From NCBI RefSeq assembly GCF_000969905.1, contig NZ_CP009519.1, positions 1-58,133 on the forward strand: a stretch of DNA of 58,133 nucleotides, read 5' to 3'. Position numbers and translations under genes: made by a program. This document shows, piece after piece, positions 1 through 58,133 of this stretch (within the stretch, counting starts at the first letter, position 1; each line of letters opens with the position of its first letter). Source of the stretch: Methanosarcina vacuolata Z-761 (GTDB lineage: Archaea > Halobacteriota > Methanosarcinia > Methanosarcinales > Methanosarcinaceae). Under the pieces are notes generated by a model. The model ran no database searches. It was not told where the DNA came from and saw only the letters and a program-made list of their open reading frames with translations.

Positions 1-1329
1 AGTCAGATTGTAAATGTCTCTGCCCTGGAAGTATCAAAATATATTCCATCTTTATTTATTATTATTTATATGCTGGCTATTTATTGCTGGGCAAAATCAT
101 TTAAACAAGGCTATAATTTTATTACATATTCGGTTATAGCTTCAATACCTCTATTCTTTGCTTGGTTTTTTGCGACAATATATTACATGCTTATCTCAAC
201 CTTAATGTTACCGCTTTTATTTTATATTCTTAATAAAAATACTGATTTTAGATATAGAATTCTCGCTATTATACTTTGCTTAGTGCTTCCGTTTACTCAT
301 CCAATTATATCATTAATTCTTTTATTGTATCTCATATGCATGTTTTTTGAAGAGACATTGTTGGATCACAAATCTTATAAAGTATCTTTACGGTTAATTA
401 TGATTTTTCTAATAACCTCTTCTATCTGGTATCTGGCTCAGTATTCCTTAACAAAAAATGCCATTGAGATTCTTGAACAAGCAGAAAATAGTCTTCTCAT
501 GAAAAGTTCAGGTGATACAACATTGACCGTAGCAACGGGATATCTTAATAAACTGGGTTATCTCACAGCAGTAAAGTCATTGATAATTATGACATTTGAT
601 GAATTAATGTACTATATTTTGTCATTCATTTCAATTTTTATTATTTTTAAAAATCCAAAAAAAGATTTTGAGGACCTGAAGCCGGTTTCTTTATGCTTTA
701 TCTCTGGTAGCATTTTCTATATCTTTCTGTTTATCTCTTCTCGTGCTCATACTCCATACAGATTCATTAATTTAGACGCAAATATGATATTTGCACCCCT
801 GCTGTTAGGATACTTTATGGTTTTTTTGAATAAACAATACAGAAAAGTTCTAAATCTCATTATTATTATATCTGTGATCACCGCGATTGCTTCATTATAT
901 CAATCTCCAATTACCACGTACCCAAATGATCAGTTCACTGCTTATGATATCTCCGGAGGAAAATGGCTATTGGATTCTAAGAGTGAAGAGATACCTACAA
1001 TTACATTACTGAGTCCTTTAAATCGGTATTCCTCTCTTATCTACGGTTCAAAATATTCTTTTCTTCATAAGTCCTCAGTTAGACCCTGGTCCAGTTTTCC
1101 AGCGGATGCAAGTTCGTTTGAAACTGGTATTTTTCCAGCTAACAATACTCAATATTTTTCAATAACACAGTATGAAAAACAAGCCTATTCCACAGTATGG
1201 AAAGATATTGGACAATTTAATGAAAGTCATCTAACTTCAATCAATTCTTGTAAAAATGTATACCATATATATAATAATCAGGAATTTTCAACTTATCTTA
1301 TAAGACCCTGTGAACTACCACGAAACTAA
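1..1329 (+). CDS. Large multi-membrane surface-glycan protein, 3' part
   Basis: The frame is open from base 1 (SQIVNVS...), so the start lies outside the left edge. About 442 residues are present with roughly eight hydrophobic segments, followed by a polar, probably extracellular C-terminal domain of about 120 residues. It is paralogous to the intact 620-residue protein at 47512-49374: the landmarks KYIP-LF, a conserved FTHP/FHP stretch and a final soluble domain occur in the same order. The family is not one I can name; size, topology and setting fit a polysaccharide polymerase or lipid-linked glycosyltransferase, which is inference. The missing N-terminus is very probably the fragment at 57717-58133. 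The last residues (CELPRN) and the stop are encoded inside an IS605-type right-end relic at 1310-1348, so the extreme C-terminus may have been replaced. Confidence 0.8.
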   Translation, partial: SQIVNVSALEVSKYIPSLFIIIYMLAIYCWAKSFKQGYNFITYSVIASIPLFFAWFFATIYYMLISTLMLPLLFYILNKNTDFRYRILAIILCLVLPFTHPIISLILLLYLICMFFEETLLDHKSYKVSLRLIMIFLITSSIWYLAQYSLTKNAIEILEQAENSLLMKSSGDTTLTVATGYLNKLGYLTAVKSLIIMTFDELMYYILSFISIFIIFKNPKKDFEDLKPVSLCFISGSIFYIFLFISSRAHTPYRFINLDANMIFAPLLLGYFMVFLNKQYRKVLNLIIIISVITAIASLYQSPITTYPNDQFTAYDISGGKWLLDSKSEEIPTITLLSPLNRYSSLIYGSKYSFLHKSSVRPWSSFPADASSFETGIFPANNTQYFSITQYEKQAYSTVWKDIGQFNESHLTSINSCKNVYHIYNNQEFSTYLIRPCELPRN

Positions 1330-1348
1330 AGACTTCGGGGTTTTACGC
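1310..1348 (-). repeat. Orphan IS605/IS1341-type right-end relic
   Basis: On the minus strand it reads AAGCGTAAAACCCCGAAG, then CTTTAGTTTC, then GTGGTAGTTCAC. The terminal GGTAGTTCAC matches the right end of the TnpB element at 16408-17760, and nearly the same 40-base block occurs at 37191-37231. No transposase gene is attached. It supplies the stop codon of the gene ending at 1329. Confidence 0.6.
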
Positions 1349-1391
1349 TTTGATCTATAAAGAAGAGACTAATTTCATTTACTAAATATTT

Positions 1392-2981
1392 TTATTTCGT
1401 ACTGCTTTTAATATTTAGTTTAAGTCTGTGTTTTATAGCAGAAGGAATCATAGACATTACCATTTGATATTCGGCATTTCCTTTAGTAAAGGTCCATATG
1501 CTACCTATATATACTATTGTTACAGCGATTCCAGATATAATCAAGGCTCCAAACCCTGAAATCGGTACAAAAAAATTAATAAACCTGCAAGAACCCGCTA
1601 TTATAAACACTGCTAAGAACCCAGGAAGCATGGAACTCACAAAAGTGGTTCTTGGAATTCCAAGGACCTTAGTAGCATACCAGGGAATAAAAAGTGCATT
1701 TTTAAGGGTTAATACAATCGCTCCTGCAATTGCAACACCATAATATCCCCAGCCAGTGAGGAGCGGAAGCATTATTTCCAGTAAAAAATTGCCTATTCCC
1801 ATACAAAATGTGACAATTCCTGGAACTCGTACCTTGTTGTATGCAACGTTGATATCAAAGAGAAGCATTACTGGAAGATTAATTGCAAGGTGAGACAGCA
1901 TTATTAACATGAGTGGCGAGAGTTTTACAAATTCAGGGCCTACCCAGAGGGAAAGGAGTTGTGGAGCAAAACCACAGATAAATCCAATTGGAAGAGCAAG
2001 TGCAAACCCTGTAAGTTTTATGGCACTTTTTGATAAACTTATAAGGTCTTCAATTCTGCCCCTTATATAGTAATTTAAAATCACCGGTGTAAGTATATTT
2101 ATAAACACACCTGCAATAGTGCGTAGCATTGAACTCCATGTAAAGGCTATTGAGTATTCTCCACCTGCAAGAGTACCAAATAATTTGGTTACAATTATAA
2201 GATCTATCTGGAGAAACAGAAGAGAACCGATCTGACTAATGATGACCCAGCCTGCCATCCCTGAAATTTCCTTTACTTTTGATCTGCAAAAGTCTTTTAT
2301 ATTTATCTTAAGATGAGGGTTTATCCTGCATGAGAAAAAGACAGTAAGAGCAAAGGCAATTATGGCAGCGATCAGATAAGCTAACCCTATGTAAGCAAGA
2401 TTTGGAGAATATAACTTAAATAATAGTACTATTAGGCCAACCTGAACAAGAATATTTATGGCATTTATTATGTTTAGAAAGTCAAGTCTATTGTAGGCGA
2501 AAATAGAAACTCCAAAATTACTGCCCCAGGCCCGCAATAGGAAGGCACTTAGAACTCCAAGAAAAAGGAGTCTCGTAGTATTTTCCTGGTTTGACGGAAC
2601 TTCAAAAAAGGAAGGAGAATAATACGATAGTAGAACTACTACAGGAAACATGAGTAGAATAATTCCAAGTGTTCCAAATAGAGCAGTGTTAAAGGTCACA
2701 TTTGCTTTTTTAAACTCTTTTTTCTGTAATTCAATCGTTATAGGTCTTGAAACTGAGGTATTAAGTGATACCATAATTAAATTTACATAAGCTGTAAAAG
2801 ATGTCGCTAGTGGGATCATTGCATAGCTCGCAACACCAAGTGAATTAATAAAATATGGTACTAAGAATAGCCCACTAGCGAGGTTGACTATAAAATATAA
2901 AATATTGGTTATGAGATTCTTAGGCACTTGCTTGCTGAAGACATCCTGAGGCTCTCTTGAATTTAACATTCTTACCTTCAT
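1392..2981 (-). CDS. Polysaccharide flippase, Wzx/MATE-like
   Basis: 529 residues with about 14 hydrophobic helices spaced as in the oligosaccharide flippase (polysaccharide transport) family, beginning NLITNILYFIVNLASGLFLV. The family moves lipid-linked glycan units across the cytoplasmic membrane. The first ATG has no Shine-Dalgarno, but ATG 2969 (MLNSREPQ) is preceded by AAGGTAAGA, so the true start may be four codons later. It points towards the glycan gene that crosses the window ends. A second, unrelated-looking flippase lies at 50988-52445, which suggests two exported glycans or two linkage types. Family call firm; substrate unknown. Confidence 0.85.
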   Translation of the reverse strand: MKVRMLNSREPQDVFSKQVPKNLITNILYFIVNLASGLFLVPYFINSLGVASYAMIPLATSFTAYVNLIMVSLNTSVSRPITIELQKKEFKKANVTFNTALFGTLGIILLMFPVVVLLSYYSPSFFEVPSNQENTTRLLFLGVLSAFLLRAWGSNFGVSIFAYNRLDFLNIINAINILVQVGLIVLLFKLYSPNLAYIGLAYLIAAIIAFALTVFFSCRINPHLKINIKDFCRSKVKEISGMAGWVIISQIGSLLFLQIDLIIVTKLFGTLAGGEYSIAFTWSSMLRTIAGVFINILTPVILNYYIRGRIEDLISLSKSAIKLTGFALALPIGFICGFAPQLLSLWVGPEFVKLSPLMLIMLSHLAINLPVMLLFDINVAYNKVRVPGIVTFCMGIGNFLLEIMLPLLTGWGYYGVAIAGAIVLTLKNALFIPWYATKVLGIPRTTFVSSMLPGFLAVFIIAGSCRFINFFVPISGFGALIISGIAVTIVYIGSIWTFTKGNAEYQMVMSMIPSAIKHRLKLNIKSSTK

Positions 2982-3091
2982 TTTCTAGGCTTAACTAGCA
3001 GCAGTTTTTGATTTTTGGCCAAATATGCCAAAATTTGAGAAATGACCCGAATAATTAAACAGCCTGAGAAGTCCTGTAATACAGAACAGAA

Positions 3092-3313
3092 TCAAATAAT
3101 TTCCATGATCTTAAAAATGGCAATTCCAATAAAACTAAAAGTCAAAGGAATAATTGCAATAGTAAATGAACATTTAACATCTTTGTTCCATTTATCGGTT
3201 GCAGCTATAATCTCCATTAAAGACAAAAGTAGTAAAAGCTCGATAATAACTGCACCCCAATACTCAGGAAGACCAATTGTTGCAACAGTAATGGGCGTGA
3301 TGATTGTTAGCAT
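3092..3313 (-). CDS. Small two-helix membrane protein, unknown
   Basis: 73 residues with two hydrophobic segments (about 15-36 and 50-72) separated by a short charged loop (DKWNKDVK). ATG 3313 is preceded by AAAGGAATCTTT, a good Shine-Dalgarno at normal spacing, which favours this strand over the overlapping plus-strand frame. It sits upstream of and in the same direction as the flippase gene. No family recognised; it may be an accessory membrane peptide of the glycan locus. Confidence 0.5.
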   Translation of the reverse strand: MLTIITPITVATIGLPEYWGAVIIELLLLLSLMEIIAATDKWNKDVKCSFTIAIIPLTFSFIGIAIFKIMEII

Positions 3314-3853
3314 AAAGATTCCTTTGCGAGTTATGCGATGATCCCACTAAAAAGTGGATATAACAAAATAACGATCCATATTGGATTAATAACAGATCAT
3401 TAAGTTAACTTATTACAAATTATAAAAACTTTTCCTCATAAAGTCAGATTTGAAAATATATAGTCTTTTCTGGTTAATTTAATTAAAACTTGTGTTTTGT
3501 GTATTGATATGAATTTTTTTGCAAAGTTAGACTAATTTTATATTATTACTGATATTTTGGTGTTTTTAAAGATAAATTAAAATGTGGTATTAACCAGCTA
3601 ATGAATCACAACTAGTTTAGTTATTTAGAGTTTATATTCATTTATTTTAATTTTTAAATTGTAATTTTAATAAATATGCAAATTTGTTCATAATTTTACA
3701 TATATTCAATAAGAGTATTAAATATTTTTCTTTTTTGTACACTTCACTTAATTTAGACGGATATGAATTTCTACTTAAATATATTTCTATAAATTGAAAC
3801 AGTTAAATATTTTATTGCATATCTTTCGATTGTGAGTCAGGGGGGACATACAG
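3314..3853. other. Intergenic region, promoter side of the GT2 operon
   Basis: About 540 very AT-rich bases with no supportable gene. The divergent genes on both sides mean promoters for both should lie here; several TTTAAATA/TATATA-like tracts exist but none is clearly placed. The stretch ends with a run of six G before the GT2 start. Confidence 0.5.
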
Positions 3854-4615
3854 ATGAGTAGTGAGTCTAGTGTTAGTAACAAATACGAATACGTAACTTT
3901 GAGTAATTATTCGCAAACAATGCGCACGACTACTCAACAGATCTCAGTAATTCTTCCTGCATATAACGAAGAAATTCCCATAGGAAGCATGGTTCACCTC
4001 ACTAAATTGTATGCAGACAAAGTTATCGTGGTCGATGATGGCAGCTTGGATCGTACAGCTGAGGTTGCCAGGAACGCTGGAGCTGAGGTAATTGTTCATG
4101 AGATAAATAAAGGAAAGGGAGTTGCTCTTAAAACCGGTTTTGAAATCGCAGTCATGCTGGGTGCTGACATAATTGTAACGATGGACTCCGATGGCCAACA
4201 TAATCCTGCCGAAATCCCGAAATTAGTGGCTCCAATAATTAAAGGCGAAGCTGAGATGGTAAACGGCAGCAGATACTTAAATGGCCTGGAAAAAAGCACT
4301 CCTGCATACCGTCGCATTGGCCAGACCATCTTGGATAAGTTCACTAACATAAATTCAGGCCTTAAGATCACAGATTCACAGAGCGGCTTTCGTGCCTTTG
4401 CCGCTTCAACAATTGGAAATTTCCGTTTCAATGCACAGGGAATGGCTATAGAAAGCGAAATGCTCGCAGATGCAGGAAGTGCCGGTCTTCGCATAAAAGA
4501 AGTAAGTATAGGTGTCCGTTACGATGTTGACGGTTCCACAAAAAAACCAGTTTCTCACGGCCTTGAAGTCCTTTTAGCGATTATAAAAGACATGGTCTTC
4601 AAGAAAAATACTTAA
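3854..4615 (+). CDS. Glycosyltransferase family 2 (polyprenyl-phosphate sugar transferase-like)
   Basis: 253 residues. Typical GT2 motifs are visible: VILPAYNEE (about 35-43), VIVVDDGSLDRT (about 59-70), the DSDGQHNP metal/nucleotide motif (about 112-119) and NGSRYLNG. This is the subgroup near dolichyl-phosphate mannose/glucose synthases, which transfer a sugar from a nucleotide donor to a membrane lipid phosphate on the cytoplasmic face. There is no C-terminal membrane domain. ATG 3854 follows GGGGGGACATACAG. It is first in a co-directional run with the DUF354, epimerase, unknown and GT4 genes up to 9121, which reads as one glycan operon. Remnants of a similar GT2 N-terminus occur downstream of both copies of the 396-base repeat at 39505 and 41278. 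Confidence 0.9.
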   Translation: MSSESSVSNKYEYVTLSNYSQTMRTTTQQISVILPAYNEEIPIGSMVHLTKLYADKVIVVDDGSLDRTAEVARNAGAEVIVHEINKGKGVALKTGFEIAVMLGADIIVTMDSDGQHNPAEIPKLVAPIIKGEAEMVNGSRYLNGLEKSTPAYRRIGQTILDKFTNINSGLKITDSQSGFRAFAASTIGNFRFNAQGMAIESEMLADAGSAGLRIKEVSIGVRYDVDGSTKKPVSHGLEVLLAIIKDMVFKKNT

Positions 4616-4654
4616 TATAATAATTGGGAGATAATATTTCAAGGGGGTATACTT

Positions 4655-5767
4655 TTGAGGATTGCATTTTTTATAAACACACCCGCACATGTTCACTTAT
4701 ACAAAAATGTTATAAAATCCCTGGAACTTAGCGGGCATCAAGCTATCATCCTGGCAAGAAATTATGGAGACACTGTTAACTTATTAGATGAAATGGGTTT
4801 TGAGTATTTTGTATATGCCAATGTACCTGATTCAAAATATGGAAAAATAATAGCTCTGCCCTTTAATGTGTTAACAGCGTACAATTTTCTCCGAAAGAAA
4901 AAGCCTGATCTATTAGTTGGAATGGGAGTTTACTCAGCATATACATCACAATTACTGCACAAAAAATGCATAATTTTTAATGATTCTGAACCTACACCGT
5001 TTCAGTTCATGCTTTTTAAACCTTTTGTGGATGTGATCCTTACTCCTTCATCGTTTACTGTAGATCTGGGCCCAAAACACATCAAATTCAATAGCTTTAA
5101 AGAAATTGCGTATTTACATAAAAACTACTTTACACCAGATTCAAAAATTTATGACTTTCTTGGGATAAGTCAAGATGAAGACTATGTTCTTTTACGTTTC
5201 AATGCATTTGATGCTGTACATGATTTTGGCATAAATGGTTTTTCCATTGAGCAAAAAAGGCTCCTGGTTAAGGAACTCAGCAAGTATGCACGTGTGTTTA
5301 TCTCGTCTGAACTAAAATTACCAGACGATTTTAACAAGTATCTATTGAAAATCCCAAAATCCCGTATTCACGACATCCTGTATTATGCAAAACTTGTTAT
5401 AGCCGACACCCAGACAATAACCACCGAATCCGCTGTCCTGGGAACTCCAGTTATCAGGTTCAATTCTTTTGTAGGCAAGAAAGATATGGGCAATTTCATT
5501 GAGCTCGAAAACAAGTATAACCTTATTTTCAGCTTCAATGATCCTGAAAAAGCCATTACCAAAGCAGTAGAACTTATTCAGGAACCTGATTTAAAAAGCA
5601 AATGGAAAGAGAAAAGAGACCGTCTCCTGATAGACAAAGTCGATGCTACCAAATTTTTGGCTTCATTTATTGGAAATTATCCTGACAGCTTATATAAAAC
5701 CCGGAACGAAAAAAGTTATTCCAAAAAAGACAACAGCTCTATCACCCTGCAAGGTGATCTACTATGA
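4655..5767 (+). CDS. DUF354 family, GT-B-fold glycosyltransferase-like protein
   Basis: 370 residues starting at TTG 4655, chosen because GGGGG lies seven bases upstream and MRIAFFINTPAHVHLYKN is the usual start of DUF354 proteins. The family has the two-Rossmann GT-B architecture of UDP-GlcNAc 2-epimerases and MurG-like transferases, and is common in archaeal surface-glycan clusters; no member's reaction is known to me. The stretch VIADTQTITTESAVLGTP (about 249-266) is the usual C-terminal donor-side motif. Its stop overlaps the wecB start by four bases (ATGA), so the two are translationally coupled and probably act on the same amino-sugar. Confidence 0.85.
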   Translation: MRIAFFINTPAHVHLYKNVIKSLELSGHQAIILARNYGDTVNLLDEMGFEYFVYANVPDSKYGKIIALPFNVLTAYNFLRKKKPDLLVGMGVYSAYTSQLLHKKCIIFNDSEPTPFQFMLFKPFVDVILTPSSFTVDLGPKHIKFNSFKEIAYLHKNYFTPDSKIYDFLGISQDEDYVLLRFNAFDAVHDFGINGFSIEQKRLLVKELSKYARVFISSELKLPDDFNKYLLKIPKSRIHDILYYAKLVIADTQTITTESAVLGTPVIRFNSFVGKKDMGNFIELENKYNLIFSFNDPEKAITKAVELIQEPDLKSKWKEKRDRLLIDKVDATKFLASFIGNYPDSLYKTRNEKSYSKKDNSSITLQGDLL

Positions 5768-6828
5768 AGATTGCAAGTGTTGTGGGCGTTAGACCTCAGT
5801 TCGTAAAAGCTTCTGTAGTTTCAAGAGAATTAAGAAAAAGTAACAAAGAATGTTTGATTCATACTGGTCAGCATTACGATTATGAAATGAATAAAATCTT
5901 CTTTGAAGAGTTGGGTATCCCCGAGCCTGACTATTATCTCGGTGTAGGTTCTGGCTCACATGGTCAACAGACAGGAGAAATGCTTCGGAAATTAGAAGAA
6001 GTTCTCATGGTTGAAAAACCCGATCTCGTGCTGACTTATGGGGATACAAATTCAACACTTGCAGGAGCCTTAGCTGCATCAAAGCTTGGAATAAAAAACG
6101 CACATATAGAATCTGGATTAAGAAGCTTTGACAAATCTATGCCTGAAGAAATTAACCGCATTTTGACTGACCATTGCTCTGATATCTTATTTTGCCCAAC
6201 TCAAAATGCAGTTAACAACCTGGAAGAAGAGGGAATCACTAAAAACGTGTATTTAACTGGTGATGTCATGGTTGATTCCCTTCTACTTAATAAAGAGATT
6301 GCAGAAGCTAAATCCTCTTTATTAAATGACCTTAACCTAAAAACCAGGGATTATATAGTTGTTACAATTCACAGAGCAAGTAATACTGACAACTTTGAAA
6401 ACCTTCGAAATATTATTGAGGCTCTTCGGGAATTAAATGAAAATATTATTTTTCCCATCCACCCACGAACTGAAAAGTTGCTTAAGAATTACAATTTATA
6501 CGATAGCTTACCCTCTTCTATTACGTTAGTAAAACCTCTTGGCTTCCTTGATTTTATAAAACTTATGAATCATGCCAAGATGATTTTAACCGACTCAGGA
6601 GGAGTTCAGAAAGAAGCCTACATCTTAAAAGTCCCTTGTGTTACACTCAGGGAAAACACAGAATGGATCGAGACCATTAAAGATGGATGGAATGTACTGG
6701 TTGGTTCCAATAAAGAGAGAATTATTAAAACAGTAAACGGGTTCATGCCTTCAGTCCAGGAACATTGTAATAGATTTGGAGATGGAAGTGCAAGCAATAG
6801 AATTGCTGCAGCAATTAATGCACTATAA
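5764..6828 (+). CDS. wecB: UDP-N-acetylglucosamine 2-epimerase, non-hydrolysing
   Basis: 354 residues, full family length. It begins MKIASVVGVRPQFVKASVVS and carries TGQHYD (about 39-44), GDTNSTLAGALAA, HIESGLRS-(D)-PEE-NR, TGDVMVD, HRASNTDN, HPRT and TDSGGVQKEA, all conserved in WecB. The enzyme interconverts UDP-GlcNAc and UDP-ManNAc in the cytosol, giving a ManNAc-type donor, often oxidised next to ManNAcA. No UDP-ManNAc dehydrogenase is in the window, so the host chromosome may supply that step. The start overlaps the stop of the DUF354 gene. Confidence 0.95.
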   Translation: MKIASVVGVRPQFVKASVVSRELRKSNKECLIHTGQHYDYEMNKIFFEELGIPEPDYYLGVGSGSHGQQTGEMLRKLEEVLMVEKPDLVLTYGDTNSTLAGALAASKLGIKNAHIESGLRSFDKSMPEEINRILTDHCSDILFCPTQNAVNNLEEEGITKNVYLTGDVMVDSLLLNKEIAEAKSSLLNDLNLKTRDYIVVTIHRASNTDNFENLRNIIEALRELNENIIFPIHPRTEKLLKNYNLYDSLPSSITLVKPLGFLDFIKLMNHAKMILTDSGGVQKEAYILKVPCVTLRENTEWIETIKDGWNVLVGSNKERIIKTVNGFMPSVQEHCNRFGDGSASNRIAAAINAL

Positions 6829-6848
6829 TGTAAACCGGGGGCTAGCTT

Positions 6849-8051
6849 ATGACTTTCGATGCACTTGTGGATGATTCAATAAGATCTCTTCACAGTTGGG
6901 TAAAAAATGAAGGATATTATGGATGGGATCCTTATGATGCACTAAATAGCGAAATAGTAAGCAGGCTATGCTCTAATTCTCAGCCATTGGAGATACTAAT
7001 AACTCAATTAAATAAGTACTCTATCTTAAACATCAGGCCAATTCTAGGTATTGAAAAAGGGTTAGATATAAAAGGTATATCACTTTTTGCTCAATCATTT
7101 GCAAAAATTTATTCTTTGACAAGCGATCAGCAGTATAAAGATGATTTATCAGAATGCATGAACTTTTTAAAAAGTAAATCTCTCAAACAAAAATATGGTT
7201 TTGATTGCTGGGCAGGCCACTATTTTAATTATAGGGGCTTTGACGGAAGCACATTAGCTCCAGACATACCTGATGTTATTACAACATCAAATGTAATCAA
7301 AGCAATAGCTGACAGTTACTCAATTTTTAAGGATGAGGAGCTAAAAGATATCGGAAAAAGTGCATATGATTTCTTAATCAAATATCTACTAAGAAAAACA
7401 GATGACGGGCTTTATTATCTAAAATATGATACATTAAGTGAAAACAAAATTGTAATAAACGCTTCTGCTGAAGGTCTAAGCGCTATATGCAGATTAATGC
7501 CCTTATTTAACGATGCTGAAATGAAAAAAATCGCGTGCCAGCTTTCCGAATTCTTAGTGTGTACTCAGGATTCAGACGGTTGTTGGATATATAGTAAATA
7601 CAAAAGTGGAAAGATAAGACGTCAAACTGACTTTCACCAGGGTTTTATAATAGATTCTCTGGTTGAATACCTTCCTTTTGCTGAGCCAAAAAAACAGGAC
7701 CAGTTAATGAAATCAATTAATAAGGGAGTAAATTTTTACAGAAAAAAACAGTTTTTAGACAACGGTAGATGTTATTATAGATATCCCAAACTATACCCTG
7801 TAGACATACATAATCAAGCTCAGGGTATAATCACCTTTAGTAAGTTAAGTGTATTTGACGCAGAGTTCCTTGAGTTTGCAAAGAAAATTTTAGAATGGAC
7901 AATTTTTAATATGCAGGATAATTCGGGATACTTTTTCTATCAAAAAAACAGGATACTCACAAACAAAATTCCTTATATGAGATGGGGAGCGGCCTGGATG
8001 ATGCTGTCTATGGCAACATATTTAGAGAAAGTGGGGGTGGCAAAATGGTAA
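6849..8051 (+). CDS. Unknown glycan-cluster protein, helical-barrel-like
   Basis: 400 residues, no signal peptide, no membrane segment. ATG 6849 follows GGGGGCTAGCTT. The sequence is a run of amphipathic helices with repeated short Gly/Trp/Tyr turns (GYYGWDPYDALN near the N-terminus, FDCWAGHYFNYRG, DGLYYLKYD, DGCWIYSKYKSG, QAQGIITF, NSGYFFYQK, RWGAAWM). That pattern is typical of (alpha/alpha)6 barrels such as six-hairpin glycosidases and prenyltransferase-like folds. I do not recognise a characterised member; a role in trimming or building the glycan is inference. It overlaps the following GT4 gene by seven bases, so the two are co-translated. Confidence 0.8.
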   Translation: MTFDALVDDSIRSLHSWVKNEGYYGWDPYDALNSEIVSRLCSNSQPLEILITQLNKYSILNIRPILGIEKGLDIKGISLFAQSFAKIYSLTSDQQYKDDLSECMNFLKSKSLKQKYGFDCWAGHYFNYRGFDGSTLAPDIPDVITTSNVIKAIADSYSIFKDEELKDIGKSAYDFLIKYLLRKTDDGLYYLKYDTLSENKIVINASAEGLSAICRLMPLFNDAEMKKIACQLSEFLVCTQDSDGCWIYSKYKSGKIRRQTDFHQGFIIDSLVEYLPFAEPKKQDQLMKSINKGVNFYRKKQFLDNGRCYYRYPKLYPVDIHNQAQGIITFSKLSVFDAEFLEFAKKILEWTIFNMQDNSGYFFYQKNRILTNKIPYMRWGAAWMMLSMATYLEKVGVAKW

Positions 8052-9121
8052 GAGTTTTAATGTGTGGATCTGTAGCTTCCTCAGGAGGAGTTTCCACACA
8101 TACTAAGAACTTAATGGAAAATTTGTCTGTTGACGCAAACAAAATATTATTGTACAATTATTATACAAATAAAGCTGGTTCAAAAAACACAAATTTCGAA
8201 AAGGTATACCGACGTACTTTTGGATTATTCTTCCAGATTTTATCCAACAGAAAAAAGTATGAAATAATTCATGATCAAACATCAGGCGGTATATTCAGTT
8301 TTATTTCTGCAATAACTGCATCCATAGCATCCAAAATCGTAGGTAAAAAGTTAATAGTCACATTCCATCACTCAAAAACAGAAGAGTTTGTAGAAAAATA
8401 CAAACCATTTTTTAATTTCGTTTTAAAAAATATAGATACAATGATTTTAGTTTCAAATAAACAAAAAGAATTTATTTCCAAGACCTTTCCAAAATACTCA
8501 AATAAATTAGTTGTAATTCCAAATGGGTATGATTCAGCCTTTTTTTTCCCAAGAGATGCCAGCGAATGCAGATCTGCTCTGAGTATTCCTATGGATAAAA
8601 AGGTGATATTTAATATCTCAAACTTAATCGACATAAAAGGTCACAAGTATCTTATTGAAGCAATTGGCAATATTGCAAAAACCAGATCTGATATTTACTG
8701 TATCATTGCAGGGAAAGGTTATCTATTAGAAACTCTAGAGCAACAAATAAAAGACTCCAAACTCGAGGACTATATAAAATTAGTAGGGTGGATCCCTGAC
8801 AATGAGATCCCTATTTACATAAACACCAGTGATTTCTTTGTCCTTCCAAGCCTGGGCGAGGGAAATCCTATTGTTATGTTTGAAGCAATAGGGTGTGGAA
8901 AACCATTTATAGGAACGAAAGTCGGGGGAGTTCCTGAGATTATAGCTTCTGAAGATTACGGATTATTATGTGAACCTGCAAGTTCAGAAGAACTAGAAAA
9001 AACTATAATGTCAGCATTAAATAAAAATTGGGATACTTTAAAAATTAAAGAATATGCTGAATCTTTTACCTGGAAAAATATTGCAAAAACAACTAAATCC
9101 ATCTATGAGCAAACTTCGTGA
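8045..9121 (+). CDS. Glycosyltransferase family 4
   Basis: 358 residues if started at ATG 8045, just after GTGGGGGTGGCAAA and overlapping the preceding stop; MVRVLMCGSVASSGGVSTHT is the expected GT4 N-terminus, so upstream in-frame ATGs are not used. The C-terminal donor domain shows LPSLGEGNPIVMFEAIGCGK with the E-x7-E signature, then GTKVGGVPEIIASEDYGLL. It transfers an activated sugar to a lipid-linked acceptor on the cytoplasmic side. The last third is strikingly like the GT4 at 46061-47248 (GTKVGGVPEII-EDYGLLCEPA in both), so the two arose by duplication. Last gene of the operon. Confidence 0.9.
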   Translation: MVRVLMCGSVASSGGVSTHTKNLMENLSVDANKILLYNYYTNKAGSKNTNFEKVYRRTFGLFFQILSNRKKYEIIHDQTSGGIFSFISAITASIASKIVGKKLIVTFHHSKTEEFVEKYKPFFNFVLKNIDTMILVSNKQKEFISKTFPKYSNKLVVIPNGYDSAFFFPRDASECRSALSIPMDKKVIFNISNLIDIKGHKYLIEAIGNIAKTRSDIYCIIAGKGYLLETLEQQIKDSKLEDYIKLVGWIPDNEIPIYINTSDFFVLPSLGEGNPIVMFEAIGCGKPFIGTKVGGVPEIIASEDYGLLCEPASSEELEKTIMSALNKNWDTLKIKEYAESFTWKNIAKTTKSIYEQTS

Positions 9122-9510
9122 ACCAGCCCACCTGCAAATCTAACAATTCGCAAGAAGGCATTTTGGTTCATTTCTTTAAAGTCAGACAAGCCATATGTTC
9201 TTCAAAGTGAACACTAGTCATTAAAAAGTTAAACCAGCAATTAAAGAAATGAAATCAGTAATCAAAAAAATTAAAATAAAAACTAAAAAATTAAACTGGT
9301 ACTTAAAAAATGAAATTAGTACTTAAAAAATTAAAATCGTTCCGTTGCCAGGTACCAGTAACAGGAAGTAGGGCTGTTCGTGCTCTTATTGGTGAGCCAG
9401 CCCATCATTCCTGGTTTTCCAATTGTTAGCTGAGGCAAACAACTGGAACTTTCACTGTATCGCAGGCATTACATTGCTGTCACTGGTCTTCAGTTTCAGG
9501 ACTGGTGACA
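9122..9510. other. Intergenic region between convergent genes
   Basis: The tails of the convergent GT4 and PKD genes face each other here. It contains a low-complexity stretch (about 9215-9345) with five degenerate copies of a TTAAA-AAATTAAA-type unit, and no supportable gene. No clear terminator hairpin was seen. Confidence 0.5.
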
Positions 9511-12500
9511 TCACCTTCCAACTATTATTATATTGGCTGCAGTACTTGATTTGTCACCATTGGTTGCAGTTAACTTTACAATGTAGAATCCTGTTGCGTA
9601 GGTGTGACTTGGGTTTGATTCGGTAGAGGTAGTTCCATCACCAAAGTCCCACTTTATTGAGGCAGCGTTGACAGACCTATCCGTGAATCTAACCGTAAGA
9701 GGAGCACGCCCAACCTGAGGTGTCAATGTAAAGCTTGCTGTTGGCGAAGCAGATGTTCCAGTAACGGTTATTGCCTTACTTATGGTATCTGGACCATCTG
9801 CATTGCTTACAGACAGGTTAACTGTATAAGTTCCTGCAGCAGCATAAACATGTACTGGGTTTGCATCGGTAGATGTGGATCCATCACCAAAGTCCCAGTT
9901 CCATTCATTTGGACTGTTACTGGATGCATCGTTAAACTGAATCGTAAGCGGTTCTGTCTGCTTTGCAGTGAAGTTTACAACTGGTGGTGTCGGTACACGA
10001 TTTACTTTAATATCCATTGATTTTGGATCACTGGAACCGTCATCGTTTGTTGCAACCAGGGTAACACCGTATGTTCCCTCACCATTGAACACATGCACAG
10101 GGTTCTGCTCAGTTGATGTACTTCCGTCTCCAAAGTTCCAGTTCCATTCATCTGGACCGTTAGTGGATGTATCAGTAAACTGAACAGTCAGTGGAGCAGA
10201 GCCTTCTGTAGAATTTGCAGTAAAGCTTGCAACTGGTGAGACTGGTACACGGTTTACTTTAATATCCATTGATTTTGGATTGCTGGAACCGTCACCATTT
10301 GTTACAATCAAGGTAACATTGTATGTTCTCTCACCACTGAACACATGTACAGGGTTCTGCTCAGTTGAATTAGTTCCGTCTCCAAAGTCCCAGTTCCATT
10401 GAGCTGGACTGTTGATGGATGTGTCATTGAACTGAACAGTCAGAGGAGCATAGCCTTCTGTTACATTTGAAGTGAAGTTCGCAACTGGTATTAAGCGGGT
10501 TACGGTGATAACCATTGATTTTACATAGCTAGAACCAGCACCATTTGTTGCAACCATTGTAACAGTATATGTTCCCTCACTATTGTATACGTGTACAGGA
10601 TTCTGCTCGGTTGAATTAGTTCCATCTCCAAAATTCCATTCCCATTGAGTTGGATCGTTAGTAGATGTGTCAGTGAACTGTACAGTAAGACTTGCAGTGA
10701 AGTTTGCTACAGGAAGAACTGGTGGCACAGGGCTTTTCAAAGTGTATGTCCCATTACCAATACTCATGAACTGAATACCATCAGATGTCTGATTAAATGG
10801 TACCAACACACCATCACAGACCAGGCTTGAAGGAGAAATCGTAGTCTGCACGTTTATATTGACTGGATACCCACCACTCGTATTTAGCTGGAACTTTAGA
10901 TTATCCTCATCAGATTGTAAAACATTAGTGGTAGCAGTCTGTGCCATTGAACTGTAATACCATTTTGAGAAATCAACCAGATTAATATTGTTTGAATTCA
11001 GATTGATCACAAAAGTCTCGAACAAATCTGGACTTATTGAATATTGATCAGCCGGGCTATTATCTGTCTCATGTGTAAAGCATGGAGAAATTGCACCGTG
11101 TGCTGAACTCTCTGACCACCAGGCCCATGTCTCGTTCGAAAGGGTATTAACATTAGGGATAAAGGCCATACCCATTGGACCATTTCTATACAGCGACCCG
11201 TACTTATTGTACGCATAGATTGCATGTGTTATATTATCTTGATTTCCGCTAGAACTCCATGAAGCCGGTGTCAAACCAAAGGTTCCGTTCATAGCCCCAA
11301 TTTGAGAGTCTATTGTTCCATTTGCTTCTTCAAGAGGCAAAGACTCAAGTCCAGGATAAAAGTGTATACATCCCTCAAACCCACTGGCAAACAGACTGTT
11401 ATCATACGCAGTATCAGTAGAGTTTTTCATATTATTTTCAGAAACGTAAATGCTTGCAGTTTGATCCCGAGAAATTAAGAAATCTATACCATTCTGGTTA
11501 TTTGTAACATTCGGGTAATCCAGACCAAATGCCATTATATCATTTCGCGCGTATGGCGTGATAGTTTCTCTTGGAATGGATTGAGTTATGTTGTAGAGGT
11601 GCACATTAACCCAACCGTCTGCACCTGATGCATAACAGTTAAGGTAGATCAAAGGCTGAATTACGTTTGCATAGGGTAGCTTTCGTGTTTTCTCTGTTGT
11701 ATAAGGAGTAATAACATACATCTCAGGCCCAGCTGTAACAATATTCGTACGGTTTGAGTCATCACTGTGGATACTAACCGTAACTCTATTATCAACAACT
11801 GAACTTGCAGGAATCGTGAAACTAGAGCTTAACAGACTGCCATCATCGCTTGTCCAGTAAGACACTATCTCATAACTATCATCTGAAGCATGTCTGACAC
11901 CTACATAGGCAACTGAAGTATGTATATACCCGTATGACCATTGTGAACTTGAGTCAACTCCCATTGTAAATGTCAGGTTTTCGTTAACAGCAGGATACGC
12001 GCCTGTGAAATAAGTACTCCCATTAGAATTATTCCCACAGCTAGAGTCAATGGACCCTAATGTAGGATTGTATGTAAGATCCAGGTTTGAGGTATATGGA
12101 GAAATTGGATTGGCCGTGTAAATATTATCTGGAACTTCGCTTACTTTGCTTGCGTCAAATGTCCAGAGTTGCAGCTCAACTCCACTGTTATCTGGTAGTT
12201 CTGATGTTGTAGCTGTGTAGGAAGTATCATTGTCCCAAGTAACATGGCCTTCTGAATCTGCAGAGGATACATTTACAAAATGAGTACCTTCAAGTGCTAT
12301 AATGCTCCCATTCCAGATATTTCCACTTTGATTAACGAGTGAAACATCGTTTGCCTTTACCTCACTGACACCTACATTATCAGTTGTACTAACAGTTACA
12401 AGGATAGAATCACCAGTGTTAGGTGTATTGTCATCAAGATCAACAGAAGTGATGACAGGAGATTCTGTATCTGATTCTGTATCTAATACATTTATTTCAC

Positions 12501-12951
12501 CTGGATTTATAACTGGATTTATTGTACTGCCGCCATCAGCAGTTATCAATCCTGGCTGTATGTTTAGATTTGCAGTACCTGCCTGTTTTCCGGTTATAGT
12601 AATAGTTCCAAGCAAAACATTGGTATCACCGGAGTTAACTTTTTTTCCGAGGTCAACACTTTTTATCAAAACTGAACTCGAAGGAACTGTGGAGTTCTCT
12701 GGTATTGAGTTCCAACTAGGAAACGAAACCTCAGTTATTTCCGCAATTTCTGGATTCGAAACCAAAATTGTCATTTCGAAACCTGCCAGTCCTGCAGGAA
12801 CTTCATCCATTACAATCTGAACTTCCTGGGAAGCACCCATGTCCATCTGAACTGTTTGAGGAACAAATGAAGTGACATTTGCTGCCGATGCACATGATAT
12901 CCCTAGTCCAAAAAAGACTAGAAAGATTAAAACTCTATACAGCTTATTCAT
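9511..12951 (-). CDS. Secreted cohesin-like, multi-PKD surface protein
   Basis: 1146 residues. A Sec signal peptide (1-23, cleavage near ASA-AN) is followed by a cohesin/CBM-like beta-sandwich (about 24-157) with VPAGLAGFEMTILVSNPEIA and GDTNVLLGTITIT-like strands. Next come an Ig-like module (about 165-250), a roughly 500-residue region of unknown fold, and five PKD domains (WNWDFGDG-type cores, each followed by NPVHVY/F) to the C-terminus. The first and fourth PKD copies are shortened at their N-terminal strand. No transmembrane anchor or dockerin is visible. Cohesins bind dockerins, and the next three secreted genes upstream on this strand carry dockerins, so a scaffold role is inferred. 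It starts 13 bases after the previous gene; its first roughly 85 bases are almost identical to that gene's start. Confidence 0.85.
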   Translation of the reverse strand: MNKLYRVLIFLVFFGLGISCASAANVTSFVPQTVQMDMGASQEVQIVMDEVPAGLAGFEMTILVSNPEIAEITEVSFPSWNSIPENSTVPSSSVLIKSVDLGKKVNSGDTNVLLGTITITGKQAGTANLNIQPGLITADGGSTINPVINPGEINVLDTESDTESPVITSVDLDDNTPNTGDSILVTVSTTDNVGVSEVKANDVSLVNQSGNIWNGSIIALEGTHFVNVSSADSEGHVTWDNDTSYTATTSELPDNSGVELQLWTFDASKVSEVPDNIYTANPISPYTSNLDLTYNPTLGSIDSSCGNNSNGSTYFTGAYPAVNENLTFTMGVDSSSQWSYGYIHTSVAYVGVRHASDDSYEIVSYWTSDDGSLLSSSFTIPASSVVDNRVTVSIHSDDSNRTNIVTAGPEMYVITPYTTEKTRKLPYANVIQPLIYLNCYASGADGWVNVHLYNITQSIPRETITPYARNDIMAFGLDYPNVTNNQNGIDFLISRDQTASIYVSENNMKNSTDTAYDNSLFASGFEGCIHFYPGLESLPLEEANGTIDSQIGAMNGTFGLTPASWSSSGNQDNITHAIYAYNKYGSLYRNGPMGMAFIPNVNTLSNETWAWWSESSAHGAISPCFTHETDNSPADQYSISPDLFETFVINLNSNNINLVDFSKWYYSSMAQTATTNVLQSDEDNLKFQLNTSGGYPVNINVQTTISPSSLVCDGVLVPFNQTSDGIQFMSIGNGTYTLKSPVPPVLPVANFTASLTVQFTDTSTNDPTQWEWNFGDGTNSTEQNPVHVYNSEGTYTVTMVATNGAGSSYVKSMVITVTRLIPVANFTSNVTEGYAPLTVQFNDTSINSPAQWNWDFGDGTNSTEQNPVHVFSGERTYNVTLIVTNGDGSSNPKSMDIKVNRVPVSPVASFTANSTEGSAPLTVQFTDTSTNGPDEWNWNFGDGSTSTEQNPVHVFNGEGTYGVTLVATNDDGSSDPKSMDIKVNRVPTPPVVNFTAKQTEPLTIQFNDASSNSPNEWNWDFGDGSTSTDANPVHVYAAAGTYTVNLSVSNADGPDTISKAITVTGTSASPTASFTLTPQVGRAPLTVRFTDRSVNAASIKWDFGDGTTSTESNPSHTYATGFYIVKLTATNGDKSSTAANIIIVGR

Positions 12952-12964
12952 ACATTCTTTCTCC

Positions 12965-14236
12965 CTAAAGTATATTATAAAGCTTCACAACATCATCAAA
13001 ATCAATAATATTGTTATTATTGTAATCAAAAAGAGTAACAGGAGCATTTTCTCCTATCCAATTCATATTAGCATAGTATGCTACGATATCATCGAAATCC
13101 ACTTTTCCGTTTCCATTGATATCCTCACAGAGATTATCATGGTCTGAGTCAATTGGTGGATTAGTGTAACCGGGGAAAGGCTTATTCTCGAAAACGTTAA
13201 TTATAACTGACGTTGAATTCATGCCGTATTCATTGCTAGCTGTCAGATTTACATTATAATTTCCTGCTGCCGAGTAAATATGCATTGGATTTCTTTCGTC
13301 AGAGTTAGCAGTTTCATCTCCAAAGTTCCAGCTTATAGAAGTTGCATTTTTCGAACTGTCGTTAAACTGGACAGAAAGAGGAGCATAGCCTTCACTGACA
13401 TTGGTACTGAAATTAGCTGCAGGAAGAACCGGTTCCTCTTTAGATCTAAGGGTAATTTCTTTAGTTACGTCTCCTACTTTTACCTCAAAGTTCCCAGGAG
13501 GGATTGCTGTTGTATTGTAAGAATAACTGAAGTTTCCGTTTGAGTCAGCCTGTATAGTCTGAGAAGCCGTAATTTTCAGATCAACCTCTGAGACTCCTTC
13601 TTTAGCATCTCCATCGATCATTATTTGATAGGTTCCCGTCGGAACATCTGATCGAGATACAATTGCAGTGTCTCCTGAAGCATTTGCGCTTTTTGATAAC
13701 CAACCAACTTTCTTTGCCCTCACATTGAGGTTGTTCACACCCCTAGCTTCAACTGTAAAGCTATTACCTAGTCCCTTAACAATTGTTACATTTTGAAGAC
13801 TATACTCATACTCTCCCTCTGAGACAGAAACATTTTTTTCAAAGGTTACAAACGCGTTGATTTTGTCCTCAGGAGAGGCACTTCCGTTTATATTAATGAT
13901 ATCCCCACAAACAGGTTCTTGAGGAGAAAATTCCCAGTTAATAGGGTTAGCAACATTGACTGTAGCTAATTTTGAGTTTGTACCGTTTTCGCTACTCACT
14001 GTCAGAGCTGGTTCCATGTTTATTTCAGCAACTTCTGAATTTAAAGCAGAGAATGTATTATTGGAACCTAATGTTCCATCAGAAACGTCATCCTTCATAA
14101 TCTCAATATTCTGGGAAAAACCCATGTCCGTCTCAACTGTTTGAGGAACAAGTGAAGTGACATTTGCTGCCGATGCACATGGTATCCCTAGTCCAAAAAA
14201 AACTAGAAAAATTAAAACTTTATACAGCTTATTCAT
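12965..14236 (-). CDS. Secreted PKD protein with C-terminal dockerin
   Basis: 423 residues. Signal peptide 1-23, nearly identical to that of the downstream 1146-residue protein. It is followed by a segment that keeps the opening of the cohesin-like module (NVTSLVPQTVETDMG) but then diverges. Then comes a methanogen-type surface module with GTYQIMIDGDAKEGVSEVDL and PPGNFEVKVGD, one PKD domain (about 275-350, SISWNFGDET), and a dockerin (about 355-423) after the linker FPGYTNPP. The dockerin has two calcium loops, DINGNGKVDFDD and DYNNNNIIDFDD, with D/N at the ligand positions. It is part of a tight minus-strand operon with 13-base spacers. Expected to act outside the cell, docked on a cohesin. 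Confidence 0.85.
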   Translation of the reverse strand: MNKLYKVLIFLVFFGLGIPCASAANVTSLVPQTVETDMGFSQNIEIMKDDVSDGTLGSNNTFSALNSEVAEINMEPALTVSSENGTNSKLATVNVANPINWEFSPQEPVCGDIININGSASPEDKINAFVTFEKNVSVSEGEYEYSLQNVTIVKGLGNSFTVEARGVNNLNVRAKKVGWLSKSANASGDTAIVSRSDVPTGTYQIMIDGDAKEGVSEVDLKITASQTIQADSNGNFSYSYNTTAIPPGNFEVKVGDVTKEITLRSKEEPVLPAANFSTNVSEGYAPLSVQFNDSSKNATSISWNFGDETANSDERNPMHIYSAAGNYNVNLTASNEYGMNSTSVIINVFENKPFPGYTNPPIDSDHDNLCEDINGNGKVDFDDIVAYYANMNWIGENAPVTLFDYNNNNIIDFDDVVKLYNIL

Positions 14237-14249
14237 ACATTATTTCTCC

Positions 14250-16007
14250 CTAAAGTATATTGTAAAGCTTCACAACATCATCAAAATCAATGATATTGTT
14301 ATTATTGTAATCAAAAAGAGCAACAGTAGCGTTTTCTTTTATCCAATTCATGTTTGCATAGTAAGCTACTACATCATCGAAATCCACCCCCCCATTCCCA
14401 TTGATATCCTCATAGAGACCATTATTGTCCGGGTCTGTTGGTGGATTAGTGTAACCAGGGAACACAGGAACATAGGGATCAGTGAAGGCCTTGATACACA
14501 CATTTGTGTTTGGAAAATCTGTTGTAATGTCTTCCCAGGTCTCTCCACTACTGCTAATAAAACTCTCTCCTGAATTTGCTGTTGCCTTACTACTATCACC
14601 ATCATCACCTGACAGCGGTTCTTCTATGGCAATCGGGTATCCATATTCAATGTTCGTAAGGTTTAGAACAACTGAGAAATTTTGGCCGGCTGTTAGCCGA
14701 ATATCAGAATCGAGGGGAATTGTATGATAGCCTGCGACTGAAGTTGACCCATTTTCGGAAAAAACTGGACCAGTTTGATTTATGGGACCCGATACCGGAT
14801 TAGTGTAAATATAAATTTCGTAGTTGCAGCCTGAGTCTGTTGTATAGAAACTTACAGCTTTGAGAAGTTCGTCGGATTTTGCAGTAAAGATATTTGCACC
14901 CCAGGCTGTAGTGTTGTCTACTGTATACCCCAAACTATTGGTCCATCCAAGGGGATCATACTGGTAGATTAATTCATAATTATCAGGACTTTCAGCCATG
15001 AAGACTGAATTATAGCATCCTATCTTTGAATCATAATAGGAAACATAGAAATACCCATTTTCTCCCCAATCTGCACCCCAACTATTTCTGACTATAAATG
15101 CTCCATCTCCAGGAGGGGCCTCGGAAAATTTACTCTTATCAAAAGAATCGTTCCAGCCTACAATAGCCACAGCATGGTTCGTGAGTGAGGTATTATTATA
15201 ATAATAACTGGCAGTAGCAGGGGAATAAAAAGTATCGTTATAGTACATTGAAGTATATACTGCTCCATAATTCTGAACTGCCCATTTAATTCCATCATTG
15301 TTCAGAGAACCCTGCCTATTCGGAAGAAAAAGCACATTTTGTACATGTTTCTGTAACGACAAGTCCTGAGGGGACACATTGGAATCAGGATCATAAGGGT
15401 CATCATTTTCATCAACGGGCCCACTCCAACGAACCAGGTAGGCAGTTGACTCTAAATGATTTCCCCCTTCATTGGCATTGCGGTCGAATCCTTCCGGATA
15501 TGCAGACGAAAGAAGATTTTTCATGTTATTTTCAGAAAAGTTCCAGTTTTCTTCAGGCATTAAATATGATTCCAAAGATCCATAGGTTGCAAATGCCCAA
15601 CAAACTCCGGAATTATTTTGGTTTTTCACAGAAGTTACTCTGTTCAGAGCCCGCAAGTCATAGTTAGATGAAAAAGGTCCACTGACTGCAGGAATAGATC
15701 TAAGATGACTAAGATCCACAGTTGGAGGAATAAAGCCAGTTTTATTTCCATCAAGAGCAAACTCCGATTGACTGAAAATTTTGTCTTGCTGGTATATCAC
15801 AAAGTCGGGATTTACCGGCGCAAGTGAAGGTACCGTTTCTTCGTTATTTTCTAAAACTTCTGTATCTGCTATCGCTACTGATGAACTTACAACCAGAACT
15901 AGAACTAAAAGTCCACTGAAAACAATTGATTTTTTTCCTAATAGTTCTATCGTTTTTTGTATTGATATTTGTCTCATATTTGGCCCCGAACATTTAAAAT
16001 ATTTCAT
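14250..16007 (-). CDS. Secreted papain-like (C1) peptidase with dockerin
   Basis: 585 residues. Catalytic residues are all present: Gln130, Cys136 in SGVCWAFA, His278 in LTNHAVAIVGW, Asn308 in VRNSWGADWGENGYF. After the peptidase domain (about 113-325) comes a lectin-like beta domain (about 340-505), then FPGYTNPP and a two-loop dockerin (DINGNGGVDFDD, DYNNNNIIDFDD). Residues 27-48 form a signal peptide or membrane segment. The first ATG has no Shine-Dalgarno; ATG 15977 (MRQISIQKT) follows GGGGCCAAAT and may be the real start. A cysteine protease delivered to a dockerin-binding scaffold is the likely role; substrate unknown. The DNA upstream holds a TATA-like promoter, so this is probably the present operon's first gene. 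Confidence 0.9.
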   Translation of the reverse strand: MKYFKCSGPNMRQISIQKTIELLGKKSIVFSGLLVLVLVVSSSVAIADTEVLENNEETVPSLAPVNPDFVIYQQDKIFSQSEFALDGNKTGFIPPTVDLSHLRSIPAVSGPFSSNYDLRALNRVTSVKNQNNSGVCWAFATYGSLESYLMPEENWNFSENNMKNLLSSAYPEGFDRNANEGGNHLESTAYLVRWSGPVDENDDPYDPDSNVSPQDLSLQKHVQNVLFLPNRQGSLNNDGIKWAVQNYGAVYTSMYYNDTFYSPATASYYYNNTSLTNHAVAIVGWNDSFDKSKFSEAPPGDGAFIVRNSWGADWGENGYFYVSYYDSKIGCYNSVFMAESPDNYELIYQYDPLGWTNSLGYTVDNTTAWGANIFTAKSDELLKAVSFYTTDSGCNYEIYIYTNPVSGPINQTGPVFSENGSTSVAGYHTIPLDSDIRLTAGQNFSVVLNLTNIEYGYPIAIEEPLSGDDGDSSKATANSGESFISSSGETWEDITTDFPNTNVCIKAFTDPYVPVFPGYTNPPTDPDNNGLYEDINGNGGVDFDDVVAYYANMNWIKENATVALFDYNNNNIIDFDDVVKLYNIL

Positions 16008-16045
16008 TATTTTTGGAGAGTAATATCAATAGTAATAAACATATA

Positions 16046-16060
16046 CACTATTTAAATTTT
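16046..16060 (-). promoter_or_regulatory. Probable TATA promoter of the peptidase operon
   Basis: Minus-strand AAAATTTAAATAGTG lies about 40 bases before ATG 16007, placing the start of transcription about 15-20 bases before that codon by the usual archaeal TATA spacing. Inferred from sequence only. Confidence 0.45.
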
Positions 16061-16254
16061 TTCATATTGTTGTATTTAATATAAGTAGACATAAATGGAT
16101 ATTTTGACCAGATAAGACAAAAATTAATAAGAAAATTGCTTTTAAAAAAATAGGTAATGACGCTTGCTATTCTTCTAAATAAAAAAATTGAGAGTTTTGC
16201 GTTCTTGAAAACTTCTCTAACAAAAATGCTTACAGAGGAGAATCAGCAAGAAAA

Positions 16255-16407
16255 TCAAAGGCGCCAAGAAACCTCATCCCGCACAGCCCAGACTGCCTGG
16301 GAAGAATCCGTGTCCATCTGAACTATTTGAGGATTAAACAAAATGATATTTACTACTAATGCTAATGATATCAGTCCAAAAAGAGAATAGAAGAATTGAA
16401 ATTTTAT
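16255..16407 (-). pseudogene. Remnant of a cohesin-like secreted protein, cut by the TnpB element
   Basis: Read on the minus strand from 16407 this continues the four codons at 17772-17761 (GTG AAT AAG CGT). The product starts MNKRIKFQFFYSLFGLISLA and goes on to NPQIVQMDTDSSQAVWAVRDEV, then a stop at 16255-16257. It aligns with the signal peptide and first strand of the 1146-residue cohesin protein (MNKLYRVLIFLVFFGLGIS, VPQTVQMDMGASQEVQIVMDEV). Only about 54 codons survive. It is the gene that the IS605-type element entered, and it once stood 13 bases behind the NHL gene as the other operon genes do. Confidence 0.75.
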
Positions 16408-16440
16408 CTTCCGAAGCGGGAAGACCCCTTCCTCGACAGG

Positions 16441-16458
16441 TTCAGGCGAAAGCCTGAA
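16441..16458 (+). repeat. Left-end hairpin of the TnpB element
   Basis: TTCAGGC-GAAA-GCCTGAA, a perfect seven-base-pair stem with a GAAA loop, 34 bases inside the left border. It is the expected subterminal hairpin recognised by TnpA. Confidence 0.75.
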
Positions 16459-16554
16459 TTTGGCAGGTAGGGGATGAGAGCGTCAACTTCCCCACAATCC
16501 GAAGATAATAAATTCGTATAACTTCATATAGTTACAAAGCGTGTATATAATGCT

Positions 16555-17655
16555 ATGAAAAGAGGAAACCGATACCGAATATACCCTAACAAAGAACAAA
16601 AAGTTCTTTTGGAAAAACACTTCGGTTGCACTCGATTCATATACAACAAGCTTCTTAATATTAAATCTACATTGTATAAAAAATTTAGAATAAGTATTTC
16701 TGAATTTGAACTTAATAATCACCTCCTAGTTTTGAAAGAAGTATATCCTTTCCTGAAAGAAGTCAATTCAGGAGCATTGCAACAAGCAAGTAGAAATCTT
16801 AATTCTGCTTTCAATCATTTTTTCAAAGATGGTTTTGGGTATCCTCAAAGGAAAAAGAAAAAAGATCATCATTTTTCCTTCCAGCTTCCACAAAACTATA
16901 ACCTTAATGTGGAAAAATCAGAAATCCAGCTACCAAAATTAGGCTGGATGAAGATTAAGGTACATAGAAATATTCAGGGAGAAATGAAAACATTAACAGT
17001 ATCCCGAACTCCTACAGGAAAATATTATGTTAGTATTTTAACAGACGATGGAGAAAAATATCCTGAACCTATACCGTTTTCTCATGCTACCTTAATCGGT
17101 GTAGATGTAGGACTTATGACCTTTGCTACTCTTTCTACTGGTGAAAAAATAGATAATCCTAAATTCTTGAAAACCTCCCTTGAAAGATTGAAATTCTTGC
17201 AAAGGAAAGTTTCAAGAAAAGTTATAGGATCAAAAAACCGGAGAAAGGCAGTATATAAACTTGCTAAGTTGCACGAAAAAATAGCTAATCAAAGACATGA
17301 TTTTCAGCATAAAGTTTCTAATAAGCTAATCAGTGACAACCAAGCAATAGCTGTAGAAACTTTGAATATTCAAGGAATGATGAAAAACCACAAACGAGCA
17401 CAAAGTACAGGAGATGCAGGATGGTATAGCTTTGTACTGAAATTACAGTATAAAGCTGAATGGTTCGGGAAAACTATATTGAAAATAAATCAATGGTTGC
17501 CATCCTCAAAAACCTGTAATGTTTGTGGCTATAAACATCCTAATTTAACCGAAGATATTAGAGAGTGGCAATGTCCCGATTGTGGTAATATCCATGATCG
17601 AGACATTAATGCCGCTATTAATATCAAAAATTTTGCCGTAGGAACTACGGTTTAA
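16555..17655 (+). CDS. tnpB: TnpB RNA-guided nuclease
   Basis: 366 residues, usual TnpB length. It has an N-terminal OrfB HTH-like region (RYRIYPNKEQ..FGCTRFIYN) and a RuvC-I motif GVDVGLMTFA (Asp184). RuvC-II is AVETLNIQGM (Glu268), the zinc finger is Cys321-x2-Cys324...Cys340-x2-Cys343, and RuvC-III is HDRDINAAINI (Asp348/350). All catalytic and zinc residues are intact, so the nuclease may be active. TnpB uses an RNA from the right end of its own element to cut the vacated donor site next to a short motif, which keeps the element in place. Here the predicted guide is the DNA just beyond 17760. ATG 16555 gives the standard start. Confidence 0.95.
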   Translation: MKRGNRYRIYPNKEQKVLLEKHFGCTRFIYNKLLNIKSTLYKKFRISISEFELNNHLLVLKEVYPFLKEVNSGALQQASRNLNSAFNHFFKDGFGYPQRKKKKDHHFSFQLPQNYNLNVEKSEIQLPKLGWMKIKVHRNIQGEMKTLTVSRTPTGKYYVSILTDDGEKYPEPIPFSHATLIGVDVGLMTFATLSTGEKIDNPKFLKTSLERLKFLQRKVSRKVIGSKNRRKAVYKLAKLHEKIANQRHDFQHKVSNKLISDNQAIAVETLNIQGMMKNHKRAQSTGDAGWYSFVLKLQYKAEWFGKTILKINQWLPSSKTCNVCGYKHPNLTEDIREWQCPDCGNIHDRDINAAINIKNFAVGTTV

Positions 17656-17760
17656 AGCCTGTGGACTAGGAAAAAACGGTAACCGCCTAGTATGAAACAG
17701 GAAGCTTCGCCCTCAAAAGCTTGATCCGCAAGGGTCAAGCGATAGGGCGAGGTAGTTCAC
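17640..17760 (+). ncRNA. Predicted omega (right-end) guide RNA scaffold
   Basis: The 3' end of tnpB and the following 105 bases fold into nested stems: GCTTCGCCCT pairs around GCTTGATCC-GCAA-GGGTCAAGC and closes on AGGGCGA. The block ends at GGTAGTTCAC, the element's right border. By analogy with other TnpB systems the RNA would run past the border, and its guide would be ACGCTTATTCACAGTTCC (17761 on). That matches the restored empty site next to TTTAT. A close but degraded copy of this scaffold is at 50780-50915. Confidence 0.65.
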
Positions 17761-17772
17761 ACGCTTATTCAC
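17761..17772 (-). pseudogene. First four codons of the gene split by the TnpB element
   Basis: Minus strand GTG AAT AAG CGT, the start of the cohesin-like remnant that continues at 16407. GGAGACAGGAACT precedes it, and it lies 13 bases after the stop of the NHL gene, the same spacing as in the two intact junctions of this operon. Confidence 0.7.
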
Positions 17773-17785
17773 AGTTCCTGTCTCC

Positions 17786-19099
17786 TTAAAGTAGACCATA
17801 AAGTATTACAACATCATCAAAATCGATGTTATCATTATTATTATAGTCAAAAAGAATAACAGGAGCATTTTCTTCTATCCACTCCATGTTATCATAGTAT
17901 GCCACTACATCATCAAAGTCCACGTTTCCGTTTCCATTGATATCCTCACAGAGACCATCATGGTTAAAGTCAGTTGGAGGATTAGTGTAACCTGGGAAAA
18001 CTACATTCTCAAAAACATTAATTGTAGCTAATGCTGAATCCGTACCGTTTTCATTGCTTGCTGTCAGATTGACTGTATAAGTTTCTGCAGTTATAAACTC
18101 ATGAACTGGATTACTTTCGTAAGTATCAATAACTCCATCGTTTTCAAAGTCCCAGGCAATAGATTCTGCATTTTCTGACAGGTTTGTAAACTGGACAGTT
18201 AGAGGAGCAAAACCGCTGGTAACATTAGCAGTAAAGTCTGCGTGTATATTGTCATTATATTGATACACCTGATAGTCCCCAGAAGCAAGCACATATAAGT
18301 TGTCATTGGCCACGACCAGTGCAGTTGGATAACTAAGCCCGGTATATTGAGTTAAATAACTAAAGTTACTGTCATACTCAATCACCCTGTTGTTGTAGTA
18401 GTCAGCTACATAAATATTTCCAGACGGACTGTTCGCGACTGCTATACTGCTATTAAATTGTGTGTTACCAGTTCCTTTGCTACCTAAACTTGAGACATAA
18501 TTTCCATCTAAATCAAATTTCTGTACCCTGTAATTACCCATATCAGCAACATATACATAATTTCCACTTACAGTGATTCCAGCTGGCGATTTCAGACTTC
18601 CATTATCTGATCCTGGTGTACCCCAGCTTGTTAAATAGCTGCCCGAAGAGTCTAGTTTCTGAATCCTGTTATTTTCCATATCTGAAACATATATATTCCC
18701 TGAAGAATCCAATGCAATCCCAGTAGGAAAATTAAAGTACCCATTTTCAGTCCCAGTACTGCCCCAGGTATTTAATCGAGTACCGGCTGAATTGAATTTC
18801 TGGATTGAATCGTTCACAGTCGCATAGATATTTCCAGCTGAATCGATTGCAATATCTCTAGCAGATATGTTGAATTCTGTGATATATTCGCCATTTCCGC
18901 TGAATTTCTGTACCCGGTTATCAAGCTCAGCTACATAGATATTACCGGAAGTATCAGTTGCAATTCCACTCATGCCGTAAAATTGCCTTTCACCATTTCC
19001 AAATGAACCCCATGTCTGCGGAGATGTAAATTGAGCCGAAGCAATTGAGACAAGGGAAAGAGCACCAACCAGTGCTAATATCATTACTAATTTCTTCAT
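17786..19099 (-). CDS. Secreted NHL-repeat/PKD protein with dockerin
   Basis: 437 residues. Signal peptide 1-22 (MKKLVMILALVGALSLVSIA). About six NHL repeats (25-285), each with a GIALDSSGNIYVSDMENNRI-like core, should fold as a beta-propeller. One PKD domain (about 286-365) and a dockerin (about 368-437) with loops DINGNGNVDFDD and DYNNNDNIDFDD follow; the linker is again FPGYTNPP. It starts two bases after the stop of the preceding gene with GGAGG in that gene's last codons, so it is translationally coupled. NHL propellers usually bind protein or glycan partners. A docked, extracellular binding module is the likely role. Confidence 0.85.
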   Translation of the reverse strand: MKKLVMILALVGALSLVSIASAQFTSPQTWGSFGNGERQFYGMSGIATDTSGNIYVAELDNRVQKFSGNGEYITEFNISARDIAIDSAGNIYATVNDSIQKFNSAGTRLNTWGSTGTENGYFNFPTGIALDSSGNIYVSDMENNRIQKLDSSGSYLTSWGTPGSDNGSLKSPAGITVSGNYVYVADMGNYRVQKFDLDGNYVSSLGSKGTGNTQFNSSIAVANSPSGNIYVADYYNNRVIEYDSNFSYLTQYTGLSYPTALVVANDNLYVLASGDYQVYQYNDNIHADFTANVTSGFAPLTVQFTNLSENAESIAWDFENDGVIDTYESNPVHEFITAETYTVNLTASNENGTDSALATINVFENVVFPGYTNPPTDFNHDGLCEDINGNGNVDFDDVVAYYDNMEWIEENAPVILFDYNNNDNIDFDDVVILYGLL

Positions 19100-19101
19100 C
19101 T

Positions 19102-21513
19102 TCAGGCCTCCAGTGTAATAGTATGCGTCCCAGTCGACAGATCCATCCAGAAAATCGTATCCACTCCATTGGTTTTTGTATTCAGTGCTACACCATCAAG
19201 TTTAGGAGAGTAAGTTCCTTCGACTCTCATAGAAAAGCCCTTTACTGCGTCAGGATTGCGATTCACAACAGTGTAAGTATTCGCTCCTGTGCATTTCACT
19301 TCTACATTGCTTGCAGCAATCCAGTAATCAATATACTCAGATACGGTTGGATTCCAGAGCCTACCTGCTTGTTTTTGGGCTGAGATATTGCTCAATAACC
19401 CATCAAAGGTTTCATTGATTTCATGCGTGGATTTATTATAATAATAGTCAGAAGACGACGAATTGTCAGGCCAATAATCATGCCATATACTTAACCCGTA
19501 AGTTGACAGCATGTCATCAATTGTACTGTTACCGTAACAGGTAAGTGCCAGTCCTTTTCCTGTAGCGCATGATTTCCACTGATAAAGAGAAGTACCATTG
19601 TCAAGTGCCAGATTTGTGTTTTGCCAAACGACATCAACAGGCAACCCAACTGAGCGAACCTTGGATGTACTGAGGTCTCCTTCAGCCGTTACATCAATAA
19701 AAGCCCAGGCATATGGCATGTCATACTGCTGGAACAAATCCATAATGTAATACTCGCTTGCAGGATCCCATCCAAGGCTCTTTAATTGAGAGTTTCTGGC
19801 ACCACTAGCCAGACCGTGATCTATCCAATTCCGACAGGTATAATTTGTAGCATACCAGGGTAGATAAGTTTCTGTCATACTACGGTCAGGAAGACCTTCA
19901 TTTACTCTTGAGGTAAAACTATGCGGCGTTATTTCAAAACCGTGATCATACATTTCATCAGTTACCGATTTCAGCGCAGGACTATCCAGGCCTTCCCCAC
20001 CATACGACGAAACCGCAAATACAGACCAGGTCCCTGTAAGATTATGACCAATGAAACCTTTTTTTCCGTAAACAGGACTCGTAGTATTATTGGTTCCATA
20101 CATAACAGTCCGCAGTGAATCGTGATCTGTATAATCTGCGTGTTCTGCAAAAATTAAGGCACCCAAATATCCAGAAGGAACAGGCATAGGAGTTAACTGA
20201 GGTGAAGAAAGCGGAAAGTCCAATGAACTAGTTCTAGTAACACCAGCATCCCTGGTTTGATAATATGAATATACCTCTTTACCGGTCTCATTATACAGTA
20301 CATTGCATTGAACCTCTGCATTGTCTGTGTACAGCATAACGTTATTTCCATTAATCGTGTTCAGGCCTTCTCCATAGAATTCATATGCACTGCCACCATT
20401 TACAGACACGCCGTCTTTTCTGGTCTGAGTCTGTCCCAAATAAGTAACTGAATGATTAAGATTAAAAGAGTCTTTAGATAACAAACAGGTATCTTGAACA
20501 CTACGATTCTTTCCTGTGTATGTTAAAACAGCACTTGACCCAGGAGCATAGCAGTCTTTCCATTGAACGCCATTAATTGCGGCTTCTACAAGCAAACAGC
20601 TAGCCAGTGATTCATTATTATTCTGAAAAAAAGGCGTCCCTACAGAGCTATAAACATCCAAATTATTATCCAATACATTTAAACCATTATCAGACTGCTG
20701 AATCGCATATGACCCCATATACCTGGGTAACCCACCATCACCATAAACCAGTTTTTTAATGATGGTTATATCATCAGGAGAAACACACCTTAAACTCTTA
20801 TAATTTTGTAAAACCTCATTCTGGGAAAGTGACCTATTGTAGAGTCTAAAAGTATACGTACTACAGTTACTGTAGGTTAATCCAGAACCAAAGCCCATGG
20901 TGATATTTTTAGTGTTCCTTACTATCGGTGAATCCCAGATACGAGGCTCAGCTGAATCCATCCCATTTACATAAATGTGAGTAACATTATTATCATAAGT
21001 TGCTACGATATGGTATAGCTGGCCAGCAACAAGATTGATGTTTGAGTTATACCCTCTTTGACCGCTCTCCAAGACTGCACTAAAACGGATATTATTGTAA
21101 GGATCATCAGGTGAACAACTCAGATACCAGCCATTAAGTGGTCCGCTACTATACTTGCTCACAAGTGATCCATATCTCGAGAATGTATTAATTGAGCCAA
21201 AGAATTCAATCGATATAGGACCGGAAACATCAACCTGTTCATTACCAGAAATCTCTATCTTACTATCAACGCCATTAAGGTTTATGTAATTCGCACCAGT
21301 TGATTGATTTGTCTCTTGAGTTACATTCGTAGCATAGCCAGTATTATTATTTCCGCTGAGATCTACCAGTGTATCCCCAGATAAACTACCGTTATAATAA
21401 ACAACCAACCCATCTGTTACCGGTACTACACATGTTACAGGTGCTGCTTGAGCACATGAAACGAGCAATAACACTCCCATTACTATTAGTAAAAAAAACC
21501 GATTATTTACCAT
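19102..21513 (-). CDS. Large secreted protein: LamG domain plus unknown catalytic-like region
   Basis: 803 residues. Signal peptide 1-23, then a LamG/concanavalin-like domain (about 27-240; GLVVYYNGSLSGDTLVDLSG, IVATYDNNVTHIYVNG, YTFRLYNRSLS). The remaining 550 residues share long blocks with the paralogue at 22320-24746: YGDGGLPRYMGS, SPQLTPMP-PSGYLG/FG, H-AD---DSL-T-MYGTN, GFEI-PH, WIDHGL, WHDY, WNPTVS-YIDYW. The conserved His/Asp set is what a deacetylase- or glycosidase-type barrel would need, but I do not recognise the family. ATG 21513 is preceded by AAGGGAATG. It has no dockerin itself, but is coupled to the dockerin-bearing NHL gene. Confidence 0.8.
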   Translation of the reverse strand: MVNNRFFLLIVMGVLLLVSCAQAAPVTCVVPVTDGLVVYYNGSLSGDTLVDLSGNNNTGYATNVTQETNQSTGANYINLNGVDSKIEISGNEQVDVSGPISIEFFGSINTFSRYGSLVSKYSSGPLNGWYLSCSPDDPYNNIRFSAVLESGQRGYNSNINLVAGQLYHIVATYDNNVTHIYVNGMDSAEPRIWDSPIVRNTKNITMGFGSGLTYSNCSTYTFRLYNRSLSQNEVLQNYKSLRCVSPDDITIIKKLVYGDGGLPRYMGSYAIQQSDNGLNVLDNNLDVYSSVGTPFFQNNNESLASCLLVEAAINGVQWKDCYAPGSSAVLTYTGKNRSVQDTCLLSKDSFNLNHSVTYLGQTQTRKDGVSVNGGSAYEFYGEGLNTINGNNVMLYTDNAEVQCNVLYNETGKEVYSYYQTRDAGVTRTSSLDFPLSSPQLTPMPVPSGYLGALIFAEHADYTDHDSLRTVMYGTNNTTSPVYGKKGFIGHNLTGTWSVFAVSSYGGEGLDSPALKSVTDEMYDHGFEITPHSFTSRVNEGLPDRSMTETYLPWYATNYTCRNWIDHGLASGARNSQLKSLGWDPASEYYIMDLFQQYDMPYAWAFIDVTAEGDLSTSKVRSVGLPVDVVWQNTNLALDNGTSLYQWKSCATGKGLALTCYGNSTIDDMLSTYGLSIWHDYWPDNSSSSDYYYNKSTHEINETFDGLLSNISAQKQAGRLWNPTVSEYIDYWIAASNVEVKCTGANTYTVVNRNPDAVKGFSMRVEGTYSPKLDGVALNTKTNGVDTIFWMDLSTGTHTITLEA

Positions 21514-21943
21514 GAGATCTACATTCCCTTTTTAGTTCGGTGATTATCAACTTCCAGCTGCTGTCACATGTATTAAGGCGCATGTTGGCACTACCACAGC
21601 TCCTTTCTAACAAGAACATGTGAATTCTTTTTTCAGGGCAAGGTGACAGTAGTGATGAAAACCTCAAATTATCGAATAATCTTCGTGTGTTGCCTGCTTT
21701 CAAGAAATATCACATATATAAAATATAAATACTGTTGTGAATGATTAGTGTTCCCATCGTATATAACACTTACTAAAATAAATGAAACTCTAAGAAGTAA
21801 GGAATATTTATCGTTTAGAAATGATTCAAGTATAATACCAAGGTATTTGTTGCCAAGAATCATTATTGAGATAATGAAAGTATGGATCAATTTCTGAACT
21901 GCAAATTTGAAGTTATATTTTTATCATTCCTTAGCATTGAACC

Positions 21944-21984
21944 CATGAACTTCAAGGAAGCTAAAGACCCAGGGGTTTTACGGA
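21944..21984 (-). repeat. Degenerate IS605-type right-end relic
   Basis: Plus strand ATGAACTTCAAGG, AAGCTAAAGACCCAGG, GGTTTTACGG. It matches the order GTGAACTACC / CTAAAGACTT / GGGGTTTTACGC seen at 1310 and, inverted, at 37191. No transposase is attached. Confidence 0.5.
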
Positions 21985-22101
21985 TTCTGTTCCAAAATCT
22001 AGTGATTTTTGCATTTTTGGATTGAAAATCTGAATTCGCAAGAAGAATCCAGTTATCATCAAAACCAATATTCGATATCTAAAGACTTCAATTCTTAAGT
22101 C

Positions 22102-22143
22102 GTATCACAAGGATTGTGACTAGTATCACAAGGATTGTGACTA
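22102..22143. repeat. Tandem palindrome, two 21-base copies
   Basis: Two exact, adjacent copies of GTATCACAAGGATTGTGAC plus TA. Each contains the dyad TCACAA-GGA-TTGTGA. The arrangement is like a double operator or a binding site for a dimeric regulator, about 590 bases before the 803-residue gene. The regulator is unknown. Confidence 0.7.
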
Positions 22144-22319
22144 ATTACAAGGTCCAATGATTTTGAACTTTACATTCATCACTAGATTTTGGTACTGAGT
22201 CGTTTTACGCTTCTTTAGATAAAATTGTCAATTTTCCAAAAACTTCACAAAACCTTGATTTTGTAAACTTTCACCTACAAATACTCCTATGAAAAAAATT
22301 AAATTGTTTAAGGAATTTT

Positions 22320-24746
22320 TTAAATCCTCGCAAGTGTCAGTAAATGTGTACCAGGTGAAAGGTCCATCCAGAATACCGTGTCGTTTCCGTTCTTTTTGGT
22401 AGTCAAATCATTGCCATCTATTTTCACGGTATATGATCCAGTGACCCGCATAGCATAACCAGGGACAGGATCAGAATTATGGTTGATCAAAGTGTATGTG
22501 TCTTGACCAGTACACTTACATTCAACGTTACATGCAGCTCTCCAGTAGTCGATATACTGACTTACAGTTGGGTTCCAAATCCTACCAGCTGCATTTTGTT
22601 CAGATATATTTAGCAAAAGATTGTCATATTTCTCGTTGATGCTGTAAGGATTGCCTTTAGTAAAATAATAGTCTTCAAAGGTAGCATCATTTTGCGCAGT
22701 GTAATCATGCCAGAAACAGACCCCATAACTGTTAACCATAGTTTGAAGTGTTTCTTTGTTGAAATAATCCAAAGCAGTTTTATCTGGTGCCCAGGTTGAA
22801 GTCCATTCGTACATTGGCGTGCCATTGTCCCAGGTAAAATTTGTATTCGTCCAAACAACATCATAGGGAAGCCCAAGAGACTGAATACGACTCGTAGAAA
22901 GACCGTTTCTTACCGGAACGTCTTGATACGCCCAGGCATACTGAAAACCATATTCGCGCATTAAATCCCCTATATAATACTGCGGTGAGTTTTTGTCCAG
23001 GCCCAAACTCTTTAAACCAGTGTTTCTATTTCCTCCATTTAACCCATGGTCAATCCAATTTTGTGAAGAGTAACTGCTGGAGTACAAGGGTAAATAGTAT
23101 CCAGTAGTCTCACGAGTTGGGTTACCTTCGCCAGCCGAACCAATTACATTGTGAGGTATTATTTCAAAACCTTCTTCCTGCATATCATCAAGTATTGATT
23201 TAAACGAGGCGTTATCAAAACCAACTCCACCGCCAGAAGAAGCTGCAAATGCTGCCCATGTGCAGATTAGCCCATGCCCGATATACCCTTTTGTACCATA
23301 AGTAGAATTATTTACGTCGTTGGTTCCGTACATCATTGTTTTCAGGGAATCCGGATCCTGGGCATCAGCATGAATTGCAAAACTTAGAGAACCAAAGTAT
23401 CCACTCGGACAGGGCATTGGAGTCAATTGTGGAGAAAAAAGAGGCAGCTCAACTGAATTGCTCCGGGTAGTTCCAGACGTGCGATTTTGATAATAGTTAT
23501 AGATAGCTGCACCTGATGAGTCCAAGATACAATCACTTTGAATCTCACCATTATCGGTGTAGGCCTGAACAGTGTCTTCTGAGATTGTGTTCAATCCATC
23601 ACCATAAAATTGAAAAGCATTACCAGTGACTGGAACTGCATCTTTACGAACCAGTGAGTCTGCAGTATAAGTCACAGAATTTGAAAGATGAAGAGAATTA
23701 TTTGTAAGACTGATATCTTCCAGCCTGTTTCGGTTATTCCCAGAAAATGACAGTGAAGCAGAAGAACCAGGTGCATAATAATTCTTCCATTTTACACCTG
23801 AGATTAAAAAGTCCGAAAGGACGTAATTGGTCTCTTCGCTTCCGTTATCCTGATAATATGGCGTTGATACCGACCCAAGAGAAGACATATTCGAGTCAAC
23901 CACGCTCACTCCGGATCCTGACTGGCTCATAGCATGTGAACCCATATATCGAGGCAACCCACCGTCACCGTATGCCTTTTTCTTCAGGTCGACGATGTCC
24001 GAAGGAAGCTCTGGCACATATCTCCATCTGTCGTTTTGATAATTCTGCTGTACTTCAGATGATGTCAAAGCGCGATCATAGAGTCTGAAAGCCAACATAT
24101 TGCAATTGAGATAATTCAGACCATTCTCTGCATAAGCAATCGACGTGTTGTAATTATTTCCGGACATTGAGGCCGCCCATATTGGACTATTATCAGTGGA
24201 CGAATCAACACCATTGACATAAACGTGTGCGATATTTCCGTCGTATGTTGCCACAATATCATAAACTTGACCAGCTACAAAAGGAATATCGGATCTAAAG
24301 TGATGCAAAACCCCGTCCGAGTCGTACAATCCAAATACTATTTTTTTTAAAGAAGGATCACTCCTGCACGACAGATACCACCCTGTACCTTCTTCGTCGG
24401 AATATTTCGAAACGATTGCCCCGTAACTGGAAAACTCGTTGATTGAGCCTATGAATTCTATAGAGATTTCGGATGTGATGTTTGTGTTCGCGTTGTTGAG
24501 AATATTTGCCTGGCTATTCGAACCTGAAAAAGAAACATAATTAGCGCCTGTGGATAACAGCATCCCTTGAGTGGCATTTATAAGATACCCATTATTGTGA
24601 TTCCCAGATTCATCCAGTAGAATATTATCAGTGATATTCCCATTATACGAGGCCACTAATCCGTTTGTTACGGGTGATGCTACTCCAGGAAATGCCAACA
24701 TGGAGAGCAGCAACAACCCTAATAAAACTTTAGATATATTTATCAT
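22320..24746 (-). CDS. Large secreted protein: LamG domain plus unknown catalytic-like region (paralogue)
   Basis: 808 residues. Signal peptide 1-23 (MINISKVLLGLLLLSMLAFP). LamG-like domain (about 26-245) with GLVASYNGNITDNILLDESG and IVATYDGNIAHVYVNG. The rest matches the 803-residue protein block for block, including YGDGGLPRYMGSHA, IHADAQDPDSLKTMMYGTN, GFEIIPH, WIDHGL, FWHDY and WNPTVSQYIDYW. ATG 24746 follows AAGGAATGAAAAACT. It was copied by gene duplication but has its own 800-base upstream gap, so it is separately expressed. A surface polysaccharide-acting enzyme is a guess from the LamG module and neighbours. Confidence 0.8.
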   Translation of the reverse strand: MINISKVLLGLLLLSMLAFPGVASPVTNGLVASYNGNITDNILLDESGNHNNGYLINATQGMLLSTGANYVSFSGSNSQANILNNANTNITSEISIEFIGSINEFSSYGAIVSKYSDEEGTGWYLSCRSDPSLKKIVFGLYDSDGVLHHFRSDIPFVAGQVYDIVATYDGNIAHVYVNGVDSSTDNSPIWAASMSGNNYNTSIAYAENGLNYLNCNMLAFRLYDRALTSSEVQQNYQNDRWRYVPELPSDIVDLKKKAYGDGGLPRYMGSHAMSQSGSGVSVVDSNMSSLGSVSTPYYQDNGSEETNYVLSDFLISGVKWKNYYAPGSSASLSFSGNNRNRLEDISLTNNSLHLSNSVTYTADSLVRKDAVPVTGNAFQFYGDGLNTISEDTVQAYTDNGEIQSDCILDSSGAAIYNYYQNRTSGTTRSNSVELPLFSPQLTPMPCPSGYFGSLSFAIHADAQDPDSLKTMMYGTNDVNNSTYGTKGYIGHGLICTWAAFAASSGGGVGFDNASFKSILDDMQEEGFEIIPHNVIGSAGEGNPTRETTGYYLPLYSSSYSSQNWIDHGLNGGNRNTGLKSLGLDKNSPQYYIGDLMREYGFQYAWAYQDVPVRNGLSTSRIQSLGLPYDVVWTNTNFTWDNGTPMYEWTSTWAPDKTALDYFNKETLQTMVNSYGVCFWHDYTAQNDATFEDYYFTKGNPYSINEKYDNLLLNISEQNAAGRIWNPTVSQYIDYWRAACNVECKCTGQDTYTLINHNSDPVPGYAMRVTGSYTVKIDGNDLTTKKNGNDTVFWMDLSPGTHLLTLARI

Positions 24747-25310
24747 AGTTTTTCATTCCTTTTGTTCAAGGTATCGATATCAGTAGCATGTTTTTAGAAA
24801 TTATCACATTATTCATATTAAATTTATGTCTTGATAATATAACGTATAACATGTATATAAACCCATAAACTGTTTAAATAATTATAGACTGTTTTGCTGT
24901 TATGCGGGTATGCATGCAAGTGAGCAATAATATATGTATAAATGTATACAAATATCCAAGTATCCAAGTATTCAAGTAAGATAATATACATCAGAAAAAA
25001 GAAAGCAAAATTTACCGTAACCTTGCTTCAACCTCTGAGCAGGAGACACCTTTCTCAAAATGAAGCGTCAGGCTAAGAATTCAGGATAGGTGACTGACAT
25101 TAATTTCAAGCATCATTTGTGATTTGGTCGAGATGTACATTCAAGCATCATTTGTGATTTGGTCGAGATGTACAGGTCTCATCTGTAAACCATTTTTACT
25201 TAACATGAGTATAGCACTCTACAATACCTAGACAGACATATAACTATATAAACAAATTAATATATAACAAATATTGTTAGACAAATCTTCAAGTATGAAA
25301 GTATACATAA
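24747..25310. other. Intergenic region with promoter-like tracts
   Basis: No gene. On the minus strand, TTTATATACATGTTATACG (about 24838-24860) and TTTAAACAGTTTATGG are candidate TATA tracts for the 808-residue gene. A 35-base direct repeat follows (25105-25174). Confidence 0.45.
25105..25174. repeat. Two tandem copies of a 35-base unit
   Basis: Two identical adjacent copies (25105-25139 and 25140-25174) containing CATCATTTGTGATTTGG and TCGAGATGTACA. Located between the secreted-protein block and the parA repeat array. Function unknown. Confidence 0.85.
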
Positions 25311-25675
25311 ATACAAAAATACTTACATATAAAAATACTTACATACAAAAATACTCATATACAAAAATACTTACATACAAAAATAATTATATACAAAAAT
25401 AATTACATACAAAAATACTTACATACAAAAATACTTACATACAAAAGTACTCACATACAAAAATACTCATATACAAAAATACTTACATACAAAAATAATT
25501 ATATACAAAAATACTTACATACAAAAATAATTACATACAAAAATAATTACATACAAAAGTACTCACATACAAAAATACTCATATACAAAAATACTCATAT
25601 ACAAAAATACTCATATACAAAAATACTCATATACAAAAAGACTCATATACAAAAATACTCATATACAAAAAAACA
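25311..25675. repeat. Array of about 23 16-base repeats, candidate partition site
   Basis: Unit AYATACAAAAATAMTY, strictly 16 bases long, about 23 times in a row. The variants at the fourth-last positions (ACTT, ACTC, AATT) alternate between copies. It lies 290 bases upstream of parA. Iteron-like direct repeats beside a ParA and ribbon-helix-helix pair are typical centromere sites of low-copy plasmids; that role is inferred from position. A degenerate single unit recurs around 25755-25770. Confidence 0.85.
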
Positions 25676-25876
25676 AATTAGAAAGCCTTCTAGAGATCAA
25701 AATGCAACAAGTCAAGAAAAAGTATTCAATGATATTAGATTATAGGTATGAGTATATACAAAAATACAAGCATAACTGCATATAAGTATAGTTATATACT
25801 GACAGATATAGGAACAAATATTCTTAATTACAGGTATACAAATAAACATAAAAACAATTATCCAATTATGTATGTT

Positions 25877-25938
25877 GTGAACTACCCCTCTCTAAACTCT
25901 TCGCAAAGCTCAGAGTTTTATGGAAGGGACTTCACGCC
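25877..25938 (-). repeat. IS605-type right-end relic before parA
   Basis: Plus strand GTGAACTACCCCTCTCTAAA, then CTCTTCGCAAAGCTCAGAGT, then TTTATGG and a TTCACGCC end. It shares the GTGAACTACC terminus and hairpin layout with the other orphans. It ends 30 bases before parA and so may carry or displace that gene's promoter. Confidence 0.5.
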
Positions 25939-25967
25939 TTATTGTTAAAAATTAATGAGGTATATGC

Positions 25968-26732
25968 ATGGCCAGAACAGTAACTATTAACAATGTTAAA
26001 GGGGGGGTCGCCAAAACAACTACTGCAACAAACCTAGCTGCAGGGCTAGCTCGAAAAGGCAAACGGGTCTTATTAATAGACTCTGATCCTCAAGCAAACG
26101 CATCTTCAAATCTATATCCTGGATTAAGAGCAGAAAAAACAATAAAGGACTTGTTCCAGGGAACCCCGATAAACGAAGTTATTTCGCCATCCGTAGAAAC
26201 CGGATTGGATATTATTCCTTCTTGCCTGGCATTCTCAACAATTGAACTGGAACTGGCTGCTCATCTTGCCAGGGAAACAGTTCTAAAAAGAGCACTGAAA
26301 CCAATCGAAGAAAATTACGATATTATATTAATTGATACTCAGCCATCGGTCGGAGTGATCCCTATTAATGCATTGTGTGCAGCTGATGAGGTCATTATTC
26401 CTGTGCATGAGGCATACGCTCTGGATGCCATGAGCCAAATGGTCAATGTTATACTACAAGTCAAGCAGACACTGAATCCAGGTCTTGTGATAGGAGGAAT
26501 CCTGCTGACAATGTATGATCCAAGGACTACCCTGGCAAAAGAGGTCCGGGAAAGGTTGCTGAAAAATTTTGGTGCAATTCTGTTCGAGACAACTATCCCG
26601 AGAAATATTCGGCTAGCCGAATGTCCAACTCACAAAAAGTCAATCTTTGAGTATGCACCTGAATCAGCAGGGGCAGTAGCATACCAAACATTAACAGAAG
26701 AAGTTATGAAACGATGGGGGATGACAAAATGA
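25968..26732 (+). CDS. parA: ParA-type partition ATPase
   Basis: 254 residues. Deviant Walker A KGGVAKTT at 11-18, LLIDSDPQANAS at about 35-46 (Walker A'), and IILIDTQPS (Walker B). Length and motifs are those of Soj/ParA. There is no N-terminal DNA-binding domain, which is the type Ib plasmid arrangement. ATG 25968 follows GAGGTATATGC. The ATPase would move plasmid copies apart using its partner, encoded by the next gene (four-base overlap), bound to the 16-base repeats upstream. Confidence 0.95.
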   Translation: MARTVTINNVKGGVAKTTTATNLAAGLARKGKRVLLIDSDPQANASSNLYPGLRAEKTIKDLFQGTPINEVISPSVETGLDIIPSCLAFSTIELELAAHLARETVLKRALKPIEENYDIILIDTQPSVGVIPINALCAADEVIIPVHEAYALDAMSQMVNVILQVKQTLNPGLVIGGILLTMYDPRTTLAKEVRERLLKNFGAILFETTIPRNIRLAECPTHKKSIFEYAPESAGAVAYQTLTEEVMKRWGMTK

Positions 26733-27088
26733 GGACAGCTATAGGTAATACGACGATCGATGAAAACGACAATATAGGAGCTCTGCTGGGGCAGCAGCAA
26801 ACTCATGTTAACGAAAACACAGAAAGCTGGAAAGAAACACATGCAGGTAAAACCGAAAACGAGATAATGAGAAGTCAAGAAAAAATTACTGACAACGAGA
26901 AACTAAAACACAACCGATCTGCTAAATTTACTGATTTGGAAGTAGAGCAGTTAGAAAAGATAATGCTTGCAATCGGAACCGATAAAGTGTCCAAGGCCCT
27001 AAGATGGTGCCTGAGTAAAGCATGGGAAACACACAGGGATGAAATTGAAAAGATGGCTGAGGAAAAAAAGAAGATTGGTACGCTGTAA
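26729..27088 (+). CDS. ParA partner, ribbon-helix-helix-like DNA-binding protein
   Basis: 119 residues from ATG 26729, which overlaps the parA stop as ATGA; an upstream in-frame ATG (26714) is less likely. The N-terminal 60 residues are polar and probably disordered. The C-terminal part, SAKFTDLEVEQLEKIMLAIG followed by TDKVSKALRWCLSKAW, fits a strand-helix-helix pattern as in RHH/CopG proteins, with a charged tail. In type Ib systems the small RHH protein binds the centromere repeats and represses its own operon. Function is inferred from the position and fold pattern. Confidence 0.75.
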   Translation: MRTAIGNTTIDENDNIGALLGQQQTHVNENTESWKETHAGKTENEIMRSQEKITDNEKLKHNRSAKFTDLEVEQLEKIMLAIGTDKVSKALRWCLSKAWETHRDEIEKMAEEKKKIGTL

Positions 27089-27201
27089 AGTATAACGACT
27101 CCTATCTTTTAACATATTTGTAAATTCATGTCAATCTGTCGAAACTATACATACACTAATTTCCGACGTAACCCAAAATTAATTTGTTCATAGAATTATG
27201 T

Positions 27202-27236
27202 AGAATCACTAAGAGTCTGCGCAAGACAGTGATTCT
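27202..27236. terminator. Strong hairpin after the partition operon
   Basis: AGAATCACT pairs with AGTGATTCT (nine base pairs), with an inner TCT/AGA stem. It lies 110 bases after the parA partner gene. No long T-run follows on the plus strand, so the terminator role is tentative; it may also belong to the tnpB remnant next to it. Confidence 0.4.
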
Positions 27237-27250
27237 TCTGCACCCCTTTT

Positions 27251-27400
27251 AACATTCAGAGTTTCCAGAGCAATAGCTTGATTCTCGCTGATAAATTTAG
27301 AAGAGAGTTTATGCTGAAAATCATGTATCTGATTGCTTGTTTTTTAATGAAGTTTTGAAAGTAGCAGTCTTGACTTCTCTCGATTTTTGTATCCTTTAAT
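27251..27400 (-). pseudogene. tnpB internal fragment
   Basis: Fifty codons on the minus strand read IKGYKNREKSRLLLSKLH, a stop, then KTSNQIHDFQHKLSSKFISE and NQAIALETLNV. This aligns to residues 224-272 of the intact TnpB here (VIGSKNRRKAVYKLAKLHEK, HDFQHKVSNKLISDNQAIAV, ETLNI), including the RuvC-II glutamate. Ends are lost and an in-frame stop is present, so it is a dead remnant of a second, different element. Confidence 0.8.
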
Positions 27401-27542
27401 CTTTTTTGTACTTCTTATAGCTTCGACAGGTGCATGGACATTTTTCACTGCTGTTAAGCAGCCTCAGGAAATTCGGTTTACTGCGGGAACTCTACTCTTG
27501 ACCGATGAAAACGAAAACCCTAATGCTCAATGGACATGGTAA
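27387..27542 (+). pseudogene. N-terminal fragment of a TasA/CalY-like secreted protein
   Basis: From TTG 27387 the frame reads 51 residues: a hydrophobic signal (YPLIFFVLLIASTGAWTFFT) followed by EIRFTAGTLLLTDENENPNA. The FTAGTLxL segment after a membrane-spanning signal is typical of SipW-dependent camelysin/TasA-type proteins. The frame stops at 27540, exactly where the repeat array begins, so the gene was probably cut off by the array. No Shine-Dalgarno; a functional small protein cannot be excluded. Confidence 0.4.
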
Positions 27543-27559
27543 CAGGAAAATCTGTAGTA

Positions 27560-28285
27560 GTGATTGAAACATGTAAAGTGGAAAACAATAACATAAGGCG
27601 TGGTAGTAGTAAATAAAACATAATAACAAGTGAAACACGTAAAGTGGAAAACGATAGCATGAAAGCATGATAGTAGTAAGTGAAACATGTAAAGTGAAAA
27701 ACGACAACAGGAAAGCATGATAATACTGAAAGTGAAACATGTAAAGTGGAAACGGTAGTAGGAAAAAAACGCTAGAATAGTGAAAGTGAAACATGTAAAG
27801 TGAAAAACGACAACAGGAAAGCATGATAATACTGAAAGTGAAACATGTAAAGTGGAAACGGTAGTAGGAAAAAAACGCTAGAATAGTGAAAGTGAAACAT
27901 GTAAAGTGAAAAACGACAACAGGAAAGCATGATAATACTGAAAGTGAAACATGTAAAGTGGAAACGGTAGTAGGAAAAAACGCTAGAATAGTGAAAGTGA
28001 AACATGTAAAGTGAAAAACGACAACAGGAAAGCGTGATAATACTGAAAGTGAAACATGTAAAGTGGAAACGGTAGTAGGAAAAAAACGCTAGAATAGTGA
28101 AAGTGAAACATGTAAAGTGAAAAACGACAACAGAAAAGCGTGATAATACTGAAAGTGAAACATGTAAAGTGGAAACGGTAGTAGGAAAAAAACGCTAGAA
28201 TAGTAATGAATGAAACGTGTAAAGTGGAAAACGATAGCATGAAAGCATGATAATAGTGAAAGTGAAACATAGAAAGTGCTGTAAT
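27560..28285 (+). repeat. ORB-like repeat array, left arm of the origin
   Basis: Thirteen intact cores and one degraded core of TGAAACATGTAAAGTGGAAA type (GTAAAGTG at 27573, 27639, 27689, 27741, 27795, 27847, 27901, 27953, 28006, 28058, 28112, 28164, 28219), spaced 50-66 bases and mostly 52-54. Two half-units alternate (GGTAGTAGG-type and CGACAACAGG-type), forming five copies of a 105-106-base higher-order repeat. The reverse complement of the core recurs on both sides of orc1/cdc6. TTTCCACTTTAC resembles archaeal origin recognition boxes in its TTCCA element. Confidence 0.85.
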
Positions 28286-28338
28286 AGTGAGTAAAATCTA
28301 TAAAGTAAAAAACAATAAAAAAAAGTTTGATAGAATGC

Positions 28339-28362
28339 GGTTTGACTTTACGTAGTCAAACC
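28339..28362. repeat. Perfect nine-base-pair inverted repeat
   Basis: GGTTTGACT-TTACGT-AGTCAAACC. It sits between the left repeat array and the AT-rich stretch 28375-28640, which is a candidate unwinding region. Role unknown. Confidence 0.7.
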
Positions 28363-28639
28363 ATTAGTTTGACAGTATAAAAACCATGTTGTAGAGTTAT
28401 GAAATTAATACAATAAATAATTATGTATAACATTTACTTAAAACTTTTATAAAAACTAGTTTTGAAATCTATCAAAAATTTCAGAAATATAATTTATGCT
28501 CAAATATGATATTTAAATAAGCAATTTTGAGTTTTGAAACCAGCTCTACCACAAAAGAAAACAAGTGTTCAACTTTATATTCTTTATTTGTAGGTTGCGT
28601 CTTTAACATATATCATTTAAATTAGAATATTGTGTTCTA

Positions 28640-29190
28640 CACTGATTTCCACTTTACACGTTTCACTTTCACTAATAAAATTGTTATATATTAAATGTAT
28701 TATTTATATAGTACCTCTAAAGTGTACATGTCTAATATTCACTCTAATGAATTATAATCTAAAAACATTGTTTTATTCTTTTCTTTATTTATATTTTTTA
28801 TATATAGTATATGTCCGTAACTTAGGGATATCATTTTTTTAATTGTAAATTATACCTTTTGCTGATTTCCACTTTACGTGCTTCACTAACGTATTACTCT
28901 TTTACATTTGTCATTTAAAAATTATAATATTATTCCCTTTATTGTTTTCCACTTTACATGTTTCACTTTTACTGATAATATTATTTATATATTAAATATA
29001 TGGTTTATATAGTACGCGTAAAATAGAACGGTATTGTGTCTACTTTGATGCACCCTAACCTAAAGCATTATTTTACTTTGATATCTTTTACATTATTATA
29101 AATATCATTATGTTGCATGCTGAACAAGATGTACTATTTTTAATCAGAAAATTGTATTACATTGATTTCCACTTTACACCTTTCACTTTC
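28640..29190 (-). repeat. Four inverted ORB-like cores upstream of orc1/cdc6
   Basis: Cores TTTCCACTTTAC plus TTTCAC occur at 28645, 28865, 28945 and 29165, spaced 220, 80 and 220 bases, in the orientation opposite to the left array. Three are followed by a similar block (TATTAAAT, then TTTATATAGTAC). The last such block is directly in front of the initiator gene and contains its probable TATA box (29224-29232), so the initiator may regulate itself by binding there. Confidence 0.8.
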
Positions 29191-29242
29191 ACTGATAAAA
29201 ATCGTTAAATATTGAATATGTCATTTATATAGTACAAATAAA

Positions 29243-30532
29243 GTGGACGTGGATAATATTAACTCTGATACACCACAACCTAAAACATTATTCAATTTTA
29301 ATAATATTAAAATTTTTAAAAACCCGCATATATTAGATACTGGTTATGTTCCAGATGTGCTGGTTGGTAGAGACGATGAAATACGAGCCGTGGCTGATAT
29401 ATTTTATCCAATATTTATACATGGGACCCCTGGACATGCTTTTATCTATGGACCCCCTGGAGCTGGTAAAACTGTAGTTTTGGAGCACGTGTTTAGACAA
29501 TTATATCTCGAAGCTGAAAGTAGCGGCAATTTTCCAGATGGACTTAATTTAAAACACATTACTGTCTCGTGCAAAAAACACGATACAACTGTAAGAATTC
29601 TGATGTATTTAATTGCGGAACTGGGGTATACAGGTAAGGTATCTAAGCGCGGGGTCACTTCTGGATATTATTATGACATATTTTATAAGGCTTTAAAAGA
29701 AAAAAGTTATTCATTAACAATTATTTTTGATGAAATAGATCGTCTTAGGGATGATAATATCCTGTATAATTTTAGTCGTTCAGGTGAACTTAAAGACTTA
29801 AACGAGGGACAGTTTATACACATTATAGGGGTTTCCAATTCAGGTTTATTCATTAATTCGCTTGATCCAAGAGTAGACTCTTCTATGCAAAGGGAAACTA
29901 TTATATTTCCTCCATATAACGAAGATCAACTTATACAAATTCTAAATATGCGCGTACCATTAGCGTTTTACCCTAATGTTGTAAGTGAGGATACAGTCAA
30001 CAGATGTGCCAAAGAAGCTGCAGAGGATGAAGGTGATGCAAGACGTGCTATCTATCTTCTTCAGACAGCGGGACATATTGCAATAAAGACATCATGTTAT
30101 ACTGTTCAGCCAGCGCATGTGGTACTGGCAGCACAAAAAATAAAAGAAGATATCAGTTTACAGTTTGTATTAAATATGTCCTATCAGGAAAAATTTGTGT
30201 TGCTTGCAATGTTAAATACCGATATATATCTTAAAAAAGGAAAATATTTCACTACAGGAGACGTTTATCGAATTTATTATGACATGTGTAAATTTGTTGG
30301 CGAAGAAGAATTCTCTTTAGCTGCAATATCACAAAAGGTATCTAAATTTAAAATGATGGGAATTGTCAATGCTAATACGACAAGCAAGGGGAGAGGTGGA
30401 CTTACATCTCAAATAGTATTTATTGGCGATCCGACAACACTAAAAAATGCTATCTTTAAAGATGGTAAATTTATACGATTTGTAACATATGTGCCAGATG
30501 TAAAAAAGATATGCTCTACTCAAATATGGTAA
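29243..30532 (+). CDS. cdc6: Orc1/Cdc6 replication initiator
   Basis: 429 residues from GTG 29243 (or GTG 29249). AAA+ ATPase: Walker A GPPGAGKT (70-77), Walker B IIFDEIDRL (160-168), sensor 1 HIIGVSNS (193-200), sensor 2 EGDARRAI (263-270), then a C-terminal winged-helix region (about 310-429). All functional motifs are intact. It binds origin boxes and loads the MCM helicase; no MCM is encoded here, so host MCM would be used. It stands inside a dense field of about 25 ORB-like repeats, which marks this as the replication origin. The start is very close to the TATA tract, so the message may be nearly leaderless. Confidence 0.95.
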   Translation: MDVDNINSDTPQPKTLFNFNNIKIFKNPHILDTGYVPDVLVGRDDEIRAVADIFYPIFIHGTPGHAFIYGPPGAGKTVVLEHVFRQLYLEAESSGNFPDGLNLKHITVSCKKHDTTVRILMYLIAELGYTGKVSKRGVTSGYYYDIFYKALKEKSYSLTIIFDEIDRLRDDNILYNFSRSGELKDLNEGQFIHIIGVSNSGLFINSLDPRVDSSMQRETIIFPPYNEDQLIQILNMRVPLAFYPNVVSEDTVNRCAKEAAEDEGDARRAIYLLQTAGHIAIKTSCYTVQPAHVVLAAQKIKEDISLQFVLNMSYQEKFVLLAMLNTDIYLKKGKYFTTGDVYRIYYDMCKFVGEEEFSLAAISQKVSKFKMMGIVNANTTSKGRGGLTSQIVFIGDPTTLKNAIFKDGKFIRFVTYVPDVKKICSTQIW

Positions 30533-30553
30533 TTTTCATCACTATAAGAGCAC

Positions 30554-31385
30554 GTTTCCACTTTACAGGTTTCACTCACTAACGTGGTTGAATTTTGAAA
30601 TTCTGAGTAAGATTTCAGAGTTTGGCCTTACTGGCTATTTATAAATTCTTAAAGACATGTGCCTTGAAAAAGGATCTGCTCTATGTAAATATGGTAATTT
30701 CCATCACTAAAAGAGCATGTTTCCACTTTACGGGTTTCACTCACTAATGTATATGCTCTACGTAAATATGGTAATTTCCATCACTATAAAAGCATGTTTC
30801 CACTTTACGGGTTTCACTCACTAACGTGATTGCATTTTGAAGTTCTGAATAAGATTTCAGAGTTTGGCCTTACTGGCTATTTATAAATTCTTAAAGATAT
30901 ATGCCTTGAAAAAGGATATGCTCTACTTAAATATGGTAATTTTCATCACTATTAGAGCACGTTTCCACTTTACAGGTTTCACTCACTAACGTGGTTGAAT
31001 TTTGAAATTCTGAGTAAGATTTCAGAGTTTGGCCTTACTGGCTATTTATAAATTCTTAAAGACATGTGCCTTGAAAAAGGATCTGCTCTACGTAAATATG
31101 GTAATTTCCATCACTATAAAAGCATGTTTCCACTTTACGGGTTTCACTCACTAATGTATCTGTTCTATGTAAATATGGTAATTTCCATCGCTATAAAAGC
31201 ATGTTTCCACTTTACAGGTTTCACTCACTAATGTATCTGCTCTATGTAAATGTGGTAATTTCCATTGCTATAAAAGCATGTTTCCACTTTACAGGTTTCA
31301 CTCACTAATGTATCTGCTCTATGTAAATGTGGTAATTTCCATCGCTATAAAAGCATGTTTCCACTTTACAGGTTTCACTCACTAA
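30554..31385 (-). repeat. ORB-like repeats, right arm, phased 165/77
   Basis: Eight copies of GTTTCCACTTTAC + (A/G)GGTTTCACTCACTAA at 30554, 30719, 30796, 30961, 31126, 31203, 31280 and 31357. Spacings are exactly 165, 77, 165, 165, 77, 77 and 77 bases. The 77-base unit also contains TAAATATGGTAATTTCCATC and TATAAAAGCATG; the 165-base spacing adds an 88-base insert with TTCAGAGTTTGGCCTTACTG. Orientation is opposite to the array at 27560-28285. Confidence 0.9.
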
Positions 31386-32385
31386 TGTAATTGCATCTTG
31401 GAATTCTGAGTAAGATTTCAGAGTTTGGCCTTACTGACCAGTTCAAAATTCTTAAAGATATATACCCTGGTTAAGGAAGGGCAGTTTTCAATTTTTTAAC
31501 AAATCAATTGATATATTTTTATTTGGAGGAAAGCAGGAAACTTTTTGAAGGATTCGTCATTGTATATTTTTGTATACCATCTAACTAAACTTTTTTATAA
31601 ATTCAAGTTCTATATACATTTATTTCTTTGTGTTAATTAATTTTGAACTGGTAAGAAGTAATTATTATAGGTGGCCTTAAGATCTTCTTTATCCTGTTTA
31701 AGTTTCTTTTTACTAGGTCCTACCTTATCGATCTCTTTAGCCAAAATTTGATATACTTTTTGGGATAGTCATTTGTTCTATAGCATGCACAAAAAAGGGC
31801 TCTTAGTCATTTCCTATGAATAAGATGATTTTCAATTCAAGACCGCATTGGTTTTTATGAGTACATTATGAGAATATCCACATAAAACAACGAAGAGCCA
31901 AAATAAAAAAATAAAAATCGCTATGTGTTGGAGCTATGTCTCCTGATATACCTGAATACTAATAATTTTTGATACGAATATATTTGTATTCTTGTATCGT
32001 TGCATAAATATATACTTGAATTTTTGTATACATATATATTTTTACCCATATAAGGACAAACAAACTGAGAAATTAAATAAAAGTATAAAATTGATCCTAG
32101 AGAATTATAAAGTGTTTGAAAATTATATAATTACTGTTTTCTAACTAAATTATGTTATGAAACCAAGCAAAAGTAAAGCAAAAATAAAAAGTTAAATTGT
32201 AAAAATGGTTTTTGATTCTTTCTTTGGCTTTTCTAAATCAGATTATAAGATCTAATATTATCTTTATTCCCTGAAGACTATCTAAATAATGTTAGTTTAA
32301 TGAGATAATTATTTATAATCAGTATATCTTGTTTATATCAAAGAAAAATTACAAGAAGTCAAGAAGTTTCTAATGGGGGAAAAGT
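31386..32385. other. Long AT-rich region without a clear gene
   Basis: About 1 kb. One more 88-base-insert remnant is at 31386-31470. Minus-strand codons around 31650-31760 read LAKEIDKVGPSKKKLKQDKE and DLKATYNNYF without start or full length, suggesting a decayed gene I cannot identify. At 31965-32045 there are repeated TTTTTGTATAC/GTATTCTTGTAT tracts resembling, inverted, the 16-base parA repeats. The last 150 bases hold the DUF1699 promoter. Confidence 0.45.
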
Positions 32386-32793
32386 ATGAGAATTCGAGTA
32401 GTCAGTTCCAGAGAAGAAATTTTCAATCTCAATCCTAATGAGCGTATTGTTCATCTAGCCTTCAGACCTTCAAACAAGGACATTTTTGAACTGGTTGAGA
32501 CCTGTCCGAAGATTGAGGTAATTCAGTTACCTAAGTCTTACATGGCTACGGTCTCAAAATCCATGGAAATATTCCTTGAGATGCAGAGAATCCAGCTTAT
32601 TGAAGGAGACGTCTGGGGCCACAGGAAAGACATTAATGAATACTATACCATTCCTTCTTCAGTGACTGAAAAAATAAAGGAAATGAAATCCGAAGGTAGG
32701 TCCGCTGAAGATATTGAAGCAAGGGTTTCAAGAGAGAACCGGCTTAATCCCAAGACGGTTGCTTATATCATGAGTAAGGAAGTACCTGCCTGA
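32386..32793 (+). CDS. DUF1699 family protein
   Basis: 135 residues, start MRIRVVSSREEIFNLNPNER, with a GGGGGAAAAGT ribosome-binding site. The protein matches the small Methanosarcinales family DUF1699: an alpha/beta N-terminal half (HLAFRPSNKDIFELVETCPK, EVIQLPKSYM) and a helical C-terminal half with EGDVWGHRKDINEYY. Its biochemical role is not known. Its presence is one of the stronger hints of a Methanosarcina-type host. Confidence 0.8.
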   Translation: MRIRVVSSREEIFNLNPNERIVHLAFRPSNKDIFELVETCPKIEVIQLPKSYMATVSKSMEIFLEMQRIQLIEGDVWGHRKDINEYYTIPSSVTEKIKEMKSEGRSAEDIEARVSRENRLNPKTVAYIMSKEVPA

Positions 32794-32854
32794 ATTCAGG
32801 CAAGATAATAAAGAAAACATAAACATAGCCCTGTTTAGGAAATAGGACACATAT

Positions 32855-32890
32855 GTGAACTGCCACTAAGCTAAAGACTTAGTGGTTTCC
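32855..32890 (-). repeat. IS605-type right-end relic
   Basis: Plus strand GTGAACTGCCACTAAGCTAA, then AGACTTAGTGG. The stem ACTAAG/CTTAGT and the terminal GTGAACTGCC match the other orphans. Confidence 0.5.
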
Positions 32891-32931
32891 TAATCCATAA
32901 ATGACCATCAGCGCTCGTGTATTGAATGTTA

Positions 32932-33579
32932 TTATAACATTCCCCAGGCAGTAAGCTGTATTTTAATATCCCTAAGTTCGTCAGTTGAAAAAGCAAGACC
33001 TTGGTAGTGCTTCATGCTGGTTAGGTTGTCATGCCCCTGGCGCAGACAAACTGTAGATTCCAACATGCCTGCGGCAATACACCAGCTCTCCAGGGTCTTT
33101 CTTGTTGTTTTTGCTGAGAGTCCATAGGGGTTGATGTCTGCATCCTCTGTCCACTTCCTGAGATCTCTATTCCAGTTGCTTTCGGCAGGTGGTTTACGGG
33201 CTTCAAAAAAGTCATCTAATAGAAGTTCAAACATGCTTGGTAGAGGGTGGATAGTCCTTTCTTGCTGGGTTCTTTTATGTTTCTTCTGGGCTTCGTCTGG
33301 TAGGTGAATAATATTCTTCTTTTTTAGATACCATTCTTTATGATCCCAGAGCCTCTGAACTTCAATATACCTCATACCAGTGATCATGAGAACGTCAAAA
33401 AGAGTTCGGTGTCGCTTCTGTGGGATTACATTTTTAATGCGCTGGTATTCCGTGGGTACTAAGATCCGGATTTCTCCATTCAAATAATGATGAATTGCCT
33501 CAGGATCCCGTTTGAGTTGCAAAACAGGATATTTGTTCACTTCTGTCGTTTTCACATGACTATTTTTCTTTGTTGGCAT
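32932..33579 (-). CDS. Tyrosine recombinase, catalytic domain only
   Basis: 215 residues, shorter than usual (about 300) because the N-terminal core-binding domain is missing. Catalytic positions: Arg70 (ITGMRYIEV), Lys near 101-103, Arg160 in AKTTRK (the first His of the usual HxxR box is Lys157), His183 in RQGHDNL and nucleophile Tyr192 in MKHYQG. ATG 33579 follows GGTGAGTGG. Such truncated recombinases are common on archaeal plasmids and viruses; it may resolve plasmid dimers or integrate the element. Near the origin and partition genes it belongs to the maintenance region. Confidence 0.85.
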   Translation of the reverse strand: MPTKKNSHVKTTEVNKYPVLQLKRDPEAIHHYLNGEIRILVPTEYQRIKNVIPQKRHRTLFDVLMITGMRYIEVQRLWDHKEWYLKKKNIIHLPDEAQKKHKRTQQERTIHPLPSMFELLLDDFFEARKPPAESNWNRDLRKWTEDADINPYGLSAKTTRKTLESWCIAAGMLESTVCLRQGHDNLTSMKHYQGLAFSTDELRDIKIQLTAWGML

Positions 33580-33939
33580 CCACTCACCAGGTTTATAGTA
33601 GTATTAGCTTTTAGTAAAACCTTGCGGTTAGGCTCTATATGCAGGCAAAATGGAGACGAAATTAAGTAAAACTCAGGAAAAACGTCAGGTTTTACGACAA
33701 AACCTGATGTTTTTGAACTAGCTTTCTTTAAACAAGGCAGGACAAAGAGGCCATTTATGTGAGTGAAATTCGTGTCTTTGTTCTTATCGAATACGGTTAT
33801 TTTGAGATATTGATCCCTAAAAAACGACATACACACCTTTTTTGACCTTTTTTGAGTTGTCTGCCATTATTGGAGTGAGATCTGCTGAAGTCAGAAGGTT
33901 ACAAGATCATCTTGAATGTTATTCTGAATTTCATTTTTG
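33580..33939. other. Intergenic region, no supported gene
   Basis: 360 bases upstream of the recombinase. A 94-codon minus-strand frame overlaps the recombinase start, but has no recognisable motif, composition or ribosome site. TTTTTTGACCTTTTTTGAG (about 33838) is low complexity. Nothing else seen. Confidence 0.4.
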
Positions 33940-34983
33940 TTAGTTTGTCTCATTAAACACTTCCCAAATGGTAGAATAATTTCTTTCGTATCCCAAAGCC
34001 CAAAAACCTACACCACCTAAATTTTTGGATTTTGCGTACTGGTACTTTAATCTGAGTGACTCCTTGTCATCGTACCACACTTGATGCCATGTATTACCAG
34101 ACCTGTAATAATACCAGGGAGTATTGGAATTTGAGTCCCAAATTTTGCCATGAACCTGAGAATTATTCACAGCAGTTCCTATGAATATGGCTTGTTCTCT
34201 GGTAATATTTGCTCCTGGTTGATTGGAGTCTGTCAAATAATCATAACCATAAAACGGCAAGCCTAATATTATTTGGTTTTTCTTAAAATATTTTGATGTT
34301 TCACTTACCGAGTCAATCGCATCATATCGTGTTGGACTATTGTATGGTGAATTAGGAGCTGTGGTTCTTCGGTTGCAATAGTCGTAACTCATAAGAAAAA
34401 CGGAATCTACGTATTTTTTTAGATTTGCATTTTTGAAGGTTGCAGCATATTTTATGCCCCAGGGAGTATCAAGAGAAATATGATATGAAGGATTTTCAGC
34501 TTTTAACGTTGCATGAAGATTTGCCATTAAATTTTCGAATAAAGGAACATTTGAAGTTTTGGTAATGATATTTATATCATTAGGCGTTTCCAGGTCTAAG
34601 TTTACTCCATCTGCTCCGTACATCTGTAATGACTTTGAAATATTATTTATGAAATCTGTTTGGTGATTTGCAATTACACTGTCTATTACATATGGATCAT
34701 TTGATTTTATGCACAGTGTTATTTTTACCTCATGTTGGTGTGCCTGATCCCTGATTATATAATAGTTACTCATATTTTCGGGGTTCGTGAGCGTGCCATC
34801 ACTGTTTAAAGTCCATTTATAATATGAAACGTGAGTTAAGGTATTCCAATCTGGCTGATAGGATCCAAGATAAGGCCAATCTGGCCAAAAACCGTATACT
34901 ATAGTATTGTTAGGAGTTTTTGGTATTGTTGTAAAGGCGAGAAAAGCCAATAAAAAGAAAACAAATATTTTTTTTCTCATCAA
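33940..34983 (-). CDS. Secreted GH18 family glycoside hydrolase
   Basis: 347 residues. Signal peptide 1-20. TIM-barrel GH18 signature DGVNLDLE at 125-132 with the catalytic Glu132, preceded by strands YGFWPDW and KITLCI, and followed by MSYDYCNRRT, LGLPFYGYDY and GVGFWALGY, all at usual positions. The spore-type GH18 enzymes have the same DGVN variant. GH18 enzymes cleave beta-1,4-linked N-acetylhexosamine chains by substrate-assisted catalysis. Secretion and the neighbouring acetylated-glycan genes suggest it trims the cell's own matrix or takes apart others' polysaccharide. No carbohydrate-binding module. Start codon has no clear Shine-Dalgarno. Confidence 0.9.
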   Translation of the reverse strand: MMRKKIFVFFLLAFLAFTTIPKTPNNTIVYGFWPDWPYLGSYQPDWNTLTHVSYYKWTLNSDGTLTNPENMSNYYIIRDQAHQHEVKITLCIKSNDPYVIDSVIANHQTDFINNISKSLQMYGADGVNLDLETPNDINIITKTSNVPLFENLMANLHATLKAENPSYHISLDTPWGIKYAATFKNANLKKYVDSVFLMSYDYCNRRTTAPNSPYNSPTRYDAIDSVSETSKYFKKNQIILGLPFYGYDYLTDSNQPGANITREQAIFIGTAVNNSQVHGKIWDSNSNTPWYYYRSGNTWHQVWYDDKESLRLKYQYAKSKNLGGVGFWALGYERNYSTIWEVFNETN

Positions 34984-35151
34984 AAATCGCCACTCATGAG
35001 GCTATTAATTCCTTTAATCCAATATATGGATTTTCGTATAAAAAATGAAGTCAAAAGTGGCAAATTATGCTTAAAATATATATTGTGATATAAAGTTTGG
35101 ATATATAAAACAACAAAATTCTCTTAGTAGAGTGAGGAATGGGCCAAGAAG

Positions 35152-35853
35152 CTACTCAGTCTTTAGCTGCGTGGTAGTTCGCTGAATTCTTCTTAAGCTA
35201 CTCATACCTCTTAATGTCCTGATTTCTTTTGCCCGGTCACCTACTACAAGTGAATTAGGTTTTACATTTGTGGCTACGATAGATCCTGCAGCTATAACGG
35301 ATCCTGCGCCAATTGTCACTCCGCCTAAAATTATAACATTTGCTCCAATCCAGCATCCATCTTCAATAATTATTTTTTTAGTTATGTGTTTTCCGACTCT
35401 TTCTTTTTCAGATCCTAGTTGGTGAGTGTCAGTAATAAATAGTGTATTTGGCCCTATACCAACATGATTACCAATAACAGTATGATGTCTTACTTCAACG
35501 TTATTACTCATTGATACATTGTCTCCAATTTCAACCGGGCCGATTAACTTACAAAAATTTGAAATACGAACGTTTTTCCCGAAAACATACTTTCGAGTTA
35601 GCAATTCAATGAAGTAGACATCTTTCCCGATATATGGAACTGAAGCACATTTTATAAAAGGAAATAATATAAGCCCTCTAATTTTCCATAATGGTCTTAA
35701 TGATGTATCTATAAATATTAATTTTGTCATTAATAAGATAATAGGAGTTACGACTCCATCAATTGCTATTGCTATATATTTACCTGTTTTTAGTAAATAA
35801 GAACCGCTAATTATTTTTGGCAGATAAACAGCTATATTCTTTTGCTCAATCAT
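35152..35853 (-). CDS. Hexapeptide-repeat O-acetyltransferase
   Basis: 233 residues. A left-handed beta-helix region (about 85-215) is built of hexapeptide repeats (IGPVEIGDNVSMSNNVEV, IGNHVGIGPN, IEDGCWIGANVIILGGVTIG, AGSVIAAGSIV), with the catalytic-type His in ITDTHQLG. The N-terminal 60 residues include a hydrophobic segment (YIAIAIDGVVTPIILLMT), so it may sit on the membrane. Such enzymes acetylate sugars from acetyl-CoA. The minus-strand gene stands alone, with about 1 kb of empty DNA upstream. Confidence 0.85.
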   Translation of the reverse strand: MIEQKNIAVYLPKIISGSYLLKTGKYIAIAIDGVVTPIILLMTKLIFIDTSLRPLWKIRGLILFPFIKCASVPYIGKDVYFIELLTRKYVFGKNVRISNFCKLIGPVEIGDNVSMSNNVEVRHHTVIGNHVGIGPNTLFITDTHQLGSEKERVGKHITKKIIIEDGCWIGANVIILGGVTIGAGSVIAAGSIVATNVKPNSLVVGDRAKEIRTLRGMSSLRRIQRTTTQLKTE

Positions 35854-36861
35854 GATTTTTTTCAGCTCATTTAAGCTTTATTAGTTAGAATGCGTTTCAG
35901 AGTACGCATATTGAAAACTATTCTTACGAAGATCTCTCATTAGCATATTATAAATCATAATTTACTATATTACGAAAAAATATCTACATTTATAATCAAA
36001 TTCGACTTTACATAGCTATTCTTATCAAACTAGATAAATTCAATAGAATTTTATTTCCTTATGAATAATAGTTTCTAAATATTTTGAGTCTCATTCATAC
36101 AGTATGCTGATTTTTTCTGTAAACTCACAAATATCCAGAAATTATTGGGTAAAAAATTTCATGTCTTAATGTCTTAAGCTCAAAACAATATCCAATGTAC
36201 AAATTGGCTTTGTGGAAATTCTGTGTTTCTGGTGCAAAAAATCTAGACTTATTGCATAGATTTATTGCGAAATGAGTGTAAACTTTCACAATTAGGTAAA
36301 CTGATTCTTTTCGTCACTGGGAAAATTAAATAGAGAGTCTCAATTGCGCAAACTACTCCTAAGTTAAAGACTCAGGGTTTTTACGCTTCTTCATATAAAT
36401 CTATGAAATCCGGACAAAGAAGATGTGATGATTTCTAAGTCCCGAAAAACCGGGCAGGCGGCCCGAAGCTTATCCCATCCTTTTGGGTTGGGTGGCTGTC
36501 TGCAATATAATATAAAAATACTTAAAAACTTCTTTGACCTTGTTTATTTTGTCCTAACTTTTTGTAATTAGTAATCATAAGAATAATTTATTCTATTATG
36601 TTTATTTATCGGCTAGTTTTCTAATTATATACTAAAAAATTAGTAAAATTTGAATGATTCACTCCGTAATAAACGTCTATACCCAAAATGGCTCAAGTAG
36701 TTCTACTCTAGGGTTATTTTAGAGACGAATATTTTAGTGTATAGAAAAATTCGAAAAATGCCAATTTTTGGTTGGTTGTTTATAATGAATATAAGCAATT
36801 TGTTAAAGTTAGAGGTTTATCGAAATTCATTTCAAAAACAATATACTAGGAGGGGTTTAAC
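35854..36861. other. Intergenic region with conserved block, IS relic and GC-rich hairpin
   Basis: No gene. About 36096-36165 resembles 39336-39402 (ACAGTATGC, TTTTTCTG, GGG-AAAA-TTCATG in the same order). An orphan right end lies at 36346-36387. A GC-rich island at 36432-36500 (CCCGAAAAACCGGG, GGCGGCCCGAAGC) stands out from the AT-rich surroundings and may be structured. The last ten bases hold AGGAGGGG, the ribosome site of the next gene. Confidence 0.5.
36346..36387 (-). repeat. IS605-type right-end relic, left member of an inverted pair
   Basis: Plus strand GCGCAAACTACTCCTAAGTT, then AAAGACTCAGGG, then TTTTTACGCTTC. It is an inverted partner of 37191-37231; the two enclose the small membrane-protein frame at 36862-37107 with their GTGAACTAC-type ends outward. 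Confidence 0.55.
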
Positions 36862-37107
36862 AGGCTAACAAGTATAATTTCGTCGAGCATACTTTCTTCC
36901 AGTGCTCTCTCAATTCTAACTGCACCAGGACTTCCTAAATTCAGGCTCGTAGCTGTAATTGGATTGATTTTCTTTCTTTCGCTTAAGGAGATTCTGTCAG
37001 CATCAAAGTTTCAGGGAAAAGCTCTGGAAAGTTCTTTAAATATGGGGATTGGGCCACTGTTGGTATCTTTCATTGCAATTCTTGTCTATAAAATTGCAGT
37101 GATTTGA
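36862..37107 (+). pseudogene. Small membrane protein whose start codon reads AGG
   Basis: An 82-codon frame from AGG 36862 to TGA 37107 encodes LTSIISSSILSSSALSILTA, then PGLPKFRLVAVIGLIFFLSL, KEILSASKFQGKALESSL, and NMGIGPLLVSFIAILVYKI. Two membrane helices are clear. A perfect AGGAGG lies seven bases ahead, exactly where ATG would be expected, and one base change (ATG to AGG) explains the loss. Otherwise intact, so either recent inactivation, a sequencing error or an unusual start. No family recognised; the downstream, convergent neighbour is a CPBP protease. Confidence 0.55.
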
Positions 37108-37190
37108 TTTTGTAACTGGTGGTTTATTCGGGGTTTTTGATATTTTTCATCTTAATCCTCATATTTTTTTTGCACCACGTTTATAGGTAG

Positions 37191-37231
37191 AAGCGTAAAA
37201 CCCCGAAGTCTTTAGCTTAGGGGTAGTTCAC
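37191..37231 (+). repeat. IS605-type right-end relic, best preserved orphan
   Basis: AAGCGTAAAACCCCGAAGTC, then TTTAGCTTAG, then GGGTAGTTCAC. It has the GAAGTCTTTAGCTT-type stem and the same terminal GGTAGTTCAC as the complete TnpB element. No tnpB is attached. Confidence 0.6.
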
Positions 37232-37299
37232 TGATTCTCTTAACTGATCTCTCCTTCTTTTTCTCTTCTTTCCTTAAAGGAGTATAAATCCAAAAAACA

Positions 37300-38172
37300 T
37301 CAAAGCAGCCCGAGGCCAGGACCAAGATGAGGAATAACTCCAAACAAAAATATATTTACAAAGCCGTGGATAAGTGTTATCAACGGCAGGCTTCGGGTTT
37401 TGTAGAACATATAACCTATGATGGCTCCTACAAATAATGTGTATAATACTTCATAAAAAGTTCCATAGGCGGAGTGCATGAAGCCGAAAAGAATGCTTGA
37501 AAGTATTATTCCTCTCCATGCTCCATAGATCTTATTGAGTCTTGTCTGAATAATCGACCTGAATATTACTTCTTCTATAAGCCCTACAAAGAAGACCATA
37601 ACCACTGCTAGCTTTAAGAGGTTCAGTGGGGAGAGATCTGGAATAAGGTATCCTGCCTGGATGACCATGTATTCCCCTATCCCTAATCCGAAGCCTATCA
37701 GTACCGAAAGTGGGAGATAAAACCATATCTTACTGAGAGTAAGTCCCATATCTTCACGTGTCAACTTCTGATAGGCGACATTAATCGTTACCGGGATTGC
37801 CAGGGGAGCATAGATAAAAATAAAAGAGTAAAGGGTTGTGTCAAAAAAGATAGGCATCGAGAGGCTGACTAGGCGAAGGAGTGGAAGAAGCATCAGGGCC
37901 TGGTAGGTCTTATAAATGTCTTCGTTTTTTGTGAGTGTTGTGGAAAGAGAGAGGCCTATCAGGATGGCCATGTGTATCCAGAGAGCTTCGTTTATCTTCC
38001 CAAAATATATCAGGACTTCTGCAAAAGTCATGGCAAGAATAGGGATTCCCACATAAACTTTCTTATTCCTGATTTTCAGGTTTTCAAGCTCATTAGTTTC
38101 CTGATATTCTGCTTCCAGACAGCTTATATTTTCCTTGTTCTTAGCAGGAAGTTCCAAGTTTTTGATTTTCAA
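37300..38172 (-). CDS. CPBP family intramembrane endopeptidase
   Basis: 290 residues, about eight membrane helices. The family's motif 1 is EEVIFR (Glu200, Glu201, Arg205), motif 2 is FGFMHS (His233), and motif 3 is HGFVN near the C-terminus. The bacterial and archaeal relatives are glutamate-type membrane proteases (Rce1-like). The only in-frame start near the N-terminus is TTG 38172, with GGGGG too close to act normally, so the exact start is uncertain. A role in processing a surface protein or peptide is possible; no target is evident. Confidence 0.85.
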   Translation of the reverse strand: MKIKNLELPAKNKENISCLEAEYQETNELENLKIRNKKVYVGIPILAMTFAEVLIYFGKINEALWIHMAILIGLSLSTTLTKNEDIYKTYQALMLLPLLRLVSLSMPIFFDTTLYSFIFIYAPLAIPVTINVAYQKLTREDMGLTLSKIWFYLPLSVLIGFGLGIGEYMVIQAGYLIPDLSPLNLLKLAVVMVFFVGLIEEVIFRSIIQTRLNKIYGAWRGIILSSILFGFMHSAYGTFYEVLYTLFVGAIIGYMFYKTRSLPLITLIHGFVNIFLFGVIPHLGPGLGLL

Positions 38173-38274
38173 ACCCCCTGTTTTTTAGTTACATTGATCC
38201 ATAGAGGCAGGTTTCTATAAGGCATGTTTTTTTCACGAAACCTACCATTTTCTTTATGTTGTAGCCTGCTATTC

Positions 38275-38853
38275 TTATGATCTGTATTTGAACTCAAAGC
38301 CAAATCGGTTCAATGAAAATAGCGTCATCATTATAAAAAAACAAATAAATGAGACGAATACAAAAGATGATATTAAATAATGAAGAAGGCCCGTTTCCTG
38401 GAAACCTATGTTCATCATTGAGAATATGCTAATGGGTTTATTGTATACTGGATAGAAATAAGTACAACTGGCGCCACAGGCATCGTCCAGCAATAGATGA
38501 GAAAAGAAAGCAGCTTCGCCAAAAAGGCCTAGGTATATTGCCTTACTAATTTCTCTATATGCAATATATCCTACAAGTGTTCCGAACAGGATTGCAAAAA
38601 AACTGAATAGAAGTGAATGTGTTGGAAATGTGCCAATCCAGCAATGCCCCATAGTGCCATTTACAAGTAAATTATAAACGGCTGTGATGTCTGGAAATAG
38701 CGAACATAAGCTACCTACAAATAGTAACAACATTAAAGGCATTAAACTCCCAAAAGAGGATCCCTCACGAAAAATTGATCTAACAGTCGCATACACAGCT
38801 ACTGCACTGATACAGAATATAAAAAACAGTATATGTACAATTGGATAAGGCAT
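38275..38853 (-). CDS. Membrane-bound YdjM/DUF457-like hydrolase
   Basis: 192 residues, five membrane helices. The conserved polar set of the family is visible: LFPDITAV, PTHSLLFS, SHLLLDDACG and YFYPVYNKP. The family has a metal-binding pattern of His and Asp in membrane loops and is annotated as a putative metal-dependent hydrolase; the substrate is not known. ATG 38853 follows GAGGGGCTTACT. Same strand as, and upstream of, the CPBP protease gene. Confidence 0.8.
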   Translation of the reverse strand: MPYPIVHILFFIFCISAVAVYATVRSIFREGSSFGSLMPLMLLLFVGSLCSLFPDITAVYNLLVNGTMGHCWIGTFPTHSLLFSFFAILFGTLVGYIAYREISKAIYLGLFGEAAFFSHLLLDDACGASCTYFYPVYNKPISIFSMMNIGFQETGLLHYLISSFVFVSFICFFIMMTLFSLNRFGFEFKYRS

Positions 38854-40081
38854 AGTAAGCCCCTCTTTTGAAATAGATTTTATATCGGGCAGGCAACTGA
38901 TTTTTTAATATTTTACTACTTTGATTTTTGTCATCTGTGTAATATCTGATATTTAATTAAAAGTAATACCATCTATAAAACAGCTAGAGAAAATGTATTT
39001 AGAAACTATTGTCATAATTGTATACACTCAATTGGCATGAAAGTACGGAACAAAACTGGCTTACAATACGCTTTTTAATTTTCTGCTCCTTATCAAATTT
39101 AAACCTTCTATGGCAATTTGATGATTAGTTTAGCAATGGTTTGAAAAAACATAGTTAGGACAACCTTACTATCCAAGGTAATGACACAGTCGATAGTCAA
39201 AAGGGATGAGGTGAAAAGTACTTTCGTTTCTTTGTGCCTGCAATTCGAAGAATATCATGTGCGTTTAATACTTAATTAAATTCTTATATTTTTCAATAAG
39301 TATGTGAGATTTACTTTTATCCATAACAACTTATAGGGACAGTATGCCAATTTTTCTGAAAAACTACAAATTTTCAAAAGTGGTTGGGGAGAAAATTCCA
39401 TGCCGGAAGATCAATTTTTTCCATAGTATGCAAAAACTTGACTTTAAATTTACAGCAACTTTGATTTGCACTAACATTTATAATTATTTAATCTAGTTTT
39501 TCATGTCTATAATTATTCCTATTTTGTGTTTACTAACCATTTATATCGTTTTATTCTCTAGTTAGTGTATTAATTAGTGAACATATTATTAAAAATATTA
39601 AATTGTTATAACGTCTGGTTAATAACAGAGTTGTGTGGGATCTTTTGGTCTCCTGTTTGAAAGGATGAAAATTGGAAATGCATCTGACATAGTTGTTACT
39701 TTCGAAAATTTGGACTATGAAACCTGAATCTAAATTATTTGATTTTTCACTTTGAGATAGCTAGCCTGGAAAATAGTTTTCTATCTCATCTTTGAAGATC
39801 AATATCAGTTTCATAAGCTGGAATTTTGAGCCGTCATCATATGAGAATAGGGGACCTTGCACTTGACTCTTATTGCCGCGCTGTCTGCGTACAGTATAGG
39901 TCACGTGATTTATGAAGTCTTTCTGGGTTGCAAAGAATACGTGAATAATGATATTTATAAGAATAATTTTACTGAAATCGATTGTGGGGATGATCAGGGA
40001 TTTATTAAAAGCTAATACTTTTACTCAATTTTTAAAGTAAAACATCTCTATAAAAATTTATAAGTTTGGGGGGGACTTAGA
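38854..40081. other. Long intergenic region before the main glycan operon
   Basis: About 1.2 kb. It holds a block related to 36096-36165 (at 39336-39402) and the first copy of the 396-base repeat (39505-39900). Nothing else codes. GGGGGGGACTTAG ends it as the ribosome site of the deacetylase gene. Confidence 0.6.
39505..39900 (+). repeat. 396-base non-coding repeat, copy 1
   Basis: Similar along its whole length to 41278-41674. Best-kept blocks: GTCTATAATTATTCCTA, CTAGTTAGTGTATTAATT, AGAGTTGTGTGGG, GAGATAGCT, TTCATAAGCTGG, TGCGTACA. Its last codons resemble a decayed GT2 start (LIAALSAYS). Each copy stands about 100-180 bases before a glycan gene, so it could be a shared promoter and leader. 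Confidence 0.75.
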
Positions 40082-40936
40082 ATGAAAAATGCACTGGTCA
40101 TAGATCTTGAGCACTGGTACTCTAATGAATTTTTGATAGATTATCTTCCACCTGAAAAGGTTGATCAGGATCTTGAAGCCGTAAAGCCTATTCTAGATTT
40201 GTTAGATAAATACAATTTACGTGTGACATTTTGTGTACTTGGTACTTTTGCTGAAAGACATCCTGAACTAGTAAAATACATCCATGAGAAGGGGCACGAG
40301 ATTCAATCACATGCCTATTCACATAAGACCCTTCATGAGTTAGGCAAAGATGCTTTTGAGGATGAAATTATAAAATCGGTTAATCTTCTGGAGTCAATTA
40401 CCGGAGAAAAGCCAATTGGTTTTCGTGCACCCAGTTTTTCAATAGACAATTCTACTAAATGGGCTTTTGAAGTTCTGGGGAAATATGGATTCAAATATGA
40501 TTCAAGTATCTTTCCTATAAAAACAATGTTGTATGGTGAGCCCAAAGCTCCTGTAAACATTTATAGGCCTTCTAAAGATAATGTGACAAAAAATGATCCA
40601 AACGGCAACATTATAGAATTTCCGATGACAGTTCTTAATTTTGGTATAAATTTCCCTCTGGCTGGTGGCTTTTATCTTCGTGTTTTACCACTCTGGTTTT
40701 TAATATTTGGTATTAAATATATTAATAAAAAGAGGCCAGCTATCGTTTATATTCACCCCTGGGAAACTTATCCGAAAACTCCCCGTCTAAAATTACCTTT
40801 ATTTTCAAGATTTGTCGCTTATTATGGAATAAATTCTAGCTTATTAAAACTTGAAGGATTGTTAAAAGAATTTCACTTTACCAATATTAAAGAAATTTTA
40901 GACAACTCTTGCTCTCAGGCATATTTAAAACCTTAA
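40082..40936 (+). CDS. Polysaccharide deacetylase (CE4/NodB)
   Basis: 284 residues, no signal peptide. NodB motifs: VIDLEHW with Asp8, the metal-binding HAYSH (His77, His81), GFRAPSFS and a C-terminal VYIHPWETYP. The DLEHW and FRAPSFSI signatures are those of the subgroup found with exopolysaccharide clusters. The enzyme removes N-acetyl groups from amino-sugars, in this subgroup possibly on a lipid-linked intermediate inside the cell. ATG 40082 follows GGGGGGGACTTAGA. First gene of the plus-strand series up to 50673. Confidence 0.9.
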   Translation: MKNALVIDLEHWYSNEFLIDYLPPEKVDQDLEAVKPILDLLDKYNLRVTFCVLGTFAERHPELVKYIHEKGHEIQSHAYSHKTLHELGKDAFEDEIIKSVNLLESITGEKPIGFRAPSFSIDNSTKWAFEVLGKYGFKYDSSIFPIKTMLYGEPKAPVNIYRPSKDNVTKNDPNGNIIEFPMTVLNFGINFPLAGGFYLRVLPLWFLIFGIKYINKKRPAIVYIHPWETYPKTPRLKLPLFSRFVAYYGINSSLLKLEGLLKEFHFTNIKEILDNSCSQAYLKP

Positions 40937-41770
40937 CTCCACTATAAATAAGGAATAACCTCTTCAGATGAGCCGGTCTAACTTGTGTTTTTACTTTTTT
41001 GGCATGCATTTATATTAGCTTCATCAGTTCTAGAAAAGATTAAGCTTATTGTGATTTTGAAAACGAAGAGAAGCTTGTTGCCTTGGTATATACTTATACC
41101 TAAAGTATCACAGTAGGTGAATTTGTAACTCATAGTGTAACAAAACAAAGACCAAAATATATTAGATGCATTTTTGTCCGAGTTGCACGTGTAATATCCA
41201 GAAATTTTGGATATCTGGTGTGGAAGTCATATTCTGTTTATTCGCCTACATTTTAGATTATTATCATAAGAAAACTCGTCTATAATTATTCCTACTTTAT
41301 GTTTACTACACCTTTATATCTTTTGGTTTTCTAGTTAGTGTATTAATTTATTGATATATTATTAAAAATATTAGCCTGTTGTAAAGTTTGGTTGATAACG
41401 GAGTTGTGTGGGGTATTTTAATTCCTTTTAAAGGGAGTGAAAATTGTAAATGTATCTAGTGTATGGGTTGTCATTTTTAAAAATTTCGACAACTATGTTT
41501 AAATTTGGAGTTGTTTGATTTTTCGCTTTAAGATAGCTGGTCTTTGAGATAGCTGGTAATTTTATATCTTAAGGCCGGGAACAATTCCATAAGCTGGGGA
41601 TTTAGAGCCATTATCATCTTAGATAAGAGGGATTCTGAGTTTGATTCTTATGATTATACCTGCGTACAATGAGGATCTGTGATTCCGGGTTAAAATGGAG
41701 TCTCATAAATATAGTTTCGAAAGATGAACTTGGATACAAATTCAGTGAAAGGTTTTAGAAGTGGGAATCT
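40937..41770. other. Intergenic region holding the second repeat copy
   Basis: 830 bases without an intact gene. The first 340 bases are AT-rich and show nothing recognisable; 41278-41674 is the second copy of the 396-base repeat; the final 95 bases contain the acetyltransferase ribosome site (AAGTGGGAATCT). Confidence 0.6.
41278..41674 (+). repeat. 396-base non-coding repeat, copy 2, ending in a GT2 remnant
   Basis: Partner of 39505-39900. At the end the frame reads SLILMIIPAYNEDL followed by TGA; IIPAYNEDL is the first beta-strand motif of GT2 glycosyltransferases (compare VILPAYNEE at 3854). So the repeat is probably the promoter and leader of a lost GT2 gene, copied to two places. Confidence 0.75.
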
Positions 41771-42292
41771 ATGGAAGAACCTGAGGAAATTAATGTACGG
41801 GAACTTATGGAGTATCATGGTTACAGTGGTTCATCTGGTGTAATTAAATTTTATTTTCTTTATGCAGTTAACTGGATATTGCAGACGATGGCTAAAGTTT
41901 GTCCGCATTTTGGGATATCTGTAAAACTCCAGCGGATGAGGGGTGTAAAAATTGGAAAACACGTATTTTTAGGGTCTGGAGTTCATCTCGATGATCTATA
42001 TCCTGAGTTAATTACAATAGAAGATTACGTTGGTATAGGGATGGGGACAATGGTCTTTGCACATTCAAACCCCACCTGTTCCCAATATCTTAAAACAAAT
42101 TACTATCCAAGGGAAGTAAAACCTGTAACTGTAAAAAGAGGTGCTTGGATTGCTCCTGGGAGTATAATTCTTGCAGGAATTACAATAGGGGAAAATAGTG
42201 TTGTTGGAGCTGGGAGTGTTGTTATGAAAAATGTAGAACCCAATACGGTTGTAATTGGCTGCCCTGCTAGAGTTCTAAAAAAACTTGAGTGA
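41771..42292 (+). CDS. Hexapeptide-repeat acyltransferase
   Basis: 173 residues. The N-terminal 60 residues are helical and partly hydrophobic; a left-handed beta-helix follows with VKIGKHVFLGSGVHLDD, VGIGMGTMVFAHS (His in the usual catalytic position), WIAPGSIILAGITIGE, VVGAGSVV and VIGCPARVL. It belongs to the maltose/galactoside O-acetyltransferase group. It is probably the O-acetylation enzyme of the glycan built by the neighbouring GT4 enzymes. ATG 41771 follows AAGTGGGAATCT. Confidence 0.85.
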   Translation: MEEPEEINVRELMEYHGYSGSSGVIKFYFLYAVNWILQTMAKVCPHFGISVKLQRMRGVKIGKHVFLGSGVHLDDLYPELITIEDYVGIGMGTMVFAHSNPTCSQYLKTNYYPREVKPVTVKRGAWIAPGSIILAGITIGENSVVGAGSVVMKNVEPNTVVIGCPARVLKKLE

Positions 42293-42400
42293 TCAACGGC
42301 GATAGTTTTCGTTACAGCAAATTAAATTCACAAAAGTCAAGGATACTTTATACTGAATTTAAAAGATCAAGTTGTAGGGGCATCTTTAGGGGGATTTTCC

Positions 42401-43504
42401 TTGAGAATATTACGTGTTGCAGCTGATCTATATCCCTCTGTGATGGGGGGAATAGGGCTTCATGCTCATGAAATGTCAAAAGAACAGATAAATATGGGGC
42501 ACAATTTAACTGTCTATACTTGTATTGATTCTAATCCTGTAATCTCATCTACTTATAACTATGATGTCCATGGATTTAAGCCATTTATGCAAATATTTGG
42601 AAATTCTATTGCACCCAGCATGATTCTGGATTTGTTCAAAAACATGCATAATTACGATATAATACATGCTCATTCTCATTTATGTTTTTCAACAAATCTT
42701 TGCGCGATACTTCGAAAAATGGGTTCGTCTCCCTTGGTGATTACAACCCATGGAGGATTAAATTCTCAAAGGGCTCCGAAGTTAGTTCAGAATGTATACA
42801 ATGCAACCGTAGCAAAAATGACTTTTGATGCTGCTGACAAAATTATTTGTTATACAGACATTGAAAAAAGTGAAATGATAGACTTTGGCGTTAAACCGGA
42901 AAAAATAGCTGTAATCCATAATGGTATTGATACTGATCGATTTATTCCTCTTAAAGAACCAGACTTCAAGAAGAAAAACCTGTTATGGATTGGGAGATAC
43001 GTTCCTGGAAAAGGTGTTGAATACTTAATTGAGGCATTTAGTCTCTTAAAGCAGAAATACCCTGAAGTATCTCTTACAATGGTTGGAAGGGGTCCTAAAA
43101 AAGAAAAAATTATGCAACGAATCAATGAATTGAATCTGCAAAATAGTATTACAATAAAAGATTTTGTTCCGAATTCGGAGATTGTTCAGTTATATCATAG
43201 CTCAAATGTTTTACTATTACCAAGCCTCAGAGAAGGCGTTCCAAGAGTTATTTTGGAAGCCATGTCATGTGGCATTCCTGTTGTATGTACTGGATTACCA
43301 CACCTAGTTGATATCGTTGATGGCAGTGGGTTTCTTGTGCCTTTAAAAGATCCAGATACGCTGGCAGAAAAAACGTCTCAAATATTGTCTGACCCTACTT
43401 TAGCAAAAAAATTTGGTGAAAATGGGAGAAAAAAGGTTGTAGAAAATTATTCGTGGAAAGATACTGTGCAAAAAACAATGAAATTATATGCAGAGTTGAT
43501 TTAA
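42401..43504 (+). CDS. Glycosyltransferase family 4
   Basis: 367 residues from TTG 42401, chosen because GGGGG lies seven to eleven bases ahead and MRILRVAADLYPSVMGGIGL is the normal N-terminus. Later motifs: THGG, AVIHNGIDTDRF, LLWIGRYVPGKGVEYLI, and LPSLREGVPRVILEAMSCGI with the E-x7-E signature. It transfers a nucleotide-activated sugar with retention of configuration on the cytoplasmic face. The next reading frame (43505) begins at the base after its stop. Confidence 0.9.
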   Translation: MRILRVAADLYPSVMGGIGLHAHEMSKEQINMGHNLTVYTCIDSNPVISSTYNYDVHGFKPFMQIFGNSIAPSMILDLFKNMHNYDIIHAHSHLCFSTNLCAILRKMGSSPLVITTHGGLNSQRAPKLVQNVYNATVAKMTFDAADKIICYTDIEKSEMIDFGVKPEKIAVIHNGIDTDRFIPLKEPDFKKKNLLWIGRYVPGKGVEYLIEAFSLLKQKYPEVSLTMVGRGPKKEKIMQRINELNLQNSITIKDFVPNSEIVQLYHSSNVLLLPSLREGVPRVILEAMSCGIPVVCTGLPHLVDIVDGSGFLVPLKDPDTLAEKTSQILSDPTLAKKFGENGRKKVVENYSWKDTVQKTMKLYAELI

Positions 43505-43579
43505 GTGCCAAAGATGGTTGTTACTGAAGGAGCAGGCTTTATCGGATTGCATATTGCAGCATATCTTGTAAAAAAATAG
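43505..43579 (+). pseudogene. Truncated copy of the SDR epimerase N-terminus
   Basis: GTG CCA AAG ATG... encodes MPKMVVTEGAGFIGLHIAAY plus LVKK and a stop. It matches the first 24 residues of the gene at 43631 (MSKIVVTGGAGFIGSHIAES). The glycine of the nucleotide-binding GGAGFIG is Glu here, so it is dead. It begins directly after the GT4 stop, where the original gene presumably stood. Confidence 0.8.
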
Positions 43580-43630
43580 CCATAAGGCATACTGGAAAAA
43601 ATAATATATTTATTTGGGGGGTTGAGTTAA

Positions 43631-44623
43631 GTGTCAAAGATAGTTGTCACTGGGGGAGCAGGTTTTATTGGGTCACATATCGCAGAGAGTTTCGCAAAAG
43701 ATGGGCATGAGATTATCATTGTGGATAATCTTGATCCTTATTATTCAGTTGATCTAAAACTAAGAAACATAGATCTTGTCCTTAGGAGTGGAGATGCCAG
43801 TTTCATTCAGGCTGATGTAAGAAACCTTGGAAGAATGAGAGAAATAATTGATAACACGGTAGATTATGTGTACCATGAAGCAGCTCAGGCAGGAGTCCGA
43901 ATTTCAGTCGATGACCCATTTAAATCAAATGAAGTGAACGTGTTGGGCACTCTGAATGTGCTTCGAGCTTCACTGGAAGCAGATGTTAAAAAGGTAATCA
44001 ATGCTTCTTCGTCTTCGATTTATGGGAAAGTTAAATATCTTCCTTTTGATGAGCAGCATCCAGCTGAGCCTGTTTCTCCTTATGGCGTCAGCAAACTTGC
44101 AGCAGAACACTATTGCAGGGTTTTTAATGAAGTATATGGCCTGCCTACAACTTCATTGCGTTATTTTACTGTATATGGGCCCAGGATGAGGCCTGACCTT
44201 GCGATTTCAATATTTACCCGAAAAATGCTTTCAAATGAACCTATTACTGTTTTTGGTGACGGAGAACAGACCAGGGATTTTACTTATATTGAAGATGTAG
44301 TGGAAGCAAATAAAAGGCTTCTTGATAACAAAGCCACTGATGGGAAAGTTCTGAATATCGGAAGTGGAAATCGGATCAGCGTTAATGACCTGATCGAAAA
44401 TTTAAGGGATATTACCTTTTCAAATTCGTGTGTACTAAATGCCGGAAAGCAAAAAGGCGATGCAGAAATTACACTTGCTGATGTTGATTTTGGGAATAAA
44501 CTGATTGGATATACACCATTGTTTGATATCAAGAAAGGTCTGAATAAATTTGTAGACTGGGTCCGAGCTGAACAGGATTTATGGGGCCGTAGAGAAGAAG
44601 TGGTTATGTTGCCATCTGCATAA
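43631..44623 (+). CDS. NAD-dependent nucleotide-sugar epimerase (SDR, GalE/WbpP-like)
   Basis: 330 residues, GTG start after GGGGGGTTGAGTTAA. Extended-SDR motifs: VTGGAGFIGSH (5-15, NAD-binding), AQAGVRISV, SSSSIYG, the catalytic YGVSK (Tyr-x3-Lys), RYFTVYGPRMRPDLAI, and GDGEQTRDFTYIEDV. The sequence fits UDP-glucose/UDP-glucuronate/UDP-GlcNAc 4-epimerases; the donor cannot be told by eye. It would provide galacto-configured donors for the glycan, which in Methanosarcina matrix could include GalNAc. Confidence 0.9.
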   Translation: MSKIVVTGGAGFIGSHIAESFAKDGHEIIIVDNLDPYYSVDLKLRNIDLVLRSGDASFIQADVRNLGRMREIIDNTVDYVYHEAAQAGVRISVDDPFKSNEVNVLGTLNVLRASLEADVKKVINASSSSIYGKVKYLPFDEQHPAEPVSPYGVSKLAAEHYCRVFNEVYGLPTTSLRYFTVYGPRMRPDLAISIFTRKMLSNEPITVFGDGEQTRDFTYIEDVVEANKRLLDNKATDGKVLNIGSGNRISVNDLIENLRDITFSNSCVLNAGKQKGDAEITLADVDFGNKLIGYTPLFDIKKGLNKFVDWVRAEQDLWGRREEVVMLPSA

Positions 44624-44645
44624 AACTCAGGGGGAAGTGGGACTT

Positions 44646-45926
44646 ATGGGCTCAGTAAATAAGTTAAGATTACTTCATGAGGCTCGAAGAAATCAGTGGC
44701 TTAAGCCTTCAGAACTTGAGGAATTGCAGACTAAAAAACTCAGGTCAATAGTGAAGCATGCCTATGAAAATACTGAGTTTTATCATAAAAAATTCAAAGA
44801 GGCAGGGATTTATCCTGATGATATCAGGACACTAAATGATCTATCAAAGATTCCTTTTACAACAAAAGAAGAACTTAAACAACAAAAACTTGAAGCAAGG
44901 CTATCAAAAGGTACCAATTTAAGAAAATGCGTGGTTAATCAGACAAGTGGTTCGACTGGAATCCCTTTAGTAGTTGTATTTGATGAAGCGGCAGATGATT
45001 TTAGTAAAGCTATTAATCTACGTTCTCATATCGAAAATGGATTAAAATTAAGGAGCAGATGGGTTGTTTTTGCAAATCCCTACCGTCATCATAAACCCCT
45101 TTGGTTTCAAAAATTAAAATTTTATCATCCTATTACAATGTCTCCATTTGAACATATGGACGTGTTAGTCGATAAATTAACAAAATTTAAACCAGAGGTA
45201 CTTGATGGTTACACTTCTTCAATTGGACAGTTAGCAGAAGCTGTTAAAACAGATGATATCAGAGGTATTAATCCTAAAGTTGTGTTTGGAACATCTGAGC
45301 TTTTAGACCCAGAAACTAGAAAACTTGTAAATTCTGTTTTTGATGTTGAGATGATTGACCACTTTGGTTGCGTAGAATTAAACAGGACCGCATGGGAATG
45401 CAGTGAACATGCTGGCTATCATATAGATACAGATGCTGTAGTTATGGAATTTATTGAGAATGGAGAAAATGTTTCCCCTGGAGAAAAAGGAGAAATCACA
45501 TACACTGGATTGTATAACTATTGCATGCCTTTAATCAGATATAATATAGGAGATATTGGAATTCCAAGTGATGAATTGTGTCCTTGTGGAAGAGGTTTAC
45601 CTCTTATGAAATTAATAGAAGGTAGGACAGATTCTTTTATGCATATGCCAGATGGCAGGACTCTTTCTCCAAGGACATGGCCAATAATACTTAAAAAATT
45701 TTTAGAAATTGAACAATTTAAGGTAATTCAGGAAAAAAAGGATCTTATTAGAGTATTGGTTGTTAAAAGCACTGGCTTCTCACAAAATACAATCTCTCAA
45801 ATAAAATACGATATTAAGGAAATTATAGGCCCAGAAGTCAATGTTAATGTAGAGATTGTTGATGAAATTCTGAAGGAGAATTCAGGTAAAGTTAGGTGTG
45901 CAGTTTCAAATGTAAAAGTCAATTGA
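44646..45926 (+). CDS. PaaK/CapK-like adenylate-forming enzyme
   Basis: 426 residues from ATG 44646; GGGGG lies 11 bases ahead, and GTG 44637 is too close to it. It has the phenylacetate-CoA-ligase-like fold: QTSGSTGIPLVV (P-loop, about 101-112), FGTSELL, FGCVELN, TGLYNYCMPLIRYNIGDIG, and a C-terminal SGKVRCAV lobe. Relatives in capsule clusters (CapK) activate acids, perhaps for acylation of the glycan; the substrate is unknown. A cysteine pair (CPCGRGLPLM) resembles that of coenzyme F390 synthetase-like proteins. Confidence 0.85.
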   Translation: MGSVNKLRLLHEARRNQWLKPSELEELQTKKLRSIVKHAYENTEFYHKKFKEAGIYPDDIRTLNDLSKIPFTTKEELKQQKLEARLSKGTNLRKCVVNQTSGSTGIPLVVVFDEAADDFSKAINLRSHIENGLKLRSRWVVFANPYRHHKPLWFQKLKFYHPITMSPFEHMDVLVDKLTKFKPEVLDGYTSSIGQLAEAVKTDDIRGINPKVVFGTSELLDPETRKLVNSVFDVEMIDHFGCVELNRTAWECSEHAGYHIDTDAVVMEFIENGENVSPGEKGEITYTGLYNYCMPLIRYNIGDIGIPSDELCPCGRGLPLMKLIEGRTDSFMHMPDGRTLSPRTWPIILKKFLEIEQFKVIQEKKDLIRVLVVKSTGFSQNTISQIKYDIKEIIGPEVNVNVEIVDEILKENSGKVRCAVSNVKVN

Positions 45927-46060
45927 TGATCATTATGAGTGATAATATTTTGGTTTGTACAACTGAATATTATCCACATAGTTGCAATTGCAAATGTAAC
46001 ATTCAATATAAAATGAACTCTAAAAAAAAGAATATATAATGCTATTAGTGAGTTGATAAT

Positions 46061-47248
46061 ACGAAAACAAAAAATCTGCTCATAATAAGCAATGATTTTC
46101 CAGATATTAAGGATGAATATATAAGCAATATATTTGTCAAAGAGCAGCTCAAATACTTAAAAAATTACTTTGAGAATATCTATGTTATCTGTCCTGTGGC
46201 TTATGGTATGGATTATCTCAGAAAGGTTCAGCATAAAGACTATATTTTTGATAATGTGCATGTTTATTTTTTAAATTATCTTAATATTCCATTGTTTTAT
46301 TTCTATTCACGTGATCTCTGGGCTTCAATAGAGTATTCTGCAATAATTAAGTTTATAAAAAAAAGGAATCTCAGGTTTGACTATATTCATGCACATTATA
46401 CCTGGCCTTCAGGGGTAGTTGCTGCAAAATTGAAAAAAGATATCAATGTACCGCTAATAATTACTGAACACACTTCAGAAACTTTTATGAAGGCTATTAG
46501 AAACAAAGATTCTCAATTTGTCAAAGCATGGGAAATCAGTGATTCGATTATTCGTGTAAGGCGTGGGGATATAAGTTTATTTCATGATGTTGGAATTTCA
46601 TTGGATAAAATTCGTAATGTTACAAATGGCTATGATTCCAATAAATTTTATCCCATGGACATGTCAATCTGCCGAACAAAACTTGGGTTGCCGCCTGATA
46701 CAAAAATAATTTTAAATGTAGCCAACCTATATAGTACAGTAAAAGGGCATGAATATTTAATAACAGCAATGTCTGAAGTTGTGAATCAAAGAAAAAACTC
46801 TCTTTGTATTATTATAGGAGAAGGCAAGTTACATGATCATTTGGTAAAACTTGTAGATGAGCTAGGTATGAAAGATTATATAAAACTTGTTGGCAGTAAA
46901 AATCACGATGAGATTCCCCAATGGATTAACTCATGTGATCTGTTTGTGTTGCCTAGTTTGAATGAAGGAAATCCAACTGTTATGTTTGAATGTTTGGGTT
47001 GTGGTAAACCCTTTATTGGTACAAAAGTGGGGGGAGTCCCCGAGATTATTGTAACTGAAGACTATGGGCTACTATGTGAACCTGCAAGATCAAAAGAACT
47101 TGCTGAGAATATATTATTGGGGTTAAATCATAATTGGGATTCTGATCTTATCAAAGAATATTCTAGCCAATTTTCGTGGAGTTCTATTGCAGAAAATATT
47201 TATAAAGTATACTCTCAAATTAATAGCAATAATAACTGCTGTCACTAA
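46061..47248 (+). CDS. Glycosyltransferase family 4, start codon reads ACG
   Basis: The conserved N-terminus (KTKNLLIISNDFPDIKDEYI, then SNIFVKEQLKYLKNYFENIY and VICP) continues upstream of the GTG at 46196 back to ACG 46061, giving 395 residues, a normal GT4 length. No ATG, GTG or TTG is in frame before a stop; one change (ATG to ACG) would explain it. Starting at GTG 46196 would lose the first beta-alpha-beta unit. C-terminal motifs are intact: LPSLNEGNPTVMFECLGCGK and GTKVGGVPEIIVTEDYGLL, nearly as in the GT4 at 8045. It is either weakly translated from ACG or newly inactivated. Confidence 0.8.
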   Translation, partial: TKTKNLLIISNDFPDIKDEYISNIFVKEQLKYLKNYFENIYVICPVAYGMDYLRKVQHKDYIFDNVHVYFLNYLNIPLFYFYSRDLWASIEYSAIIKFIKKRNLRFDYIHAHYTWPSGVVAAKLKKDINVPLIITEHTSETFMKAIRNKDSQFVKAWEISDSIIRVRRGDISLFHDVGISLDKIRNVTNGYDSNKFYPMDMSICRTKLGLPPDTKIILNVANLYSTVKGHEYLITAMSEVVNQRKNSLCIIIGEGKLHDHLVKLVDELGMKDYIKLVGSKNHDEIPQWINSCDLFVLPSLNEGNPTVMFECLGCGKPFIGTKVGGVPEIIVTEDYGLLCEPARSKELAENILLGLNHNWDSDLIKEYSSQFSWSSIAENIYKVYSQINSNNNCCH

Positions 47249-47511
47249 TTACTGATAATAAGTTGTTATTATGTGACTTTAGAGTATGAAGATCAGACTC
47301 TTACATTCTTTGCAGTAAAAGTTTCTGGATTACTGTATATTGCTTTAGGTGCACTGTTATAATATATTATAAAAGATATTTTAAAAGATATTTTAAAACA
47401 TTAGATAAATGCCAGAAAATACGCTAAAACAAATTTGGATTGGGATCTAATTTCAGATATATACCTTGAATTATTCACAAAATAATTATTAAAGTAGGGT
47501 TTGAGATATAT

Positions 47512-49374
47512 ATGAATCTGAACTTAATATTTTGCAATAAAAGGAGCGTTTTTTTCCTATATATACTTCAGTTCATATTGATCACTTATTCTTTAATCGT
47601 GGCACATAACTCACCTGCTAAAGGTTACGAAGCCTCTGTTTATACAGGTACACCTTTGATTGTGTGGTTTTCTTTAGGGTTCTGCATATTCCTAAGTGTT
47701 GTCATTGTTATATCTCAAATTGTAAATGAGCATGTGGAATCAAAAAATCTTTGGATTTTTGGCTTACTAATTATATATATTGTTTATGTTATAGCTTTGT
47801 CTCTATTTGTTATCAGGAATTATTATGGATGGAGTTTTAATGGTGATCCGGGTGCTCATATTGGACATGTTAAGTCTATCGTTGAAAGTGGTCATATTCC
47901 TGATGAACTTTTTTATCCTTTTGTTCATGTTTATGCATCACAAATTTCATTGATCCTTAATTTGGATATTATTATTTTACATAAATATATTCCTTTACTC
48001 TTTGGAATGTTGTATGTACCTTTTATGTATATTTTTTCAAAGTCAATATTGCCAAATAGAGCTCAGCTTATATTGACTACTGTTGCAAGTATGACTTTTA
48101 TAAATGGATGGTACTTAAATTTTACACCAAATGCTCTAGCTAATCATTTTATCCCACTTTTTCTTTTTATATTTTTAAAAATATTAACTAAAACCAGTGC
48201 AGAATGGGAGATTCTAATTGTAATTCTAGTGTTTATGTTTCCAATATTTCATCCTGTTCCCACTCTTTTCTTAATTATCTTGCTTGTATCTTTTCACTAT
48301 CCAAGTAAGTTGCTTTCAGTACTGAAAATAAATTCGAAAACTTCTATTAACGATTGTTCCATAAGAACCAAGCACATCTTTAAATTTACGTTAGTCTTGC
48401 TATTATTTGTATGGGGAGTTACGTGGATATCTTCTTTTGGTGTTTGGGACCGAACAATAAGAAACATTAGTATTTTAATTAACGAAGGAGGAACTACAAA
48501 ACTAGATTCTCTTGTATCAGATGTGCATACTGCTGAGGGTTATGGATATAATGTCATTGACTATGTTATTAAAACTCTTGGCTCAACGGCAATTTATTTT
48601 TTAGTTTCTTTACTTTGTATTCCATTATTATTGAAAGAGAGAAGGTTAAACTATTCAAGCCTAGGGTTAAAAACTATATTTTCATTGTATGGGCCGTTAT
48701 TTTGTACGGTTTTATTTTTCTTTTTACTTTATTTTTTAAACTTAGCTTTTGGACCATTAAGAATAATTTATTATATAGTTGTAATATGCACAATTTTCAT
48801 TGGATATTTTCTAAACCATGAAATTAGGAGAGTTAGGTATCAGTACAGGGGTTCGATTTTAAAAATCGTCTGTTTGTGTATTATTTTTATGTTAGTTGGG
48901 GTGTTCTTCAATGGCATGATGCTTCTATATCCCTCAAATTATAAATTAGAATCAAACCCCCAAACCACAGAAACTAGTTTTGAGGGAATTAAATGGTTTT
49001 TTAAGACACGTAATATCGATATGGAAATCACTGGAATGTATATAGTTCCATACAAATTTGCGCTTATATTGTTGATTCCAGTAGAAAAGATACAAATGGA
49101 ATGGACAATACCGAAAGAACTAGCCGTCCCTTATCATTTTGGATATAATAATTATTCATCTCTTTCTGAATCTTACATTCGCAAAAATGATTTATATCTA
49201 GCAATAACCGAGAGAGACAAGGTTACAGCAGAAAAAATATTTCCTGATATTGCAAAAGATAGGTGGACTTTAAGTGATTTTGAAAAATTAAATTTTGATT
49301 CAAGTCTTGATAAAATTTATTCAAGTAATGGATTTGAATTATATTATGTAAACTGCCGGTATATTGATACTTAA
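47512..49374 (+). CDS. Large multi-membrane surface-glycan protein, intact paralogue
   Basis: 620 residues with about 12 hydrophobic helices and a soluble C-terminal domain (about 490-620). The N-terminal block NSPAKGYEASVYTGTPLIVW, the loop NGDPGAHIGHVKSIVESGHI between helices, and FPIFHPVPTLFL are shared with the split gene at the window ends (GKPATGYELSIYWATPSIFW, GRGDNADYVGYAMDIS). An acidic residue pair in the first outer loop (DPGAH/DNADY) is typical of membrane GT-C-type transferases, so a polymerase or lipid-linked sugar transferase is the best guess. ATG 47512 has no strong Shine-Dalgarno. Confidence 0.8.
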   Translation: MNLNLIFCNKRSVFFLYILQFILITYSLIVAHNSPAKGYEASVYTGTPLIVWFSLGFCIFLSVVIVISQIVNEHVESKNLWIFGLLIIYIVYVIALSLFVIRNYYGWSFNGDPGAHIGHVKSIVESGHIPDELFYPFVHVYASQISLILNLDIIILHKYIPLLFGMLYVPFMYIFSKSILPNRAQLILTTVASMTFINGWYLNFTPNALANHFIPLFLFIFLKILTKTSAEWEILIVILVFMFPIFHPVPTLFLIILLVSFHYPSKLLSVLKINSKTSINDCSIRTKHIFKFTLVLLLFVWGVTWISSFGVWDRTIRNISILINEGGTTKLDSLVSDVHTAEGYGYNVIDYVIKTLGSTAIYFLVSLLCIPLLLKERRLNYSSLGLKTIFSLYGPLFCTVLFFFLLYFLNLAFGPLRIIYYIVVICTIFIGYFLNHEIRRVRYQYRGSILKIVCLCIIFMLVGVFFNGMMLLYPSNYKLESNPQTTETSFEGIKWFFKTRNIDMEITGMYIVPYKFALILLIPVEKIQMEWTIPKELAVPYHFGYNNYSSLSESYIRKNDLYLAITERDKVTAEKIFPDIAKDRWTLSDFEKLNFDSSLDKIYSSNGFELYYVNCRYIDT

Positions 49375-49389
49375 TAGGGGGACTTATTT

Positions 49390-50673
49390 TTGAAAAAAGC
49401 ACTATTGATCTCTTACTATTTTCCACCGGACCCAGAAATAGGGGGTTTACGTATGCAAGGTCTTGCCAGATACCTTCCTGAATTTGGATGGGAACCTATA
49501 ATATTGACGAAAGAATTACATGAGGAATCAGATTTACAATTTAGAGTTATACAAGCTCCTTCTCCTGATGATTTTTTATTGAATTTGTTGTATAAATATT
49601 TTGGATCAGATCCAGTTTATGGGGTTAAAAAGAAACTCAAAATTAATACTCAAAAGAATAAAAAATCGATAAGATACTTATTTGTATTATCTATTGCTGA
49701 GATTGTTACATACCCGGATATCCATAAAAAATGGAAAAAATCACTGAAAATAATTGGTACTGACATTTTAGAAAAAGAGGACATAAAGGTAATAATAAGT
49801 AGTTCTTCTCCTATCGTTACTCACCTTGTCGCAAACGATTTAAAAAAGGAGTTTAATATTCCATGGATTGCTGATTTAAGAGACCTTTGGTCACAGAATC
49901 ATTATTATAAATATAGTTTCATAAGGAAATTTTTCGAAAAAAAGCTTGAAGTAAAAACGTTAACTGAATCAAATGCTATAACAACAGTTTCCACATATTT
50001 AGCTAATGATTTGAAAAAATTGCATGGCGAAAACAAAGTTTTTGTTGCTCCCAATGGTTTCGATCCAAAAGACATAGATAACTCAGTTGTGGATATCACA
50101 GATAAGTTTACTATTACATATACTGGTACCCTCTATCAAGGAAAAAGGGATCCATCTAAATTGTTCAAAGCCATTAATGAATTAATTTCAGAAAACAAAA
50201 TTGATAAAAATGATATAAATATTAGATTTTATGGTAAACAAGAGGATTGGTTGTATAAGGATATTGAAAAATACAATTTAAAAGATGTAACTAATTATTA
50301 TGGTTTTGTTTCTAGAAACCTTGTGGTTACTAAGCAGAGAGAATCACAATTATTGCTTTTGCTATTATGGGATAATCCAAAGGAATCGGGTGTGTATACT
50401 GGAAAAATTTTTGAATATCTTGCTGCACAAAGGCCAATTATAGCAATTGGGCCTTCTGTTGGTGGTGTTGTCAAGGATCTGTTGGAAGAAACGGGAGTTG
50501 GAATTTATACCTCTTCTATTCAGGAGTTAAAAGAATATTTAGTACAATGTTATTTTGAATATAAAACGAAAGGTAGAGTTTTATATAATGGAAGAAGAGG
50601 TCAAATAGAAAAATATAGCCAAAGAGAAATGGCAAGAACCTTTGCAAGACGTATGGATGAACTTTCAAGATAA
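49390..50673 (+). CDS. Glycosyltransferase, GT4-like
   Basis: 427 residues from TTG 49390 (GGGGGACTTATTT ahead). It begins MKKALLISYYFPPDPEIGGL, the common opening of GT4-type exopolysaccharide transferases. The acceptor domain runs to about 230; the donor domain has YTGTLYQGKRDPSKLFKAI, YGFVSRN, KIFEYLAAQRPIIAIGP and VGGVVKDLLEETGVGI. Catalytic E-x7-E is not obvious; instead the KIFEYLAA glutamate is present, as in several remote GT4 members. It is 15 bases behind the membrane-protein gene and probably co-translated. Confidence 0.85.
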   Translation: MKKALLISYYFPPDPEIGGLRMQGLARYLPEFGWEPIILTKELHEESDLQFRVIQAPSPDDFLLNLLYKYFGSDPVYGVKKKLKINTQKNKKSIRYLFVLSIAEIVTYPDIHKKWKKSLKIIGTDILEKEDIKVIISSSSPIVTHLVANDLKKEFNIPWIADLRDLWSQNHYYKYSFIRKFFEKKLEVKTLTESNAITTVSTYLANDLKKLHGENKVFVAPNGFDPKDIDNSVVDITDKFTITYTGTLYQGKRDPSKLFKAINELISENKIDKNDINIRFYGKQEDWLYKDIEKYNLKDVTNYYGFVSRNLVVTKQRESQLLLLLLWDNPKESGVYTGKIFEYLAAQRPIIAIGPSVGGVVKDLLEETGVGIYTSSIQELKEYLVQCYFEYKTKGRVLYNGRRGQIEKYSQREMARTFARRMDELSR

Positions 50674-50779
50674 ATACTGTTTTTCATTTTCTTATTTCAT
50701 AGTTAGTGTTATCCATGTTAATTTGTAGTACAAACAACGTTTGTTCAGGAAAATAGTATATTTTTCTTTATCCTGTTGC

Positions 50780-50915
50780 AGGATAATTGATGGGACGCCT
50801 GCGGAACGTGGGGAAGGATTTGGGGACTTGTTTTCGAAAGAGAAGGGAATGAACCAGGAAGTTTCTCCCTTTAAACTGAGCCGAAAGGCGAAGAATTAGG
50901 GGAGAGGTAGTTCAC
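50780..50915 (+). repeat. Degraded tnpB 3' end with omega-RNA-like scaffold
   Basis: Aligns with the last bases of the complete element at 17640-17760: CAGGAAGTTTCTCCCTTT vs CAGGAAGCTTCGCCCTC, a central hairpin (GAGCCGAAAGGCGAAG), then AGGGGAGAGGTAGTTCAC as the border. Upstream codons (GTPAERGEGF, then MNQEVSP) resemble a TnpB tail. No intact tnpB. It lies between convergent genes. Confidence 0.7.
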
Positions 50916-50987
50916 TTGTGTCTATTGAACCGTATTCAAAATAATATTTTATTAAAAAGCTGCACAAATGTGCTTAAAAATGTGGGG

Positions 50988-52445
50988 TTAAGAGGTAATA
51001 CTGAAGCTTTTTAGTAAATTTAATTCATTTTTACTAATCCCTTTGATTAAAATCATTATGGAAAAATACACAAATACACCCAATAATACCGAAATGAAAA
51101 AATTCATAATATTAGAGGGATTAAAACAAGAAATAACTCCTAACATGATTAAAGAAGCCATGATACTTTTCAAAACAAAACCTAAATTTAAATTGAATTC
51201 AATATGCTTAAAAGAAACAAGGATACAAGTTGCTACCATTAATGTATATGAAATTAAAGTTGCAATTGCTGCTCCAACAATTCCAATTGACGGTATCAAT
51301 ATAATATTAAAAACTATGTTTAATAAGGCAGCAAAGATATGGATGTATAAGTTGAACTTTGTTTTTTTTACAAGGTGTGTAATATTAATAATTATCTGAA
51401 AAATACCTGATAAAAGTCCTGACAAAGCAATAAAAGGAATAACAACATTTCCTGAAATAAATTCTTGTGTTGTAAAAATTTCCAACATGGGCTTTGAAAG
51501 TGCAGATAATCCAAAAACAGCAGGAATTGCTATTAAAAGGAAATATTTCATTGAATAATCTAAATAAACCTTTACTTCATCGATTTTTCCTTCATCATAT
51601 AAACGCGAAAGTTCTGGAAACAGAATAAGTTGGATTGGTGTAATAAACAAATGAATCAGATTTCCAATGGTATACGAAGCTGAATAAATCCCGGCTTGGC
51701 TTAAGCCTAAAAAATAACTGACCATATATCTATCACTTGAATCAGTTATCCATCTGATAAGAGAATTTGGAGTTAATGGTATAGAGTATTTCAAATATTC
51801 ACCGATCTGATTAAATTTTGGGATTTCAAAGCCTACCTCGGATACAATCTTATAAATGGAAATTATGAACAATAATCCCTGAATAATTAGTACAGCTAGT
51901 ATAACTCCAAACAAGCCTAATTCCATAAAGATAAATAATAAAATTAAAATTAATTGCCCAAATGTCTGAAATAAAGTTAAAAAGGCAAATTTATTGGTTT
52001 GTCGGGATACTCTAAAATAAAAAATTGAAATTTGATCAATTGCACTAAAAAAAATCATAAAAGCTCCCACTTTTATGAAACCTGATGTACTTATATCTTT
52101 GAATATACTTGAAGCCAAAAAATCAGATAAGAGAAATACCACTATAGATACTAGTAATCCAGTAAAAGCCACAAAAAATATTACAGAAAAAAATCCTTCT
52201 CTTAATTTTTTTTTATCTTTTTCTGAAGAGAGAAATCTTACAACTCCCATAGATAAGCCCATTAGAGCAAGAGGAGATAAAAGAGACACAGTAATATTTA
52301 TTTGTGCCCAGATTCCATAATCCTGAGACCCCAGAGTTTTTGTGATTACTGGAAGCAAAAAGAAGCTACTTAGACCTATTAGGGCCTGAGTGATTCCTAT
52401 TAACCCCACATCTTTTATAAATTTTTGATATGTCATTAAAATCAC
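50988..52445 (-). CDS. Second polysaccharide flippase (Wzx-like)
   Basis: 485 residues (483 from ATG 52436, which follows GTGATTTTA and may be the true start). About 14 hydrophobic helices; opening DVGLIGITQALIGLSSFFLL and LGSQDYGIWAQ are typical of polysaccharide-transport flippases. The sequence is not closely related to the flippase at 1392-2981. It would move a lipid-linked glycan unit outward. It starts a minus-strand group with the deacetylase and ATP-grasp genes upstream. Confidence 0.85.
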   Translation of the reverse strand: MILMTYQKFIKDVGLIGITQALIGLSSFFLLPVITKTLGSQDYGIWAQINITVSLLSPLALMGLSMGVVRFLSSEKDKKKLREGFFSVIFFVAFTGLLVSIVVFLLSDFLASSIFKDISTSGFIKVGAFMIFFSAIDQISIFYFRVSRQTNKFAFLTLFQTFGQLILILLFIFMELGLFGVILAVLIIQGLLFIISIYKIVSEVGFEIPKFNQIGEYLKYSIPLTPNSLIRWITDSSDRYMVSYFLGLSQAGIYSASYTIGNLIHLFITPIQLILFPELSRLYDEGKIDEVKVYLDYSMKYFLLIAIPAVFGLSALSKPMLEIFTTQEFISGNVVIPFIALSGLLSGIFQIIINITHLVKKTKFNLYIHIFAALLNIVFNIILIPSIGIVGAAIATLISYTLMVATCILVSFKHIEFNLNLGFVLKSIMASLIMLGVISCFNPSNIMNFFISVLLGVFVYFSIMILIKGISKNELNLLKSFSITS

Positions 52446-52776
52446 ATATTGTTTTTTCTACCATTTTTTTATTAATTTTGAATCGTATTTCTCCGTTTAC
52501 TCATTCATTTAAACCTTAGTGTTTTGGTAGTAACAATTGAGATCTTAGATAATCTTAATAATCATGAAAATTTCTCCAAAAACGACAACAAGAATATTAT
52601 TTATCTGAAGAAATCATTTGCGGAAAGACAGGTAAAATGTCTGTATTTATGATCTAAATTTGAAGTTAATGTTGCCTATTATCCTCATTGTAGGAATAGC
52701 TTAGATTTTAACACAGTCTTATATCCTTATATGCTGGTAGAGATCTAAGCAAAGACTATATTCAATAATCAGATTG
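52446..52776. other. Intergenic region, nothing recognised
   Basis: 331 AT-rich bases between two minus-strand genes. It probably holds the flippase promoter; no repeat, hairpin or frame stands out. Confidence 0.4.
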
Positions 52777-53913
52777 TCATGACACTAGATTACAAATTTC
52801 CTCTCCACTTGTAATCCAGGCATTCTTTTTAGAGCAATATTCCAAAATCTTCTCATAAAATTTCAAATTTTCTCCCTGCATGTATGTATTATGCCAGAGT
52901 ATTGTAATCACTCCATTGTACTGCTCAACAGTATCAATAAGATTCTTTACGAACTCCAAAGCTTTTTTAAAATCAAGTTGCATGTAATCTTCAAATAAAG
53001 TACAATCCATAATTGTCAAGGGGATCTCCAGAATATCGATCTGTTGTCCAGTATTCACATTAAAAGGTTTGAATGGATGGCACATTCCATTTCGGAATCC
53101 AGCACAGTCAGCATAACCAAATGTAGAATCATATTTGAAACCGGCTTTACTCAATAATTCCCAAGTATTCGGTACCTTAAATCTTAAATAGTGATTTCTA
53201 TATCCAATTACTTTTTTGCCGAGAACCTTTTCAAGCTTTTGTTTTTTTTTCTTGATATCCTCAAGGTTGTTGTAAGATTCATTTCCTCCATGAAGACCAA
53301 GTTCCCATCCATTGTCTGATATATTACTTAATTCATCTTTGATGTCCTCTATATTATAGCTATAGTCACTTTCTCCTGATTCTAGGGTTAAAAAATAAAA
53401 GCTGGATTTTGCATCATATTTTGCTTCTAACTCTATTATTTCTTTAAAGTTCCAGTAAGGATTTAGTTTCTTATTAACTCTAGAAAAAGAAATTTTTATG
53501 GCATCTGTTAAGTTTCCTTTTACAAAAGCTCTTGTGGCTTCAGACACTGAGTACAGTCTACTGGGTTGAATAATATCAATATCATGAGTAAGACAAACAG
53601 CAAATTTTTTTTCATCTGGATACTGTGGTCTCAGCCCATTTTCGAATAGAAATTTGGAAACACTGGGCTCAAAAATGCTTCTGTGACTGCTTAGATAGTA
53701 GGGAAACCTATTATACTGATCAGAGAAAGTTAAATTGTACTCTTCTTTTCTAGTAAAAAGGTCCCAGAGTTCGGTATTTTCTTTTAGTTTTTCATACATA
53801 ATGTTTTTCTTTGTTCCAGGATTAACAACGTATGAATCGTGCACCATAACACTGGCTCCGGTTTCCAGGCAAAGAGCTTTGTGAGGTTCTAAATGCCTTA
53901 TTATTGGGCTCAT
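52777..53913 (-). CDS. Polysaccharide deacetylase-like protein (CE4 superfamily)
   Basis: 378 residues. An N-terminal region of about 100 residues precedes a NodB-type domain with VCLTHDIDII (His110, Asp111), FYFLTLESG, ELGLHGGNESYNN (metal-binding His region), GYRNHYLRF and a late ILWHNTY motif. This longer type with an N-terminal extension is common in surface-polysaccharide loci of archaea and bacteria. It lacks a signal peptide. It probably deacetylates a glycan intermediate, like the gene at 40082, but the two are only distantly related. Confidence 0.85.
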   Translation of the reverse strand: MSPIIRHLEPHKALCLETGASVMVHDSYVVNPGTKKNIMYEKLKENTELWDLFTRKEEYNLTFSDQYNRFPYYLSSHRSIFEPSVSKFLFENGLRPQYPDEKKFAVCLTHDIDIIQPSRLYSVSEATRAFVKGNLTDAIKISFSRVNKKLNPYWNFKEIIELEAKYDAKSSFYFLTLESGESDYSYNIEDIKDELSNISDNGWELGLHGGNESYNNLEDIKKKKQKLEKVLGKKVIGYRNHYLRFKVPNTWELLSKAGFKYDSTFGYADCAGFRNGMCHPFKPFNVNTGQQIDILEIPLTIMDCTLFEDYMQLDFKKALEFVKNLIDTVEQYNGVITILWHNTYMQGENLKFYEKILEYCSKKNAWITSGEEICNLVS

Positions 53914-54325
53914 TTTTATGATTTTGAGTCTGTTGCCAGAATAATTATCAGCTTGATAATTTTACCTTGTCTACGCCAGATAATTCTATGAACTTATTTA
54001 ATTTTTTCAAAAGAATATCCTATTCAACTTAGTTAAATTTTTTGGTCAAAGCTTATTACATGTAAATCCGGTAAAAGAGAGGAACTCTCAAATATGAGAA
54101 ATTAAAGACTTATTATAGGATTAATGAGTCACAAAGGTCAATGATACTTTTTTGAAAAAATTTGATAAATATTGAAGAAATCGACGTAATTTTTCATGAT
54201 TCTTTACTTAACCGACGACACATGAATAGAAGCTAAATTGAATAAAACCCAGAAAAGTTGAAAAGACTTGACAGATGACTAATCCAGCGAAATTTAAGAA
54301 TCGGAATTCGGAGAAACTAATAACT
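53914..54325. other. Intergenic region, nothing recognised
   Basis: 412 bases between minus-strand genes. A short dyad around GAGAGGAACTCTC (about 54078-54090) was noted; no gene or IS relic. Confidence 0.4.
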
Positions 54326-55477
54326 TCAAGTGTGGAACTGATGTATAATTTCCCAGCAATCGGTTAGGAATGGTCTGATATCTTTTACATCATATACTGC
54401 AAGATATGTTTTATCACTTTGGAGAAGATTTCTGAAAAATATACGATAGTATCCTTTTCGTTTTGCTAAGTTACTTATTTCATGTTTTATATATACAAAA
54501 TGTATATTTTTGTCTTTTATTTGAGTTTGGGATTTCACTTTTTTTCCAATAGCATCTAAGTATTGAGAGTATTGTAAATTGACTCCTGAAAGGTTTCCCA
54601 TCCTGTGCCACATCATTGAGCGTAAGTTTATTTCCATTAGTTTGTATTTTTTGTCTCTCTGATCATATTTAAATTCGGGCTCAGCAATCCCTTTTATGTT
54701 CATACCATTTAATAAAATTCTTCCTTGTTCGAGAATTTCTTCTGGGGCTTCATTTGAGGCACTTGAAAATACACCAAAATCATTTGGATACTGGGATAAC
54801 TTTTTTCCTGTCCATTCATTCAGGATTTTTCCATCTTGATTTCTGTAGGCTACATATGCATATATGCAGGATCCGTCTCCCGGAATTATTTCTGAAGCCA
54901 AAAAGCTTATTCCAGTATCAAGGTGTCTTTCAAGATCCTTTCTGTTTTTTTCAACTTCTTTTAAACCAGTCAGAATTAAGTTACGAAAAACATTTGTCTT
55001 CATATCTTCTCTTTTTTTAGGTTTAATGATGATCGGGAATTGAATCTTTTTTATGTTTTCTATATCTTCTTTTTTTTGTATTTCCATTGTTTTGGGGTAT
55101 GGTACTCCTAATGCTTCACAGTATGAATACTGAACATATTTGTCTAGACATTCTTTCAGATTTTCATGATTAAAGGGTAAAAAGCAGAAAGGACTGATTT
55201 TATCATAGATAGCATGCAAATTTTCAAGATACAGATCATCGGAAGGAAACACAATTACTCGTTCATATTCTTCATGCAGATTTCTAATCTCTTTAAGCAG
55301 GCTTTCTGGGGTTTCGTCAATGAGTATGAATTTTTTTATTTTATTGCTATATGATGCCAACTTCTTAGAACTATCAAAAAGTATTATGTCTTGTACTCTT
55401 TTCTCATGTAACTCCTGAATTATCGAATATCCATTTACATATCCACCAAGAACCAGAGCACAGTGATCTCTTTCCAT
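54326..55477 (-). CDS. ATP-grasp enzyme
   Basis: 383 residues from ATG 55477, chosen because AAGGTG lies six bases upstream; an in-frame upstream start (55516) would add 13 residues of no family sense. It opens with MERDHCALVLGGYVNGYSII (Rossmann-like pre-domain). ATP-grasp landmarks: FPIIIKPKKRE (Lys, about 160-170), a lid region and the metal-binding KLMEINLRSMMWHRMGN (Glu, Asn, Arg). Relatives in glycan loci ligate an amino acid or similar group to a sugar carboxylate; the substrate cannot be read from sequence. Stands upstream of the deacetylase gene, same strand. Confidence 0.85.
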   Translation of the reverse strand: MERDHCALVLGGYVNGYSIIQELHEKRVQDIILFDSSKKLASYSNKIKKFILIDETPESLLKEIRNLHEEYERVIVFPSDDLYLENLHAIYDKISPFCFLPFNHENLKECLDKYVQYSYCEALGVPYPKTMEIQKKEDIENIKKIQFPIIIKPKKREDMKTNVFRNLILTGLKEVEKNRKDLERHLDTGISFLASEIIPGDGSCIYAYVAYRNQDGKILNEWTGKKLSQYPNDFGVFSSASNEAPEEILEQGRILLNGMNIKGIAEPEFKYDQRDKKYKLMEINLRSMMWHRMGNLSGVNLQYSQYLDAIGKKVKSQTQIKDKNIHFVYIKHEISNLAKRKGYYRIFFRNLLQSDKTYLAVYDVKDIRPFLTDCWEIIHQFHT

Positions 55478-55535
55478 ACCGAACACCTTAATTACATTTG
55501 TAAATTTTGGATACACCTATTGCATCGACTTTTGA

Positions 55536-55739
55536 TTAATTATATATTTTCAAGTTACCAAAGATGGCACTACCTGGATTATGGTTTACCTTGGGAGCAA
55601 CTATGCTCTTAGCCAAGATGCTTTGAGAAGTAGTTTCAGCATGAGTAATCGGACCCTGTTTACAGATTGACATAAATATTACTATTAAAACTAGGAAAAA
55701 CAGTACTAAAACTGTAGCTTTGACTCTGATTTTAAGCAT
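55536..55739 (-). CDS. Short membrane-anchored or secreted peptide, perhaps a truncated gene
   Basis: 67 residues: KIRVKATVLVLFFLVLIVIF signal or membrane anchor, then a 40-residue polar tail (HAETTSQSILAKSIVAPKVN...). No Shine-Dalgarno. It may be the surviving start of a larger secreted protein; the codon pattern and signal are convincing but no domain is left. Confidence 0.45.
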   Translation of the reverse strand: MLKIRVKATVLVLFFLVLIVIFMSICKQGPITHAETTSQSILAKSIVAPKVNHNPGSAIFGNLKIYN

Positions 55740-56293
55740 ATAGATACAGCCAGGTATTTTTGGAATAGGTCAAATTTAGTAATGTAGTGAGTTATTGATC
55801 AACTCCAAAAAAGCAAATATATCCATTTTTTTAAGAAAATGAAGATAGTTTTATGCACATGTTTTCGATAACTCAAATCCACTGTTATAAATTATTTATA
55901 AGTATGTGTGTCTTACAAAATAAATTTTTCTACTCAGTTTGACCGTATACTAAAAGTTGTGTAAATACGATTGACTTAATATCTGTTTTCTTAATCTAAA
56001 AATAAGAAATGACTTCCGACACTTCTGTTTTCAAAAATGTTTGTGGAAAATTCATGGCATATCATTATGGAAACGAACTGTGGAGTGCAACTTGATCAAA
56101 ATCAAGTCCTTAAATTAAATAAACCCTCAAAGGAAGCTTTTCTCTCAAAACGGAGCTTATTGATCTCTGTCAATGGCTCATTTTATAGTTAATCCACAAA
56201 CAACTATCTTCAAACAATAGGTTAGTAAGTTATATAAGGAAAGTAGTTTCTTTAACTTAATTAATAAATTTAATCTGTAATAAAGAGACTTGT
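55740..56293. other. Intergenic region between divergent genes
   Basis: 554 AT-rich bases; promoters for both sides must be here. TTATAAATTATTTATAAG (about 55883-55902) is a candidate TATA tract. No gene or repeat recognised. Confidence 0.45.
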
Positions 56294-57343
56294 ATGCGAA
56301 ATAACTGGATAGACTCCTTGAAAGGTATGGCAATAATACTTGTTGTTATTGGTCATCTAAGTACTCTATTTAGTGGATTAGTATTTTACAAATTAAATCA
56401 ATATATATATTCCTTCCATATGCCATTGTTTTTTTTCATATCTGGATATTTAATTAATTTTGAAAAATATATGAATATAGAGAAAACTTATTTCAAAAAA
56501 AGAGTTTATTCTTTAATTGTCCCGTATTTCTTTTTTTCAGCAATAGCTTACCTGTTTTATATTACAATGGATTATTTATATCAACCACAGATTCATAATA
56601 TTGAACTATTTGAAAAGAGTGTAGTTTTTAACCTCTACGCTATTTTTTGTTCTGCAAATGGTTATCTTTTAGATACTCCATTGTGGTTTTTACCCTGTTT
56701 ATTTATAACTGAAATCTTGTTTTTTATATCAAGAAAAAATCTTAAAGAAAACTATCAGCTTTTAGCACTGGTAATATTCTTCTCACTTACTGGTTTCTTA
56801 TATAGTACTTATATTCCATTAAGAATGCCCTGGAGCTTTGATATAGCATTAACAGGTGTGGTTTTCTATTTAGCAGGTTATTTTTTCAAAAGAAACTATG
56901 AAAATGTTTTTTTTAGAAAAAGCTATATTTTTATTTTTGTTCTTTTTCTAATACACATAATGTCCTCTTTTACAAATTCCAGGGTTGATATGTATAAATT
57001 AATTTATAATAACTACTTCTTATTTTATCTTTCAGCTTTTTCTGGAATACTTGTGTATTTTTATATATTTAAGAGGATAAAACCCTCAAAAATTTTACAG
57101 TTTTATGGAAGAAATAGCCTAATTATTTTAGGGTTTCATTATATAATAATCTCTACACTAAAATATACATTTCCAGTCCTGTTCAGTCACTTAAACTTAA
57201 AAATTAGTGAAACTCTATTTTTTATAATCAGTATATTTTTAATATTACTTTCATTAATTCCTGCTATAGTTATAACTAATAGATATTTTCCATGTATTTT
57301 AGGAAAGAAAGCAGAAAAACCACATATTTTAGCAGTGGGGTGA
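56294..57343 (+). CDS. Membrane acyltransferase family 3
   Basis: 349 residues, about ten membrane helices. It opens WIDSLKGMAIILVVIGHLST, the family signature with the conserved His21 at the end of helix 1; YSFHMPLFFFISGYLI (helix 2) and the FLPCLFITEI region follow at normal spacing. Closest to the fucose 4-O-acetylase-like subgroup. It would O-acetylate the glycan across the membrane. ATG 56294; no strong Shine-Dalgarno. It is directly upstream of the split membrane-protein gene and in the same direction. Confidence 0.85.
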   Translation: MRNNWIDSLKGMAIILVVIGHLSTLFSGLVFYKLNQYIYSFHMPLFFFISGYLINFEKYMNIEKTYFKKRVYSLIVPYFFFSAIAYLFYITMDYLYQPQIHNIELFEKSVVFNLYAIFCSANGYLLDTPLWFLPCLFITEILFFISRKNLKENYQLLALVIFFSLTGFLYSTYIPLRMPWSFDIALTGVVFYLAGYFFKRNYENVFFRKSYIFIFVLFLIHIMSSFTNSRVDMYKLIYNNYFLFYLSAFSGILVYFYIFKRIKPSKILQFYGRNSLIILGFHYIIISTLKYTFPVLFSHLNLKISETLFFIISIFLILLSLIPAIVITNRYFPCILGKKAEKPHILAVG

Positions 57344-57716
57344 ATGCATCAAAATATCCATTTTTTGAAAGTTTACAAATAAAAACCAATAAACACTTGT
57401 TGTTAACTCGCAACTTTGTAAATAAATTTATATATACATCAGTTCAATATCATGGTGGATGTTTATTTTAATCTATGCAACAAAGCTAGTATCAGTTGCT
57501 TCAGTTAGTGATATTATATGCCATGAAGTTTCTCCCCAGAATTCCAAAATCGCTACAGAAACTGGCAGGCTAAAATATTATATCCAGAGTGTTGATAAAT
57601 ATTGTAGTTTTTACAATATGATATTATTTATTTTAAATACCCCATTGCTTGCACCAAAATACATCCCCAGGCCCTTGGGTTTTCGGCTAGACTCTTAATA
57701 TAACTGGAGACATTAC
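57344..57716. other. Intergenic region without a supported gene
   Basis: 373 bases. A 79-codon plus-strand frame here has no ribosome site or recognisable sequence and is not called. TTTATATATACATC (about 57427-57440) is a probable TATA tract. Confidence 0.45.
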
Positions 57717-58133
57717 ATGTTAAAATACTTTTCTAATAAGTTTCAGTTATTATCTACATCAATATCTTTTGTACTACTATCGTATTCTCTTTTCTTGATT
57801 GCAGGAAAACCAGCTACAGGATATGAGCTATCAATATATTGGGCTACACCGTCAATTTTTTGGATAGCTTTAATATTCAGTTTAATAAATGGTATATTTC
57901 TTTTATGGTCTTCTATTTCCACGGAAAACAGGAAACGATTTAACATAGGATTTTTCCAGGTAATTTTTTGTAATATTTTATTAGTTCTGCTTCCCAAATT
58001 AAGGAACTACACTCTGATCATGGGGAGAGGAGATAATGCCGACTATGTAGGATATGCAATGGATATAAGCATTTATGGCTATCTTCCTGATTACAATTTT
58101 TATCCATATACTTCCGTACTTATTTCTCAAATA
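57717..58133 (+). CDS. Large multi-membrane surface-glycan protein, 5' part
   Basis: From ATG 57717 the frame is open to the window end (139 codons): MLKYFSNKFQLLSTSISFVL, then GKPATGYELSIYWATPSIFW, then a helix, RGDNADYVGYAMDISIYGYL and YTSVLISQI. It aligns with the first part of the 620-residue protein at 47512 (NSPAKGYEASVYTGTPLIVW; GDPGAHIGHVKSIVESGHIP; FVHVYASQI). The last codon ends on the window's last base, and the frame at base 1 continues the alignment. See the first finding. Confidence 0.85.
   Translation, partial: MLKYFSNKFQLLSTSISFVLLSYSLFLIAGKPATGYELSIYWATPSIFWIALIFSLINGIFLLWSSISTENRKRFNIGFFQVIFCNILLVLLPKLRNYTLIMGRGDNADYVGYAMDISIYGYLPDYNFYPYTSVLISQI

Follow-up and report, generated by a model that had tools for sequence, protein, structure and literature searches.

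A probable complete circular plasmid of 58,133 bp from Methanosarcina vacuolata Z-761, with a record that starts inside a gene for a predicted membrane glycosyltransferase

Genes and features of the window

The window, the whole stretch of DNA analysed here, is the entire 58,133-bp contig of a two-contig assembly whose other member is the 4,505,752-bp chromosome. Both of its edges lie in open reading frames on the plus strand: the right-hand frame is open to the edge and comprises 139 codons, and the left-hand frame is open to the first base and comprises 442 codons followed by a stop. Envelope-glycan genes adjoin the left-hand frame, in the order flippase, glycosyltransferase, DUF354, WecB-type epimerase, a gene of unknown function and a further glycosyltransferase, and next to these are genes for large surface proteins. 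The preliminary description of this DNA had listed an orc1/cdc6 origin, a recombinase and partition genes; the initiator, the recombinase and a ParA-family gene were identified by family matches. The coordinates of all these features are given in Table 1.

Table 1. Location of genes, repeats and candidate functional sites in the window
Feature	Position	Strand	Basis or remark
Cut gene, 5' part (codons 1-139)	57717..58133	+	ORF open to right edge
Cut gene, 3' part (codons 140-581 and stop)	1..1329	+	In-frame join, intact homologues
In-window paralogue of cut gene (620 aa)	47512..49374	+	About 21-26% identical
Envelope-glycan genes adjoining cut gene	1392..9121	flippase -, rest +	
Large surface proteins	9511..24746	-	PKD, papain-lectin and LamG domains
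TnpB gene inserted among surface-protein genes	16555-17655	+	
Tandem array of 16-bp units (x 23), putative centromere	25303..25671	.	Upstream of parA
ParA-family partition ATPase	25968..26732	+	Pfam AAA_31, CbiA
Small ORF, probable partner of ParA	26714..27088	+	Overlaps end of parA; conserved 99% in Kolksee, 73% in MS/227
13 copies of 22-bp iteron GTGAAACNTGTAAAGTGGAAAC	27564..28231	+	Mostly within 106-bp tandem array
Four inverted iteron copies before orc1/cdc6	28645..29186	-	AT-rich stretch, 23% G+C; likely unwinding region
Orc1/Cdc6 replication initiator	29243..30532	+	Pfam Cdc6_lid, Cdc6_C, AAA; TIGR02928
Eight inverted iteron copies downstream of orc1/cdc6	30554..31378	-	
Tyrosine recombinase/integrase (215 aa), candidate dimer resolvase	32932..33579	-	Pfam Phage_integrase

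The two edges of the window form one gene

When base 58,133 is joined to base 1, the seam lies exactly between two codons, and the two edge frames become a single frame of 1,746 nt encoding 581 amino acids, with the sequence CTCAAATA followed across the join by AGTCAGAT. This agrees with the preliminary description, which had also reported that the joined protein keeps the register of the in-window paralogue after the residues SQI. Alignment of the two proteins gave the match described, with SQI-SQIVNVSALEVSKYIPSLF of the joined protein opposite SQI-SLILNLDIIILHKYIPLLF of the paralogue and no gap, and in an alignment of twelve sequences the ten homologues from other genomes were also gapless at the seam. 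An open frame across the join is in itself insufficient proof, as a frame at least as long, with 100 codons or more to either side of the join, arose in 116 of 5,000 random joins within the window (2.3%). The earlier estimate that the chance of two edges matching in this way is very small does not extend to the frame taken alone; as judged from these alignments, it is the register relative to homologues that carries the argument for circularity.

Overlapping ends were rejected as a signal of circularity, since the ends of the window do not overlap (longest exact overlap at most 5 bases). The repeated SQI-SQI at the seam was likewise ruled out as a duplicated end: the codons on the two sides differ (TCTCAAATA before the seam, AGTCAGATT after it), and the Kolksee gene described below has both triplets.

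Comparison with related plasmids showed the same region uncut. The plasmid of Methanosarcina sp. Kolksee (NZ_CP009523.1, 54,381 bp), a circular record, is the same replicon, near-identical (98-99%) and with most genes 94-100% identical. A rotated window (50001-58133 followed by 1-8000) aligned to it as one 16.1-kb piece at 99.0% identity, and the joined gene and its Kolksee counterpart MSKOL_RS00110, which lies uncut at 30446-32191 and starts at the base matching 57717, both measure 1,746 nt and differ by 28 mismatches without any indel. The halves of the gene are also adjacent and uncut in the plasmids of M. barkeri MS and 227 and in that of M. barkeri Wiesmoor, and further genomes hold intact homologues. 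Examined by homology, none of the four plasmids, whose records look from their consecutive accessions like one sequencing series that may have an assembly practice in common, continues into different DNA beyond either end of the window.

The order of blocks, A-B-C-D in the window, is C-D-A-B in the Kolksee record, whose own cut lies elsewhere, in the 106-bp array that precedes orc1/cdc6. The sequence of the window is continuous at that point, and each record therefore reads through the seam of the other. Given different cut points and mutual read-through, the block order is a circular permutation, which is not expected of two unit-length linear molecules with fixed ends. This bears on the reading of the contig as a linear plasmid, or as a fragment whose edges fell by chance in two members of one gene family. 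The contig is indeed written as a line without terminal overlap, and the genome holds several paralogues of the edge gene; nevertheless, in four plasmids the counterparts of the edges are the halves of a single uncut gene, with no indel relative to the 98% identical plasmid, and with the permuted order of the Kolksee record such a molecule becomes extremely improbable.

By homology across the join, the window is almost certainly a complete circular plasmid of 58,133 bp whose record starts at an arbitrary point inside one gene, as the preliminary description had proposed. Judged against the Kolksee gene, nothing is missing at the seam and nothing is duplicated. The break is an arbitrary record start only, and an ordinary one. 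Read in this way, the plasmid is complete and the two edge frames are one gene rather than two truncated ones; annotation pipelines that read the record as linear will miscall the edge gene.

The replication origin

The Orc1/Cdc6 protein scored 311 bits against TIGR02928 (cut-off 181), contains the AAA+, lid and C-terminal winged-helix domains, and is 100% identical to the Kolksee protein. Its gene is accompanied by 25 copies of the iteron at up to 3 mismatches, where the chance expectation is 0. Thirteen are on the plus strand upstream, and the 12 on the minus strand reach from the AT-rich stretch before orc1/cdc6 to the region behind the gene. When up to 2 mismatches were allowed, all 24 of the iterons in the genome were on the plasmid contig and 0 on the chromosome. 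Judging by family and position, Orc1/Cdc6 would bind the iterons and start theta replication there, and the AT-rich stretch is likely the region of unwinding.

Raw cumulative GC skew is lowest at 26,347 and highest at 51,006, two positions that divide the circle into arcs of 24.7 and 33.5 kb, with an amplitude greater than that of all 500 shuffles of 1-kb blocks. The minimum lies beside the origin region and the maximum not quite opposite, and gene orientation contributes to the skew, which would fit bidirectional replication from this region only roughly.

A search of the chromosome for the 24-34 kb region of the window found no copy, except for DUF1699 paralogues and an element of about 100 bp. 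An element integrated in the chromosome, or a set of tandem multimers, might also be assembled as a circle; the 4.5-Mb contig, however, holds neither the origin region nor the iterons, and Rfam and tRNA searches of the plasmid for an attachment site found none, including no tRNA gene. The features that suggest integration are the tyrosine recombinase encoded on the plasmid and the presence of part of the envelope cargo on a chromosome contig of another species (genome G027), where neither parA, orc nor integrase was found within the 60 kb examined. We regard an origin of the circle in integrated or multimeric DNA as most unlikely, and the autonomous plasmid as the reading to be retained. The chromosomal matches to 32274-32797 were at one point candidates for integrase copies and proved to be DUF1699 paralogues. 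The DUF1699 gene itself (32386-32793) is present in all the plasmids compared, and the chromosome has several paralogues of it that are 72-81% identical in DNA sequence.

Partition and recombination

ParA is 100% identical to its Kolksee counterpart and 93% identical to those of the M. barkeri MS and 227 plasmids. In the partition operon named by the preliminary description, ParA is clear; the partner is less so, the small ORF that overlaps the end of parA having no family match in Pfam or NCBIfam, and the 16-bp array is no more than a candidate for a centromere. By its position, the small ORF probably encodes a DNA-binding partner of ParA, and the array is a putative centromere. The number of 16-bp units differs between the two near-identical plasmids, with about 21 regularly spaced matches to the core motif in the window and 11, hence fewer units before parA, in Kolksee. 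The tyrosine recombinase, 93% identical in the Wiesmoor plasmid, is a candidate dimer resolvase. As far as family and position indicate, plasmid copies would be segregated by ParA and its small partner, and dimers would be resolved by the recombinase.

Circular assemblies also arise from headful packaging and the integrase matches phage families, yet a circularly permuted viral genome or a phage-plasmid in place of a plasmid is scarcely credible, given that ten proteins scanned against PHROGs included no structural protein (replication or integration matches only, plus one or two of unknown function) and that the remaining genes are for surface proteins and the biosynthesis of the envelope.

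Another Methanosarcina genome carries a broken copy of parA (G007:C11:392560-393205), 67-74% identical and interrupted by stops, near a relative of the glycosyltransferase encoded at 47512. It is possibly what is left of a decayed integrated plasmid.

The product of the cut gene

Sequence searches with the product of the joined gene gave little. Pfam has no match for it or for the 47512 paralogue, NCBIfam none for the paralogue, and the family alignment matched no PDB sequence. Searched with the joined protein alone, the genome contigs yielded no relatives; searched with the family alignment, they yielded seven. A structure model of a homologue 76-77% identical to the plasmid protein (and not of the plasmid protein itself; mean pLDDT 63) was compared with the PDB by Foldseek. 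Its best six matches are all GT-C enzymes, namely AftA, OST, DPY19, ArnT and, twice, PglB, only one of them at E < 0.001. A GT-C enzyme was expected to have a multi-spanning membrane fold and, in its first external loop, an acidic residue; in the alignment of the family D106 is invariant. With moderate confidence, then, and through the model of its homologue, the cut gene is predicted to encode a membrane glycosyltransferase of the GT-C fold. The neighbouring flippase, sugar-nucleotide and glycosyltransferase genes fit a membrane glycosyltransferase that depends on lipid-linked sugars. Such an enzyme would share the work on a cell-envelope glycan with the products of the flippase, glycosyltransferase and sugar-nucleotide genes.

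Related plasmids

A literature search found no paper on the plasmid of the window; PMC9674854 does cite the plasmid of M. barkeri 227, and M. barkeri strain CM1 lacks plasmids (PMC4582637). The large plasmids of Methanoperedens (PMC9674854) are likewise circular and encode ParA and an Orc1/Cdc6 flanked by repeats beside an AT-rich stretch. They differ in size (155-192 kb) and in cargo, and their circularity comes from reads, whereas that of the present plasmid comes from homology.

Closer relatives share the cargo and differ at the origin. In the plasmids of M. barkeri MS (NZ_CP009527.1) and 227 (NZ_CP009529.1), the cut gene is 76% identical and the flippase, WecB, DUF354 and LamG/PKD cargo about 56-90%, but the Orc1/Cdc6 is a different one (26% identical to that of the window) and the window iteron has no copy; other repeat arrays adjoin the initiator of the MS plasmid. 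The Wiesmoor plasmid (NZ_CP009525.1, 32,371 bp) carries the cut gene at 78%, the integrase noted above, and DUF1699, the flippase and one glycosyltransferase at 83-88%, while its Orc1/Cdc6 and ParA are only 27% and 48% identical and the window iteron is absent. The record of the M. barkeri 227 plasmid seems also to be cut in a gene, as a PKD protein (38941-39586) runs to its end, which would be an artefact of the record start like that of the window.

The low identity of Orc1/Cdc6 (26%), set against that of ParA (93%) in the MS and 227 plasmids, suggests exchange of the origin unit. The simplest reading of these comparisons is that initiator and iterons have been exchanged together, as a block, between plasmids with ParA and cargo in common. 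More tentatively, and with somewhat less than even confidence, we propose that the Methanosarcina plasmids form a family of cell-envelope islands in which the partition gene and the surface glycan and adhesin cargo are kept while initiator and iterons are exchanged. Replicons that differ in origin specificity would thus bear the same cargo, part of which lies on the chromosome of one other species, with the cut gene among the most widespread members of this cargo. The present plasmid is a further example of Methanosarcina plasmids largely given to the cell envelope, one in which the initiator-iteron unit varies among plasmids with the same cargo.

Variable segments and a small mobile element

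The Kolksee plasmid is without most of the 12.9-18.2 kb segment of the window (12914-18254), which holds PKD, papain-lectin and TnpB genes. Its edges fall in repeated DNA that codes for PKD, an arrangement suggesting that recombination between repeats removed or added the segment.

An element of about 102 bp with inverted ends (GGCTCTTCG and CGAAGAGCC) is present at 31798-31899 of the window, and the chromosome carries it in over 30 places. One additional copy is found in Kolksee, exactly at the position of window 36418-36425 and flanked by duplicated AGAAGATG, so that the window here represents the empty site. Comparison of the filled and empty sites identifies the element as a mobile MITE that duplicates 8 bp of its target.
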